Assembly (NCBI GenBank): GCA_027488335.1
Contig: JAIYBU010000192.1
Location: 1 to 50,766, forward strand
Source: Cytophagaceae bacterium
GTDB lineage: Bacteria; Bacteroidota; Bacteroidia; Cytophagales; Spirosomataceae
Length of the DNA: 50,766 nucleotides
Direction of reading: 5' to 3'
Numbering within the stretch: the stretch's first letter is position 1; every line of letters begins with the position of its first letter. The position numbers and the translations under genes were made by a program. The notes under the pieces were generated by a model. That model was not told the origin of the DNA. It saw only the letters and a list, made by a program, of their open reading frames with translations, and made no database searches. Shown piece after piece: positions 1 through 50,766 of the stretch.

Positions 1-318
1 CAAAACGGTGTAAGAGAAGAGAGATAACAAGATTTGGACGTATAGTGGATTTCTTCTAATTTTGATAGACCTCTATTCTTCTTTGGGATATTTGACTTTA
101 CAGCAGTTTTTGATAAAAATCTCTACTTTAATTTGGTAACTGATTAGGGGGGAAAGACAATCAACACTTATAAAAGTTTATAATATTTTTATTACTTTAA
201 GTTTGAAAATTCTAAACATAGTCTATACTTTAGTGATAAATGCCAGCAGTAAACCATATGGCTTGTTCTCGTATCTAAGTATAAAAAACTATAAACACTA
301 CAAAATATTCCATTTTCA
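1..318. other. Upstream non-coding stretch, nothing recognised
   Basis: AT-rich sequence without a convincing reading frame, repeat or RNA fold. It presumably contains the promoter of the DUF2279 gene that starts at 319, but I could not place a clear -33/-7 pair. Confidence 0.4.
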
Positions 319-1242
319 ATGCACATACTCTTTAAAACCCTATTTCTATTCATTATATTGATTCAGAACTATTCTTTTGTTTTTGCACGAGCTTGGCAAA
401 CTGATTCGATAATTGTTCAAACTGATTCTTCTTTCAAATCTCATACATACCCTAAACGCTTGGCAATTGCAGGAGGAGTAACCGTTTTTACATACAGTTA
501 TGTATATTATTATATGAAAACCCAAGCTTGGTGGAAAGAAAGCCCGATTGCGTTTCATTTTGATGCGGGTAGAGATAAAATCTACGCACGAGGCCATGAC
601 AAAATGGGGCATTTTTTCTTAGGTTCTTTTGTATCCGATAGAATGGGGGCTTTATTACAGTGGAGTGGCATTGAAAAAAGTAAAGCTGCTCTTTATGGTG
701 CTTTATGGAGTTCTGCAACTCAATTTGTGGTAGAAGTAAAAGATGGCTACGCTCCAACTTATGGGTTTAGTTGGCGTGATGCTACTTGGGGAAGTATTGG
801 ATGTTTTTATCCTTATTTAAAGTTAAAGAGTCGTTTTTTGGCTAATACAGAAGTAAAGTTTTCTTATTTTCCTCGTGAATATGGTCCTATCATCGACCTA
901 ACGGCTCGCAAACGCACCGCAACTTGGCATGATGATTACATAAATCAAACCTACTGGTTTTCGTTTAATATCAAAAATAACATTAGTGTTTTGAAGGAGA
1001 CTAAATTTCCCAATTGGCTTAACTTAGCAGTAGGTGCAAGTCTTGACCAATACACCGATGGTCACGGGCAAGGCAACCATCAATGGTATATAGCATTAGA
1101 TATTGATACCAAACGTTTGTTCAAACCTAAAAAGTTATTTTGGAAAACCGTTGTAAATTCGATGGCCAATATCAAAATTCCTGCTCCCGCTATTCAATTT
1201 GGTCGAAATGTACCATTCAAATTCTATCCGATTTACTATTGA
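319..1242 (+). CDS. DUF2279 family (YfiM-like) envelope protein
   Basis: The 307-residue product starts with a hydrophobic signal segment (about residues 3-23). Its middle carries the DUF2279 signature: GHDKMGHFFLG near residue 93, then an alternation of small and aromatic residues, EVKDGY and a FSWRDATW block. DUF2279 proteins are predicted periplasmic or outer-membrane lipoproteins of unknown function. There is no obvious lipobox here, so ordinary secretion is more likely. The C-terminal 130 residues are rich in aromatic/charged alternation, which suggests a beta-sheet or barrel-like part. The ATG at 319 is the only start that keeps the signal segment intact. The gene stands alone, with no close partner on the same strand. 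Family assignment is from motif memory; the role is unknown. Confidence 0.75.
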   Translation: MHILFKTLFLFIILIQNYSFVFARAWQTDSIIVQTDSSFKSHTYPKRLAIAGGVTVFTYSYVYYYMKTQAWWKESPIAFHFDAGRDKIYARGHDKMGHFFLGSFVSDRMGALLQWSGIEKSKAALYGALWSSATQFVVEVKDGYAPTYGFSWRDATWGSIGCFYPYLKLKSRFLANTEVKFSYFPREYGPIIDLTARKRTATWHDDYINQTYWFSFNIKNNISVLKETKFPNWLNLAVGASLDQYTDGHGQGNHQWYIALDIDTKRLFKPKKLFWKTVVNSMANIKIPAPAIQFGRNVPFKFYPIYY

Positions 1243-1462
1243 ACAAACTGTATTAACTAAGATATAATATTCGAAAATAGTTGGTAAAGAATATAATCAT
1301 AAATTTGTGTCAATCTAAAAAGATGTTTTGGAAAAGAAAACTTCTTCGTCAACCATACTTTTGATTGACACTTCTAAATTATCCTTCGTTTCGAAGAAAT
1401 TAAGTAAATATTTTACAATAGTCCGTGCCGCAAAATTAGCATACCTCAATTTTTAATAAAAA

Positions 1463-3052
1463 TTACTTACAATATTCTTTTCCAGGGAGTTCAAAGCTCC
1501 ATAACTGTTTATCAACCAAATAATTTTTTTGAACATAAGGCCACGTCACTCCCCCATCAGTACTTCCTCTCATATCATATTTTTTATTTAGTTGCATTCT
1601 ATATGTTTTAATTTTTCTATTAAATCTCGTTAAAACACCTACATCCTTCCAAACATTTTTATCAGGCTCGCTGTATTGAACACGCATTTGAGCAGGCAAA
1701 CCTGCTTCATCAAGTACTTTCCCTTGTGGACAAACTACTTTTATATCAAGCTCAACATATTTTGGACGCGTCAATTTTGATACATCTAATACTAAATTAT
1801 TGATACCACACAAAGGTAAAGGTGCAGACTCCACCAAATAATTTTTACTATCTCCACCATAGTAGTTATTGTAATCAAAGATTCTTAATTTCACATTTTC
1901 AGTAACTTTCGGGATTAGATTCATTCCTGCGATAGCTCCATTATTAAGAGAAATATAGAAATCTCTAATGAGTTGATTAGTTTTAGCATCAACCAATTGA
2001 CTGTAATAGATAATGTCTAAGTCTTTAAAATCACTTTTGATTGTATAGGATGGTCCAGTACGACAAATATCTCTTTTCCAACCAACAATCCAGTATGTTA
2101 AATGCGAAACATCAAAGTTTACCTCTAATCTCCCAGTGCTTTGATTTTTCTCAACCTGTTCATCTCCTTCAATCTTCCATATGCCAGTTTCGGTATCATA
2201 GCTAAAAAGAAGGAGTTTATCTTTGTCTACAAGATTTTTGTCAGTAACTGGATTAACGATTGCTGAATTTACTTCTAAGCTGATTCTTAGAGGCACACTA
2301 AATTTTTTAATAATCTCATGGTTTTGTGTACTCATTTCAATGGATACTACCCCCGCCGTCTGTAAAAAATCGAAAGGTTCAGATAATAGTTTGTTATCTT
2401 TATCTATCGGGTTGGGAGCAATGCCTCCGGCTGGTAAATAGGTTTTAGAACTTTTACTATTAAAATGCTGCAAAGTCACATCAATCATACCATTTACAAC
2501 TTCGTTATTTGCACTAAGAAATAGTGTATTATCAGGAATCACTAATTGCACTCTTTCAGTATTATTAAAAGATTGCACTTCAAGTTTTCTCGATTTTGTA
2601 ACATCAAGTATAAGTTGATTAGCATTGGCGTTACCAACTACATTTCTTTTCGTAAAACCGAAGTAAAAGCTATAATTGTTAGTATTAGTGAAAGTTACTT
2701 CTCTTATTATTTTAGTGTAGTCTTTTGATTCTGCCACAAGTGTTATCTTGATTGGATTATTGTTACTTGGAACAAATTCAGGAGATACGGCCAATATCAA
2801 GATACCTTCTTTGCTAATTTTAAAATTCTTAGTATTGAGATTTGTTACGATTTTATCGGCATCCTTTCCAACAATTTGAAACTTTAAGTCGGAAGGTAAT
2901 TTTCCTTCATTTGGTAAAGAAAATTGTAGTCTGATAGTTGCTTTATCAATTGGTTCTTTAAAGCCCAATACAAATCCATCGAGCGGATTTTTGCATGACA
3001 GCACAAATAAGGATACGAAGAGTACCCCTATGTATAACTTTTTAGCATACAT
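1463..3052 (-). CDS. Putative surface/periplasmic lipoprotein, unknown function
   Basis: 529 residues. The N-terminus is a lipoprotein signal: two Lys, a hydrophobic stretch, then the lipobox LFVLSC with Cys20 as the lipidated residue. The rest has no motif that I recognise. It is rich in beta-type segments with regular Asn/Lys-rich turns, as expected for stacked Ig-like or carboxypeptidase-regulatory-like domains; this is inference. It lies 66 bases downstream of the barrel gene 3119-3844 on the same strand, so the two probably form one operon and may make a barrel-plus-lipoprotein pair at the outer membrane. Not recognised at family level. Confidence 0.6.
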   Translation of the reverse strand: MYAKKLYIGVLFVSLFVLSCKNPLDGFVLGFKEPIDKATIRLQFSLPNEGKLPSDLKFQIVGKDADKIVTNLNTKNFKISKEGILILAVSPEFVPSNNNPIKITLVAESKDYTKIIREVTFTNTNNYSFYFGFTKRNVVGNANANQLILDVTKSRKLEVQSFNNTERVQLVIPDNTLFLSANNEVVNGMIDVTLQHFNSKSSKTYLPAGGIAPNPIDKDNKLLSEPFDFLQTAGVVSIEMSTQNHEIIKKFSVPLRISLEVNSAIVNPVTDKNLVDKDKLLLFSYDTETGIWKIEGDEQVEKNQSTGRLEVNFDVSHLTYWIVGWKRDICRTGPSYTIKSDFKDLDIIYYSQLVDAKTNQLIRDFYISLNNGAIAGMNLIPKVTENVKLRIFDYNNYYGGDSKNYLVESAPLPLCGINNLVLDVSKLTRPKYVELDIKVVCPQGKVLDEAGLPAQMRVQYSEPDKNVWKDVGVLTRFNRKIKTYRMQLNKKYDMRGSTDGGVTWPYVQKNYLVDKQLWSFELPGKEYCK

Positions 3053-3118
3053 GACAATTATTTGTTAGTTAACGACTGAAGACTTTGAATCATTTTCAAA
3101 GTTTTATTTATTAAAAAG

Positions 3119-3844
3119 TTACTTTTTTATTGGATATATATTATGTCTTAATTGAAAGCTCAGATATGGATAATAGCTATATCCTTTCATATTGGCTTCA
3201 ATTTTATTCATTTCGTCATCAATGGTTGTCGTCTCTAAAAAACCCTCGTAAATTAACTTTAGCCTTGGACTACCCATGTAAGCAATGCCCATATCAAAAC
3301 CAAATCCAAAACGTTTTTTCATAACAGCTCTTCCAAAACCAAAACCCATATAAGGTCGAAGAGCATTCCACTTCATTCCAAAATTGATATTTCCAAAATC
3401 ATCGCTGGCAATCAATAAACCACCTAAATTTAAGCCAGATGATGTATTAAAAGCAACTTGATAATTTTGTATTGCATCGAAACTCAAACCACCTGTTACT
3501 CTAAAAATTCTTTTCTTAAAAGGATAATAATCAACCAATCCACTAATTACAAAAGTTTTAATATTTGGAAAAATATCAACACTCGTACCTTTATCCATTT
3601 CAATCTTATACGATTTTTTAAAAGTAAAATAATTTGTATTGAATCTAAATCCTAAATAAGAGATTGATTTTAATTTAAAACCTGCTTCTATTCCATATCC
3701 TCTACTCGAAAGATTTATTGCCAAACTTTTAGGAATATATGAAGCTACTGAATCTTGTAAAGCATTTGCGTTCAACGGCATAAACGCCACCAATAAACAT
3801 AAACTCAAAATTATTACACGCAAGATAGGGCTAAAAGTAATCAT
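3119..3844 (-). CDS. Putative outer-membrane beta-barrel protein
   Basis: 241 residues with a hydrophobic signal segment at about residues 7-27 ending near ANA. The mature part shows repeated alternating strands with Gly/aromatic residues (GYGIEAGFKLKSISYLGFRF, and GFGFGRAVMKKRFGFGFDMG, near residue 190), typical of small eight- to ten-strand outer-membrane barrels. The final residue is Lys rather than the usual C-terminal Phe, which is tolerated in Bacteroidota. First gene of the likely operon with the lipoprotein at 1463-3052. No specific function can be assigned. Confidence 0.6.
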   Translation of the reverse strand: MITFSPILRVIILSLCLLVAFMPLNANALQDSVASYIPKSLAINLSSRGYGIEAGFKLKSISYLGFRFNTNYFTFKKSYKIEMDKGTSVDIFPNIKTFVISGLVDYYPFKKRIFRVTGGLSFDAIQNYQVAFNTSSGLNLGGLLIASDDFGNINFGMKWNALRPYMGFGFGRAVMKKRFGFGFDMGIAYMGSPRLKLIYEGFLETTTIDDEMNKIEANMKGYSYYPYLSFQLRHNIYPIKK

Positions 3845-4194
3845 ACAAATAGGATAGTGGGTTTTGTACCATTTAATAATTGTTTATTTGCAAACCTATT
3901 GATTATTGAACATTACTAAATTATTTATTTTACATAGTTTAAATTTAGAAACAACAATTATCAGCTGTATCATTTATTTATTCGTATAACGAGGTGTTAA
4001 AAAACGAGAAATTAACTTATAGAAAATGATAGATGATATTTATTAAATAACCTCGAGGTATGTACACGAATAATGATTCTTCATTTTCAATTCAATAAGT
4101 CAGAACAGCATCTAAGAACGTTACTTGAGTGAAGAGTCAGTATTAGGACAAGTAAAGACCTTATTTCTTTAAAGACAGATAATAACACTTTCAC
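3845..4194. other. AT-rich intergenic stretch
   Basis: No gene is seen here. It separates the minus-strand barrel operon from the decayed transposases. It should contain the barrel gene's promoter, close to 3845-3900, but no clear -7 box was found. Confidence 0.35.
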
Positions 4195-4905
4195 CATTCG
4201 CAAAACTGTTGGTATCGACATTAGTAAAGCCACTTTTGTTTCCAGTTTATGGTATTTAAACTCCACCTGAGAAATACGAATTGTTTCAACCAAAACTGTA
4301 TCTAATTGACCAATGCTTTCTAACAATTGATTTGGTGGACAAACAGCTTTGAAGAACAGGGAATAATATATGTTTTATTATGGAAGCTACTGGGGTACAT
4401 TATAAGCCATTGACTTATTTTCTCTTTCAAAAGAAATTGAATAATCATAAATAAATATAGTTATTCTAATATTTCAAATTTACTAAGCCACAACTAACAA
4501 GCCAAGTGTTTAGTAAACTATTACCACTTTTTGAAATAAAATCTGTGAACTTTCAAAGTAAAGACCTAAAAACTTTACTCTAAAAGTGAATATTTATCAA
4601 TCATTTATGAAGATTGTTCCTCAAATTTAAAATTTTATTTATAAAATACCTCTAATATTCATTTAATTTTACTGAGTATCAGTAAAACGATTGCTCAAAG
4701 TATAAATATTAAAAGTTAAACTAATAAAATTGATATACAAACCTTATGGCGTTTAGGGTAAGAACGAAAAGTAAGTAGCTTTTAAATGCGTCTTTTACGA
4801 CATTAAACCGAGAAATACAAGCTCTAAAGTACCAAAGAACAGGGCTTAAAAATGAGTTACATGCTTATCCATTTATTAGACTTGTTGCGATGATAAATAG
4901 GTATA
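4195..4905 (+). pseudogene. IS110-family transposase relic
   Basis: Conceptual translation with several stops and frame changes shows the IS110 order of motifs. KTVGIDISKATF at about 4202 is the N-terminal DEDD-type catalytic start. FIMEATGVHYKPLTYF follows at about 4377, the conserved second block. The remainder reads NREIQALKYQRTGLKNELHA at about 4800, the coiled region between the DEDD and transposase_20 domains. The C-terminal serine-containing domain is missing. The order and spacing fit one IS110 gene decayed in place. The minus-strand frame over 4087-4326 is its antisense shadow. Confidence 0.7.
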
Positions 4906-4943
4906 TTTGAGTAAAAAAACACTAATGAAACTATATTACAAAC

Positions 4944-5590
4944 TTGAAAACAGAGCAACAATGCAGTTCATCAATAGGTCTTACGAAGGACAAATTTAAA
5001 ATACTTTTGATTTTTCACAAGAGGTATAAAAATATTTATGGTAAAACCTTTGAAGAACGAACCGCAGAAAGTCCCCATCTTCCAACGATAACAAATTATG
5101 TGACATCGCTTTTTAGTTTAAAATTTGCTTTAAAATACGATTTAGTAGACTTTGTAAGAGGCATTGATGGGTGGTCTGTTGCCGCGGTCAAATGCCAAAC
5201 GTAAGCAAACAATGAGTATTGAAATTTTAAAAGATACTCTATCCAAAATCAGGATTTTACCTAAACGAGATTTTGAATCATCCCAAGAATTCAAGGCCTA
5301 TTTTGAGAAACACAAAAAACTCATTTTCAATGCAACTGAGCAACGGGTTCAACAGTCCAAAGACAACAAAACTCAAAAAGAGTATTATTCTGGCAAAAAA
5401 ATGTCATACAGTAAAAGCAATGGTTATAGTGAGTAAGATGAAAATAAACAAAATCAAATTAGTGTCGAGCATGCCATTGGTGAGATGAAAGATACCGATT
5501 TTATTTTGATAGAATCAGAAATTATGACTTCAATTTGTATAATAATGCTATCGAAATTTATGCTGGTTTATGGAATTTCAACCTAAAATA
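4944..5590 (+). pseudogene. IS5-like (HTH_Tnp_4 / DDE_Tnp_4) transposase relic
   Basis: At least two frameshifts split a recognisable transposase. The N-terminal helix-turn-helix part includes YGKTFEERTAESP and FSLKFALKYDLVDFV. A second frame gives SNAKRKQ, then LPKRDFESSQEF and a degenerate DATEQ-type catalytic motif (NATEQRVQQSKDN) with YSGKK. A third frame continues KKCHTVKAM and later ISVEHAIGEMK, and finally NYDFNLYNNAIEIYAGLWNF at the C-terminus. The first catalytic Asp is Asn here. Order of motifs matches the Bacteroidota IS5-type transposases with an HTH_Tnp_4 plus DDE_Tnp_4 layout. It cannot be active. Confidence 0.7.
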
Positions 5591-5945
5591 TTGATATTTT
5601 ACCTTGCACAGGTCTAATGTATCATTTGGGAGACTTTCAAAAGTATATTTAAAAATGGCTCTTTTTGAATACTATACAAAGTAATATACTCAAAATCGTT
5701 TGCTCCGCAAACAAAGAAAAGACATAAATTACTGAAATATCCAATAAATTATGTTTTTTTATGTCGATTTATGCGAAAATCAGAAACGTCTTGAAAGTTA
5801 GGTTTACAAGTTCTCTGATAAAATTCTTATTTTTACATTATACTACCCATTTTTAAATGCGTTTATCCTGACTCTATAATTGTTTTAGGTATAAATTCCA
5901 CTTTTTTGTTTAAATTGCAGCAAAAAACACTAAACGCTTGAAATA
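5591..5945. other. Intergenic stretch after the IS5-like relic
   Basis: No coding frame is seen. It holds the presumed 3' end of the decayed element and the promoter region of the DUF1207 gene. I found no terminal inverted repeat. Confidence 0.3.
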
Positions 5946-6854
5946 TTGAATCATCCGACATTTCAGAAAAGTAGACTTCTCCTGCTCAAAGATTACTTCC
6001 GAAAAGTAGTTTTTGTCTTTTTTTTCGTTCTATTTTACTTTTATTCGTACCTCACCTCTTTTGCTCAAGAAAAAAATACGATTGGATTTTTTCCAAACAA
6101 GGTACTATTTAAGCCATTGCTTTTTGACCCAATTGAATCTCAATCCTATGGATATTTTACTCGAAAACGCACTGAAAGGCATAGTGACAGTGGCTTATAC
6201 GCTCCATTTTCGTTTGGTTTTAATAAACCTATTTATCAATGGAGCGAAACAAAGCAACTGAATATGGATGCTTCGGTATTTACGCAGTTTGATATGTTTG
6301 GCGAAAACGGCAAATTCCATAGATACATGAGAAATGCTGACTATAAAATAAGTCTGAGTTATAATTGGCAAAAAAATAAATGGCAGTTTAGGTTGAGGGG
6401 ATTCCATATTTCGTCTCATTTGGGCGATGATTATCTATTACATAATGGACTGGAAGTTTTTAAAAACAATCCTGTTAATTACGAACAGATTGATTTAATA
6501 GCCGCTTATAAAAAGGAAGGCTGGCGGTACTATGGTGGTATTGGATATGGGATAAGGCCAACGTTTAGAGTTGGCGATGAACGCCGACGATTGGCTTTTC
6601 AGTTGGGTGCAATGTATGAGACGCCACTCAAGAATAACAATAAATCATTTGTTCTGGGCATTGATAATAGGATTCTGGCACAAAACAATTTCTACCCAGG
6701 TACTAAAATAGGTGCGGGTATTGGTTTTCATTTACCCAACTACGAAAAAGCCTTTTATCTCTTGCTCGAAGTGTATAATGGACATACGCCATACGGAAAA
6801 TTTGAAGCTCAACGCTGTCAATGGATTGGGTTAGGTTTTAATTTTCAACCATAA
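5946..6854 (+). CDS. DUF1207 family protein
   Basis: 302 residues with a signal segment at about residues 20-41 ending SFAQ. The mature part starts with the family hallmark FFPNKVLFKPLLFDPIES, followed by a beta-rich body (FSFGFNKPIYQW, YNWQKNKWQFRLRGFHISSHLGDD) and an end (LLEVYNGHTPYGKF) that matches DUF1207 as I know it. DUF1207 proteins are exported, probably outer-membrane, and of unknown function. The longest frame starts with TTG at 5946; there is no in-frame ATG before the signal segment, so TTG is taken as the start with some doubt. The gene stands alone between two IS relics. Confidence 0.7.
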   Translation: MNHPTFQKSRLLLLKDYFRKVVFVFFFVLFYFYSYLTSFAQEKNTIGFFPNKVLFKPLLFDPIESQSYGYFTRKRTERHSDSGLYAPFSFGFNKPIYQWSETKQLNMDASVFTQFDMFGENGKFHRYMRNADYKISLSYNWQKNKWQFRLRGFHISSHLGDDYLLHNGLEVFKNNPVNYEQIDLIAAYKKEGWRYYGGIGYGIRPTFRVGDERRRLAFQLGAMYETPLKNNNKSFVLGIDNRILAQNNFYPGTKIGAGIGFHLPNYEKAFYLLLEVYNGHTPYGKFEAQRCQWIGLGFNFQP

Positions 6855-7075
6855 TTGTTTGTTTTTGGTAAAAAGAGCATTGCGAAATATCAAAATAATA
6901 AACAATCATTTTGGGTAAACTCAATTCAAATGATTTTATTCCAAAGGCAAGTATTCACCACCTACTAAACCAGTAGAGAACTGTTATGTTCTTAAATATA
7001 TAATGGCATTAGATTTCAATAAAAGACAAATAATTTCATCAAAAAACATTAAATAGTTAGTTTTTTTGAAAGTTT
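6855..7075. other. Intergenic, nothing recognised
   Basis: Low-complexity AT-rich sequence between the DUF1207 gene and the left end of the IS1-like relic. No frame or fold stands out. Confidence 0.3.
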
Positions 7076-7692
7076 GAGGGGCCGCCCGTGCGGTAGTTCG
7101 TCGATGTAATCTGGTAATTTTAGAATGAATAATGGTATTCATACCCTCAATGTTTTTCGTAAACTTTTGTCAATTAAGTTCTTAAGGTAGAATGTCCTTG
7201 AAAGCGTCAAAACTTATCAGTATAATTAAAATCTATTCTAATAGAAAAGCTTTTAATTTGCATCATTAAACTTTGTCATTGTCTTCGACTCCGCTTTCCC
7301 ATAACTATAGCTAAAATTACTTTTGTTTCAGGAGTATAGGTAAAAAAAATATGCTTTTTTAGTTTTTTTACAAATAAAGAGTGTATTTTGTCAATTTCGA
7401 TTCGCTCATAATGCTTTTACTGAGTAATAAGTTTCACTCTTTCCCTTCTGAAATTAACCAATTTTAAGTCGTTTAAGTACTTTCTCCAAAAACTTTTTTA
7501 CAATCTCGAATTCCACTTCCTTGCAATAATGACCTTTTAATATGAGATTTTACCATTGGATAAAAATAGTCCCATTGAAATTATTTTGTGCAAGTTTTGC
7601 GTATAAAATGCTGTATACCTGTTCGTTTTTTGCCATTTTTGACGTTTTTTGTAGAATAGGAGTGAGGACAGTTTACCGCCGGGCGGCCTCTT
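7076..7692 (-). mobile_element. IS1-family element relic with terminal inverted repeats
   Basis: Read on the minus strand, about 7330-7440 gives YERIEIDKIHSLFVKKLKK, then HIFFTYTPETKVILAIVMGKRSRRQ. This matches the catalytic-region pattern of IS1 transposases (a DEIHSFVGxKK-like block, then an IYALxxxTKxIxAxVxGxRS-like block), but stops interrupt it. The window edges carry imperfect inverted repeats: GAGGGGCCGCCCGTGCGGTA at 7076-7095, and its counterpart GAGGCCGCCCGGCGGTA, read on the minus strand from 7690 to 7674. These are GC-rich islands in an otherwise AT-rich stretch. At about 600 bp the relic is shorter than an intact IS1. No target duplication was found. Confidence 0.6.
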
Positions 7693-7904
7693 TTGATATT
7701 TATTGAACACATTTACCAAAGTTCCGCCTCATTGCTTTCCTCTCAAAATTCATCATACATTTTATTACAATACTTAACCCTAAGTTTTTCTAAAAAACAC
7801 TCAAATTTTTATCAGACAAAATGGGTCAACTTGGGAAATAAATTGAAAAATTTGTTTTTTTTTACAATCTATATGACAAAATAAAGAATTTTCAAAATTA
7901 CAAG

Positions 7905-7921
7905 TCTATAAATTTGATAGA
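7905..7921. promoter_or_regulatory. 17-bp palindromic operator, copy 1
   Basis: TCTATAAATTTGATAGA fits TCTAY-N7-RTAGA, shared with five other promoter regions in this window. It overlaps the -33 TTTG (7913-7916) of the TonB-receptor promoter, so a bound protein could block RNA polymerase or act as an activator. Confidence 0.65.
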
Positions 7922-7943
7922 GTATATGGATTTTATATATTTG
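7913..7943 (+). promoter_or_regulatory. Bacteroidota-type promoter of the first TonB receptor
   Basis: TTTG at 7913-7916 and TATATTTG at 7936-7943 are separated by 19 bases, the ideal -33/-7 arrangement for the Bacteroidota housekeeping sigma factor. Transcription should start around 7949-7952, giving a leader of roughly 185 nt. Confidence 0.7.
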
Positions 7944-7967
7944 TGTTATTAAATAAAAACATAAAAT

Positions 7968-7991
7968 ATGAATCTGAAAATTGCCTGTTAA
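7968..7991 (+). CDS. Possible 7-codon leader peptide ending in Cys
   Basis: ATG at 7968 opens a frame reading MNLKIAC followed by TAA. It lies just after the predicted start site of the TonB-receptor transcript. A terminal Cys codon in a leader of a sulfur-linked gene could couple translation to Cys-tRNA supply. A frame this short may equally be chance. Confidence 0.25.
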   Translation: MNLKIAC

Positions 7992-8002
7992 AAACTAAAA
8001 TA

Positions 8003-8074
8003 ATGAAACAAAAAACCAGTCTGGCTGCCACCAAACTGGTTAGGTTTAACTCAAATAATATCACCGCTAAATGA
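8003..8074 (+). CDS. Possible 23-codon leader ORF over the leader hairpin
   Basis: ATG at 8003 opens a 23-residue frame starting MKQKTSLAATKLV and continuing RFNSNNITAK before TGA. It covers the first leader hairpin. RFNS also occurs near the start of the peptide after the SAM-like riboswitch (14287), with all four codons differing only at third positions. The equivalent leader of the SusC gene has no ATG in the matching place, so RNA structure is the better explanation for the conservation. Confidence 0.25.
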   Translation: MKQKTSLAATKLVRFNSNNITAK

Positions 8075-8116
8075 TTCCGACAGTAATCTTTTGATTAACT
8101 GCTAAGACCTTATTTT
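8014..8116 (+). ncRNA. Structured 5' leader of TonB receptor (copy 1 of 2)
   Basis: Hairpin 1: AACCAGT (8014-8020) pairs with ACTGGTT (8035-8041) around a 14-nt loop containing GGCTG. Then comes a conserved block CACCGCTAAATGATTC (8062-8077). Hairpin 2: CAGTAATC (8081-8088) pairs with GATTAACTG (8093-8101) with one bulged A. ACCTTATTTT follows at 8107-8116, 20 bases before the ATG. The same order and spacing occurs before the SusC gene (16619-16712), with different bases in the stems but pairing kept. I do not recognise it as a known riboswitch. Confidence 0.6.
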
Positions 8117-8136
8117 GCATTAAACAACTAAAATTA

Positions 8137-10704
8137 ATGAAAAGATTTCTAAATTCAATAGTAATTCTGGGAGTAACCCTTCTACCATTTATTTCTTCAG
8201 CACAAGATAAACCTGTAATTAATGCGACTGTATCGGGTAAAGTGCTTGATGCTATCACAAACGAGGCTCTTATTGGTGCAACTGTTTCTATCAAAGGAAC
8301 AACCAATGGTGCAAATACTGACGCAAACGGTGAGTTTGCTTTGATTACTGGTCAGAAATTACCCTTTACAGTGATTGTTTCTTATGTAGGATATATAAAA
8401 AGGGAAATTGTAATCAGCGAAAGTAAAGTAGAAATTAAACTTGAGCAAGATGTAAATAAATTGGCCGATGTGGTAGTTTCATCTCGCCGTCGTCAAGAGG
8501 CAGTGCAAGATATTCCTATTCCAATTTCGGTCATTCGTGGCACAACTGCCGAAGATGCTGGGGCTTTCAATGTAAACCGTTTGAAAGAACTCGTTCCTAC
8601 TGTTCAACTATATGCGTCAAATGCTCGTAATACAACACTTAATATTCGTGGTTTAGGTTCAACTTTTGGCTTGACCAATGACGGTATCGACCCAGGTGTA
8701 GGGTTTTATGTAGATGGTGTATATTATGCACGTCCTGCTGCCACTGCTCTTGATTTTGTTGACATCGACCGTGTAGAAGTTTTACGTGGCCCGCAAGGTA
8801 CATTATTTGGTAAAAATACAACTGCTGGTGCATTTAATATTACCACTCGCGAAGCAAGTTTTGACCCAACTGCCAGCTTTGAATTAAGCTACGGTAATTA
8901 TGGTTATATTCAAGCAAAAGGCTCACTTTCAGGTGGATTAACTAAAAAACTGGCTGCAAGAATCTCTTTCTCAGGTACCCAGCGTGATGGTTTATTATAT
9001 AATATCAAGACTCAACAACACCAAAATGATATTAATAACCTTGGTTTCAGAGGTCAGTTATTGTATACACCAACCGATAAAATCAAAATCACATTCATTG
9101 CCGATGCAACAACTCAAAAACCAAACGGTTATGGTTGGCCAGTAGCGGGTGTAGTTACTACCAAACGTGCTGCTTACCGTCAATTCAATGCAATCATTAA
9201 CGATTTAAACTACACACTTCCTTACAGTAGCCCATTCGAGAGAATTGTTGATTTAGATACACCTTCAAAAGCCGATAACAAGCTGGGTGGAGCGTCGGTG
9301 AATGCGGATATTAAAATCGGTAACGGTACATTGACTTCAACTTCAGCATGGCGTTATTGGCAATGGACTCCGTTGAATGACCGTGATTATACTGGTTTAC
9401 CAATTTTCACTATTTCATCGGGTAACTCAAAACACGAGCAATGGTCGCAAGAAATTAGATATTCAGGAAAAGTTTCTTCAAAAGTGAGTGGGGTAGTAGG
9501 TTTGTTTGGTTTGTGGCAAGATTTGAACTCAGACCCTGTTCAAACAGAAGAAGCGGGTTCGGCTCAATGGCGTTTTGCTCAAAGTTCAACAAGTGCTTTA
9601 TGGAAAACCCCTGGTTTATTTGATAATTTTGGTATCCGTACTACCAACCGTATTCAGAGCACAAGCTTGGCCGCATTTAGCCAAATAGACTGGGCAATTA
9701 CTGAAAAAGTACACCTTTTACCAGGTGTAAGATATAACTATGATAAAAAAGTAGCGAATTATAAAAGAGAAACTTACGGTGGTCTCCAAACAACTGATGC
9801 CGCTTTAATAGCACTGAAGAATGCAGTTTATACTAACCAAGCATTTGATACAGAAGCGACAAATGGTAATTTTTCAGGTCAACTGACTCTGCAATATAAA
9901 GCAAACAAGAATATTAACGCTTATGCAACTTTTGCTTCAAGCTACAAACCAATTGGTATCAACATCGGAGGTTTGCCAACTGCCAACGGACAAGTATTGA
10001 TTGACCTCGCAAAGGTGAAACCTGAATTTGTGAAACACATTGAATTTGGAGTAAAAACAAAACCAACGTCTAATTCAATCTTGAATGTTGTATTCTTCGA
10101 TGATGAAATCAAAGACTACCAAACGCAAGTACAAACACCAGAACCAGGTGTAAACCGTGGATACTTAGCTAATGCCGAGAAGGTTCGTGTAAGAGGTGTT
10201 GAAGTTGACGGAAATATCAGAATCAACAATCACTTTACATTCAATGGAGCAGTGGCCTATACAGATGGAAAATACGTTTCATTTACCAATGCTCCAGTGC
10301 CTTTGGAAGAAGTTGGTGGAACGCAAGCATTCAAAGATGTATCGGGTGGACGTTTGCCAGGTATTTCAAAATGGTCAGGGTCGTTTGGTGTAGAAGCAAC
10401 AACCAAAGGAAGTCTTTTAGGTTTGAAAGGAAATTACTTTGCAGCTGTTGATGTATATTTCCGTTCGGAATTTTCGTCAAGTCCATCACCTTCTCAATTT
10501 CTGAATATTGATGGCTATTCATTGTTAAACAGTCGTATTGGTTTCAGAGCATCAAACGGAATCTCTTTATTTGTTTGGGGTAGAAACCTTGCCAACAAAA
10601 ATTACTTCGAGCAATTATTAGCTGCTCCAGGTAGTGCAGGCCAGTACGCAGGCATCTTAGGCGACCCTCGTACTTACGGCACAACGCTTCGGTATTCGTT
10701 TTAA
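8137..10704 (+). CDS. TonB-dependent outer-membrane receptor
   Basis: 855 residues. A signal peptide (about 1-22, ending SSAQ) is followed by a carboxypeptidase-regulatory-like domain (about 32-105, VSGKVLDAITNEALIGATVS), then a TonB plug (about 120-240; LNIRGLGS, DGVYYARPAA, VEVLRGPQGTLFGKNTTAGA) and a 22-strand-type barrel ending TLRYSF with the classic C-terminal Phe. No SusD-like gene follows, so this is a stand-alone receptor of the siderophore/cobalamin type rather than a SusC. The N-terminal domain resembles that of the SusC at 16736 (both have TGQKLP-F/Y-T). Transcription is from the promoter at 7913 under the 17-bp operator, through a structured leader, and ends at a strong hairpin right after the stop. 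Substrate unknown; a sulfur compound is inferred from context. Confidence 0.9.
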   Translation: MKRFLNSIVILGVTLLPFISSAQDKPVINATVSGKVLDAITNEALIGATVSIKGTTNGANTDANGEFALITGQKLPFTVIVSYVGYIKREIVISESKVEIKLEQDVNKLADVVVSSRRRQEAVQDIPIPISVIRGTTAEDAGAFNVNRLKELVPTVQLYASNARNTTLNIRGLGSTFGLTNDGIDPGVGFYVDGVYYARPAATALDFVDIDRVEVLRGPQGTLFGKNTTAGAFNITTREASFDPTASFELSYGNYGYIQAKGSLSGGLTKKLAARISFSGTQRDGLLYNIKTQQHQNDINNLGFRGQLLYTPTDKIKITFIADATTQKPNGYGWPVAGVVTTKRAAYRQFNAIINDLNYTLPYSSPFERIVDLDTPSKADNKLGGASVNADIKIGNGTLTSTSAWRYWQWTPLNDRDYTGLPIFTISSGNSKHEQWSQEIRYSGKVSSKVSGVVGLFGLWQDLNSDPVQTEEAGSAQWRFAQSSTSALWKTPGLFDNFGIRTTNRIQSTSLAAFSQIDWAITEKVHLLPGVRYNYDKKVANYKRETYGGLQTTDAALIALKNAVYTNQAFDTEATNGNFSGQLTLQYKANKNINAYATFASSYKPIGINIGGLPTANGQVLIDLAKVKPEFVKHIEFGVKTKPTSNSILNVVFFDDEIKDYQTQVQTPEPGVNRGYLANAEKVRVRGVEVDGNIRINNHFTFNGAVAYTDGKYVSFTNAPVPLEEVGGTQAFKDVSGGRLPGISKWSGSFGVEATTKGSLLGLKGNYFAAVDVYFRSEFSSSPSPSQFLNIDGYSLLNSRIGFRASNGISLFVWGRNLANKNYFEQLLAAPGSAGQYAGILGDPRTYGTTLRYSF

Positions 10705-10716
10705 TAGAGGATAAAC

Positions 10717-10758
10717 AAAGTATTGGTTGTGAGGTTTCTTACAACCAATACTTTTAAA
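10717..10758 (+). terminator. Intrinsic terminator after the TonB receptor
   Basis: AAAGTATTGGTTGT (10717-10730) pairs perfectly with ACAACCAATACTTT (10741-10754) around a 10-nt loop, followed by T and A residues. The 14-bp stem covers the longest possible start of the next gene (10723), which argues for the later ATG at 10771. Confidence 0.75.
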
Positions 10759-10770
10759 ACTATTACGGCC

Positions 10771-11325
10771 ATGTTAGATACTCAAATAAAATTTATCAAT
10801 GTGCCTGGTTTGAATAATTCTGATGATTGGCACTGGCAAACGCTTTGGGAAGAACAGAATCCATCAAACTTTGTGAGAGTTACCCAAGAAGATTGGGATA
10901 ATCCAGAAAAAGATAAGTGGGTTGTCAGTCTTAAAAGGACTATTGAAAATATCAAAGAACCAATCGTTTTGGTTGCCCATAGTTTGGGTTGTATGACAGT
11001 TGCACATTATGCCCATCAATTTGATACAAATGCTCATATCTTAGGTGCTTTATTGGTAGCTCCGCCCGATGTCGAAGAATTTTATAATGCCAAATTAAAT
11101 TCATTTGCACCAGTTCCAAAAACAAAACTTACCTTCAAAAGTGTGGTTGTCGGTAGCACCAACGATAATTATTGCTCAATAGACAAAGCACAAAAAATGG
11201 CTGATTATTGGGGAAGTAAATTCATAAACATAGGCACAAAGGGCCATATCAATAGCGATTCTGGCCTCGGAGTGTGGAAGCAAGGCAAATCGCTTCTCCG
11301 AGAATTAATCTTTCAGAAAGACTAA
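10771..11325 (+). CDS. RBBP9/YdeN-family alpha/beta hydrolase
   Basis: 184 residues from the ATG at 10771. The longer frame from 10723 begins inside the terminator stem and is rejected. The RBBP9/YdeN layout is present: an N-terminal VPGLNNSDDWHWQTLWE block, the nucleophile elbow VAHSLGCM (Ser in GHSLG-like context), an acid region GSTNDNYC with Asp, and the catalytic His in KGHINSDSGLGVW. Members are small cytoplasmic serine hydrolases, mostly with unknown natural substrates. It precedes the Rrf2 gene by 52 bases and the hydroxylase gene after that by 27, so it is probably the first gene of a three-gene operon. Function in the locus unknown; ester or thioester cleavage is possible. Confidence 0.8.
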   Translation: MLDTQIKFINVPGLNNSDDWHWQTLWEEQNPSNFVRVTQEDWDNPEKDKWVVSLKRTIENIKEPIVLVAHSLGCMTVAHYAHQFDTNAHILGALLVAPPDVEEFYNAKLNSFAPVPKTKLTFKSVVVGSTNDNYCSIDKAQKMADYWGSKFINIGTKGHINSDSGLGVWKQGKSLLRELIFQKD

Positions 11326-11377
11326 AACTCTATTTTAAACCAGCATAAGCATATTACACTTCAAACAACTTAAAGGT

Positions 11378-11788
11378 ATGATTACTAAAAAAGCTAAATA
11401 TGCCTTAAAAGCACTAAGTGTTTTGGCAAAGAACTACGAAGCCAAATCATCATTGACTCTTGGTGATATAGCAGCCGAAGATAATTTACCTAAAAAATTC
11501 TTAGAAACAATTTTGCACGATTTGCGTAGAGCAGGAATATTGAGTAGCACGCAAGGGAAAAATGGGGGTTATTTTCTGAATACCCATCCAAGTCAAATTG
11601 TAATTGCTAAATTAATACGATTGATTGATGGGCCAATAGCCCCAACATTATGTGTTTCATTGCATTTCTACGGAAAATGTGACGATTGCGTGAGCGAAGA
11701 AAAATGCAAGATAAGACCCCTAATGATGCAAGTACGAGATGCCAATTTGAGTGTCTATGAAAACATGACACTGGCTGATATTTTATAG
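11378..11788 (+). CDS. Rrf2-family transcriptional regulator, paralogue A
   Basis: 136 residues. The winged-helix part runs about 1-70 with MITKKAKYALKALSVLA and a wing STQGKNGGYFL. Four Cys follow at 92, 101, 104 and 110 (pattern C-x8-C-x2-C-x5-C, in YGKCDDC). Rrf2 proteins such as IscR, NsrR and CymR sense Fe-S clusters, NO or cysteine-synthase complexes; the Cys cluster here could hold an Fe-S cluster or zinc. It is about 60 percent identical by eye to the regulator at 32769, with all four Cys in the same places. It is the likely binder of the 17-bp palindrome found in this block, which is inference. Second gene in the 10771-13048 operon. Confidence 0.85.
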   Translation: MITKKAKYALKALSVLAKNYEAKSSLTLGDIAAEDNLPKKFLETILHDLRRAGILSSTQGKNGGYFLNTHPSQIVIAKLIRLIDGPIAPTLCVSLHFYGKCDDCVSEEKCKIRPLMMQVRDANLSVYENMTLADIL

Positions 11789-11815
11789 CTTTTTCTTAAA
11801 TCAACTTCACAAACT

Positions 11816-13048
11816 ATGAAACTCAACATAATGGCCTTTGCAGTACCTTTTTTCTTCTTTTTTATACTTTTAGAATACTATATTTCAAAGAAAAAAGGTA
11901 ATAGTTTATATTCGTTTAGCACCACAATGGCTAACCTGAATGTGGGTATTGCTGAGCGTTTGATTGATGCCTTTACAGCGGGTGGTTTTTATTTTTTTTA
12001 TGTCTATTTACACGAAAAATTCGCCGTTTTCGACATAAAACCCAGCATTTTACTTTGGATTGTCTTATTATTGGTAACCGATTTTGTGTGGTACTGGTAC
12101 CACCGTTTCGGGCATGAAATCAATCTCTTTTGGGGATTTCATGTGGTACATCATTCGAGTGAAGAATTTAACTATTCAGCGGCGGCTCGTATTACTATTT
12201 TTCAGGCGGTAGTGCGTACACTCTTTTGGTCGATTCTCCCAATTATTGGCTTTCCACCGCACATGATTAGCGTTTTATTAATTATCCACGGAATCTACCC
12301 ATTTTTTACTCATACCCAACTCATTGGCCGACTCGGTATTCTCGAATACATTTTCGTTACACCTACGCATCATGGGGTGCATCATGCCAGTAATGAGGTG
12401 TATTTGGATAAAAACTACGGCGATATGTTTATCATTTGGGATAAACTTTTTGGCACGTTTGCTGAAAAAACCGAACCAGTAGTTTATGGCCTTACGAAGC
12501 AACTTGAAAGTAAAAGTTTCCTTTGGCAACATTTCCATTTTTTGGTTGAAATTGCCTATTCGGTTTCTCAAACTAAAGGTTTTCTGAATAAAGTGAAAGT
12601 TATTTTTGGTTCACCAAGTAATTTCGACCCAAATGCAAGGGCAATTGTAGAGAGCAAACTTTTATCGAAGTACAAAGTAAAAACACATTCCAACAAATTT
12701 AAGCAATATGTATTGATACAGATGGGGCTGATGCTCGTCACGCTCTTTACTTTTTTACTATTTGAGCATTACATCAATGCGTTTTTGCAAACCATCATTG
12801 CACTAACTATCATAGCTACGCTTATCAATTGCGGAGCAATTTTGGAACAACGCCGATGGGTCTTTTATATCGAATTCGTGCGAATTGCTATCATTGCACT
12901 ACCACTTATTTGGTATTTCCCACAAATTACTATTTCTGTATTGTCATTTATCTCATTGATAATTTTGGCCGTTGATTATGATGTAGTCTCTAAAGCAAAA
13001 ATTGCTTATTTAAGATTTATCTATGGTGGGAAGAAAACTCTCATCTGA
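11816..13048 (+). CDS. Fatty acid hydroxylase / sterol desaturase family membrane protein
   Basis: 410 residues with about eight predicted membrane segments. The di-iron histidine motifs are present: HRFGH near residue 101, HVVHH near 112 and HHGVHH near 187. This is the fatty_acid_hydroxylase superfamily (sterol desaturase, alkylglycerol monooxygenase). The first half is the catalytic part; the second half (about 290-400) adds more membrane helices, as in the longer members. Last gene of the operon with the hydrolase and Rrf2 gene, followed by a terminator hairpin. A second, shorter family member lies at 35214. Substrate cannot be inferred; a sulfur-containing lipid would fit the context but is speculation. 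Confidence 0.85.
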   Translation: MKLNIMAFAVPFFFFFILLEYYISKKKGNSLYSFSTTMANLNVGIAERLIDAFTAGGFYFFYVYLHEKFAVFDIKPSILLWIVLLLVTDFVWYWYHRFGHEINLFWGFHVVHHSSEEFNYSAAARITIFQAVVRTLFWSILPIIGFPPHMISVLLIIHGIYPFFTHTQLIGRLGILEYIFVTPTHHGVHHASNEVYLDKNYGDMFIIWDKLFGTFAEKTEPVVYGLTKQLESKSFLWQHFHFLVEIAYSVSQTKGFLNKVKVIFGSPSNFDPNARAIVESKLLSKYKVKTHSNKFKQYVLIQMGLMLVTLFTFLLFEHYINAFLQTIIALTIIATLINCGAILEQRRWVFYIEFVRIAIIALPLIWYFPQITISVLSFISLIILAVDYDVVSKAKIAYLRFIYGGKKTLI

Positions 13049-13092
13049 AAATGCGATTACGTGATTTACGTGATTTTGTTGAACTATTTCAT

Positions 13093-13128
13093 TCTGGGTA
13101 AATTTATCATTGATTTACCCAGATTTAT
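13093..13128 (+). terminator. Terminator after the hydroxylase operon
   Basis: TCTGGGTAAAT (13093-13103) pairs perfectly with ATTTACCCAGA (13113-13123), 9-nt loop, followed by TTTATTT. Confidence 0.7.
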
Positions 13129-13210
13129 TTCAATCTCACATTCTAAATCACTCAAAATATATTTATACCAACCTTATTTTTAAAAAAAACATTTTACAGA
13201 ACAGCAACGT

Positions 13211-14089
13211 ATGAAAAAAGTTTATTTGAGCGATTCAGGACCTAAAGTATCAGAAGCAATTTATGGATTTTGGAGATGGGAGAATTTGGGTTCTCAGACC
13301 ACACAAAAAATGGAACAAATCGTCAATTTATGTTTAGAACTCGGTATTAATACCTTCGACCACGCAGATATTTACGGCGATTTTACAATTGAAGAACATT
13401 TCGGAAAGGTAATAGCCAGTAAAAGTTTTCGTCGAGAAGATATCGTATTATTTAGTAAATGTGGTATCCGAAAATCAGATAATAGCAAAACCTATTATTT
13501 CGATAATGCAAGAGATTACATCATTGAGAGTGTTGATAATTCACTCAAGAAACTAAAAACCGACTATATTGATATATTTTTATTAAACCAAAGCGATGTT
13601 TTATCTGACCCAGAGCAAACTGCAATGGCTTTGGCCGAGGTCGTTAATTCTGGTAAGGTAAATCATATTGGAGTAGCCAATTTCAATGTTTTTCAACATA
13701 AACTTTTGGCATCTTATCTGACCATTCCAATCGTAACGAACCATATCGAGCTAAATGTGATGAATACAACGGCCATCGAAGACGGTCGGATTGATTTTAT
13801 CAAACAAAGTTTCAGTAAGCCTTTGGCGTGGGCTCCGTTGGCAGGTGGCGAAATTTTTGAAGGAAAAGAAGGAAAAGCGGCAGTTTTGAAAGAAAAACTC
13901 GAAAGTATCAGCAAAAAATACGACGCCAATATTGAACAAACGGCCGTTGCTTGGCTCATTCAGTTAGGAACTTTACCAATTATTGGGTCTCTATCCGAAA
14001 CTCGTATAAAAAATGCAGCCAGTGCAACACAAATAAAACTCAGCCAACAAGATTGGTACGACATCTACCAAACCACAGTAACGTCTTAG
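13211..14089 (+). CDS. Aldo/keto reductase (YdhF-like)
   Basis: 292 residues with a (beta/alpha)8 pattern. Family motifs: LGINTFDHADIYGDF (catalytic Asp and Tyr near residues 56-61), LFSKCGIR around residue 87 (Lys of the tetrad), LLNQSDVLSDPEQTA in place of the usual LLHRPD, so the usual His is replaced by Asn, and a C-terminal cofactor-binding part (PIIGSLSETRI). It most resembles the YdhF group of NADPH-dependent oxidoreductases. The His-to-Asn change may affect proton relay, but some family members lack that His. Single-gene unit between two terminators; its own terminator overlaps the stop codon. Role in the locus unknown. Confidence 0.85.
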   Translation: MKKVYLSDSGPKVSEAIYGFWRWENLGSQTTQKMEQIVNLCLELGINTFDHADIYGDFTIEEHFGKVIASKSFRREDIVLFSKCGIRKSDNSKTYYFDNARDYIIESVDNSLKKLKTDYIDIFLLNQSDVLSDPEQTAMALAEVVNSGKVNHIGVANFNVFQHKLLASYLTIPIVTNHIELNVMNTTAIEDGRIDFIKQSFSKPLAWAPLAGGEIFEGKEGKAAVLKEKLESISKKYDANIEQTAVAWLIQLGTLPIIGSLSETRIKNAASATQIKLSQQDWYDIYQTTVTS

Positions 14090-14104
14090 TAGAGACGTTA
14101 CTGT
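14075..14104 (+). terminator. Terminator overlapping the reductase stop codon
   Basis: ACAGTAACGTCT (14075-14086) pairs perfectly with AGACGTTACTGT (14093-14104); the 6-nt loop holds the TAG stop. The A-run that follows rather than a T-run makes termination less certain than the stem strength suggests. Confidence 0.55.
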
Positions 14105-14120
14105 AAAAAATGAAAAAAAG

Positions 14121-14152
14121 TTTGGATAATATATTTCTATAAAGTATCTTTG
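14121..14152 (+). promoter_or_regulatory. Promoter of the riboswitch unit
   Basis: TTTG at 14121-14124 and TATCTTTG at 14145-14152, 20 bases apart, match the Bacteroidota -33/-7 consensus. The operator at 14153 begins directly after the -7 box. Confidence 0.7.
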
Positions 14153-14169
14153 TCTATCGAATAAGTAGA
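14153..14169. promoter_or_regulatory. 17-bp palindromic operator, copy 2
   Basis: TCTATCGAATAAGTAGA fits TCTAY-N7-RTAGA exactly. It sits immediately downstream of the -7 box and covers the predicted start site, the position expected for a repressor. Confidence 0.6.
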
Positions 14170-14175
14170 TTAATA

Positions 14176-14268
14176 GATTTATTAAGAACGAAGAAAGAGA
14201 TTAGGCTCGACGAACTTCTGGCAACCTGCTAACCACCAGTAAGGTGCCAATTCCTAAACAGATAAATC
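14176..14268 (+). promoter_or_regulatory. SAM-I-like riboswitch, compact variant
   Basis: The closing stem P1 is GATTTAT (14176-14182) with ATAAATC (14262-14268). Inside lies a short P2 (GAG 14197-14199 with CTC 14206-14208), then GACGAAC and the SAM-I core: GGCAACC (14220-14226) pairing with GGTGCC and followed by AATTCC (14243-14254). The block GGCTCGACGAACTTCTGGCA aligns well with the SAM-I consensus around GGCCCGAUGAAACCCGGCA. The usual long P2 with its kink-turn is not seen, so this is a reduced variant. Known family knowledge: SAM-I elements switch sulfur and methionine genes off when S-adenosylmethionine is abundant. No clear terminator stem lies directly after it, so control may be at translation. 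Confidence 0.65.
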
Positions 14269-14286
14269 AAATAAAATAAAAAATAC

Positions 14287-14409
14287 ATGAAAAACCTTAG
14301 ATTCAATTCCCAGACAATGGTGGTATTGTCGCTCCTCTCTCTTATAGGCGAAAAACTTGCCCATCATTTAAATAATCGTTTTTACCCTGCTTTACAATGC
14401 TATTGTTAA
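14287..14409 (+). CDS. 40-residue peptide downstream of the SAM-like riboswitch
   Basis: ATG at 14287, 18 bases after the riboswitch. The peptide starts MKNLRFNSQT, has a hydrophobic run (MVVLSLLSLIG, residues 11-21), then EKLAHHLNN, and ends ALQCYC. The frame begins at the right place to be the riboswitch's direct target. With a hydrophobic middle and Cys-Tyr-Cys end it could be a small membrane peptide, a metal or persulfide binder, or a Cys-sensing leader for genes further downstream. I do not recognise a family. It was below the usual gene-finding length limit. Confidence 0.5.
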   Translation: MKNLRFNSQTMVVLSLLSLIGEKLAHHLNNRFYPALQCYC

Positions 14410-14650
14410 TATCGTATTAAGAATTTCTTTTTACACTTGTCAAATTATGGACCATCTGCTGTGCATTTTTGCTCGGTAAGAGAGTGCTATCCATACATAT
14501 TCAACTTGAGCATTTTGCAGGGAAATTATTCGTAAAAAATAAATTACTTGTAGTAAAACCAAAGAGAATTATAAAAAATAGTAGATAGTACAAAACTAAG
14601 GGAGAGAGCTTTTGATATTGATTTGCAGTCAATTATAATAATAGATATTA

Positions 14651-14818
14651 ATGCCAAAGATGGTAATGCCAAGCTGGTTTGATACAGCAAGAAAGCTACC
14701 CATCAATCGCACTGATATCGGAATCAAATGTGGCTCAAAAATTTTCTTTGAGAATTTAGGAGACAAATTTATTTACGAAGATTTTGAATTGGTCATAACG
14801 TTGATACCAGCATTATAA
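14651..14818 (+). CDS. Small unassigned frame, possibly a gene remnant
   Basis: A 55-residue frame (MPKMVMPSWFDTARKLPINR at the start, then charged/aromatic residues, ending ELVITLIPAL). A different frame immediately upstream (AFDIDLQSIIIIDINAKDGN, about 14610-14668) looks protein-like too, which suggests one longer gene broken by a frameshift. Nothing in it is recognised. The remaining sequence between 14410 and 14979 shows no other gene. Confidence 0.25.
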   Translation: MPKMVMPSWFDTARKLPINRTDIGIKCGSKIFFENLGDKFIYEDFELVITLIPAL

Positions 14819-14979
14819 TATGTTTTAGAGTTTAATACTTGAAATTAGGTTGAAAAGGATAGCATTAGGTAGGGTTCAGAAATAGCTGAATCCTACCATA
14901 ATCTTAAAGCCACCATTATTCCTTAAAAACTGACTTATATACACTTAATCAATGAACTAAAAACCTATTGGAAAACACA

Positions 14980-16176
14980 ATGAATATCTATTTAGACAAC
15001 GCAGCCACAACCGTCATAGATTCGGAAGTTCTAAACGCAATGATGCCTTATCTATATAGGTATTATGGAAATCCATCGTCAAACCATAGTTTAGGCCGAA
15101 AAGTACACGAAGCAATCGAAACTTCTCGACAAACCATTGCCGATATTTTACATGTACTGCCCGAAGAGATTTTCTTTACTTCGGGAGCAACAGAGGCTAA
15201 TAATTGGGCAATTTCGAGTTCTTTAGAAACATATCATATCAAACACGTGATTACGAGTGCCATTGAGCATAAATCAATTCTTGAGACTTTTACCGAGCAT
15301 TTTTGTAAAAATAAAATAAAACTCAGCTTTGTGAATCTCGACCGAAAGGGTAATATCAATCTAAATCATTTGGAGCAATTGTTGGCTGAAAACCCACGCT
15401 CCTTGGTGAGTTTGATGCACGTAAACAACGAAATCGGCAATATCACAAACATTGAAGAAGTAAGCGAAATTGCTAAATCGTACCGAGGTATCGTTCATTC
15501 AGACATAGTGCAGAGTCTTGGAAAAATTCCAGTAAACTTAAAAAACAATGGTGTTGATTTTGCGGTGGGGTCAAGCCACAAAATACATGGACCAAAAGGA
15601 ATTGGTTTTTTGTATGCACACAAACGTACTAATTTAAGTTCGTTGTTGCACGGAGGGGGGCAAGAAAGGGGCTATCGTGGTGGTACTGAAAATGTAGTCA
15701 GTATTGTTGGTTTTGCTAAAGCTCTCGAAACAGCGAACGGCAATCTCGAAAAAGTGCATAAACATAACCAAACTCTGAAAGAACGACTTATCAGTGGACT
15801 AAAACGCTTAGATTTAGAAGAGTTTGAATTTAATGGTGAAAGCGAATCGTTGAGTAAAAGCGTACCCAATATTGTCAATGCTCGTTTCACAGTTTTGCCC
15901 GATAATCGACTTTTACAAAATATACTCGACGAACAGGGAATTCATGTTTCGAGTGGCAGTGCTTGCTTGAATTTGTCGAAAGGTGGTTCCCATGTTATCA
16001 GTGCATTGTACCCAAAATCAGATGGTGAAAACGTCAGATTTTCCTTCTCAAAGTACAATTCATTGTTTGAGATTGATACTGCCGTACGAGCAATCGCAAA
16101 GGTTTTTAAACAAGAGAAAAAACGCTTTTTAGTTAAGGATTTACACACAGTTCAATCAGCGAGTGTTGTGTATTGA
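14980..16176 (+). CDS. Cysteine desulfurase (NifS/IscS class)
   Basis: 398 residues from the ATG at 14980; a TTG four codons earlier is less likely. The class V aminotransferase fold motifs are clear: YLDNAATT at the N-terminus, TSGATEANNWA near residue 70, the PLP stacking/aspartate region HSDIVQSLGK near 173-182, the PLP lysine in SSHKIHGPKG (Lys201), and the catalytic Cys in SSGSACLN (Cys329). The enzyme converts cysteine to alanine and a protein persulfide. No IscU or other Fe-S assembly gene is nearby, so it may serve sulfur relay or cysteine breakdown in this locus. A terminator follows. It may share the transcript of the riboswitch unit, though 570 bases separate them. Confidence 0.88.
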   Translation: MNIYLDNAATTVIDSEVLNAMMPYLYRYYGNPSSNHSLGRKVHEAIETSRQTIADILHVLPEEIFFTSGATEANNWAISSSLETYHIKHVITSAIEHKSILETFTEHFCKNKIKLSFVNLDRKGNINLNHLEQLLAENPRSLVSLMHVNNEIGNITNIEEVSEIAKSYRGIVHSDIVQSLGKIPVNLKNNGVDFAVGSSHKIHGPKGIGFLYAHKRTNLSSLLHGGGQERGYRGGTENVVSIVGFAKALETANGNLEKVHKHNQTLKERLISGLKRLDLEEFEFNGESESLSKSVPNIVNARFTVLPDNRLLQNILDEQGIHVSSGSACLNLSKGGSHVISALYPKSDGENVRFSFSKYNSLFEIDTAVRAIAKVFKQEKKRFLVKDLHTVQSASVVY

Positions 16177-16238
16177 TAGATAAGCAGTAGGTTTATTGTA
16201 ACCGCTTGAGCTACAATAAATTAATTTGACGGAGCGTA

Positions 16239-16270
16239 TAAAAGGCCTAATTATTTTTAGGTCTTTTATT
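16239..16270 (+). terminator. Terminator after the cysteine desulfurase
   Basis: TAAAAGGCCTAA pairs with TTAGGTCTTTTA (one G-U pair), short A/T loop, closing onto TTTTATT. Confidence 0.65.
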
Positions 16271-16417
16271 ACACTAAATTGACTGTAAGTAATTGATTAT
16301 TAGTTTTTTATAATTTTCTTTTATGAAAATAATTTCATAAAAAATTGTACTTTTAAAAGAATAGTTAAACAAAGTTTTTCTTTTTTTAGGAATATGAAAA
16401 ATAAATAATTTACTTTG

Positions 16418-16434
16418 TCTATGGATTTTATAGA
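16418..16434. promoter_or_regulatory. 17-bp palindromic operator, copy 3
   Basis: TCTATGGATTTTATAGA fits TCTAY-N7-RTAGA. It begins directly after a -7-like box (TTACTTTG, 16410-16417), exactly the arrangement seen at 14153. It controls the susC/susD unit. Confidence 0.65.
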
Positions 16435-16618
16435 TTAATAAAAATATAAAAACTGAGCCTAACTACGATAGTCATAAATACCTACAAAGACAGTTCTAAT
16501 AAATTAGAAGAATTTACGGTGGTTGTATCTTCAGCTATTTAGAAGGGCTGTCAGTAGGTATTTAGACTAAAAATTGAAGAATATAAGTTTCACATAACTA
16601 AAAAAAAGCCAAAAAGTG

Positions 16619-16712
16619 CCACTCTTGCTGGAACAAGAGTGGCTGGTCAAAAAAAGGCTCATTGCGGAATGATTCAGGCGATTGCGGTGCAATCGTCCCA
16701 GTACCTTATTTT
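16619..16712 (+). ncRNA. Structured 5' leader of susC (copy 2 of 2)
   Basis: Hairpin 1: CCACTCTTG (16619-16627) pairs with CAAGAGTGG (16634-16642). The conserved block CATTGCGGAATGATTC is at 16660-16675. Hairpin 2: GGCGATTGC (16677-16685) pairs with GCAATCGTC (16689-16697), one G-U. ACCTTATTTT is at 16703-16712, 23 bases before the ATG. Compared with the leader at 8014, the fourth base of the CCAG/CCAC stem changes from G to C while its partner changes from C to G. Confidence 0.6.
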
Positions 16713-16735
16713 TTAAATTAACCAATACAAAGTAA

Positions 16736-19700
16736 ATGAAAAAAAAGCTACTTGTACAGTTTTTATTGGCTATTTTACTAATTCCATCAGTAATTATAGC
16801 TCAGAATGCAGATGTCACGATTAACTCCACGCTTTCAGGGAGGGTTTTAGATGAAAAAACAAACGAACCACTCATTGGTGCTTCAGTACAGATTAAGGGC
16901 ACTACACACGGAGTAATTACCGATGGTGAAGGGAAGTTTTACTTCAAAACAGGTCAAAAATTACCTTACACGCTGATTATCAATTACATTGGTTACGAAC
17001 TAAAAGAGGTTTTAGCAACTACAAGTTCAATCTCAATTTCGTTACAAACCAATGCCAAGCAGTTAAGCGAAATTGTGGTTGTGGGCTATGGCACACAAGA
17101 ACGCAAAAACTTGATTGGTTCTATCACTAAAGTAAATCCGCTCGAAGTAAACGCTATTCCTGTGGGTAGTATTGATGCACAATTGCAGGGAAAAGTTTCG
17201 GGGGTACAAATTTCTTCTCCAACGGGAGTTCCAGGTGAAACCGTAAACGTCAGAGTGCGTGGAGCAACCTCAATCAATGCCGATAACGACCCACTTTATG
17301 TAATTGATGGTGTATTTATTAATAGCAATAGTCTTCAAACTATCGGAACTGGTGGCAAGGCAACTTCTCCGATTGCCGACCTAAATCCTTCTGATATCCA
17401 AAGTATTGAGGTATTGAAAGATGCCGAAGCAACGGCCCTCTACGGTTCTCGTGGAGCAAACGGTGTTATTTTGATTACTACCAAGAGAGGAAATTTCGAG
17501 CAAGCCCCCAAAGTAAACTTCAATGTAAGCTATGGCCAAGCAAAAGCTATCAAACTGTGGGAATTAACCACTGGCCCCGAACACGCTCAACTCGTCAATG
17601 AATGGTGGATAAACACAGGAAAAGATACGCCTTCTTTGAATAGAACTTTTGCCAACCGTCCTTTCAGACCCGTATCAGAAGGTGGTCGTGGACTACCAGA
17701 AGAGCAAAAAACATACGACCGACTAAGCGAAGCATTTCGCACGGCAACACTTCAAAACTACGATATTTCGTTGGTTGGTGGCACAAAAACGACCAAATAC
17801 TACATCGGTGGGGGCTTCAATTCTCAAGAAGCAATTTTGAAACCGATAACATTTGATAGAGCGAGTTTCAAAGTAAACCTCGACCAAAAAATCAATGATA
17901 AAGTTCAAATTGGTGTAAGTAACTCATTTAGTCGTACGTATCGAAATCAGGCTCGTGCGGGTGATGGCCCTCAAGGGGGGCTTTTACAAGCCGCTTTGCA
18001 TACACCAACGTATCTTTCACCTACCGAAAACGGAGTTTTGGTTGGCCGAGCTGGTTTTGATAACTTAACCCTTTTACTTGATAATTACGATGTGAACTCA
18101 ACGAGTTTGCGATATATTGGTAATTTATATGCCGAAGCAGAATTATTACCCAACCTAAAACTACGCTCAAGTTGGGGTGCCGATTATAATAACTACAACG
18201 AATCTGAATACTGGAATACATTCTTGCTTTTGGGTGCTCAAGGTGGTTTGGCCACTTCTTCAATTAGCCAATTTACTTCTTTGTTGAATGAGCAAACATT
18301 GACTTATCGTCAGAAAATTGGCAAAAAACATTCTTTGGGAGTTGTTGTAGGAAATACGCTTCAAAGCGATGTTTTGACAAGAACTTATGCCGAAGGTCGT
18401 GGATTTGCAAATAATTCATTCAAAATCATCTCGTCCGCTGCCACAACAACCAGTACACAAAGTTGGAGCAAAAGTAATCTTGCTTCATTTTTTGCCAAAG
18501 CTGATTATGGTTTTGATGGAAAATATTTAGTCAACTTCAGTATAAGAGCCGATGGTTCATCAAGATTCGGTTCTGAACGCAAGTGGGGGTATTTCCCAGC
18601 AGTAGGAGCAGCTTGGCGATTAAAACAAGAAAGTTTCTTGAAAGATGTTGGGTTAATTTCTGACCTAAAATTAAGAGCCAGTTATGGCATTGTTGGAAAT
18701 CAGAACGGTATCGGAAACTTCGCAGCCCAAGGACTTTGGACTGGTGGAGCTCCGTATCAGGGAAGCCCAGGTATTGCACCACAACAATTATCTAACCCAG
18801 ATTTGAAATGGGAACGCACCAATCAGTTCAATGTAGGTTTAGATGCTTCATTATTCAATAGCAAAGTTTCTTTTGAGATTAACTATTATACAAAATATAC
18901 TCGTGATGGGCTCTTGCAGTTGGCATTGCCAAGCACCACTGGTTTTGCCAATTATTGGAGCAATGCCGCCGAAATCAGTAATAAAGGTTTTGAACTGAAT
19001 ATCAATACCATCAACTATGAAAGAGCAGGTTTAAAATGGACAACCAGTTTCAATGTGGCACAAAATATCAATAAAATCGAAAAACTTGAAAATCCGCTTC
19101 GTTACGGAAGCCGTGATTTGATTTTGCAACAACAAGGCACTCCACTCTATTCGTTTTGGGTCTATAAACAACTTTCGGTCAATCCTGAAACTGGAAACGT
19201 TGTGTATGAAGATGTAAACAAAGATGGACAAATTACGGTAGCTGACCGCCAAATTGTGGGCAGTATTTGGCCAAAATTCTTCGGTGGATTGACTAATAAT
19301 GTGAGTTATAAAGGCTTTGAACTTTCAGCATTTTTGGCATTCCAATACGGTAACAAGATTTATAACCATAATAAATTTTTTGGCGAAGGTGGTGGTGCAA
19401 GAGATGCCGCTCGTGTGATTTTTGCGAGCAATAATGCCAGATGGCAAAAACCTGGCGATATTACGGACGTGCCAAGACCAGACGGTGTAAACGTAAACAA
19501 CTACCGTGACGGCGGCAGCCGATGGTTGGAAGATGGCTCATTCTTACGTCTTCGTAGTTTGAATTTGGCTTATAACTTCCCGAAAGCAATCGCCAACAAA
19601 TTGAAAGCTGATGCTTTGAAAGTGTACGTAAATGGTACGAATCTCTTCTTATTGACAAAATACACTGGCCTTGACCCTGAGTCGAGTGCGAGTAGCGACC

Positions 19701-19777
19701 AAAACGCACAAGGTATTGACTTAGGAACGCCTCCACAGCCACGTAGTTTTCAAGCTGGTTTAAGTTTGACATTCTAA
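16736..19777 (+). CDS. SusC/RagA-family TonB-linked outer-membrane protein
   Basis: 1013 residues. Signal peptide to about residue 22 (IIAQ), carboxypeptidase-regulatory-like domain (about 30-105, [20 protein letters not shown]), TonB box-like region [10 protein letters not shown] near residue 112, then the plug with SusC signatures ([53 protein letters not shown]-type), and a barrel ending FQAGLSLTF. SusC proteins form the pore of a lidded importer with the SusD lipoprotein, whose gene follows after 40 bases. Substrates are usually glycans or oligopeptides; here the gene carries the 17-bp operator and the leader shared with the 8137 receptor, so a sulfur-containing nutrient is my inference. 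Confidence 0.93.
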   Translation: [1013 protein letters not shown]

Positions 19778-19817
19778 TTCAAGGTCAATTTTTTGAAAAA
19801 ATTAAATCAATAGAATA

Positions 19818-21155
19818 ATGAGAGCATTAAAGTATATATTATCCATAGGTTTACTTACATCAACAGTTTCGTGCAATAAATTTTTAGATGTACAGCCTTT
19901 AGAATCAATTTCTGATACGCAAACAATTTTCGATAAAACTTCGGCCGAAACTGCTCTTCGAGGGGTTTATTCGGCATTGAGCAATGGTAGTTATTACGGA
20001 ACTACCTTTCAATCAATCGGTTATCTGACTGGCGATAATATTCAATGGACTGGCTCGCAATCGCAAGTGCAGGAATTTATCAATAAAAAAGTCAACGCCG
20101 ATAATTCGACGATTGGAGGTGCATGGACGGCTATCTATCGTACCATCAATCGTGCAAATAATGTCATTGCCAAAGTTCCAACGGTAACAGACCCACTTTT
20201 GACCGATGTCCTAAAAAATCAATTAGTGGGTGAAGCCTATTTTATCAGAGCATTGGCTTATTTCGATTTGGCTCGTACTTGGGGTGGCGTGCCTTTAATT
20301 ACGAAACCCACTTCAAACCCAACCGAAAACAGAGGGGTAAGCAGAAGCTCACAAGCCGAAACGTATGCGTTGGTTTTGAAAGACCTCGAAACTGCCGAGC
20401 CATTACTCCCAGCTACAACTGACCGTTACCGAGCTACTCGTAAAACGGTTTGGGCATTGCGTTCTCGCTTGCATTTATACTTAAAAGAGTGGGAAAAAGC
20501 AGAAGAATATGCTTCAAAATTGATAACAGATACCAATTACAGACTTGTAAAACCATATAATGCTTTCTTTGCGAATGATGTCAGAGGCACACAAGAATCG
20601 GTTTTTGAGATTTTCTACAGTGCCAACGAGACCAATACTCATCGTGGACAATGGCAACCACAGACGAATGGTGGAACTCGCCAGTGGGCTCCGAATGATG
20701 CAATTGTTGCCTTATTGAACGACCCAAAAGTAGGTGGTGGACGCAGTACGCTTATTGCAAAAGATAATCAGAATCGTTGGTACGGAAATTTATATTACCG
20801 CACGCCAGCAACTGACCCAACTTTTGTATTTCGTATCGCTGAAATCTACTTAATTCGTGCTGAGGCCCGTGCCAATCTTGATAAACTAACCGATGGTCTT
20901 GATGATTTGAATGCTATTCGTGACCGTGCTGGTATTGCAGTAGCAACCGCCACAACGAAAGATGCACTTCTATTAGCTATCGAAAACGAACGACGTGTAG
21001 AATTTGCCTTAGAGCCACACCGCTGGTTCGATGTAGTGCGTACGGGTCGTGCGACACAGGTTTTCAATGTAACCGATGCTAACCGTCTATTGTTACCGCT
21101 TCCTATTACTGAATTATTGATTGATAAAGCGTTGGTGCAAAACCCAGGGTACTAA
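19818..21155 (+). CDS. SusD/RagB-family nutrient-binding lipoprotein
   Basis: 445 residues with lipoprotein signal (STVSCNKFLDVQP, lipidated Cys near residue 19). SusD fold hallmarks: an N-terminal TPR-like helical part (ETALRGVYSALS; RAIAYFDLARTWG-type RALAYFDLARTWGGVPLI near 140-160), EAYFIRALAYFDLARTWG and the C-terminal RIAEIYLIRAEARA, LDDLNAIRDRAGI, ENERRVEFALEPHRWFDVVRTG. It sits on the outer face and closes over the SusC pore. Pair with 16736. An inverted repeat follows, before the DoxX-like operon. Confidence 0.93.
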   Translation: MRALKYILSIGLLTSTVSCNKFLDVQPLESISDTQTIFDKTSAETALRGVYSALSNGSYYGTTFQSIGYLTGDNIQWTGSQSQVQEFINKKVNADNSTIGGAWTAIYRTINRANNVIAKVPTVTDPLLTDVLKNQLVGEAYFIRALAYFDLARTWGGVPLITKPTSNPTENRGVSRSSQAETYALVLKDLETAEPLLPATTDRYRATRKTVWALRSRLHLYLKEWEKAEEYASKLITDTNYRLVKPYNAFFANDVRGTQESVFEIFYSANETNTHRGQWQPQTNGGTRQWAPNDAIVALLNDPKVGGGRSTLIAKDNQNRWYGNLYYRTPATDPTFVFRIAEIYLIRAEARANLDKLTDGLDDLNAIRDRAGIAVATATTKDALLLAIENERRVEFALEPHRWFDVVRTGRATQVFNVTDANRLLLPLPITELLIDKALVQNPGY

Positions 21156-21164
21156 AAATATATG

Positions 21165-21198
21165 TCAGTCCTATGAGGAGCTTGCTTCATAGGACTGA
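21165..21198 (+). terminator. Hairpin after susD
   Basis: TCAGTCCTATGA (21165-21176) pairs perfectly with TCATAGGACTGA (21187-21198), 10-nt loop. It is followed by TAAAAAAA rather than a T-run, so it may be a partial terminator or an mRNA-stabilising stem that lets lower transcription continue into the next operon. Confidence 0.6.
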
Positions 21199-21243
21199 TA
21201 AAAAAAATTAGGAGTTACAAACACTTACCTAAATACCTCTACT

Positions 21244-22587
21244 ATGTCAAAATCTATTGAATTTAACTCGCAAAGCGAATGGAGTAATATAGAAAAAACT
21301 GTTTTTAAGTTTTTCGGTATTTATTTCTTTTTGCAGGTGTTACCCTTAGATGTAAGGTTTTTTAAACACCTTTTTTCAATCAATTGGTTGCAGATTCAGT
21401 ATCGAGATATTTTTTATTTATCGAGATACTCTCCAACTTTCACGGGTGATGATAGCTTTTTTAATTGGCTAATTATCATCCTAATGGCTGCTATCGGAAC
21501 ATTTATTTGGGATAAAATTTACACCAAAGAACCTAATTACGACCAATTCTATTATTGGCTTCGAGTATTGGTTCGTTATCGTTTAGCGATTGGCGTTATT
21601 GCTTACGGGTTTTTGAAATTCTTCCCAATTCAAGCCCCTTTTCCTTCATTAAGTAATCTTAATACCAATTATGGAGATTTCACGGCTTGGAAATTATTTT
21701 CTGTCGGCTTGGGTGTTGTGCCAAGTTACCAATCGTTTTTGGGTTTGGTAGAAATTGTGGCGGGTTTACTTTTATTGAATCGTAAAACGGCAACGATTGC
21801 CACGCTAATCATTCTTCCTTTTACTGGAAACGTAGCCATTTCAAATATCGCCTACGAAGGCGGCGAATATGTTTATGCCTTCTACCTCGTTGCTTTGGCT
21901 CTCTATCTTTTCGCTTTTGATGCTATCCGATTATTTAATTTACTTTCTCTCGAAAAACCAACTGCACCTAACCGTTTTCAACCAATTTTTGCTGGAAAAT
22001 GGAAGCAGTATCGCATTGCTCTAAAAACAGTTTTCATCTTATTTTTTGTGGTTTTTTATGGCTTCAAGACTTATGCGGGCTATAAAAACAAAGGTTATCA
22101 TTTTCCAAAAGCAAAAGGCATCGAAAACATCAGTGGGTTATATAACGTAAGTGAGTTTCGCTGGAATAATCAGACGATTCCTTATTCAAAAACCGACCCA
22201 ATTCGATGGCAAAATGTGGTTTTTGAAAAATGGAATACATTGAGTATCAAATCAAATAAGCCCGTAATTATTGAGCATTTACCGAGCGAAGAACTCTATA
22301 AAGCAGACTCCAATCGTATCTATGAATTTGCAGGTTCACAAGGCCGCCACTATTATAGTTATGATTTTGATTCTACAAAATCGGCACTTTTGCTGAATAA
22401 TCGCAACAAACACCATGCTTCTGATAAGCTGTCGCTTTCGTTTAAACGCTTGAATGACTCGACGATTGTCTTGTCGGGCTTGAGTGCTGGTAAGGATTCG
22501 GTTTATGCGGTTTTGAATAAAATCAATAAAAAATACTTGACCATTGAGGCGAAAAAATCAGGTCGTAGAAATGCGTTGAAATTATAA
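21244..22587 (+). CDS. DoxX-like membrane protein, paralogue 1
   Basis: 447 residues. An N-terminal soluble segment is followed by about seven membrane helices up to residue 275. A conserved YWLRVLVRYRLAIGVIAYGFLKFFPIQ block resembles the DoxX/DoxD membrane fold, and a C-terminal soluble domain of about 150 residues follows. DoxX/DoxD relatives include the membrane subunit of thiosulfate:quinone oxidoreductase, but the resemblance is at fold level and I would not claim that activity. First gene of a six- to seven-gene operon with very short gaps. Closely related to the next gene in both membrane and C-terminal domain (PYSKTDPIRWQNVVFEKWNTL versus PYSPLDTTRWQQATFEKWTTL). Confidence 0.6.
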   Translation: MSKSIEFNSQSEWSNIEKTVFKFFGIYFFLQVLPLDVRFFKHLFSINWLQIQYRDIFYLSRYSPTFTGDDSFFNWLIIILMAAIGTFIWDKIYTKEPNYDQFYYWLRVLVRYRLAIGVIAYGFLKFFPIQAPFPSLSNLNTNYGDFTAWKLFSVGLGVVPSYQSFLGLVEIVAGLLLLNRKTATIATLIILPFTGNVAISNIAYEGGEYVYAFYLVALALYLFAFDAIRLFNLLSLEKPTAPNRFQPIFAGKWKQYRIALKTVFILFFVVFYGFKTYAGYKNKGYHFPKAKGIENISGLYNVSEFRWNNQTIPYSKTDPIRWQNVVFEKWNTLSIKSNKPVIIEHLPSEELYKADSNRIYEFAGSQGRHYYSYDFDSTKSALLLNNRNKHHASDKLSLSFKRLNDSTIVLSGLSAGKDSVYAVLNKINKKYLTIEAKKSGRRNALKL

Positions 22588-22614
22588 TTCTAACCAATTC
22601 AAAACTCTAAAATT

Positions 22615-24273
22615 ATGTCTGATTCAAAATTAAATATAGTTAGTGAAGATTTGGGTATAGAATTACCTGAAAACGCTTCTCACACCAAAACACCTGCCGA
22701 AGCAAAAACTTGGAAAGAATGGCACAAAATAGCCTTTCGCATTGCTTTTGTATTCTTTATTGCCATGACTTTGCCCAATAATCTGGATTGGTATAAAGAT
22801 ATTTTTACTTTCGATTGGCTGCATTTACATTACCGTGATGTCTATGACATTGCTCGTTTTGGTTCTGGCTTAAACTTCTTTGGCAATAAAATCTTTGGCT
22901 CAACGCTGCAAGGGTATGCTGTTTGGGTAATCACACTGATTTTTGCTATCGTTATTGGTCTTATTTGGACAGCTATTGCCAAATTTAGAAAAAAAGAACG
23001 TACCGAGTATAATTTACTTTACTACTGGCTAAATGTAGTAGTTCGTTACCGTGCAGGTATCGGTATCATTGGTTTTGGTTTCACGAAATTAACACCAACG
23101 CAATTGCCTTATCCATCTTGGGGAGTTCTAAACACCGATTTTGGTGATTTGACTCTACAAAAAATCTATTGGTTATCCATCGGAATTGTGCCGTGGTACG
23201 AAGTCTTTACGGGTATCGTTGAAGTAGCGGCTGGTGCATTGTTATTTTTCAGAGCGACAACTTTCTGGGGAGCAGTTTTGCTTTTCGGAGCATTGGCCGA
23301 TATTGTGTATGTAAACTTTGCCTACGATGGTGGCGTACACGTGTATAGTTCGTATTTTGTGTTGTTTTCAGCCTTTTTGCTGGTGGTTTATATTCCAAGA
23401 GTTTATAATTTATTGATTCTTGAAAAATACACCGTGCCGTTTGTTTTCTATCCGACCTTTGATAAAGCATGGGAAAGAATCACTCGTATTACGCTCAAAA
23501 CTGCCACAATTATCTTGTTTTTGCCTGTGTTTACTTACTTGGCAATCGTCAACTTCTTGTATGACCCTTACAAACAACCTGCTTTAAAAGGAATCAAAGA
23601 ATTGCGTGGAAACTACAACGTGACCGAATTCAAAATCAATAATCAGGTGATTCCGTATTCGCCATTAGATACTACCAGATGGCAACAAGCTACGTTTGAA
23701 AAATGGACAACCTTGACTTTCAAAACCAATAAACCAGTCGAATTAGATTTATCGAATGGGGGAGGAGCTCCGATGCGAGACATCAACCGAACGTTTGAGT
23801 TGACAGGCGTAGCGGGTGGCCAAAGAGTGTTTTATTATGAAGCCGATACGGTACATAATGTATTGTATTTGCAAGATAAAAACCGTGGAAATCGTCAAGA
23901 AGGACGTGAGTTTCAAGGAAACAGAGCTGATTTTGGTGGCGATAATAGCACAAATGCGAAAGCCAAGAAAAAGGGTGAAAAACCAAAAGCAGATAATTGG
24001 ATTCCAAAAGAAGCATTGGCAATTATTGGCCAAGAAGACCCTAAAATTGACCCAATTGCTCGTTCGGCTCGTCGAACCAAAGGGATTGAGGCCGAAAGTC
24101 GCCCAACAAAACGCAATCGAATGATTTTAAAATATACGGTTTTGAATGGTGGTGGAAGAGTAATTCTATCGGGTATCAACGAAAAGAAAGATTCTATTCA
24201 CGTAGTACTTGACCGTTACAATAAAAAATATGCTTTAACGAGAAGCACACTCGAAGCGGGTAAATATGATTAA
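22615..24273 (+). CDS. DoxX-like membrane protein, paralogue 2 with charged insert
   Basis: 552 residues with the same layout as 21244: membrane part with YYWLNVVVRYRAGIGIIGFGF and TPTQLPYPSWGVLNTDFGD, then a soluble C-terminal domain. It differs by a highly charged insert of about 100 residues (about 410-510, rich in Lys, Arg, Asn; for example AKAKKKGEKPKADNW). It starts 27 bases after paralogue 1 and ends 5 bases before the cytochrome gene. Tandem duplication with divergence is likely, and the two may form a heterodimer. A role in passing electrons from the SoxCD-like pair to the quinone pool is a guess from context. Confidence 0.6.
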   Translation: MSDSKLNIVSEDLGIELPENASHTKTPAEAKTWKEWHKIAFRIAFVFFIAMTLPNNLDWYKDIFTFDWLHLHYRDVYDIARFGSGLNFFGNKIFGSTLQGYAVWVITLIFAIVIGLIWTAIAKFRKKERTEYNLLYYWLNVVVRYRAGIGIIGFGFTKLTPTQLPYPSWGVLNTDFGDLTLQKIYWLSIGIVPWYEVFTGIVEVAAGALLFFRATTFWGAVLLFGALADIVYVNFAYDGGVHVYSSYFVLFSAFLLVVYIPRVYNLLILEKYTVPFVFYPTFDKAWERITRITLKTATIILFLPVFTYLAIVNFLYDPYKQPALKGIKELRGNYNVTEFKINNQVIPYSPLDTTRWQQATFEKWTTLTFKTNKPVELDLSNGGGAPMRDINRTFELTGVAGGQRVFYYEADTVHNVLYLQDKNRGNRQEGREFQGNRADFGGDNSTNAKAKKKGEKPKADNWIPKEALAIIGQEDPKIDPIARSARRTKGIEAESRPTKRNRMILKYTVLNGGGRVILSGINEKKDSIHVVLDRYNKKYALTRSTLEAGKYD

Positions 24274-24278
24274 ATTTT

Positions 24279-24869
24279 ATGAGAAAAACTCAATATTTTA
24301 TCTTGTTTAGTTCGCTATCTTTTTTTGTGTCAGCAACTTTCATCGATACCAATCAAGTGAAAGTTGCTGATAGAGAGTCTTTTTTAGATACCATACCCAG
24401 CTCATTTGGTTATGGCAGAAAAGCCACCCAAGCCGAAATCGACCGACTTGATATTGACGTGCGACCAGATGGGAAAGGACTGCCTAAAGGCGAAGGAATT
24501 TCGGCAAAAGGAAAAGTTATTTTTGAGTCAAAATGCGTGGCCTGCCACGGTGTTGGCGGTATCGGTGGTCCAAACGGTTCTTTGGTCGCTAACAAAACAC
24601 CCACAGACAAGCGTAGAGAGAAAACAATCGGTAATTATTGGCCTTATGCCACAACGGTTTTTGACTACGTCCGCCGTGCCATGCCATTCAACGAACCTGG
24701 TTCTTTGAGCAACGAGGAGGTTTATCACTTAACAGCCTACTTATTGAACGCTAACGGAATTATCGACGAAAAAGCGGTAATTAATGCCCAGACATTACCC
24801 AAAGTGGAAATGCCCGCTAAAAATTTGTTTGTACCCGATGACCGCAAAGGAGGTGCAGAAATCAGATGA
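24279..24869 (+). CDS. soxD: SoxD-like c-type cytochrome
   Basis: 196 residues with a signal segment (about 5-20), then the SoxD N-terminal signature: FGYGRKATQAEIDRLDIDVR followed by PDGKGLP (about 43-69). One haem-binding CVACH (Cys86, Cys89, His90), then IGNYWPYATTVFDYVRRAMP near residue 115, whose Met is the likely distal ligand, and a VYHLTAYLLNANGI end. This block is characteristic of SoxD, the cytochrome partner of the SoxC molybdoenzyme in sulfur oxidation; many SoxD have a second haem domain, absent here. The stop overlaps the next gene's start (ATGA), so the two are translationally coupled. Confidence 0.8.
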   Translation: MRKTQYFILFSSLSFFVSATFIDTNQVKVADRESFLDTIPSSFGYGRKATQAEIDRLDIDVRPDGKGLPKGEGISAKGKVIFESKCVACHGVGGIGGPNGSLVANKTPTDKRREKTIGNYWPYATTVFDYVRRAMPFNEPGSLSNEEVYHLTAYLLNANGIIDEKAVINAQTLPKVEMPAKNLFVPDDRKGGAEIR

Positions 24870-26119
24870 AATTAGATAAAATCGTAGAAATTACGCAGCG
24901 TTACCCCGAAAAACTATCTCGTAGAAAACTACTCGGTGGTTTAGCAACGGCCGCCGTGGCGATTGTTCAAACCGCCAAAGGGCAGACGATTCAAAAAGCG
25001 GTTTCTGAAAATGCTATTTACGAAGACCCAACTAAAAAATTTGGTACACCTGCGGGCGAAATCGGTACTCGTTCGCCATATGTTAAATCAGTCAAAAAAC
25101 TTTCGGATATTTCGTCGAGGTCGCCTTTGCAAGATTTTTATGGTATTATTACACCTTCTGACCTTCATTTTGAACGGCATCACGCTGGCGTTCCTGCCAT
25201 TGACCCCAACAAACATGAGTTACTGATTCATGGTTTAGTCGAAAAACCTTTGGTTTTTACCGTAGCTGATTTAAAGCGTTTTCCATCAGTTTCACGCATT
25301 GCTTTTATTGAATGTTCGGGAAATTTTAGAGGTGGAAAAGATAACCTCACTCCTCAGGAAATCTGTGGTTTAACGAGCCAAAGTGAATGGACGGGCGTGA
25401 AACTTTCAACGCTTTTCAATGAAGTTGGCGTAAAACCAAATGCCTCATGGTTTTTAGCGGAAGGTGGAGATGCAGCCGTAATGACTCGTAGTATTCCTGT
25501 AAAAAAAGGTTGGGAAGATTCCATCATTGCTTACGCCCAAAATGGTGAGCCACTTCGACCTGAGCAGGGTTTCCCTGTCAGGTTATTTAATCCAGGTTGG
25601 GAGGGAAATACGAGTGTGAAATGGTTGAGAAGAATTGAACTTTCAGACGCTCCTTATTATACCCGTGAAGAAACTTCTAAATATACTGAACCTATTAAAG
25701 AGGGTAAGTATCGCATTTTTAGTTTTGATATGGATGCTCGTTCTATCATTACTTTTCCATCTTTTCCGCAGCAAGTCGAAAAGGGATGGATAGAAATTCG
25801 TGGTTTAGCGTGGTCGGGTCGTGGAAAAGTAGTAAAAGTAGAAGTGAGTACCGATGCGGGTAAAAATTGGCAAATTGCCCAACTAAACGACCCAATTCTT
25901 GACAAAGCACACGTTCAGTTTCGCTATTTGTGGCAATGGAAAGGCGAAGAAACAGAAATTTTGAGTAGAGTAACTGACGAAACGGGCTATACCCAACCAA
26001 CCCTCAAACAACTTTTTGAAGCACGTGGCAGCGATGGCGGTTATCACATGAATCCGATTACGGCTTGGCAAATTAAAAAAGATGGCAAGGTATTTTTCAA
26101 ACCAGAAACCTTTAAATGA
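24866..26119 (+). CDS. soxC: SoxC-like sulfite/sulfane dehydrogenase molybdoenzyme
   Basis: 417 residues. Twin-arginine signal SRRKLLGG (Arg19-Arg20) for folded export. The sulfite-oxidase fold follows: molybdopterin-binding domain with FIECSGNFRGG, whose Cys150 ligates molybdenum, GDAAVMTRSIPVKKGW and PEQGFPVRLFNPGWEGNTSVKWLRRIEL, then the Mo-co dimerisation domain (WIEIRGLAWSGRGKVVKVEV). Length and motifs match SoxC/sulfite dehydrogenases. With the SoxD-like cytochrome just upstream it should oxidise sulfite or protein-bound sulfane sulfur in the periplasm. The other Sox genes (soxXA, soxYZ, soxB) are not in the window, so free sulfite is the more plausible substrate. Overlaps the next gene by four bases. 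Confidence 0.85.
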   Translation: MKLDKIVEITQRYPEKLSRRKLLGGLATAAVAIVQTAKGQTIQKAVSENAIYEDPTKKFGTPAGEIGTRSPYVKSVKKLSDISSRSPLQDFYGIITPSDLHFERHHAGVPAIDPNKHELLIHGLVEKPLVFTVADLKRFPSVSRIAFIECSGNFRGGKDNLTPQEICGLTSQSEWTGVKLSTLFNEVGVKPNASWFLAEGGDAAVMTRSIPVKKGWEDSIIAYAQNGEPLRPEQGFPVRLFNPGWEGNTSVKWLRRIELSDAPYYTREETSKYTEPIKEGKYRIFSFDMDARSIITFPSFPQQVEKGWIEIRGLAWSGRGKVVKVEVSTDAGKNWQIAQLNDPILDKAHVQFRYLWQWKGEETEILSRVTDETGYTQPTLKQLFEARGSDGGYHMNPITAWQIKKDGKVFFKPETFK

Positions 26120-27555
26120 TAGATAAACTGAAAACAGATTTTGATGCAATTGTAGTTGGTTCTGGCCCCAATGGCTTAGCCGCTGCCATTACACTCCAAC
26201 AACAAGGACTTTCGGTGCTGATTGTTGAAGCAAAATCTACTATTGGCGGTGGATTACGCACGACCGAACTCACATTGCCAGGTTTCAAACACGATATTTG
26301 TTCGGCCATTCATCCGTTGGCTTATGCTTCTCCATTTTTCAAAACTCTGCCTTTACACGAATTTGGTTTAGAATTTATTCAACCCAAAATTGCAGCTGCT
26401 CACCCACTTGATGACGGCACAGCAGCAATTTTAACAAATTCACTACAAGAAACAGCCGAAAGTTTGGGAATTGATAAAGAGAATTACCTTAATTTAATAC
26501 AACCTATTGCCAAGCAATGGGAGATACTTTTACCCGAATTATTAGCTCCGCTTCATTTTCCAAAAGACCCTATTGGCTTTACAAAATTTGGATTAAATGC
26601 TTTTCAACCAGCCACTTGGTTAGCCAAGAGGTTTAAAACTAAAGAAGCAAAAGCACTTTGGGTGGGCATGGCAGCACATTCGATTCAGCCACTAAATAAC
26701 CTAACGACTTCAGCTATTGGCTTGGTACTAACTACTGCCGCACATCAATCGGGTTGGCCGATTCCAAAAGGTGGGTCGCAGTCTTTAGCCAATGCTTTGG
26801 CTTATTATTTTACTTCTTTGGGCGGAAAAATTGAGACTAAGTTTCATGTAAAATCTTTGAAGCAACTACCATCTACTAAAGCCATTTTATTTGATATTAC
26901 ACCACGGCAATTACTACAAATTGCGGGACATCGTTTTTCAACTATCTACAAATGGCAGCTCGAAAAATATCGCTACGGAATGGGAGTTTTCAAAGTAGAT
27001 TGGGCATTAGATGGAGCAGTACCATTTACCTCCGAAAAAGCCTGTGAAGCAGGTACATTGCATTTAGGAAATACTTTTGAAGAAATAACGCAGGCAGAAT
27101 TAAAAACTTCACAAGGCAAATACCCCGAAAACCCCTTTGTATTATTGGCTCAGCAATCTGTTTTTGACAATACTCGTTCTCCCGAAGGAAAACACACTGT
27201 TTGGGGCTATTGCCACGTACCCAATGGTTCAAAAAAAGACATGACCGAAATCATTGAAAAGCAAGTAGAACGTTTTGCCCCAGGTTTTAGAGAACGCATT
27301 TTAGCCAGACATACTTTCAATACCGAGCAGTTGGAAGAATATAATCCGAACTACATTGGCGGCGATATTAATGGCGGAATCATTGATTTAGGGCAGTTAT
27401 TCACTCGCCCAGCTTTGCGATATTCACCATACAGAACTTCCGAAAAGGGATTGTATATTTGTTCATCATCAACTCCGCCAGGTGGTGGTGTGCATGGAAT
27501 GTGCGGCTATCACGCTGCTCAACGTGCTTTGAAAGATATATTCTCTAAACATTAA
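26116..27555 (+). CDS. FAD-dependent oxidoreductase, phytoene-dehydrogenase-like
   Basis: 479 residues. A Rossmann FAD motif at the N-terminus (AIVVGSGPNGLAAAITLQQQ) is followed by IVEAKSTIGGGLRTTELTLP, the NAD(P)-binding_8/phytoene dehydrogenase-like pattern, and the C-terminal FAD-binding end GGGVHGMCGYHAAQRAL. Such proteins (COG1233) include carotenoid desaturases and many oxidases of unknown substrate. No carotenoid genes are nearby. It is overlapped by soxC at its start and lies 13 bases before the next gene, so it belongs to the sulfur operon. No export signal: cytoplasmic. Its substrate is open. Confidence 0.8.
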   Translation: MIDKLKTDFDAIVVGSGPNGLAAAITLQQQGLSVLIVEAKSTIGGGLRTTELTLPGFKHDICSAIHPLAYASPFFKTLPLHEFGLEFIQPKIAAAHPLDDGTAAILTNSLQETAESLGIDKENYLNLIQPIAKQWEILLPELLAPLHFPKDPIGFTKFGLNAFQPATWLAKRFKTKEAKALWVGMAAHSIQPLNNLTTSAIGLVLTTAAHQSGWPIPKGGSQSLANALAYYFTSLGGKIETKFHVKSLKQLPSTKAILFDITPRQLLQIAGHRFSTIYKWQLEKYRYGMGVFKVDWALDGAVPFTSEKACEAGTLHLGNTFEEITQAELKTSQGKYPENPFVLLAQQSVFDNTRSPEGKHTVWGYCHVPNGSKKDMTEIIEKQVERFAPGFRERILARHTFNTEQLEEYNPNYIGGDINGGIIDLGQLFTRPALRYSPYRTSEKGLYICSSSTPPGGGVHGMCGYHAAQRALKDIFSKH

Positions 27556-27568
27556 ACCTTCACGAGAA

Positions 27569-28429
27569 ATGAAACAAATAACTACCCTAATTTCCCTGCT
27601 TTTAACTACATTATTGTCAGGTTTTGCACAACAAAAAGAGGAATTTATTGGCCCTGAAAAAGGCTCTTTGGTAATCGTAGGTGGTGGTAAAGTTCCTGCC
27701 GAAGTATGGGCAAAATTTATAGAACTTGCTGGAGGCGAAGGTGCGAATATCGTAGTAATTCCTACTGCTGCGGGCGATTCAAGTATTAAAGCCAGTAAGG
27801 GATTTTCGGCAGAAAAAGAGTTTCTGGAGAAATTTGGCGTAGCCAAAGTTACAGTTTTACACACGACCGACCCCAAAGAAGCCAATACCGAAGGATTCGT
27901 GAAACCCCTCAAAACCGCAACGGGTGTTTGGTTTGTCGGTGGCCGTCAATGGCGTTTGGCTGACTCGTATCTCAACACCCAAACCCACAAAGAATTTCAA
28001 AATCTGCTAAATCGTGGTGGGGTAATTGGTGGTACTTCAGCAGGGGCTACCATTCAAGGTTCATTCTTGCACCGTGGTGATACCAATGGCCCAAATATTT
28101 TAGAAGGCGACCACACCAAAGGTTTAGATTTTTTGCATAATACGGCCATTGACCAGCACTTATTGACCAGAAATCGCCAATTTGATTTAATTGAAATCGT
28201 CAAAAAATACCCGAATTTATTGGGAATCGGTATTGATGAAAGCACCGCAATTGTGGTACAGAAAAACGAATTTCAAGTGATTGGTAATTCAGTTGTGGCC
28301 ATCTACGAGGCTGTTAACTTCTCTGGTAACAATAGAAATCCTACGGGAGATTCGGGCAATAATGGCCCCTTTTATTTTTTGTCTCGTGGTCAGAAGTTTG
28401 ATTTGAAAAACCGAAAACTCATAAAGTAA
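27569..28429 (+). CDS. Secreted cyanophycinase-like peptidase (S51)
   Basis: 286 residues with a cleavable signal (about 1-20, ending GFAQ). Peptidase family S51 features: VIVGGGKVPAEVW, PTAAGDS, VWFVGGRQWRLADS near residue 130 and the nucleophile motif GGTSAGATIQGS, with the active Ser in TSAGA, and GIDESTAI. Cyanophycinases cut beta-Asp-Arg polymers; other S51 members act on Asp- or gamma-glutamyl-type isopeptide bonds. No cyanophycin synthetase is in the window, so the real substrate may be an unusual dipeptide. A secreted hydrolase in a sulfur operon could release cysteine from a gamma-glutamyl or isopeptide conjugate such as glutathione; this is speculation. Confidence 0.8.
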   Translation: MKQITTLISLLLTTLLSGFAQQKEEFIGPEKGSLVIVGGGKVPAEVWAKFIELAGGEGANIVVIPTAAGDSSIKASKGFSAEKEFLEKFGVAKVTVLHTTDPKEANTEGFVKPLKTATGVWFVGGRQWRLADSYLNTQTHKEFQNLLNRGGVIGGTSAGATIQGSFLHRGDTNGPNILEGDHTKGLDFLHNTAIDQHLLTRNRQFDLIEIVKKYPNLLGIGIDESTAIVVQKNEFQVIGNSVVAIYEAVNFSGNNRNPTGDSGNNGPFYFLSRGQKFDLKNRKLIK

Positions 28430-28454
28430 ATTTCTAATATAAAAAACTAACCCT

Positions 28455-29714
28455 ATGTCAAACAAAAAACAAACACTCCAACTCACTGAAGACTGGACTG
28501 TCGTGGTCTATGGTTTTCTTATTATTGCCTTAGCTCTCATCGGATTAAAAATTCCAAATCCAACTTTTGGATGGAAAGATACTTTTGAGTTATTTGAAAA
28601 AGTATTGACAATCAGCAATTTAATGAATATCCTTTTTGTATTTGTGATAGTTTATGTCGTTGCTATCTTAGCTACACTCTCACTGGGCAAAAATGTCATC
28701 GCCACCGTAAAAGGCTTTCCGATAGTATTTGTGTTTACTTTATTAGCCTTGATTCTTGCAGGAAATGCTTTTCTGAAAAATTGGAACCTCGAAGCCGTTA
28801 TTTTTAGTCTATCTATTGGCTTGATAATCAGTAACTTTTTTGCAGTTCCAGCTTGGCTTAAAGAGTCTCTTTCAACCGAGCTATTCGTTAAAATCGGCTT
28901 GGTACTTTTAGGAACAAGTGTCATTTTTGGAGATATTCTAAAAGCGGGTTCGTTGGGGCTAATTCAAGCTTTATTGGTAGTAGTTTCAGTTTGGTATTTT
29001 GCTTTTTGGGTATCAAAAAAACTCGGAATCGACGAAGAATTGGCTATTATCATTTCAAGTGCCGTGTCTATTTGTGGTGTTTCGGCGGCCATCGCAACGG
29101 CAGGAGCTATCAAAGGAGATTCTAAAAAATTATCCTACGTAATCTCTATTGTGTTGATTACTGCCATTCCGATGATAATTTTCATGCCTTTTATTGCCAA
29201 AGCACTGGGTTTGTCAGAAGCCGTAACGGGGGCGTGGCTCGGCGGTACAATTGATACCACGGGAGCGGTAATTGCCTCTGGAACTTTGGTGGGTGAAGAA
29301 GCCCTCAAAATCAGCACAATCGTTAAATTTTCTCAAAATGTATTGCTTGGTTTGGCTGCGTTTGCTATTTCTGTTTACTGGACATACACTAATAATCAAT
29401 CAGAAACGGCTAAAGAATCGAAACCAACGTTGGGCGTGATTTGGGAGCGTTTTCCGAAGTTTGTCATTGGTTTCATAGCAGCTTCTTTGCTGTTTTCTTT
29501 CTTCGTTTCTTCTGAAACTATTGATAGCGTAAAAGGCGGATTAAAATCACTGCAAGGACTTTGGTTTGCATTGGCCTTTACAAGCATCGGACTTGAAACC
29601 AAATTCTCGGATTTATTCAACAACGCAGGCAAAAAGCCATTATATGCCTTTCTGATTGCCCAACTTTTCAATATTTTTATTACCCTGATAATTGCCTATT
29701 TTCTTTTTAAGTAA
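28455..29714 (+). CDS. YeiH-family putative sulfate exporter
   Basis: 419 residues with about ten to eleven membrane helices. Family signatures: VILGTSVIFG-like block (LVLLGTSVIFGDILKAG), the central ISSAVSICGVSAAIATAGAI stretch and AVTGAWLGGTIDTTGAVIASG. This is the YeiH/PF03601 family (often labelled putative sulfate exporter; Escherichia coli YeiH is next to a sulfur-sensitive LysR regulator). Last gene of the operon that starts at 21244, placed downstream of SoxC. Export of the sulfite or sulfate made by the pathway fits, though the family's substrate is poorly tested. Confidence 0.85.
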   Translation: MSNKKQTLQLTEDWTVVVYGFLIIALALIGLKIPNPTFGWKDTFELFEKVLTISNLMNILFVFVIVYVVAILATLSLGKNVIATVKGFPIVFVFTLLALILAGNAFLKNWNLEAVIFSLSIGLIISNFFAVPAWLKESLSTELFVKIGLVLLGTSVIFGDILKAGSLGLIQALLVVVSVWYFAFWVSKKLGIDEELAIIISSAVSICGVSAAIATAGAIKGDSKKLSYVISIVLITAIPMIIFMPFIAKALGLSEAVTGAWLGGTIDTTGAVIASGTLVGEEALKISTIVKFSQNVLLGLAAFAISVYWTYTNNQSETAKESKPTLGVIWERFPKFVIGFIAASLLFSFFVSSETIDSVKGGLKSLQGLWFALAFTSIGLETKFSDLFNNAGKKPLYAFLIAQLFNIFITLIIAYFLFK

Positions 29715-29785
29715 CAAATCTAAGTCTTTAATAACCATTGGAGAAATAGTTTAATTGGTCATATTTGTCAATAAAAAATATAAAG

Positions 29786-29802
29786 TCTATATAATTAATA
29801 GG
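29786..29802. promoter_or_regulatory. 17-bp palindromic operator, copy 4 (one mismatch)
   Basis: TCTATATAATTAATAGG has the TCTAT-N7-ATAG pattern with the last base changed. It lies about 20 bases before a weak -7-like box and 67 bases before the TPR gene start. Confidence 0.5.
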
Positions 29803-29868
29803 ATAATAATTTATTTTTCATTTATTTTGCCTAAAAATTAGAATAAAACACATTCCTGTTGAGTTTTT

Positions 29869-31341
29869 ATGGCTAAAAATCTGAAAATTATTATCCTATT
29901 ATTTTTTCCACTTTTGACCAAAGCTAATGATTTTGAACTAAGCCCCAATGTTCAAAAGGCATATACTGATGTATTTAATTTTAGAGTCAATGCTTGTAGA
30001 GCCGCTTTGGCGAAAGAAAAAAAGGATAATCCATTCAGACTTTACCTCGAAAACTACATCGAATTTGTTGAGATTTTCAATAACGACGAAGAAGCTTATT
30101 TCAAGCGAATTGCCGACAATGAAGACGAAAGACTTGATTTGATTGAAGATTTAGATGAAAGCTCACCTTATAATCGTTTTCTGCGTGCCGAAATAAAACT
30201 GCAATGGGCATTACTCAAAATTCGTTTCGGCCACGAAGTAAAAGCTGCTTACAATATCATTCAAGCGGCTAAACTACTGGAAGAAAACCAAAAGCTTTTT
30301 CCTAATTTCCTGCCAAATTATAAATCTCTGGGTAGCCTTCATATTGTCATTGGCTCAGTGCCTGATAATTTCCGTTGGGCTTTGAAAATCTTAGGTCTGA
30401 AAGGAAATGTAAATCAAGGGTTGTCCGAACTCGACAAGGCCACTAAAGATAAAATCTGGGGAGCAGAGGCAGCTTACTGCTCACTTTATATCCAATCTTT
30501 TGTATTAAAATTCGACGAAAAAGATAATGCCTCATTACTCCGATTCATTGAAAATCAACCCGAAAATCCTAATGCTTATTTTATTGGTGTGGCCATTTCT
30601 CTGCGAACAAACCGTGCCGAACAAGCTCAAAAAATTCTTAAAAAATATCCAGTCGGCTCAGAATATCTCTATTGTCCAATCATGGAAATATATCGAGGAG
30701 ATATTGCCTTGATGAAAGGTCAATTTCAGTCAGCAAATGCTTCGTACACTGCCTATTTACGTAATTTCAAAGGCAAAGCATTTCTGAAAGACGCCTATTT
30801 GAAACTATTTTTTAGCAATTATTTGGCAGGTGATGATAAAAAATCGCTAACGTTTTTATCCAAAATTCCAGCGGCAGGAAGTTCAACTTCAGAAACTGAT
30901 AAAGCTGCCGAGAAATTCTACGAAAATTACGCTAAAACTCATACTTTGCCCAATAAGACCCTCTTACATGCCCGTTTGGCATTAGATGGCGGATATAGCA
31001 CGCAGGCTCTTGATGTTATTCAAGATGTTGATGTAAAGCAGATTAGTCCAAAAGAACAGGCCGAATATTATTTTCTTGGTGGAAAAGCATTCTATCGAAC
31101 AGGGCAACCCGATAAAGCGATTACCTATTTCGAGAAATCTATTACTTTAAGCGAAAAACAGGCTTGGCATTTTGGGGCGAGTTCGTCTCTGCAAATTGGT
31201 TATATTCTTCAAGCGAAAGGCCAAAAACAGCAGGCTAAAAATTATTTTGAGAAAGCCATTTCCTACAAAAATCACGAGTTTAAAAACACCATTGATAGCA
31301 AAGCCCGTGCTGCAATGACCGAAATGGGATATTACCTATGA
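29869..31341 (+). CDS. Exported tetratricopeptide-repeat protein
   Basis: 490 residues with a signal segment (about 5-18, ending KAN) and helical pairs throughout. The best TPR copies are at the C-terminus: AEYYFLGGKAFYRTGQPDKAITYFEKSI, and GYILQAKGQKQQAKNYFEKAI. The middle contains a conserved LPNYKSLGSLHIVIGSVPDNFRWALKILGLKGN segment that recalls the DUF3808/IML2-like outer-membrane TPR proteins. Periplasmic scaffold or assembly role is likely. First gene of a three-gene unit with four-base overlaps to the DUF2490 gene and the small barrel gene, and preceded by the operator at 29786. Confidence 0.65.
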   Translation: MAKNLKIIILLFFPLLTKANDFELSPNVQKAYTDVFNFRVNACRAALAKEKKDNPFRLYLENYIEFVEIFNNDEEAYFKRIADNEDERLDLIEDLDESSPYNRFLRAEIKLQWALLKIRFGHEVKAAYNIIQAAKLLEENQKLFPNFLPNYKSLGSLHIVIGSVPDNFRWALKILGLKGNVNQGLSELDKATKDKIWGAEAAYCSLYIQSFVLKFDEKDNASLLRFIENQPENPNAYFIGVAISLRTNRAEQAQKILKKYPVGSEYLYCPIMEIYRGDIALMKGQFQSANASYTAYLRNFKGKAFLKDAYLKLFFSNYLAGDDKKSLTFLSKIPAAGSSTSETDKAAEKFYENYAKTHTLPNKTLLHARLALDGGYSTQALDVIQDVDVKQISPKEQAEYYFLGGKAFYRTGQPDKAITYFEKSITLSEKQAWHFGASSSLQIGYILQAKGQKQQAKNYFEKAISYKNHEFKNTIDSKARAAMTEMGYYL

Positions 31342-32117
31342 TGAAAAAATACGTTTGGATATTCCTTGCGATAATTTGTTTTTTTGAAGCAAAAGCACAA
31401 AAAATTTACCACCACAATGTGGTTTGGGGGAGGTTAGTTTTAACCGACACGCTGAGTAAAAATTTACGATGGGAATTGTATTTACAGCACCGCCGACAAA
31501 ATACCGAGCAAACCGATTTTGATGTACTTGCGGCCAATCAATTCACAAGTTATTGGCCTTGGTTGCATTATACCGTTTCTCCGAAAACCAAAATATCGTT
31601 ATCACCTATCGGATATTTCAAAAGCTGGATTTTGATTACTCAACCTACCGACATCGAGAAACCTGGTGTCCGTGAATGGCGGGTTTCAGCAAGAATTGAC
31701 AATGAATCGAAGGGTAAATATTTCAATATTATCAATCGATATGGTTTAGAATACCGAAATCGAGATTTATTGAATAACAATGTTTTTCAGCCAAACTGGC
31801 GAGTCAGATATATGCTTAGGCTTGAAAAGCCATTTAAAATCAAAGGCTTTAAAAAGACCTTGACTGCCGTAGTCAACGATGAAATTTTCATTCAATTTGG
31901 CAAAGCAGTGCGTGGAAACCCTAATATTTTTGACCAAAACAGGCTTTATGCAGGCCTGAATTTTCCATTCACTAAAAACATAAAAGGAAGTTTGGGCTAT
32001 GTGTGGGGCATTCAAGCACGCAATTCGGGTAAAGAAATTGATTATTATAATTTTCTATGGGGCGTTCTAACGTTCGATAATTTATTTAGCCAGTTCAACA
32101 AAAAAAGTAAATCATGA
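31338..32117 (+). CDS. DUF2490 outer-membrane protein
   Basis: 259 residues with a signal peptide (to about residue 19, EAKAQ). The DUF2490 pattern is visible: WGRLVLTDTLSKNLRWELYLQHRRQ near residue 30, the central HRYGLEYR-like motif (NRYGLEYRNRD), WRVRYMLRLEKPF, and DNRLYAGL-like NRLYAGLNFPF. These are outer-membrane barrels of unknown function. Both ends overlap neighbours by four bases, so production is coupled to the TPR protein and the small barrel. Confidence 0.75.
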   Translation: MMKKYVWIFLAIICFFEAKAQKIYHHNVVWGRLVLTDTLSKNLRWELYLQHRRQNTEQTDFDVLAANQFTSYWPWLHYTVSPKTKISLSPIGYFKSWILITQPTDIEKPGVREWRVSARIDNESKGKYFNIINRYGLEYRNRDLLNNNVFQPNWRVRYMLRLEKPFKIKGFKKTLTAVVNDEIFIQFGKAVRGNPNIFDQNRLYAGLNFPFTKNIKGSLGYVWGIQARNSGKEIDYYNFLWGVLTFDNLFSQFNKKSKS

Positions 32118-32614
32118 AAAAAATAATTATCTTCATTTTTGTCATCATTAGTTATTTTTCACAGGCTCAAACACCGCAAAATACTTATCCAAAAATTGCG
32201 GGTTACATGGGCATTTTGCATCCGCTTGTCACGTTTACAAACACCGAAACCACTACCAATTTTTCATCGAGTTATACGATTGGTTTTCCAACGGGAATCA
32301 ATATCCTGAAAAACGACAAAATTGGTTTTAGTTTTGAGTTTGTGCCTATCATTCGCTCAGAAAAAGGCGTCAGTAAAGTCAATAATTTCTTATTTCATCC
32401 TGGCATAATGTTTCGTTATCCGCATGGGCTCACGCTCGTCACTCGTGCTGCATTCGAAACTGTCGGACGCTACGGCTTTACTCCTGTTCTGAATAAAGTT
32501 GTAAAGAAAAATAAAAACAGCAACTATTTTGTGGCAGTCCCTTTACCCGTTCGTTTTGGCAACGATAAGCCTGCTTCTTTTACCATTGGATTCCAATTTG
32601 GAGTCGGATTTTAA
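32114..32614 (+). CDS. Small outer-membrane barrel-like protein
   Basis: 166 residues, signal peptide to about residue 18 (FSQAQ), then alternating Gly/aromatic beta-segments and a FTIGFQFGVGF end, typical of an eight-strand barrel with C-terminal Phe. Not recognised at family level. Last gene in the TPR unit, followed by a terminator. Confidence 0.6.
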   Translation: MKKIIIFIFVIISYFSQAQTPQNTYPKIAGYMGILHPLVTFTNTETTTNFSSSYTIGFPTGINILKNDKIGFSFEFVPIIRSEKGVSKVNNFLFHPGIMFRYPHGLTLVTRAAFETVGRYGFTPVLNKVVKKNKNSNYFVAVPLPVRFGNDKPASFTIGFQFGVGF

Positions 32615-32642
32615 GTGTATTATTGAAGGTTCAATTTCATCA

Positions 32643-32679
32643 GACTGCCTTTATTGTGTTTCAGGAAGGCAGTTTTTTA
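32643..32679 (+). terminator. Terminator after the TPR unit
   Basis: GACTGCCTT (32643-32651) and AAGGCAGT (32666-32673) pair across a 14-nt loop, then TTTTTATTTT. Confidence 0.75.
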
Positions 32680-32768
32680 TTTTCAAATCAATAAATACTA
32701 AATCTAATATTTCATATTTTCGGTAAAACTTTGTTAATTCGCTCAGAAAGTACGAAAAATACCACAAT

Positions 32769-33200
32769 ATGATTTCCAAGAAAGCGAAATATGCTCTCAA
32801 GGCACTAAAGGTGCTTACTAAAAAATTTGAAGCAAACGAACCAACTTTAATAAGTGACATTGCTGTTGAAGAGAAAATTCCAAAGAAATTCTTGGAAGCC
32901 ATCCTGCTCGAACTCCGTAACCAAGGCATACTCAAAAGCCAAAAAGGAAAGGGTGGGGGATACCTACTCCGCACACCACCCAACGAAGTTTCGGTTGCTA
33001 AGGTATTACGCATCATTGATGGACCAATAGCTCCAACACCCTGTGTATCAGTAAATTTCTACGGAAAATGCGATGACTGCGAAAGCGAAGAAACATGTAG
33101 TATTCGCCCCATTATGTTAAAAATCAGAAACGCAAGCTTAGAAATTTACGAAAACACCTCTCTGCTTGATTTAATACTAAAAGATTCTCTTACGCTCTAA
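32769..33200 (+). CDS. Rrf2-family transcriptional regulator, paralogue B
   Basis: 143 residues. Same layout as paralogue A at 11378: winged helix with ISKKAKYALKALKVLTKKF, the wing KSQKGKGGGYLL, the FLEAILLELRNQGIL recognition region, and Cys at 92, 101, 104 and 110 in PCVSVNFYGKCDDCESEETC. It has its own promoter region and stands alone between the TPR unit and tlpA, which carries the 17-bp palindrome. Two near-equivalent regulators in one locus suggest either different sensing or mutual control. Confidence 0.85.
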   Translation: MISKKAKYALKALKVLTKKFEANEPTLISDIAVEEKIPKKFLEAILLELRNQGILKSQKGKGGGYLLRTPPNEVSVAKVLRIIDGPIAPTPCVSVNFYGKCDDCESEETCSIRPIMLKIRNASLEIYENTSLLDLILKDSLTL

Positions 33201-33295
33201 GAACCGCCCTTTCATGCTTTTCTTGGTGTCTAATTACTATTAAAAATCTTCTTTAAGCCATATTTTCTTCTAATAGAAAAAAATATTTTATATAA

Positions 33296-33330
33296 TCTAC
33301 TAAATATATAGATTATATATTTTATATTTG
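33296..33330 (+). promoter_or_regulatory. Operator copy 5 plus -7 box of tlpA
   Basis: TCTACTAAATATATAGA (33296-33312) fits TCTAY-N7-RTAGA and is extended by further outer pairing (TATAATCTA with TAGATTATA). TATATTTG at 33323-33330 is a good -7 box; no TTTG stands at -33, and the operator lies where it would be, which suits an activator or a repressor that hides the -33 region. Confidence 0.65.
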
Positions 33331-33357
33331 TTTCTCAATAAAATAAAGAAGAAGATT

Positions 33358-34581
33358 ATGAAAAAAATCATCCTTTCATTGGCATATTTAGTGGGTAGTT
33401 TTGCGGTAAACGCCCAAACCAAACCACAAGTAGGTGTATGGCGTGGCACGTTTGCAGTGGCTGGCGGAAATGAAGCCCCATTTAATTTTGAGATTACCAA
33501 CAAAGACGTTTATCTGTTGAACGCCGACGAGCGTTTTGAACTTAAAAATTATACCATCAGAAAAGATTCAATCTTTATTCCTGTCGAAATCTTTGATGCA
33601 GTGTTGGCAGCGAAAATTGAAAATAGCGGCAGTTTGAATGGAAAATTTATCAAACTTGGTACGGCTACACCCGATGCTGGTATTCCGTTCACGGCCGAAG
33701 CTGGCAAAGAATATCGTTTCTTTGAAAAACCACAAGAAGCCAAAGTAAGCCTACAAGGTACGTGGGATTTCTTGATTGGCACTTCAGGTAATAAAACCGT
33801 TGGAGTTTTCAATCAAACGGGCAGTAAACTTACGGGTACAATTTTAAGCACAACGGGCGACTATCGCTATTTTGAAGGTTCGGTAAAAGGCAATGAGTTT
33901 TTTTTATCGGCATTCAGTGGGTCAAATCCATCGTTAATAAAAGGGACTGTGAATGGCGATGAATTGACTGCCGAATTTATCGGTTTCAGAGGAAGCCAAG
34001 CAATCAAAGGAACTCGCAACGAAAAAGCGGCTTTACCTGATGCTTATACCTTGACAACTTTAAAAGAGGGTGCTGATTTTAACTTCACTTTTCCTGATGC
34101 TTTTACAGGAAAACAAGTTTCGTTGAAAGACCCAAAATATAAAGGTAAGGCCGTTATCGTAACGATTTTGGGTAGTTGGTGTCCAAACTGTATCGACGAA
34201 GCTCTGTTTCTTTCGCCATGGTATAAAGCGAACAAAAATCGTGGCGTTGAAATAATCGGTTTAGCTTTTGAGCGTAAAAACGACCCTGCTTTTGCCAAAA
34301 CGAGACTTGAATCACTCAAAAAACGCTTTGATATTCAGTATGATATTTTGTTTGCAGGTTTGGCCGATAAGAAATTTGCGTCGGAGGCATTGCCTGCTTT
34401 GAGTGAAGTATTGTCTTTCCCGACTACCATCTATATTGATAAAACAGGAAAAGTTCGCAAGATTCATACCGGCTACACAGGCCCAGCTACTGGCAAATAT
34501 TACGAAGAATTTGTGAAAGAATTTAACGAAGATGTGAATGGCCTTTTGAAAGCCCTTGGTGATAAATCTGCTAAGTTATAA
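33358..34581 (+). CDS. TlpA-like thiol-disulfide oxidoreductase
   Basis: 407 residues from the ATG at 33358; a longer frame from 33328 starts at a non-ATG codon in the promoter and is dropped. Signal peptide MKKIILSLAYLVGSFAVNAQ. The first part (about 22-230) is a beta-rich domain with VGVWRGTF and QGTWDFLIGTSGNKTVGVF, as in Bacteroidota TlpA/DUF4369-type proteins. The thioredoxin domain follows with WCPNC (Cys275, Cys278) and the cis-Pro loop FPTTIYIDKTG. It acts in the periplasm on disulfides or persulfides. The promoter carries the 17-bp palindrome, linking it to the sulfur block. A terminator follows. Confidence 0.85.
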   Translation: MKKIILSLAYLVGSFAVNAQTKPQVGVWRGTFAVAGGNEAPFNFEITNKDVYLLNADERFELKNYTIRKDSIFIPVEIFDAVLAAKIENSGSLNGKFIKLGTATPDAGIPFTAEAGKEYRFFEKPQEAKVSLQGTWDFLIGTSGNKTVGVFNQTGSKLTGTILSTTGDYRYFEGSVKGNEFFLSAFSGSNPSLIKGTVNGDELTAEFIGFRGSQAIKGTRNEKAALPDAYTLTTLKEGADFNFTFPDAFTGKQVSLKDPKYKGKAVIVTILGSWCPNCIDEALFLSPWYKANKNRGVEIIGLAFERKNDPAFAKTRLESLKKRFDIQYDILFAGLADKKFASEALPALSEVLSFPTTIYIDKTGKVRKIHTGYTGPATGKYYEEFVKEFNEDVNGLLKALGDKSAKL

Positions 34582-34596
34582 TTGCATTTTATATAC

Positions 34597-34629
34597 TTAC
34601 AAGACACTTATGAAAAAGTGCCTTGTAAG
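34597..34629 (+). terminator. Terminator after tlpA
   Basis: TTACAAGACACTT (34597-34609) pairs with AAGTGCCTTGTAA (34616-34628), one mismatch, about 12 bp. Confidence 0.65.
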
Positions 34630-34698
34630 AAAGTATCCAGTTCGTTTTTTTGAATAATAAGCATATATAAAATATAGATTAAATAGATTTTTAAAACT

Positions 34699-35136
34699 TT
34701 GAGCTTTGAATTAGAATGCCCCGTTGATTTTAAGAAAGTCAATGAAAATAAAGTTCGACTAACGGCTTTGTGGGTTTTGGCACTTAGTGTGGTGGTCTTG
34801 TTTACAAAATCGTGGCTTATAGCCGTATTTCTATTAGTCGATTTCGCTCTTCGGGCATTCGATTTTGGGAAATATAGTTTGCTTAATTTACTGAGTGATT
34901 TTACTGTAAATACTTTCAAGATTTCTGCAAAACCAATCGACCAAGCACCCAAGCTTTTTGCAGCTAAAATTGGCCTTGCTTTTACGGTTGCAATCATTGC
35001 AACAATTCTGACCGATAATCTAACAGCGACTTTATATATCACTGCGGTGCTTATATTTTTTGCATTTCTCGAATCAGCTTTGGGCTTTTGTGCGGGCTGC
35101 TATGTTTATACTTTTTACAAGAAAATTTTCAAATAA
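34699..35136 (+). CDS. DUF4395 membrane protein
   Basis: 145 residues with a TTG start, since no in-frame ATG lies before the conserved N-terminus. All DUF4395 marks are present: CPVDFKKVNENKVRLTA near residue 6, FALRAFDFGKYSLL, FAAKIGLAF and the C-terminal LESALGFCAGCYVYTF. There are about four membrane helices. DUF4395 genes often neighbour thioredoxin- or rhodanese-like sulfur genes, which matches the position directly after tlpA. The three Cys could take part in thiol or persulfide exchange. Half-sites ATAGATTAAATAGA lie just upstream (34674-34687), a weak version of the palindrome. Confidence 0.8.
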   Translation: MSFELECPVDFKKVNENKVRLTALWVLALSVVVLFTKSWLIAVFLLVDFALRAFDFGKYSLLNLLSDFTVNTFKISAKPIDQAPKLFAAKIGLAFTVAIIATILTDNLTATLYITAVLIFFAFLESALGFCAGCYVYTFYKKIFK

Positions 35137-35213
35137 AACATTTATCATCAGTCATTTAACTATCAAATGCGATTCCCAAACTTTTGATTATTCATTACAA
35201 AATATATTCCATT

Positions 35214-36044
35214 ATGAAATTTACAGACAGCTTAATTTATTATGAGATTTTAGTTCTCTTGATTGTTTTCAGTATCGTAGAATTTATTACGGGTGTTTTT
35301 AAAAGTGGCAAATGGACAAAAAATGAATGGCACATTACGGTTGCAGGTTTGTTGATGTCGAGCGTCATTACACGCCCCGTTAGCTTTATTTTTTCAACTT
35401 ATGTTCTACAATTTTTCTTTAAAGATTATGCCAATTATTTTGAATCAACGCCATTTTGGTTAGGCTTAATCATCGTGACAGTACTCGAAGATTTTACACA
35501 ATATTGGTGGCACAGAGCCGCACATACGTACGAATGGCTTTGGAAAGGCCACCGAGTGCATCATTCAGCCCCCGAAATGAGTGTTTTTCTTTCAGGTAGA
35601 AATTCTTGGGTATATTTATTGATTTTCCCCTCAAGAATTGTCTCGGCAACATTGATATTCTTGGGCTTCGGACAAGCATTCTTGGTGGGGTACTTCTTGA
35701 AAATTCTCATCGGTATAGCGGCACATTCGCCTTTTGCTTGGGATAAACCTTTGTATAAAATTAAGTGGCTACACCCAATTATGTGGGTGGTAGAAAGAGT
35801 AATTTCGACTCCTGCAACGCATCATGCCCACCACGCAGCCCACGACAAAGATGGTATAGGGGTTATCAATGGCAACTATGGAAATATGTTTTTCATTTGG
35901 GATGTATTATTCGGAACGGCTCACATCACTCGCCAATTTCCTGAACAATATGGCTTGGAAGACTATTACGAAGAGCCGTGGTATGTGCAGTTGGGGTACC
36001 CAATTTTTAAAGCAAAAGACCAAAGAAGCGAGATGTCGAGGTAG
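35214..36044 (+). CDS. Fatty acid hydroxylase / sterol desaturase family, short form
   Basis: 276 residues from the ATG at 35214; the frame extends upstream to a TTG at 35184. The His clusters are HRAAH, HRVHH and HHAHH, the di-iron centre of the superfamily. There are about four to five membrane helices. It is only distantly similar to the one at 11816, lacking its extra C-terminal helices. It lies 77 bases after DUF4395 and before tauE, in the same direction. Its substrate is unknown. Confidence 0.8.
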   Translation: MKFTDSLIYYEILVLLIVFSIVEFITGVFKSGKWTKNEWHITVAGLLMSSVITRPVSFIFSTYVLQFFFKDYANYFESTPFWLGLIIVTVLEDFTQYWWHRAAHTYEWLWKGHRVHHSAPEMSVFLSGRNSWVYLLIFPSRIVSATLIFLGFGQAFLVGYFLKILIGIAAHSPFAWDKPLYKIKWLHPIMWVVERVISTPATHHAHHAAHDKDGIGVINGNYGNMFFIWDVLFGTAHITRQFPEQYGLEDYYEEPWYVQLGYPIFKAKDQRSEMSR

Positions 36045-36069
36045 GATTTGTATTTTTTTTACAAATAAA

Positions 36070-36111
36070 TCTACTAAAATTATAGACTTTATAGGTTTTA
36101 TTTTATCTTTG
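36070..36111 (+). promoter_or_regulatory. Operator copy 6 plus -7 box of tauE
   Basis: TCTACTAAAATTATAGA (36070-36086) fits TCTAY-N7-RTAGA. TATCTTTG at 36104-36111 is a good -7 box, 17 bases further on; the operator covers the -33 region. Confidence 0.65.
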
Positions 36112-36149
36112 CATATCAATCATTTGTAAGACACTCTTAGCACTTAATT

Positions 36150-37043
36150 ATGGAGGCCAAAAGCATTTCTATAAAGCCACAATCATCAAAATTACTTTGG
36201 TATGCAATACCTGTTTTATTGTTGATTTCGACTGCCATCTATTTAATTCTAAATAGCAAAACATCGTTTTCGCTTGATTCGGCTTTAGCAGCTGTCAACA
36301 ACGATTTTTTCTTTTATACCTTAGTTGGTTTGGCGGCTCAGTTGGTTGATGGCACACTCGGAATGGCCTACGGAATTACCTCGACGTCATCTTTATTGGC
36401 TTTGGGTGTACCGCCAGCGGTGAGCAGTGCGAGCGTTCACGTGGCCGAAATGTTCACCACAGGTGCATCGGCAATTTCACATTATCGCTTTGGCAATATC
36501 AACAAAAAACTATTAAGGAGTTTGGTTATCCCTGGGGTTTTAGGTGCGGTTGTAGGTGCTTATTTACTGTCGGACTTCATCAATGGAGATTTCATTAAAC
36601 CCTATATTTCGGGTTATATGATAATTTTGGGAATCGTAATTATCCGTAAAGCCTTACAAAAGAACATCGTTAAGAAAAAAACGAAAAACATCAATATTTT
36701 GGCCGCATTTGGTGGATTTATCGACTCAATTGGTGGGGGAGGCTGGGGCCCCGTTGTTACTTCAACGCTTTTAGGGCAAGGCCGTGACCCACGCTACACG
36801 ATTGGCTCGGTCAATGCTTCTGAGTTTGCGGTTTCATTTGCCAGTGGAGTTACATTTATCATCTTTCAAGGAATTGATAATTGGCAAGTGGTAGCTGGTT
36901 TAATTATTGGTGGCGTTATTGCATCGCCATTCGGAGCATTTTTGGTAAATAAAGTTAGTCGTCGTCCATTGATGATTTTAGTTGGTACGGTCGTTATTTT
37001 ATTGAGCCTTCGCACAATTTTAAAAGGATTTCATTTGATATAG
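36150..37043 (+). CDS. TauE/SafE (TSUP) family sulfite/organosulfonate exporter
   Basis: 297 residues with about eight to nine membrane helices. Both halves of the TSUP repeat are visible: AAQLVDGTLGMAYGITSTSSLLALGVPPAVSSASVHVAEMFTTGASAISHYR, and FGGFIDSIGGGGWGPVVTSTLLGQGRDPRYTIGSVNASEFAVSFAS (each half containing the conserved Gly-rich bend). The family moves sulfite, sulfoacetate, taurine or related anions. Its own palindrome-bearing promoter and strong terminator make it a single-gene unit. It is the clearest sulfur-linked transporter in the block. Confidence 0.88.
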   Translation: MEAKSISIKPQSSKLLWYAIPVLLLISTAIYLILNSKTSFSLDSALAAVNNDFFFYTLVGLAAQLVDGTLGMAYGITSTSSLLALGVPPAVSSASVHVAEMFTTGASAISHYRFGNINKKLLRSLVIPGVLGAVVGAYLLSDFINGDFIKPYISGYMIILGIVIIRKALQKNIVKKKTKNINILAAFGGFIDSIGGGGWGPVVTSTLLGQGRDPRYTIGSVNASEFAVSFASGVTFIIFQGIDNWQVVAGLIIGGVIASPFGAFLVNKVSRRPLMILVGTVVILLSLRTILKGFHLI

Positions 37044-37065
37044 TTTTGTAACCCAATAGTTGTTT

Positions 37066-37107
37066 AAAAAAGTAGCTTGGATAAATGTTTATTCAAGCTA
37101 CTTTTTT
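37066..37107 (+). terminator. Strong terminator after tauE
   Basis: AAAAAAGTAGCTTG (37066-37079) pairs with CAAGCTACTTTTTT (37094-37107), further pairing of ATAAA with TTTAT inside, 2-nt loop. Works in both directions. Confidence 0.8.
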
Positions 37108-37140
37108 ATTTAGCTTTACCTGAAAAAAGAGCCAGAAATA

Positions 37141-37977
37141 ATGAAGTGGATAACCCGAGAAAGACCCAAAATAGACCGAATTGCTTGCCCGTGGTTGATT
37201 AAAAAATTTGTGGACATTGATGCTGAGTTTATTTATGTGCCTTTTGATGATGTGAGCAAAAAAGCGGCTGAACTAAACGCTATTCCTTTCGATGTTCCGA
37301 ATGTAGAACTCACCCATTTTGAAGAAGAATGTACTTTCGATTGTATCATCAAGAAATATCAAATCAATGATTCGGCGGTTGATACCATGGCCAAAATTGT
37401 TCGAGGAGCTGATACCGACCGACACGAACTTGCCCCCGAAGTAGCAGGTTTATGGGCTATTTCGGCTGGACTTGCCTATAATATTATAAATGATTATGAA
37501 TTGCTCGAAAAAGGAATGCTCATCTACGATGCTTTGTATAGCTGGGCAAAGCATTTACAGCACCAAAAACACCTTCAAAACCCATTTGAAAGTCTTTTGA
37601 TTGAAGTATATCAGAAAGTTTTAAAACCCAACAGCAAAAAAACACCCGAGTGGGTTTCGGACTTAAAAGAAATTATTCAAGACCAAATTGACACTAATCT
37701 AACGCTAAACCTAACCGAGATTTCGAGCGAATTGAATGTAAATCCATCGTACCTTTCAAGAGAGTTTTCTAAGTATTTTGAAGATTTATCGTTTGGCGAA
37801 TATATCAGAAAACAACGGGTCGAAAAAGCAATTCAGTTATTACATTCTTCCAAATATTCACTGACAGAAATTGCCTTTCTGACGGGATTTTCAGACCAGA
37901 GTCACTTCACACGTATTTTCAAGAAACATACAGGGAAAAATCCTTCTGAATTCCGAAAAAATATTTCCAAAAAGTAA
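37141..37977 (+). CDS. ChrB-domain / AraC-HTH fusion regulator
   Basis: 278 residues. Residues 1-150 match the ChrB C-terminal (chromate-resistance exported) domain: WITRERPKIDRIACPWLIKKF, YVPFDD, HFEEECTFDCIIKKY, and GADTDRHELAPEVAGLWAISAGL. Residues about 175-275 are an AraC-type double helix-turn-helix (LNLTEISSELNVNPSYLSREFSKYF; LTEIAFLTGFSDQSHFTRIFKKHTGKNPSEFR). The combination makes a one-piece oxyanion-responsive regulator, whereas classical ChrB is a separate protein. It is placed 85 bases upstream of chrA in the same direction, so it likely controls it. The Cys and His in the first part are candidate ligands. Confidence 0.8.
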   Translation: MKWITRERPKIDRIACPWLIKKFVDIDAEFIYVPFDDVSKKAAELNAIPFDVPNVELTHFEEECTFDCIIKKYQINDSAVDTMAKIVRGADTDRHELAPEVAGLWAISAGLAYNIINDYELLEKGMLIYDALYSWAKHLQHQKHLQNPFESLLIEVYQKVLKPNSKKTPEWVSDLKEIIQDQIDTNLTLNLTEISSELNVNPSYLSREFSKYFEDLSFGEYIRKQRVEKAIQLLHSSKYSLTEIAFLTGFSDQSHFTRIFKKHTGKNPSEFRKNISKK

Positions 37978-38062
37978 AATTTATTCAACGAAGTCAAAAA
38001 CGTTCTATTTCTTACACTCACCCGAGTTTAATTTTGTTTTGTTATCAATGAAATAGTACAAA

Positions 38063-39232
38063 ATGAATTCAACTACGTATAGTTTGTGGCAGCTTGCCAA
38101 GTATTTTCTTCGACTTGGTTCATTAGGTTTTGGTGGTCCAGTAGCATTGGTGAGTTATATGCACCGAGATTTGGTAGAAAGTCGCCAATGGATTTCGGAA
38201 GAAGAGTATAAAGAGGGCTTGGCATTAGCACAGTTAGCCCCAGGGCCTTTGGCGGCTCAATTAGCTATCTATTTGGGTTATGTACACTATGGTATTTTGG
38301 GTGCAACCGTAACTGGATTTGTGTTTGTGATTCCTTCGTTTATTATGGTTGTGTTGCTCGGAATGGCCTACCAGCTTTATGGCGGTTTACCTTGGATGCA
38401 AGCCATTTTTTATGGAATTAGTGCCGCAGTTATTGGTATTATTGCGATAAGTTCCTATAAATTAACCACTAAGTCTATTAGTAAAATCGAAGTCGATGGA
38501 ATAAAAAAGAATTGGATATTGTGGCTTTTCTTTATTACGATGGCCATTTTTACGGCGGTTACTCAGCGAGAAGAAGTGGTATTGTTTGTGTTGCTTGGCT
38601 TTGGGTATATGGTTATAAAAGCTCCGCCTCAATGGCTAAAAAAGCAGAATACAGCCTCTATTGTATTGTTAGGCAACTTCGGTTTTTGGAGTTTTGAAGG
38701 CTCAAAACTATTCGAGATTGCTTGGTTTTTTACCAAAGCAGGAGCATTTGTTTTTGGTAGTGGCTTGGCAATCGTTCCTTTTTTACACGCTGGTGTTGTG
38801 CAAGAAAATGGTTGGCTTACCGAAAATCAGTTTGTTGATGCCGTCGCAGTGGCCATGATAACACCAGGACCAGTTGTGATTACCGTTGCTTTTATCGGAT
38901 ATTTAGTAGCGGGTTTTTCGGGTGCTTCGGTGGCTGCATTGGCCACTTTTCTTCCTTGCTATTTATTTACTATTTTACCCGCTCCATATTTCAAAAAAAT
39001 ATCAAAAAATACCAGCATAAAGGCATTTGTAGAAGGCATTACAGCCGTAGTGGTTGGAGCTTTAGTTGGAGCTGTTTTTGTAATTGCTACTCGAAGCATT
39101 ATTGATATACCTACCATTTTAATAGCCATTTCTACTGGTTTATCATTAATTTACATAAAAAAACTGCAAGAACCTCAGTTAATTTTAATAGCAGGTATGT
39201 TGGGAATTATCATTAAAAATTATCTATTATGA
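38063..39232 (+). CDS. chrA: ChrA-type chromate/oxyanion transporter
   Basis: 389 residues, the long bidomain CHR form with about ten to eleven helices. The two repeats start LRLGSLGFGGPVALVSYM with WISEEEYKEGLALAQLAPGPLAAQLAIYLGY, and KAGAFVFGSGLAIVPFLHAGVV with WLTENQFVDAVAVAMITPGPVVITVAFIGY. ChrA proteins expel chromate, and chromate enters through sulfate systems. In a sulfur locus it might act on sulfate-like anions or protect the pathway. It overlaps the dismutase gene start by four bases (ATGA). Confidence 0.9.
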   Translation: MNSTTYSLWQLAKYFLRLGSLGFGGPVALVSYMHRDLVESRQWISEEEYKEGLALAQLAPGPLAAQLAIYLGYVHYGILGATVTGFVFVIPSFIMVVLLGMAYQLYGGLPWMQAIFYGISAAVIGIIAISSYKLTTKSISKIEVDGIKKNWILWLFFITMAIFTAVTQREEVVLFVLLGFGYMVIKAPPQWLKKQNTASIVLLGNFGFWSFEGSKLFEIAWFFTKAGAFVFGSGLAIVPFLHAGVVQENGWLTENQFVDAVAVAMITPGPVVITVAFIGYLVAGFSGASVAALATFLPCYLFTILPAPYFKKISKNTSIKAFVEGITAVVVGALVGAVFVIATRSIIDIPTILIAISTGLSLIYIKKLQEPQLILIAGMLGIIIKNYLL

Positions 39233-39954
39233 CACGAAACCAATTTTTAAGCAATACTGCACTTTTTACGGGGGCAAGTCTTCTAAAAGGAAATGATGTT
39301 TTTAGTACGACTTTAAATGAAGGAGGATTAGATGTATTAACCGATGAATCAGGAAAGTTCATTTTGGGTTCGCTGCCTTATTCTGATACATTTTTAGAGC
39401 CTTTTATGCCCGCCGATGTATTGAAATTACACTATACGGCCCATCATGGAGGAGCAGTAAATACGGCTAATAAAGCAACAGATTTGATAAAAAAAGCCTT
39501 AGATTCGGGGAATTTTGAGGGAGTAGATTATTGGACAAAGAAACTATCGTTACACCTTTCGAGTCATGTGCTGCACACTATTTTTTGGACAAATATTACA
39601 AACAAGAAAACCGAACCCAAAGGAGAATTGCTCAAAAGAATCGAAAAAGATTTTGGCTCTTTAGATAAGATGAAAGTACAGTTACTTCATCATTCAAAAA
39701 ATGTAGATGGTAACGGGTGGGGAATTTTTGGGTTTCATCCTCAAAGCAACCGACTAATGATTTTAGAGGTAGAAAACCACGAAAAACTTACAGTTTGGGG
39801 AGTTGTCCCACTAATGGTAATTGACGTTTGGGAACATGCTTATTATTTGAAATACAAAAACAAACGAGCCGATTTTGTCGATGAGCTTTTCAACTATCTG
39901 AATTGGGATAATGCTGCCCAACGTTTAGATTTTGCATTGAAAATTACAAAATAA
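39229..39954 (+). CDS. Divergent Fe/Mn superoxide dismutase, probably exported
   Basis: 241 residues. The N-terminus resembles an export or twin-arginine-like leader without the second Arg (MTRNQFLSNTALFTGASLL). The fold marks are all present: HYTAHHGGAV (metal His68), SSHVLHTIFWTN (second His), WGIFGFHPQ, and DVWEHAYYLKY (Asp and His ligands). The second-sphere gateway Tyr that normally follows the HH (HHxxY, Tyr34 in Escherichia coli SodA) is Ala76 here. Activity may be altered or lost; family membership is clear. The start overlaps chrA by four bases, so it is in the chrB-chrA unit. Chromate reduction generates superoxide, which would explain the pairing. Confidence 0.82.
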   Translation: MTRNQFLSNTALFTGASLLKGNDVFSTTLNEGGLDVLTDESGKFILGSLPYSDTFLEPFMPADVLKLHYTAHHGGAVNTANKATDLIKKALDSGNFEGVDYWTKKLSLHLSSHVLHTIFWTNITNKKTEPKGELLKRIEKDFGSLDKMKVQLLHHSKNVDGNGWGIFGFHPQSNRLMILEVENHEKLTVWGVVPLMVIDVWEHAYYLKYKNKRADFVDELFNYLNWDNAAQRLDFALKITK

Positions 39955-40233
39955 ATCATCAGGATGCTGAATTCTTGTAAAAGTGTACGAGAATTATCCA
40001 AGCGATTTGGAATTTGAGAAAATGTTCTCAACCATTGACGTATAAAATCGAAAACAATAGTCAAAAGCAAGATAAGTGAGGAGTAAAGTAGTTTCAGTTT
40101 TGAGCTAAGCACAGATAATGAGCTGTTAAAAAAGGATAATGCTTGACTTACATACTTTAAAGAAAGCCTAAGTCTTAGGTGTCTGGCTAATAGAGGTATA
40201 TGCGTTAATAAAAACGCTTAAAAAGGACTGTAA
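39955..40233. other. Intergenic, no gene assigned
   Basis: A minus-strand open frame (39894-40112) overlaps the dismutase end and has no recognised motif. Nothing else is seen. This stretch plus the next 190 bases looks like decayed sequence. Confidence 0.3.
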
Positions 40234-40425
40234 ATTAAATCTCGACTAATTCATTTAATTTTAGAGTCCACTTACTCCGATAGTCCCTCAAGTGTTTGGA
40301 AGTGGATATTAGCTATTTTTGCTTTACTTGGTGGACTTATTATTTTCTTAGTTTGGAATGATAAGAATAAGGAAAACAGAAGCGAGTTAGAAAAAAAACA
40401 CACCATTGAAGAACCAAAATCTTGA
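40234..40425 (+). pseudogene. Remnant of a small single-pass membrane protein
   Basis: An open frame without an ATG start reads TYSDSPSSVWKWILAIFALLG, then GLIIFLVWNDKN and a charged end ELEKKHTIEEPKS. One membrane helix followed by a charged tail looks like a real protein that lost its 5' end. No family recognised. No promoter seen. Confidence 0.35.
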
Positions 40426-40646
40426 TGAGATTAAATAGTAGGTTTGGAATATTAGAAATGACCACCTTTTGAAAGGTTGTTATTTTTAGTTTAATAATAG
40501 CCTTCAAGAGCAAATAAAAATAAACTCTGATAAACACCTGTTTGTCTGAATTTACTTTTTTAGAACAACTGAAATCATAATAATTAATATTTCTAACTCT
40601 TAGGTTGTATGTACACTTTTTCAAAAACCTGTTTTTAAAAATTAAA

Positions 40647-40680
40647 AAAAGACTTATAATCGGTTGATTATAAGTCTTTT
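40647..40680 (-). terminator. Terminator hairpin of cassette repeat, left copy
   Basis: AAAAGACTTATAATC (40647-40661) pairs perfectly with GATTATAAGTCTTTT (40666-40680), 4-nt loop. On the minus strand it directly follows a GGGAAGC core downstream of the glyoxalase-like gene and works in both directions. Confidence 0.8.
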
Positions 40681-40730
40681 AACTTGCTTCCCTTACTGAC
40701 GAAAGATGCAGTTATAATAAGATGATTGAG
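40681..40730 (-). repeat. Cassette boundary repeat, left copy
   Basis: Read on the minus strand, it has CTCAATCATC, then CTGCATCTTTCGTCAGTAAG running into GGGAAGC and the terminator. It matches the middle copy (41244-41296) base for base at most positions and shares GTCAGTWAGGGWAG with the upstream arms of both gene units. Confidence 0.6.
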
Positions 40731-40756
40731 TATGTAACTATAAAAAAATTAAACTG

Positions 40757-41149
40757 TTAACCAACTGGAGTACATATCTCAATTAAAAATCCATCTAAAT
40801 CTCTTACGTAAGCAACAACTTGACCCCAAGGTTTTTCTTTAGGTTCAGCATATAATTTTGCACCTGCTTCAATTGCTTTATTGATGGTAGCTTGAACATC
40901 ATCCGTTGTAAATCCAATTTCTATGCCAAATGGCTTTTCGTTTAAATCACTCTCGGTAAAACCATCTTTTAAATTAGAAAGTGCTAAGGTTTTAGATACA
41001 AAAGAAAGTGTTGTTTCCCCTGAAATAATCTCACCATAGGAATTATCGGGTGTTATAAATTTTTTAGTAAACCCAAATGCTTGTTCATAAAAATTGATTG
41101 TTTTTACTACATCCTCAACATAAAGGATAGTATAGGCAAATTTTATCAT
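40757..41149 (-). CDS. Glyoxalase/bleomycin-resistance-fold (VOC) protein
   Basis: 130 residues from the ATG at 41149; the longer frame (to 41188) begins in the boundary repeat and is dropped. VOC-superfamily pattern: MIKFAYTILYVEDVVKTINF, YEQAFGFTKKF, FGIEIGFTTDDVQATINKAIEAG and VAYVRDLDGFLIEICTP. Metal ligands are not all conserved in type, and function in such small VOC proteins is usually unknown (some handle antibiotics or toxic aldehydes). It is the first of two single-gene units between near-identical boundary repeats, the kind of gene often found in mobile cassettes. Confidence 0.8.
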   Translation of the reverse strand: MIKFAYTILYVEDVVKTINFYEQAFGFTKKFITPDNSYGEIISGETTLSFVSKTLALSNLKDGFTESDLNEKPFGIEIGFTTDDVQATINKAIEAGAKLYAEPKEKPWGQVVAYVRDLDGFLIEICTPVG

Positions 41150-41180
41150 TATTAGAATATTTGCAGTAAAGTAAATAAAA

Positions 41181-41296
41181 AGATGCAACTATCCTAACTG
41201 ACTGATAGGCAATAAAAAAGCCATCAGAAATGATGGCTTTTTTAATTTTGCTCCCCTTTCAGACGAAAAATGCAGCTATAGTACTATGATTGAGAA
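41181..41296 (-). repeat. Cassette boundary repeat, middle copy
   Basis: On the minus strand: downstream arm of the DUF4440 unit (CTCAATCATAGTACTATAG, CTGCATTTTTCGTCTGAAAG), core GGGGAGCAAAA, terminator hairpin, then the upstream arm of the glyoxalase unit (CAGTCAGTTAGGATAGTTGC, ATCTTTTT). The upstream arm is nearly identical to the right copy at 41907. Confidence 0.65.
41214..41243 (-). terminator. Terminator hairpin of cassette repeat, middle copy
   Basis: AAAAAAGCCATCA (41214-41226) pairs with TGATGGCTTTTTT (41231-41243), GAAA loop. Bidirectional; ends the DUF4440 transcript. Confidence 0.8.
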
Positions 41297-41349
41297 TTTA
41301 GCTATCAGGATGGTTTAAGATTAAAGTATTTTTACAATAACTAATATAT

Positions 41350-41835
41350 TTATTTATGGTCAAAACTCATAACTTCTTTAAGTAACCATTTCTCGTCAAT
41401 TAACAAATACAAATGAACAAATTTGGCACTACTAGTTTTTAAATCATCTTTATTAGACTCTCTAATGTAAAAATCATGAATTCCGGTTTGTATAGCTCCA
41501 TATAATTTCCCATCATTGTACATTGGATATACTTCTAAACTCTCTTCTACAACTTTTCTAATTGGCTTTTTAACAAAGTCAGAACAAATATTATTTTTTG
41601 TGTTTTCCAGAAAAGACGCTCTATTTTGAATGCCCCCTTGGTCGTGATAAAAAATCAAATCCTTGTGTATGGCGTTTTCTAAATAGTCTATATCACAAAG
41701 ATTAAAACTACGTTCAAAAAAAATACTGTCTTGTTTTTTTAGCGTCTTAAATAAATCTGAATTTTTAGAAATCTGTCCAAATGCTAAGTTTATTGATGAT
41801 ATAAATATTAGAGATGATAGAATTTGTTTTTTCAT
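41350..41835 (-). CDS. Exported DUF4440 / NTF2-like protein
   Basis: 161 residues with a signal peptide (about 1-20, NLAFGQ). NTF2-like pattern: LKKQDSIFFERSFNLCDIDYLENAIHKDLIFYHDQGGI near residue 33 and a C-terminal FVHLYLLIDEKWLLKEVMSFDH. DUF4440 proteins are small alpha-beta cone folds of unknown function, often secreted. Second of the single-gene units in the boundary-repeat array; the copy of the tRNA-end core lies on both sides. Confidence 0.8.
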   Translation of the reverse strand: MKKQILSSLIFISSINLAFGQISKNSDLFKTLKKQDSIFFERSFNLCDIDYLENAIHKDLIFYHDQGGIQNRASFLENTKNNICSDFVKKPIRKVVEESLEVYPMYNDGKLYGAIQTGIHDFYIRESNKDDLKTSSAKFVHLYLLIDEKWLLKEVMSFDHK

Positions 41836-41906
41836 GCTTTTAGATTTTTATACTTCAATAATCGTTTTCATTAAAACGTCATATAAAGTTACATTTTGAA
41901 ATCAAA

Positions 41907-41981
41907 AGATGCAACTACCCTAACTGACTGAAAGACAACAAAAAAGGCAACATTTCTGTCGCCTTGTGCAGTTTTGCTCCC
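41907..41981 (-). repeat. Cassette boundary repeat, right copy at the tRNA end
   Basis: On the minus strand: the tRNA 3' end GGGAGCAAAA, a terminator hairpin, then GTCTTTCAGTCAGTTAGGGT and AGTTGCATCTTTTG as the upstream arm of the DUF4440 unit. It differs from the middle copy at only a few bases in the arm, while the hairpin sequence differs completely. Confidence 0.65.
41939..41965 (-). terminator. Terminator downstream of the tRNA 3' end
   Basis: On the minus strand AAGGC (41965-41961) pairs with GCCTT (41948-41944), extended by GT/AC inside, and ends in TTTTTT. This is the expected terminator of the original tRNA-Asn gene. Confidence 0.7.
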
Positions 41982-42018
41982 GAAGCTGGGCTCGAACCAG
42001 CGACCCTCTGATTAACAG
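41976..42018 (-). tRNA. 3' fragment of tRNA-Asn(GTT): attachment site
   Basis: The minus strand reads CTGTTAATC (anticodon loop with GTT), then AGAGGGTCGCTGGTTCGAGC (T arm with the TTCGAGC loop) and CCAGCTTCGGGAGC (3' acceptor strand). The 5' half is missing: bases beyond 42018 do not pair with the anticodon stem, so tRNA identity ends inside the anticodon loop, where integrases cut. The integrase gene at 42184 faces it. An intact tRNA-Asn is predicted at the element's other end, outside the window. Confidence 0.8.
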
Positions 42019-42143
42019 TTATGTAAACTTATCTTAGGATACCCTCTTTTATATACGTTTTATAGCTTTTTTAGCTAAAAATAGCCCTTTTTTGACCTTT
42101 TCTTTCGCTTCTTAATGCTTGTTTGAGGTTGATTGACTACCTT

Positions 42144-42167
42144 TGTATTGCATATTGTATTGCATAT
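42144..42167 (+). repeat. Tandem 12-bp repeat in the integrase promoter
   Basis: TGTATTGCATAT occurs twice head to tail, starting within a -7-like TACCTTTG box (42138-42145) and ending 16 bases before the integrase ATG. It may be an operator or an arm-type integrase-binding site. Confidence 0.55.
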
Positions 42168-42183
42168 TTTATTCTGAAACATC

Positions 42184-43560
42184 ATGGCATTAGCAACTAT
42201 AAAACTCTTTTTAGATACCCGACAAATGAAAGTTGAGGGTATTGGCATGGTCAAAATTTTGACTACTTTTAAACGTCAGCAGAAGCTTTATACTACTGGA
42301 ATAAAAGTATCTTCTATTGATTGGGCAAAACTTCAAAGGAATGTTGATGAAAATGGACTGTCTTCAAAATTGCGAGATAGTAAGTTCATCGACCTTTATT
42401 CTCAACTTTATGGAGACAACAGTTCGCTAAAACGAGCTAAGGTTATTCTTGAAAAATTAGGTGATGATTTTACATTTGAAGACTTCAAGTATCTATTTAG
42501 TAAACCTACTGAAAGTGTTGAAATCAGTACTAAAGAAACCAATAATATACTTATTGCTCTTGAGAATAAATCAAAAGAGATGTTAAAAAATGAAAGAATT
42601 TCCAGTGCAGACCTTTATCAAACTGTTGCTAATTCTTTGAAAAGATTCCTTGTATCATTGAGTAACGATGAGCGATTTGAACTAAAATTGCCAATTTTGA
42701 GTAAAAACAAGGTAGAAAAACCTTTTTTAGATTTTATTCATATTACCTCTGCTTTTTTACTAAAATATGAAAAATGGATGCTGAAATTTGGTAAAATGGC
42801 TCAAAAGAAAGGTGGAGTGTCCATACCCGCAAGTCAAACAACAGTCGGTATTTATTTGCGACAACTTCGCACTATTTATAATGATGCAATTGGAAAGGGA
42901 ATAGTAAACCGAGATTTATACCCATTTGCTCAAAAAGGTTATGTAATACCTTCAGGCAGAAATGAGAAAAAAGCCCTAACTAAAGAAGAAGTAAAAAAAA
43001 TTATGACTTATGAAGCACAGCCCGATAGTTTTGAGCAACGAAGTCGTGATTTGTGGATTTTTAGTTACCTCTCAAATGGAATGAACTTTTCAGACATTTG
43101 CCGCCTTAATTGGGGTGATGTAAATGGAAATCAAGTGAAATTCATAAGAAAAAAGACTGCTAATAGTAAGAAATCGGACCAAAAGAAAATAACTGTTACG
43201 TTATTCCCTGAAAGTTTTGAAATCATTGAGCGGTGGGGAAATAAAGATAAAAGTCAAGATGCGTACCTTTTTCCATTTATTAATGAGTCGATGGACGAGC
43301 GACATAAAAAAGCCACAATTCATCAAGTAATAAAAATTACAAACAAATGGGTCAATCGCATTGCTGAAAAGCTGGGTATCGAAGGAGATGTAAATACCTA
43401 TCATGCTCGACACTCTTTTGCTACCATCTTATTAAGAAATGATGCTCCGATTCCATTTATTAGTCAATCACTCGGACATTCAAATATTGCCACGACCGAA
43501 GCGTATTTAGGCTCTTTTGAAGACGAACAAGTACAAGGGTATTTGAAAGCATTGATATAA
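42184..43560 (+). CDS. Tyrosine site-specific integrase (IntDOT-like group)
   Basis: 458 residues: an N-terminal arm-binding part (about 1-110), a SAM-like core-binding domain (about 120-245) and the catalytic domain (about 262-458). Catalytic residues seen: a Lys in IRKKT (near 323), ARHSFAT with Arg409, LGHSNIATTEAYL with His432 and the nucleophile Tyr441. The first Arg of the classical tetrad is Asn301 (NGMNFSDI in place of GLRxSEL), and the usual HxxR His is Tyr406. Related Bacteroidota integrases, including IntDOT of CTnDOT, are known to work without the first Arg. It should insert the element into the 3' end of tRNA-Asn at 41976. Confidence 0.9.
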   Translation: MALATIKLFLDTRQMKVEGIGMVKILTTFKRQQKLYTTGIKVSSIDWAKLQRNVDENGLSSKLRDSKFIDLYSQLYGDNSSLKRAKVILEKLGDDFTFEDFKYLFSKPTESVEISTKETNNILIALENKSKEMLKNERISSADLYQTVANSLKRFLVSLSNDERFELKLPILSKNKVEKPFLDFIHITSAFLLKYEKWMLKFGKMAQKKGGVSIPASQTTVGIYLRQLRTIYNDAIGKGIVNRDLYPFAQKGYVIPSGRNEKKALTKEEVKKIMTYEAQPDSFEQRSRDLWIFSYLSNGMNFSDICRLNWGDVNGNQVKFIRKKTANSKKSDQKKITVTLFPESFEIIERWGNKDKSQDAYLFPFINESMDERHKKATIHQVIKITNKWVNRIAEKLGIEGDVNTYHARHSFATILLRNDAPIPFISQSLGHSNIATTEAYLGSFEDEQVQGYLKALI

Positions 43561-43607
43561 TTATAGAGAAAAGGTTATAGGTACTTTTTAAATGTATGAA
43601 ATATAAT

Positions 43608-44834
43608 TCAAAAATAACTCGAAACCCCCAAATGAAACACCCCAGTTTTAGATGGTGGATTACCTAATAAATCCCATTGTTTTTGAATGCGATAATTGAA
43701 ACGAATGACTGTTGATGGAATTGGTCGCCAACTGATAGCAGGCATGATTGAGAACACTTCGTCGTAAATTTTATCTCTTGTTTCGGTAAATTTACCAACA
43801 TTCCAATCCACTCGCTCGATACGGCAAGCAATATTGAAAGTGGAATTAGGAAAGCCTAATAATGGCTTTTTATAAATAGGTTGTACAATATCCACAAATC
43901 CACTATTTTGTTTATTGCCATATTGTACTGCATAATTGCTTGGCAAAGCAACATTTACCCATGCCCATTCGCCAACTATTGAGGTTTTTATTTTTTTGAT
44001 AGTCGTATTAAAATCTATGGCAAATACATTTAACGCTCTTTTAGGTGCTAAAATAAAACCATCATCTTGAAATTTATTATAGATACCGCCCATATATGAA
44101 AGTCCTAATTCTCCAATTTTACGATTTTTAATCGCTATTTTTCCTGTAAAAAGGGCTTGCCCATTGCTGCTTTCTTCAAAGCGATTCTTATTGGCTTTTG
44201 CGGCTGGTAAAGATGTTCGACTGTTTTCATTGTCAATTATGGTTTCATCAAAACCATTTGTTAAATAAGCTTCATAAGCAAATACCCATTGTTTGCTGTA
44301 TTTTTTGCCATAAAAGCCCATTCCTACATTGCTAAATGTGGCAGGTAACATTTGGGTAGCCGAAATAGGTCTATCACTAAATTCCCATTTTGGACCATCA
44401 TGGTTTTGGTTAAATGCACCAATCGGATTCACGATAATGCCACCTCGAAAATTAAAAAGATTGTTGAATTGAAAATCAATGGCGGCAAATTCTATACTGA
44501 TTTCTTTTGTGCCGTCTTCAAATTCAAGTTCGGACATGAATTTTATTTTTTGATGCAAACTTCCACCTAAAAACAAGGTCATTCTACGCATTTGAAAAGA
44601 AAGCCCTTCGCCAACTCCGTCAGTTATTGCATAATTTGTATTCATTTCAGCATAGCCACCAACGCCCAATGGAGTACGGCCAATCTGCAAAAATGGGCGA
44701 CTATATACCGCATCAATATTCATCTTGGCAGAATCTGAAACTGGCTTCCGTTTGAATAATGTGGTATCTATTTGGGCAAAAATATTTTGAGTTAAGCCCA
44801 ATAAAAATAACAAAATTACGTATTGTTTTTTCAT
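43608..44834 (-). CDS. Phosphate-selective-type (OprO/OprP-like) porin
   Basis: 408 residues with signal peptide MKKQYVILLFLLGLTQNIFA. The porin pattern is RTPLGVGGYAEMNTNYAITDG, MRRMTLFLGGSLHQKIKFMSELEFEDG near residue 85, FRGGIIVNPIGAFNQNHDGPKWEFSDRP, and a C-terminal GVFHLGVSSYF ending in Phe. It belongs to the Bacteroidota porin group related to OprO/OprP; the ion is not predictable. Third gene of a minus-strand unit after the di-haem oxidoreductase and Rieske genes (6-base gap to the latter). Confidence 0.8.
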   Translation of the reverse strand: MKKQYVILLFLLGLTQNIFAQIDTTLFKRKPVSDSAKMNIDAVYSRPFLQIGRTPLGVGGYAEMNTNYAITDGVGEGLSFQMRRMTLFLGGSLHQKIKFMSELEFEDGTKEISIEFAAIDFQFNNLFNFRGGIIVNPIGAFNQNHDGPKWEFSDRPISATQMLPATFSNVGMGFYGKKYSKQWVFAYEAYLTNGFDETIIDNENSRTSLPAAKANKNRFEESSNGQALFTGKIAIKNRKIGELGLSYMGGIYNKFQDDGFILAPKRALNVFAIDFNTTIKKIKTSIVGEWAWVNVALPSNYAVQYGNKQNSGFVDIVQPIYKKPLLGFPNSTFNIACRIERVDWNVGKFTETRDKIYDEVFSIMPAISWRPIPSTVIRFNYRIQKQWDLLGNPPSKTGVFHLGVSSYF

Positions 44835-44840
44835 CGTTGA

Positions 44841-45284
44841 TTAGGCTAAATTGATATAAATGTATTCTTGGTCAGTTTTTACAGCGAAAGTTCTCAATGC
44901 TTTTTCGGCAGGCCCTTGTGTTACTTTTCCTTTATTGTCAAATTCGCTTCCATGTCCTTCACAAAGCAAATAATTACCATGAGGTTGCACTTCATTTCCT
45001 TGATGCGTACATTCTAAATAAATGGCAGAATATTGGTTTTCATCCAAACGAAAAATGGCTATTGGAAAGCCTAATTTTTCATGTTTTGCAACGATTACAT
45101 TTCGAATACTTTGCTTGTCTTTCTTTATTTCGACAAACTCACTTTTTTTGATAACCAAGTCATTTTGTTTCAAATCAACTTGTTTGGCATAATAGGCTGA
45201 ACTACAACCTTGTAAGGCAAGTGTTAAGACACTGCCACTGATACAGCTCAAACAGCTTGTACGAATAAAATCACGTCTTTTCAT
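44841..45284 (-). CDS. Exported Rieske [2Fe-2S] lipoprotein
   Basis: 147 residues. N-terminal MKRRDFIRTSCLSCISGSVL carries a twin-arginine-like pair and then a lipobox LALQGC. The Rieske cluster motifs are CTHQG (Cys and His) and CEGHGSEF (Cys and His), spaced by about 17 residues, short of cytochrome bc1 types and like the small electron-carrier Rieske proteins. It probably passes electrons with the neighbouring di-haem oxidoreductase. Gap of 8 bases to that gene. Confidence 0.85.
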   Translation of the reverse strand: MKRRDFIRTSCLSCISGSVLTLALQGCSSAYYAKQVDLKQNDLVIKKSEFVEIKKDKQSIRNVIVAKHEKLGFPIAIFRLDENQYSAIYLECTHQGNEVQPHGNYLLCEGHGSEFDNKGKVTQGPAEKALRTFAVKTDQEYIYINLA

Positions 45285-45292
45285 ATTATAGG

Positions 45293-46486
45293 TTATAGGC
45301 TTTCTAAAAATGTTATCAATTCTTGTTTTTCTTTACTACTCAATGCTACATATTTTTGCCTACTTTTGTGTGCTTCCCCACCATGTAATAAAATGGCTTC
45401 TTCAATACTTTTGGCACGTCCATCGTGCATTAAATGTACTTTTCCCCCCTGAGAATCTTTGGCTAAACCCAAGCCCCAAAGTGGTGTGGTACGCCATTCA
45501 AAAGTTTTGGCAGAACCTTCCGTATAATTATCATCTAAATCTTTGCCCATGTCGTGCATGAGCAAATCGGTATATGCAGCAAATGTTTTATTGTTTAATC
45601 CTTGAATGTTCGAGTTTGCCGTTTTCATGCTTGGAGTATGGCAAGCTCCACACTGATTTTTAACAAACAATTCTTTCCCTGCCTTTACTTGTGTTGATTC
45701 GACAGTTCTTTGAATTGGAGCTTTCAATGTTTGTAAATAATGTACCACATCAGCAATTTCGGCATTACTTATTTCGGGGTCTAATGTCTCTTTGCTATAT
45801 GTGTCGTTTGGAGAGTAAGCACTTACAATACCCATGTCTTGGTTATAGGCATTTACTGTTTGATTGAATAAATTATATGCTCCTGCTTTTCTGCCAAAAC
45901 GACCAATATATTTGCCATTTTTAGTAATAGCATTAGGCTTTGGTGTCAGAAAATTAGCTAATTCAATCCAATTTGGTACGCCAGAAATACCATCATTGTC
46001 TTTATCATCGGGGTCTGATAATGCTAAAATATCAGCATCAGAAACGGCTTCTAAAAAACCTAAGCCTGTATTGGATGGAGCAATAAAAGTGGCTTGTGAA
46101 GCCCCAAAAGGAATATTTTCAGGGTTAAATCCTGTAATGGCTCTATGCTGTAATTGTGGACCACCTTGCATCAAAAAATGATTCCCAGTTTCATCAGTTT
46201 GCCCAAAGCGAATTAGATTGGTTGAAGGATGTCCCTTACCATCGCCAGCATGACAACTGATGCAAGAATTTGATACAAATATAGGCCCTAATCATGTACT
46301 GGTAGTAAAAACCTTAGTGAAAGCAGCATCACCTCTAAGAAATTGAGTAGTTTCAGCAGTCGTTAATTCTTCAATTGTACCATCTAATACGGTATTTTTT
46401 TCTGGAGAAACTGGCAATAGTTTTTCACAAGCCGTAGCAATGAAAAAGCCAATTGAAATGATGAATATAGTATATTTTGCTTTCAT
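45293..46486 (-). pseudogene. Di-haem oxidoreductase (DHOR) family, interrupted by one TGA
   Basis: Reading the minus strand from the ATG at 46486 gives a lipoprotein signal (FFIATACEK), then 64 residues to a TGA at 46294-46292. The same frame continues without a break as LGPIFVSNSCISCHAGDGKG through to 45293. The pieces join naturally: TST-stop-LGPIFV is expected to read TST-Gly-LGPIFV, one base from GGA. The protein has CISCH (first haem), GLGFLEAVSDADILALSDPDDKDNDGISGVPNWI typical of DHOR (PF06537), and CGACHTPSMKT (second haem). An internal ATG at 46174 could restart translation but would lose the first haem and the export signal. Confidence 0.75.
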
Positions 46487-46514
46487 CTTGTTTTTATTTT
46501 ACAATTCAGAAAGG

Positions 46515-46544
46515 CAAATGTATATAAATTTAGATTAATCTAAA
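46515..46544 (-). promoter_or_regulatory. Promoter with 16-bp perfect palindrome for the DHOR unit
   Basis: The minus-strand -7 box TACATTTG is at 46522-46515. TTTAGATTAATCTAAA (46529-46544), a perfect palindrome, fills the -33 side. It looks like a dimeric repressor site, possibly of a metal-responsive protein since metal-efflux genes lie next to it. Confidence 0.5.
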
Positions 46545-46593
46545 AATATTATTAGATATATTGTTTTAATGTTTTAAATATGGACTAAAAATA

Positions 46594-46623
46594 AAAGCAT
46601 TGCTCCATTTAGAACAATGCTTT
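46594..46623 (-). terminator. Terminator of the metal-ATPase unit
   Basis: AAAGCATTG (46594-46602) pairs with CAATGCTTT (46615-46623). On the minus strand it follows the ATPase stop by about 28 bases and leads into TTATTTTTA. Confidence 0.7.
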
Positions 46624-46651
46624 GAGAAAAACTAACGATTCAAAATATGGT

Positions 46652-48700
46652 TTAAAACTTCATATTCTGAATCCTAACAGCATTTAAAATTGCCAATAGA
46701 GCTACACCAACATCAGCAAAAACAGCTTCCCACATCGTTGCTAAACCACCTGCCCCTAATAATAACACAACAGCTTTTACTGCAAACGCAAGCGTGATAT
46801 TTTGCCAAACAATGCGTTTGGTTTGTTTTCCGATATTGATAGCCATTGGTATTTTTGATGGTTTATCATCTTGAATAACAACGTCGGCAGTTTCAATGGT
46901 AGCATCGCTTCCAAGTCCACCCATTGCTATGCCAACGTTACTTAATGCTACCACAGGGGCATCGTTTACACCATCGCCAACGAAACATACGGTTTCATTG
47001 AGAGCCTTCAATTCTTTGACTTTGTTTACTTTGTCTTCGGGGAGCAAATCACCAAACGAGTTAATTATACCCAATTTATCAGCTACAAATTTTACAACAT
47101 TGGTCTTATCACCACTGAGCATTACTGTATTTACTCCCAACGCTTTTAGCTTATTCACAGTTTCTTGGGCATCTTCTTTAATACTGTCGGCAATGGTTAA
47201 GTAGCCCACAAACTTTTTATCATAAGCAATGGCAATAAGGGTATAAACAATGGTTGTTGGGTCAATATCATAGGTGATAGAGAATTTATCCATCAATTTA
47301 AAATTTCCAACTAATAATTCTTTGCCATTTATTTCAGCTTTAAGTCCATGTCCTGAAATTTCTTCTACATTTTTCAGTTCGATGGTCGAGTCAATCTCTC
47401 CAACAAAATTATGAATGGCAGTTGCTACTGGATGCGTACTTTGACTTTCCAAAGCATTGACCATTTTTAAGATTTCATCTTTATTAAAATCTTGCTTTAT
47501 AATAACTTCTTGTACTTTAAACACCCCTTCGGTCATTGTACCTGTTTTGTCCATCACTACGTTTTGGATACTGGCGATAATGTCCAAAAAATTGCTTCCT
47601 TTGAAAAGAATACCATGCTTACTGGCGGCACCAATGCCTCCGAAATAGCCCAAAGGAATTGAAATAACCAAAGCACAAGGGCATGAAATAACTAAAAACA
47701 CCAAAGCTCTGTATAGCCATTGACTAAACACATAATTCTCAACAAAAAGCACAGGTACTATACAAATCAATACAGCCAATAAAACAACAATCGGTGTATA
47801 AATTTTGGCAAATTTTCTAATGAAAAGCTCTGTTGGAGCTTTTTGAGCCGTAGCATTTTGTACCAATTCCAAGATTTTGCTAAGTTTACTGTCTTTGTAA
47901 GCAGTAGTAACCTTTACCTGCGAAACTGTATTAAGGTTTATCATTCCTGCCAAAACTGTTTCACCTTTTGCTTTGGTATCGGGCTTGCTCTCACCTGTCA
48001 ATGCTGCGGTATTGAAAGAGGCTATTTCAGAAAGTAGTTCACCATCTAAACCCAGTTTCTCACCTGCTTTTAATTGAATAATATCGCCAATATTTACTGA
48101 TTCCGCCTTAATAGTTTTAGCTTGATTATTTTGTAAAATAGTTACTTCGTCGGGGCGTTGGTCAAGTAAGGTTTTGATATTTGCCTTAGCTCTTTTGACT
48201 GCCAAAGTTTGGAAAACTTCACCCACAGCATAAAATAACATGACTGCTACACCTTCGGGATATTCGCCAATGGCAAATGCTCCGATGGTGGCAATGCTCA
48301 TTAACAAAAATTCAGAAAAGACTTCTCCTTTACCAATGCTTTCTATTGCTTCTTTTAGCACGGGAAAACCAACAGGTAAGTAAGCAACACCATACCAAAT
48401 AATCCGAACCCAACCTGTAAACCACGATTGAGGGAAATAATTATCTAATGCAATGGCAATGAGTAATAAAGCCAAGCTAATGATGGCTGGCAAAAACATT
48501 TTGAAAGTGCTTTCATTTCCTCCCGAATGGCCGTGTCCATCATCATCGGTATGCTCATCGTGTTTTGGTTCATCAATTGCACAACAACCTACCTCTTTGT
48601 GTTCTTTCTTTAATTGTTTATTGGCTACCATATTGATTTTTTCTTCTTGCGTACAACAAAGTTGTTTGCCGTCTTTGTCATAAATGTGTTTATGTTCCAT
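46652..48700 (-). CDS. Heavy-metal P1B-type ATPase (Zn/Cd/Pb class)
   Basis: 682 residues. The N-terminus has no full metal-binding domain but Cys- and His-rich motifs (LCCTQEEK; VGCCAIDEPKHDEHTDDDGH, GHGHSGG). Membrane helices follow, with the ion motif SCPCALVIS, phosphorylation site DKTGTMTEG, GHGLKAEI region and hinge GDGVNDAPVVALSNVGIAMG. CPC with a His-rich start fits the Zn2+/Cd2+/Pb2+ exporters (ZntA/CadA). It pumps cytoplasmic metal to the periplasm, where the CusB-type system to the right could take over. 30 bases after the adaptor gene on the same strand. Confidence 0.92.
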   Translation of the reverse strand: MEHKHIYDKDGKQLCCTQEEKINMVANKQLKKEHKEVGCCAIDEPKHDEHTDDDGHGHSGGNESTFKMFLPAIISLALLLIAIALDNYFPQSWFTGWVRIIWYGVAYLPVGFPVLKEAIESIGKGEVFSEFLLMSIATIGAFAIGEYPEGVAVMLFYAVGEVFQTLAVKRAKANIKTLLDQRPDEVTILQNNQAKTIKAESVNIGDIIQLKAGEKLGLDGELLSEIASFNTAALTGESKPDTKAKGETVLAGMINLNTVSQVKVTTAYKDSKLSKILELVQNATAQKAPTELFIRKFAKIYTPIVVLLAVLICIVPVLFVENYVFSQWLYRALVFLVISCPCALVISIPLGYFGGIGAASKHGILFKGSNFLDIIASIQNVVMDKTGTMTEGVFKVQEVIIKQDFNKDEILKMVNALESQSTHPVATAIHNFVGEIDSTIELKNVEEISGHGLKAEINGKELLVGNFKLMDKFSITYDIDPTTIVYTLIAIAYDKKFVGYLTIADSIKEDAQETVNKLKALGVNTVMLSGDKTNVVKFVADKLGIINSFGDLLPEDKVNKVKELKALNETVCFVGDGVNDAPVVALSNVGIAMGGLGSDATIETADVVIQDDKPSKIPMAINIGKQTKRIVWQNITLAFAVKAVVLLLGAGGLATMWEAVFADVGVALLAILNAVRIQNMKF

Positions 48701-48730
48701 TGTCTTGAATTTTATATTAAAAAAAATAAA

Positions 48731-49963
48731 TTAGTGATTATGCTCATCTCCGCCTTCCGAGTTCGACATAGTTGATTGCAAATAATAAGCTCCTTTTGCC
48801 ACTATTTTTGCCCCAGCAGGTATTTCTTGCAAAGGCGTTACTTGCACAAAACCCAATTGAGTCGTTCCCGTTTTTACTTCAATTCGCTTGAAATGTATGC
48901 CTGTATCTTCATGTTTTTCATCTTTTTTATTTTCGGTTGGCTCTTCGCTTTCTTGAATAAAAATAAACTCCTTACCTTCAGCTTTGGCAATAGCATCTAT
49001 TGGCAAAGTTTCTACATCATTTTTACCAATATCAATTAAGGCATTGACATACATTCCTGGAATCAGTCCAATCGTAGAATTATTGATGTCGGCATGAACT
49101 GCCACCGATTTTGATTCATTTTGAAAAGCCTTTCCAACACTAAAAATCCGTCCGATAATTTCTTGGTTTCCTTGATTGGTCAAAACAAACCGAACACTTT
49201 GCCCTACTTTTATACGAAAAAGGTCTTTTTCATAAACCAACAAGTCAACGTGCATTTTAGAATTATCCACAATGGAAAATAAAGTATTATTAGCCGAAAT
49301 ACTACTCCCAATTTTCACTTTTACTTCAGTTATATAACCCGAAATCGGAGCTACAATAGAAAGTATAGAAGCATTGTCATTACCGCCCAGTGAAAGGTTT
49401 TGGTCTAAAATAATGATTTGATTTTCAGTATTTTTGATTTTATTCTTGATTGATTCAAGCTCAGTATTGATTTTTTGAAAAGTTTTTTTTGCCGTTACAT
49501 TTTCATCGCTCAATTCTTTTTGACGAGCAAATTCCAATTCCAAAAACTCTTTACTTACTTTGGCTTGTTGTAATTCTTCTGTCAATTTGGCTTTTTCTAA
49601 ACGAATATTGTTAAACTCCATGCTCTGAAATGTTGCCAAAGTTTGCCCTTTTTTTACAAATTGCCCCTCAATAACAGCAATTGTTTTGATAATTCCACCC
49701 AAAAAAACCGAAACATCAGCTTGATTTTGAGGGGGAAGTTTGGTGTATCCATTGGCTGTGATAACTTCACTTAGGTTTTTCTTTTCAAAAATTCCGAAAA
49801 CTATTTGAGCTGATTTTACTTGCATGGGTGTCAATTCGACTACACCAGTTTCGTCGTGGTGTTCTTCTTCTGTTACTGTTTCTGCGGCTTTTTTATTGCA
49901 AGAAACGAAAAGAAACAAACTGAATATAACTAATAAAAATTTATATTGATGATTGATTTTCAT
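48731..49963 (-). CDS. RND metal-efflux periplasmic adaptor (CusB/CzcB-like)
   Basis: 410 residues. Lipoprotein signal with FVSCNKKA (Cys22). Adaptor domains: VFLGGIIKTIAVIEGQFVKKGQTLATF (lipoyl/biotinyl half), a coiled-coil hairpin at about 115-190 (ELQQAKVSKEFLELEFARQKEL; FQKINTELESIKNKI), SIVAPISGYITEVKVKIGSSISANNTLF (second lipoyl half), then the beta-barrel domain. The C-terminus ends EGGDEHNH, and a HEDTGIHF segment adds His near 340, both candidate metal sites. It joins the inner-membrane RND pump to TolC. Divalent-cation efflux inferred. Confidence 0.88.
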   Translation of the reverse strand: MKINHQYKFLLVIFSLFLFVSCNKKAAETVTEEEHHDETGVVELTPMQVKSAQIVFGIFEKKNLSEVITANGYTKLPPQNQADVSVFLGGIIKTIAVIEGQFVKKGQTLATFQSMEFNNIRLEKAKLTEELQQAKVSKEFLELEFARQKELSDENVTAKKTFQKINTELESIKNKIKNTENQIIILDQNLSLGGNDNASILSIVAPISGYITEVKVKIGSSISANNTLFSIVDNSKMHVDLLVYEKDLFRIKVGQSVRFVLTNQGNQEIIGRIFSVGKAFQNESKSVAVHADINNSTIGLIPGMYVNALIDIGKNDVETLPIDAIAKAEGKEFIFIQESEEPTENKKDEKHEDTGIHFKRIEVKTGTTQLGFVQVTPLQEIPAGAKIVAKGAYYLQSTMSNSEGGDEHNH

Positions 49964-49973
49964 TTGCTTAAAA

Positions 49974-50766
49974 TTAATTGTTTAACAAATATTGAATATT
50001 GATTGTATTTTGGTTGAAAGCATTGATTGCGTGCAAATAGTTTTGCTGAATGTTTAACACAGTTTCTAAACTTTGTAGATATTCTACATAACCTACTTCT
50101 CCACTTTGATAGGCTTTTGTAGCATTTTTTGTGATTATTTCAGCATTAGGTAAAGCAGATTGCACATAATAATCAATCAAAGATTGATTCGTTTTTTTTT
50201 TTTTTTTTTGCTGCAAAAGTTGGCTATTCAATTGATTTTTAAGGTGTTCTGTGTTTTTCCGTTGAATCTGTATTTCGGTTTCTGATGCTTGAATGCGAGC
50301 TTTAGTGGCTTTAGTGAAAATTGGAATACTCATACCCAAACTCACACCTTGAAAACGAGGAACACCGTTGAAGAAAACAGTTTTATCAGCAATCTCTTGA
50401 ATGCCTGTGAGCGATTGTAAAAAATATCCAGCCGAAAACTCAGGTTTTGCGAGAGCTTTTTCAACATTTTTGTTTGCCGAAGCTATCGTAATTTGTTGTA
50501 TTGCCAATGCTAAAACAGGGTTTTGATTGATAAAATTAGTATCTGATATAATCGCCTTTGACGGAAAAAAGTCGGTTTCGACAATTGTAAAGTCGTCTTT
50601 AATATTCAAAATGTTTTTTAGTCTAATTTTTTCACTTAAAATCAAACTTTCATTCTGCTTTCTGACTTGAACTAACCCTTGTTGCTTGGTTTCGGCAGTT
50701 GTTTTTTCTAACAATGTACTTTCACCAGTTTTGAGTCTTAGATTTGCTGCTTTTACAAATTGTTGC
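49974..50766 (-). CDS. TolC-family efflux domain, 5' part beyond window
   Basis: Partial. Read on the minus strand the frame enters from the window edge (QQFVKAANLRLKTGESTLLE) with no start, and runs about 264 residues to a stop at 49974. TolC features: long heptad helices, NPVLALAIQQITIASANKNVEKAL, KPEFSAGYFLQSLTG, VSLGMSIPIFTKATKARIQA, and the end VGYVEYLQSLETVLNIQQNYL. In Bacteroidota such a domain is often fused to the C-terminus of a CusA/CzcA RND pump, so the missing part may be the pump itself. A run of 18 A (minus strand) lies inside the coding frame. Confidence 0.85.
   Translation of the reverse strand, partial: QQFVKAANLRLKTGESTLLEKTTAETKQQGLVQVRKQNESLILSEKIRLKNILNIKDDFTIVETDFFPSKAIISDTNFINQNPVLALAIQQITIASANKNVEKALAKPEFSAGYFLQSLTGIQEIADKTVFFNGVPRFQGVSLGMSIPIFTKATKARIQASETEIQIQRKNTEHLKNQLNSQLLQQKKKKKTNQSLIDYYVQSALPNAEIITKNATKAYQSGEVGYVEYLQSLETVLNIQQNYLHAINAFNQNTINIQYLLNN
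50192..50209 (-). repeat. 18-base homopolymer inside the TolC coding region
   Basis: 18 T on the plus strand encode five Lys in a row within QLLQQKKKKKTNQSL, where TolC relatives have a mixed helical sequence. Such runs slip easily in replication and are also common sequencing or assembly errors. Confidence 0.8.

Follow-up and report, generated by a model that had tools for sequence, protein, structure and literature searches.

A covarying hairpin before SusC/TonB receptor genes of Bacteroidota as the putative terminator of a small cis-antisense RNA

What is the structured element that precedes two TonB receptor genes of a Cytophagaceae bacterium, and which strand does it belong to? Within the window (the whole stretch of 50,766 nucleotides analysed here), both leaders carry the order of pieces described in the original prediction: hairpin 1 (8015–8040 and 16618–16643), the block CAYYGCKRAATGATTC (8062–8077 and 16660–16675), a second hairpin (~8080–8102 and ~16676–16699) and ACCTTATTTT, which ends 20 bases before the ATG in copy 1 and 23 bases before it in copy 2. 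Exact matches to CAYYGCKRAATGATTC in this genome were limited to these two, with 40 further places carrying one or two mismatches. The original prediction read the element as a new cis-regulatory RNA in the receptor mRNA. Its observation of structure is confirmed and the structured RNA stands; wobble pairing, fold stability and z-scores better support the minus strand, which had been missed. The features, on our reading, are as follows:

8009–8126, minus strand: predicted cis-antisense RNA 1, ~115 nt, complementary to the 5′ leader of the gene at 8137 (TonB receptor); predicted 5′ end near 8122–8126, predicted 3′ end in the U-tract near 8010–8014
8010–8040, minus strand: putative terminator of antisense RNA 1; stem 8015–8024/8031–8040, loop 8025–8030, U-tract 8014–8010
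8061–8074, minus strand: body hairpin P2 of copy 1, UCAUUUAGCGGUGA, the block CAYYGCKRAATGATTC on the other strand
8080–8102, minus strand: body hairpin P3 of copy 1 in the minus-strand fold, the second hairpin of the original prediction
8129–8136, minus strand: putative antisense −7 box of copy 1, TAATTTTA, matching TAnnTTTG at five of its six fixed bases and directly adjoining the start codon
8137–10704, plus strand: TonB-dependent receptor gene, 855 aa, with Pfam plug, barrel and CarbopepD_reg_2 domains, its leader overlapped by predicted RNA 1
16611–16724, minus strand: predicted cis-antisense RNA 2, ~112 nt, with predicted ends, complementary to the 5′ leader of the gene at 16736 (SusC)
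16611–16643, minus strand: putative terminator of antisense RNA 2; stem 16618–16627/16634–16643, loop 16628–16633
16659–16672, minus strand: body hairpin P2 of copy 2, from the P2 alignment and the minus-strand fold
16676–16699, minus strand: body hairpin P3 of copy 2, from the minus-strand fold
16728–16735, minus strand: putative antisense −7 box of copy 2, TTACTTTG, matching TAnnTTTG at five of its six fixed bases and directly adjoining the start codon
16736–19777, plus strand: SusC/RagA gene, 1013 aa (TIGR04056, 819.9 bits), followed by a SusD gene (SusD families) at 19818

The change from G-C to C-G in hairpin 1 between the two window copies is real, and the claim that it marks selection on RNA structure was borne out in relatives. 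Eight of ten stem pairs changed on both sides in a small alignment of 14 sequences (both copies of the window plus 12 taken from relatives, giving 12 distinct rows), where 94.2% of stem cells paired compared with at most 45.8% when the partner was slid. Across 61 loci the covariation score was 0.69, a value reached by none of 500 shuffles, and a search for further copies with covarying stems found many. No Rfam covariance model matched the element at gathering score on either strand of the window or in 19 related loci, as had been supposed; matches up to an E value of 10 were weak and all fell below that score.

Counts below refer to several sets of loci. Ninety hits were fetched, leaving out opposite-strand duplicates, places already in the set and low-scoring places. 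The first long open reading frame within 700 nt of the hit was a relative of the window receptors in 79 of them; the 11 without a receptor match were L136, L147 and L174, which precede another gene, together with L094, L148, L161, L167, L172, L177, L179 and L180. Dropping these, one duplicate and two further loci (L166 and L168; receptors of 777 and 791 aa, with a hairpin match of different length) gave the 76-locus set. The 61-row alignment, A3, excludes L161, L167, L172, L177, L179 and L180, hits of other length and identical rows, and retains L094, L136, L147 and L174.

Covariation is shared by both strands of a helix; wobble pairs are not. Read on the plus strand, the 61 hairpin-1 stems contain 38 A·C oppositions versus four G·U pairs (32 versus four among 50 distinct stems), and these A·C cells are therefore U·G pairs on the minus strand. 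Pairs of the consensus fold comprised 146 G·U and five A·C on minus, against eight G·U and 28 A·C on plus. Fold stability pointed the same way: −33.6 kcal/mol on minus versus −22.3 on plus for copy 1 (z −3.35 versus −2.37) and −40.7 versus −35.0 kcal/mol for copy 2 (z −5.08 versus −3.05), where the minus-strand value was equalled by none of 300 shuffles. Of 76 loci, 74 had the more stable fold on minus, and with hairpin 1 removed 73 still did, plus being favoured in three; mean z against shuffles was −4.49 for minus and −2.84 for plus, with minus lower in 68 of 76. On the plus strand of 72 loci, A occupied on average 6.5 of the eight bases 5′ of the stem, four of these positions falling inside the search model, and T occupied 2.2 of the eight bases 3′ of it; the A-run thus becomes a U-tract following the hairpin on minus. 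A 10-bp stem and a T-rich 3′ flank on that strand are features of an intrinsic terminator, although in copy 2 the tract is interrupted, and is weaker than in copy 1, because TTTTT begins only after two other bases. With structure better supported on minus, hairpin 1 looks like an antisense terminator rather than a ligand-sensing fold.

Our initial reading had in fact been a sense leader, and was dropped once A·C exceeded G·U on plus. Such a riboswitch or attenuator would sense its ligand through hairpin 1 and terminate at the next stem with CCTTATTTT. Both window leaders do carry a T-rich run 3′ of the second stem on plus, and folding of the plus strand does exceed that of shuffled sequence, as the mean z given above and the window copies (z −2.57 for copy 1, −2.72 for copy 2) attest; yet the wobble asymmetry, the stability and the A-run/U-tract all favour minus and no Rfam family was found at gathering score, leaving this reading highly improbable. 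Nor was the suggested link with sulfur metabolites supported, as the hairpin also precedes genes for SusC proteins only ~32–43% identical to that of the window over the part compared; long SusC-like receptors of 1123–1166 aa carry it too.

We propose instead that each leader is very probably overlapped by a small cis-antisense RNA that ends at an intrinsic terminator and probably lowers receptor expression. Its strand, terminator, conserved fold and fixed place before SusC/TonB genes are supported at the level of sequence, from which we infer transcription and repression. The RNA would start ~10–12 bases before the start codon of the receptor gene, at a σA-like promoter whose −7 box abuts the codon, and be transcribed away from the receptor gene for ~75–125 nt, as predicted from −7 box to U-tract (~112–115 nt in the window). 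In the predicted fold a helix closes off a branched body, and the RNA ends at hairpin 1 with its U-tract; in copy 1 the minus-strand fold comprises this closing helix, two body hairpins and the terminator. By pairing with the leader a short way before the start codon, it would lower receptor expression, possibly because translation is blocked, the duplex is cleaved or the two transcriptions interfere.

Evidence for the promoter comes from the −7 box, which faces away from the receptor gene. On the minus strand, the 14 nt that follow CAT contain TTTG in 59 of 76 loci, compared with five of 25 SusC starts of the window's own genome without a hit to the hairpin-1 model (R1) and two of 20 chosen other genes of the window. 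The −7 score was five or six out of six in 70 of 76 loci versus 10/25 and 6/20 in these controls; five of the six fixed bases of TAnnTTTG were present in 64 loci and all six in only six. The −33 box (TTTG) of a σA-like promoter was not evident. Starts lacking an R1 hit numbered 27, of which the SusC controls are 25, L184 and L198 being excluded; by eye, a similar hairpin precedes control starts L195, L207 and L208.

The full-length minus-strand model (R2) matched both window copies (8007–8137, E = 4.9e-13; 16610–16734, E = 4.3e-15), each of which was in its training alignment, and found the element in 23 genomes out of 390 from the order, with no match outside its own family among them; the wider spread consequently rests on R1 and position. 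By those measures, the hairpin stands before SusC genes of Runella, Spirosoma, Flavobacterium and Chitinophaga, and the element also occurs in Emticicia and others. R1 found the hairpin upstream of 23 of 75 named SusC orthologs at E ≤ 0.01. At the level of the phylum, 14 of 14 selected hits precede SusC, these being the 14 of 28 new loci (L241–L268) picked for resembling the element; left aside were L245 and L262 (short), L254 (contig edge) and 11 (L255–L258, L260, L261, L263–L265, L267 and L268) that by eye resembled other terminators or coding DNA. The nearest upstream open reading frame of at least 120 aa lay on the receptor's strand in 60 of 76 loci, on the opposite strand in 13 (259–1075 nt away) and was not found in three. 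We therefore rejected the possibility that the element is in general the leader of a divergent upstream gene.

The prevalence of upstream genes on the receptor's strand would make a blocker useful, and hairpin 1 might be a mere insulator, stopping antisense transcription begun inside the receptor gene before it reaches its neighbour, with no defined RNA. This is very unlikely: the body, which spans the stretch from start codon to terminator, is conserved and its pairs covary or wobble on minus (in P2, alignment columns 82–86/93–97, two inner pairs show U-G wobble in 9/34 and 15/34 rows), a −7-like box stands at the start of the body, and the terminator loop is unlike those of other terminators. 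The last comparison is a small control, in which 80 other terminators (91 sources) yielded nine loops of six bases, and the form TT...G was absent among them. That the terminator loop is common to two families is a new observation: it reads UUGCCG in many loci, complementary to CGGCAA, while Chitinophaga and Mucilaginibacter have other loops. Also new is H0, a hairpin of the sense strand whose loop is complementary to it, present in 20 of 72 loci; in some Spirosoma-like genomes it may offer the terminator loop a partner to kiss. An apparent H0 at L114 is a false positive.

The antisense RNA need not exclude a role for the leader. Both strands may matter, the mirror fold of the sense leader meeting the antisense RNA by loop–loop contact and perhaps attenuating on its own, a reading compatible with ours to which we give somewhat less than an even chance. 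The plus-strand z below −2 and the matching H0 loops speak for it; against it stand the many A·C mismatches of plus-strand hairpin 1, the 52 of 72 loci without such an H0 within 75 nt, and the other loop that, by eye, a neighbouring hairpin has in L118 and L143. More speculatively, a structured cis-antisense family across several Bacteroidota groups might control SusC/TonB transporters through a dedicated loop–loop contact, its loop (UUGCCG in many) being kept because it kisses a CGGCAA loop in the receptor mRNA, repeated as H0 outside the overlap in some lineages; the RNA could then reach beyond its own locus to other receptor mRNAs of the genome that carry this loop. We regard this as doubtful, the different loops in Chitinophaga and Mucilaginibacter making a loop contact less likely.

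The element is most likely a cis-antisense RNA similar to those of the DonS type at susC genes of Bacteroides. DonS of Bacteroides fragilis (originally described by Cao et al. 2016; see also PMC7366714, PMC10994844, PMC11697453, PMC9723704) is an antisense RNA reported to lower expression of a susC homolog by a mechanism called unknown (PMC7366714, PMC10994844); PUL-associated cis-antisense RNAs of Bacteroides are 78–128 nt and divergently encoded to the susC homolog (PMC7366714), and in B. thetaiotaomicron 52% of the candidate cis-antisense RNAs are reported to have a σABfr promoter. The RNAs predicted here, of a predicted length of ~75–125 nt, would likewise lie on the opposite strand directly 5′ of a susC homolog. 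In contrast, they occur outside Bacteroides (in the genera named above), their fold and terminator hairpin recur between loci, and their receptors are not known to take glycans. The FopS/GibS sRNAs that act with RbpB in B. thetaiotaomicron are also small RNAs at the start of susC mRNAs, but FopS is multicopy, addresses several mRNAs and has a 5′ single-stranded seed before its terminator (PMC11697453), whereas the present RNAs would be cis-encoded, with a predicted closing helix. A trans-acting seed of the FopS kind, or a protein site on the mRNA, was also considered as a possible reading of the element.

Antisense RNAs of susC genes are already documented in Bacteroides, and the addition here would be a conserved fold in other Bacteroidota; the portions of the literature consulted describe no susC antisense RNA with a conserved fold outside Bacteroides. 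As the terminator hairpin is detectable by a covariance model, such RNAs should be findable from sequence alone in Bacteroidota. How DonS meets its mRNA was called unknown in 2025 (PMC11697453), and the loop with its matching sense hairpin provides a mutable hypothesis for the meeting of antisense RNA and mRNA. For covarying leaders, the lesson is to count A·C against G·U before naming a riboswitch. A SAM riboswitch (RF00162) does lie in the same window (14176–14268): it too is a structured leader, and differs from the element in sequence, strand and place.

The strand, terminator, fold and position of a predicted cis-antisense RNA opposite the two window receptor leaders are supported here by comparison of sequences. 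Both leaders, before the TonB receptor gene at 8137 (plus, the receptor-mRNA strand) and the SusC gene at 16736 (plus), carry the pieces in the same order and at the places originally predicted. No Rfam family reached its gathering score over the leaders on either strand, and all matches up to E 10 were well under it. Block CAYYGCKRAATGATTC had two exact matches in its own genome, the two window copies. The closest named match of the window SusC was from Emticicia aquatilis (99% identity across all 1013 residues), which makes the genome probably that of an Emticicia.

When each receptor was searched in 58 genomes, some orthologs had hairpin 1, the 10-bp stem of each leader, upstream and others did not. 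In 14 sequences, both window copies among them, the stem had two-sided changes in eight of ten pairs and 94.2% of its cells paired; no slid control exceeded 45.8%. The covariance model built from these sequences (R1) matched 101 of 200 genomes of the family at E ≤ 0.1. At 79 of the 90 places fetched, BLAST showed that the first long ORF (sought within 700 nt) was a relative of the window receptors, leaving 11 without a receptor match (L094, L136, L147, L148, L161, L167, L172, L174, L177, L179 and L180). At L094, a receptor-like start, ATGAAAAAAAAA, comes after the element, but the downstream sequence gave no long ORF, as though the gene were interrupted. L136, L147 and L174 (three genomes, one genus) have a similar hairpin, loop CTGCAA; it lies 230–251 nt before a 644-aa gene that does not match the receptors.

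Mismatches in the stem point to the minus strand. Read on plus, 61 stems contained 38 A·C cells, four G·U and three other mismatches (32 A·C vs four G·U in the 50 distinct stems), and each A·C reads as U·G from the opposite strand. Since R1 was both built and run on plus, which penalises A·C, search bias opposes this excess. Across 72 loci, plus carried a mean of 6.5 A per 8 bases 5′ of the stem, a figure partly selected by the search because four of the eight A positions lie inside R1, and 2.2 T per 8 bases 3′ of it; the A-run is the U-tract after the stem on minus. The whole element had its more stable fold on minus at 74 of 76 loci, the means being −42.0 on minus and −31.3 on plus, and without hairpin 1 minus was more stable at 73 and plus at three. 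Because minus is G+T-richer (0.58), dinucleotide shuffles were used as the comparison, giving a mean z of −4.49 on minus and −2.84 on plus, with minus lower at 68 of 76 loci. In consensus folds from two subgroups (17 and 34 rows), cells on minus comprised 146 G·U and five A·C, and those on plus eight G·U and 28 A·C. Plus is also non-random, and a mirror fold of the receptor mRNA may therefore exist.

Facing the predicted antisense RNA at the receptor start codon is a TAnnTTTG-like box, scoring 5 or 6 of 6 at 70 of 76 loci, compared with 10 of 25 SusC starts of the own genome that R1 did not match and six of a chosen set of 20 other window genes; TTTG lay within 14 nt at 59 of 76 loci vs 5/25 and 2/20, respectively. 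A −33 box was not evident at the loci, and PMC7366714 states that none was identifiable in Flavobacterium johnsoniae either. At its 5′ end, the predicted RNA has a helix strand, GGTTA or GTTTAA, whose pairing partner lies directly before the terminator; between the two is either a AAAATGAGG/CCTTGTT-type stem (short subgroup) or hairpins P3 and P2 (long subgroup), and the 10-bp terminator and U-tract follow. P2 (UCAUU/RRUGA on minus) is the block of the original prediction; its variation was mostly wobble, with two-sided change in two of five pairs, in one and three of 34 rows. The closing helix is less firmly established than the terminator: it appeared in single folds, and the A4 consensus supports three pairs, which hardly vary.

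The hairpin-1 loop on plus was CGGCAA (UUGCCG on minus) in 27 of 61 stems and C[TG]G[GC][AC]A in 51. CGGCAA also occurred at Flavobacterium locus L308 and in most of the phylum matches of family f26 that were read. Chitinophaga hairpins, whose minus-strand loops resemble CGCCAA or CTCCAA, and those of Mucilaginibacter, with a short loop of another kind, count against a universal terminator loop. A small control of 80 other terminators from 91 sources included nine with six-base loops, and none of the nine fitted TT...G.

At 20 of 72 loci, in genera g3, g5, g9, g16 and g19, a second hairpin with an identical loop (H0; 19 CGGCAA, one TTGCAG) lay upstream, its loop starting 20–64 bases before the hairpin-1 model. 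Reversed and reverse-complemented loops each gave 0/72; with the loop letters shuffled, 50 trials averaged 0.24 and never exceeded 2. In 21 sequences (L148 added), all 12 stem pairs had two-sided changes, 82.5% of cells were paired (slid controls ≤46.3%), and the covariation score of 0.777 was reached by none of 500 shuffles. This covariation, with wobbles on plus of 36 G·U vs three A·C, argues that H0 is part of the sense RNA, where its loop is complementary to that of the antisense terminator. Such complementarity is what loop–loop kissing between the two RNAs would use, but such an H0 is missing at 52 of the 72 loci, and at L118 and L143 (loop CTGCCA) the adjoining hairpin, judged by eye, carries another loop. 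Since the rows are related and only L142 has a changed loop on both hairpins, we offer kissing as a hypothesis.

The antisense RNA would be transcribed from minus, pair with the receptor leader adjoining the start codon and thereby repress the receptor gene. Antisense RNAs at susC are a kind already known in Bacteroides: DonS-type RNAs are reported to measure 78–128 nt, to be encoded divergently from susC homologs and to reduce the expression of these homologs (PMC7366714), by a mechanism called unknown (PMC11697453); B. thetaiotaomicron has 32 annotated PUL-associated asRNAs (PMC10994844); and an F. psychrophilum paper that lists asRNAs generally also cites 15 PULs in B. fragilis (PMC9723704). 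In the accessible parts of the open-licence literature, we found no report of a conserved fold, shared terminator loop or matching sense hairpin in the groups named below.

The full-length minus-strand model (R2) found the two window copies, on minus, and matched 23 genomes among 390 from the order, every one in the own family; some matched sequences had trained it. R1 matched 41 of 395 genomes of the phylum at E ≤ 0.01; from 28 loci returned as new, 14 were picked for their element-like look, and the translated downstream ORF was a SusC match in all 14. Among 75 named SusC orthologs, R1 matched directly upstream of 23 with E ≤ 0.01 and of 30 with E ≤ 1, in Emticicia, Flectobacillus, Runella, Spirosoma, Rudanella, Aquirufa, Flavobacterium, Chitinophaga, Mucilaginibacter and, weakly, Pinibacter, and of none from Dyadobacter, Larkinella or Pedobacter. 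Presence varied between records within a genus (Runella L279 and L322 had no match). Four more own-genome SusC genes, read by eye, have an A-run and a hairpin of similar loop before the start (L184 CGGCAA, L195 CTGTAA, L207 CTGGAAA, L208 CTACCAA); none of the four came up with R1, so the family probably extends beyond its matches. In these four, the matched part of SusC starts ~400–500 nt past the first ATG.

Other features lie in and around the window, where the SusC/SusD pair and following genes span 16736–29714:

11378: Rrf2-family gene, mentioned in connection with the possible regulator site at ~7903–7943
14176–14268, plus: SAM riboswitch RF00162 (60 bits), an RNA distinct from the antisense element
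14968: cysteine-desulfurase-like gene after the riboswitch, below curated cut-offs
24279: cytochrome, weaker match
24866: SoxC-like sulfite dehydrogenase downstream of SusC/SusD, over cut-off
27569: cyanophycinase-like protein downstream of SusC/SusD, over cut-off
28455: YeiH-like exporter, weaker match
119–153 of Chitinophaga locus L326, plus: DUF805b RNA RF02914, ~3.7 kb from the element

The genes after SusC/SusD may be the origin of the sulfur link in the original prediction. At window ~7903–7943, an AT-rich near-palindrome of type CTACTAATTTGGTAGA adjoins a TATATTTG-like box. The same combination precedes several orthologs of the 8137 receptor (e.g. L033, L034, L038 and L039), and at L038 and L039 the near-palindrome is present though the antisense hairpin is missing; it is perhaps a regulator site.
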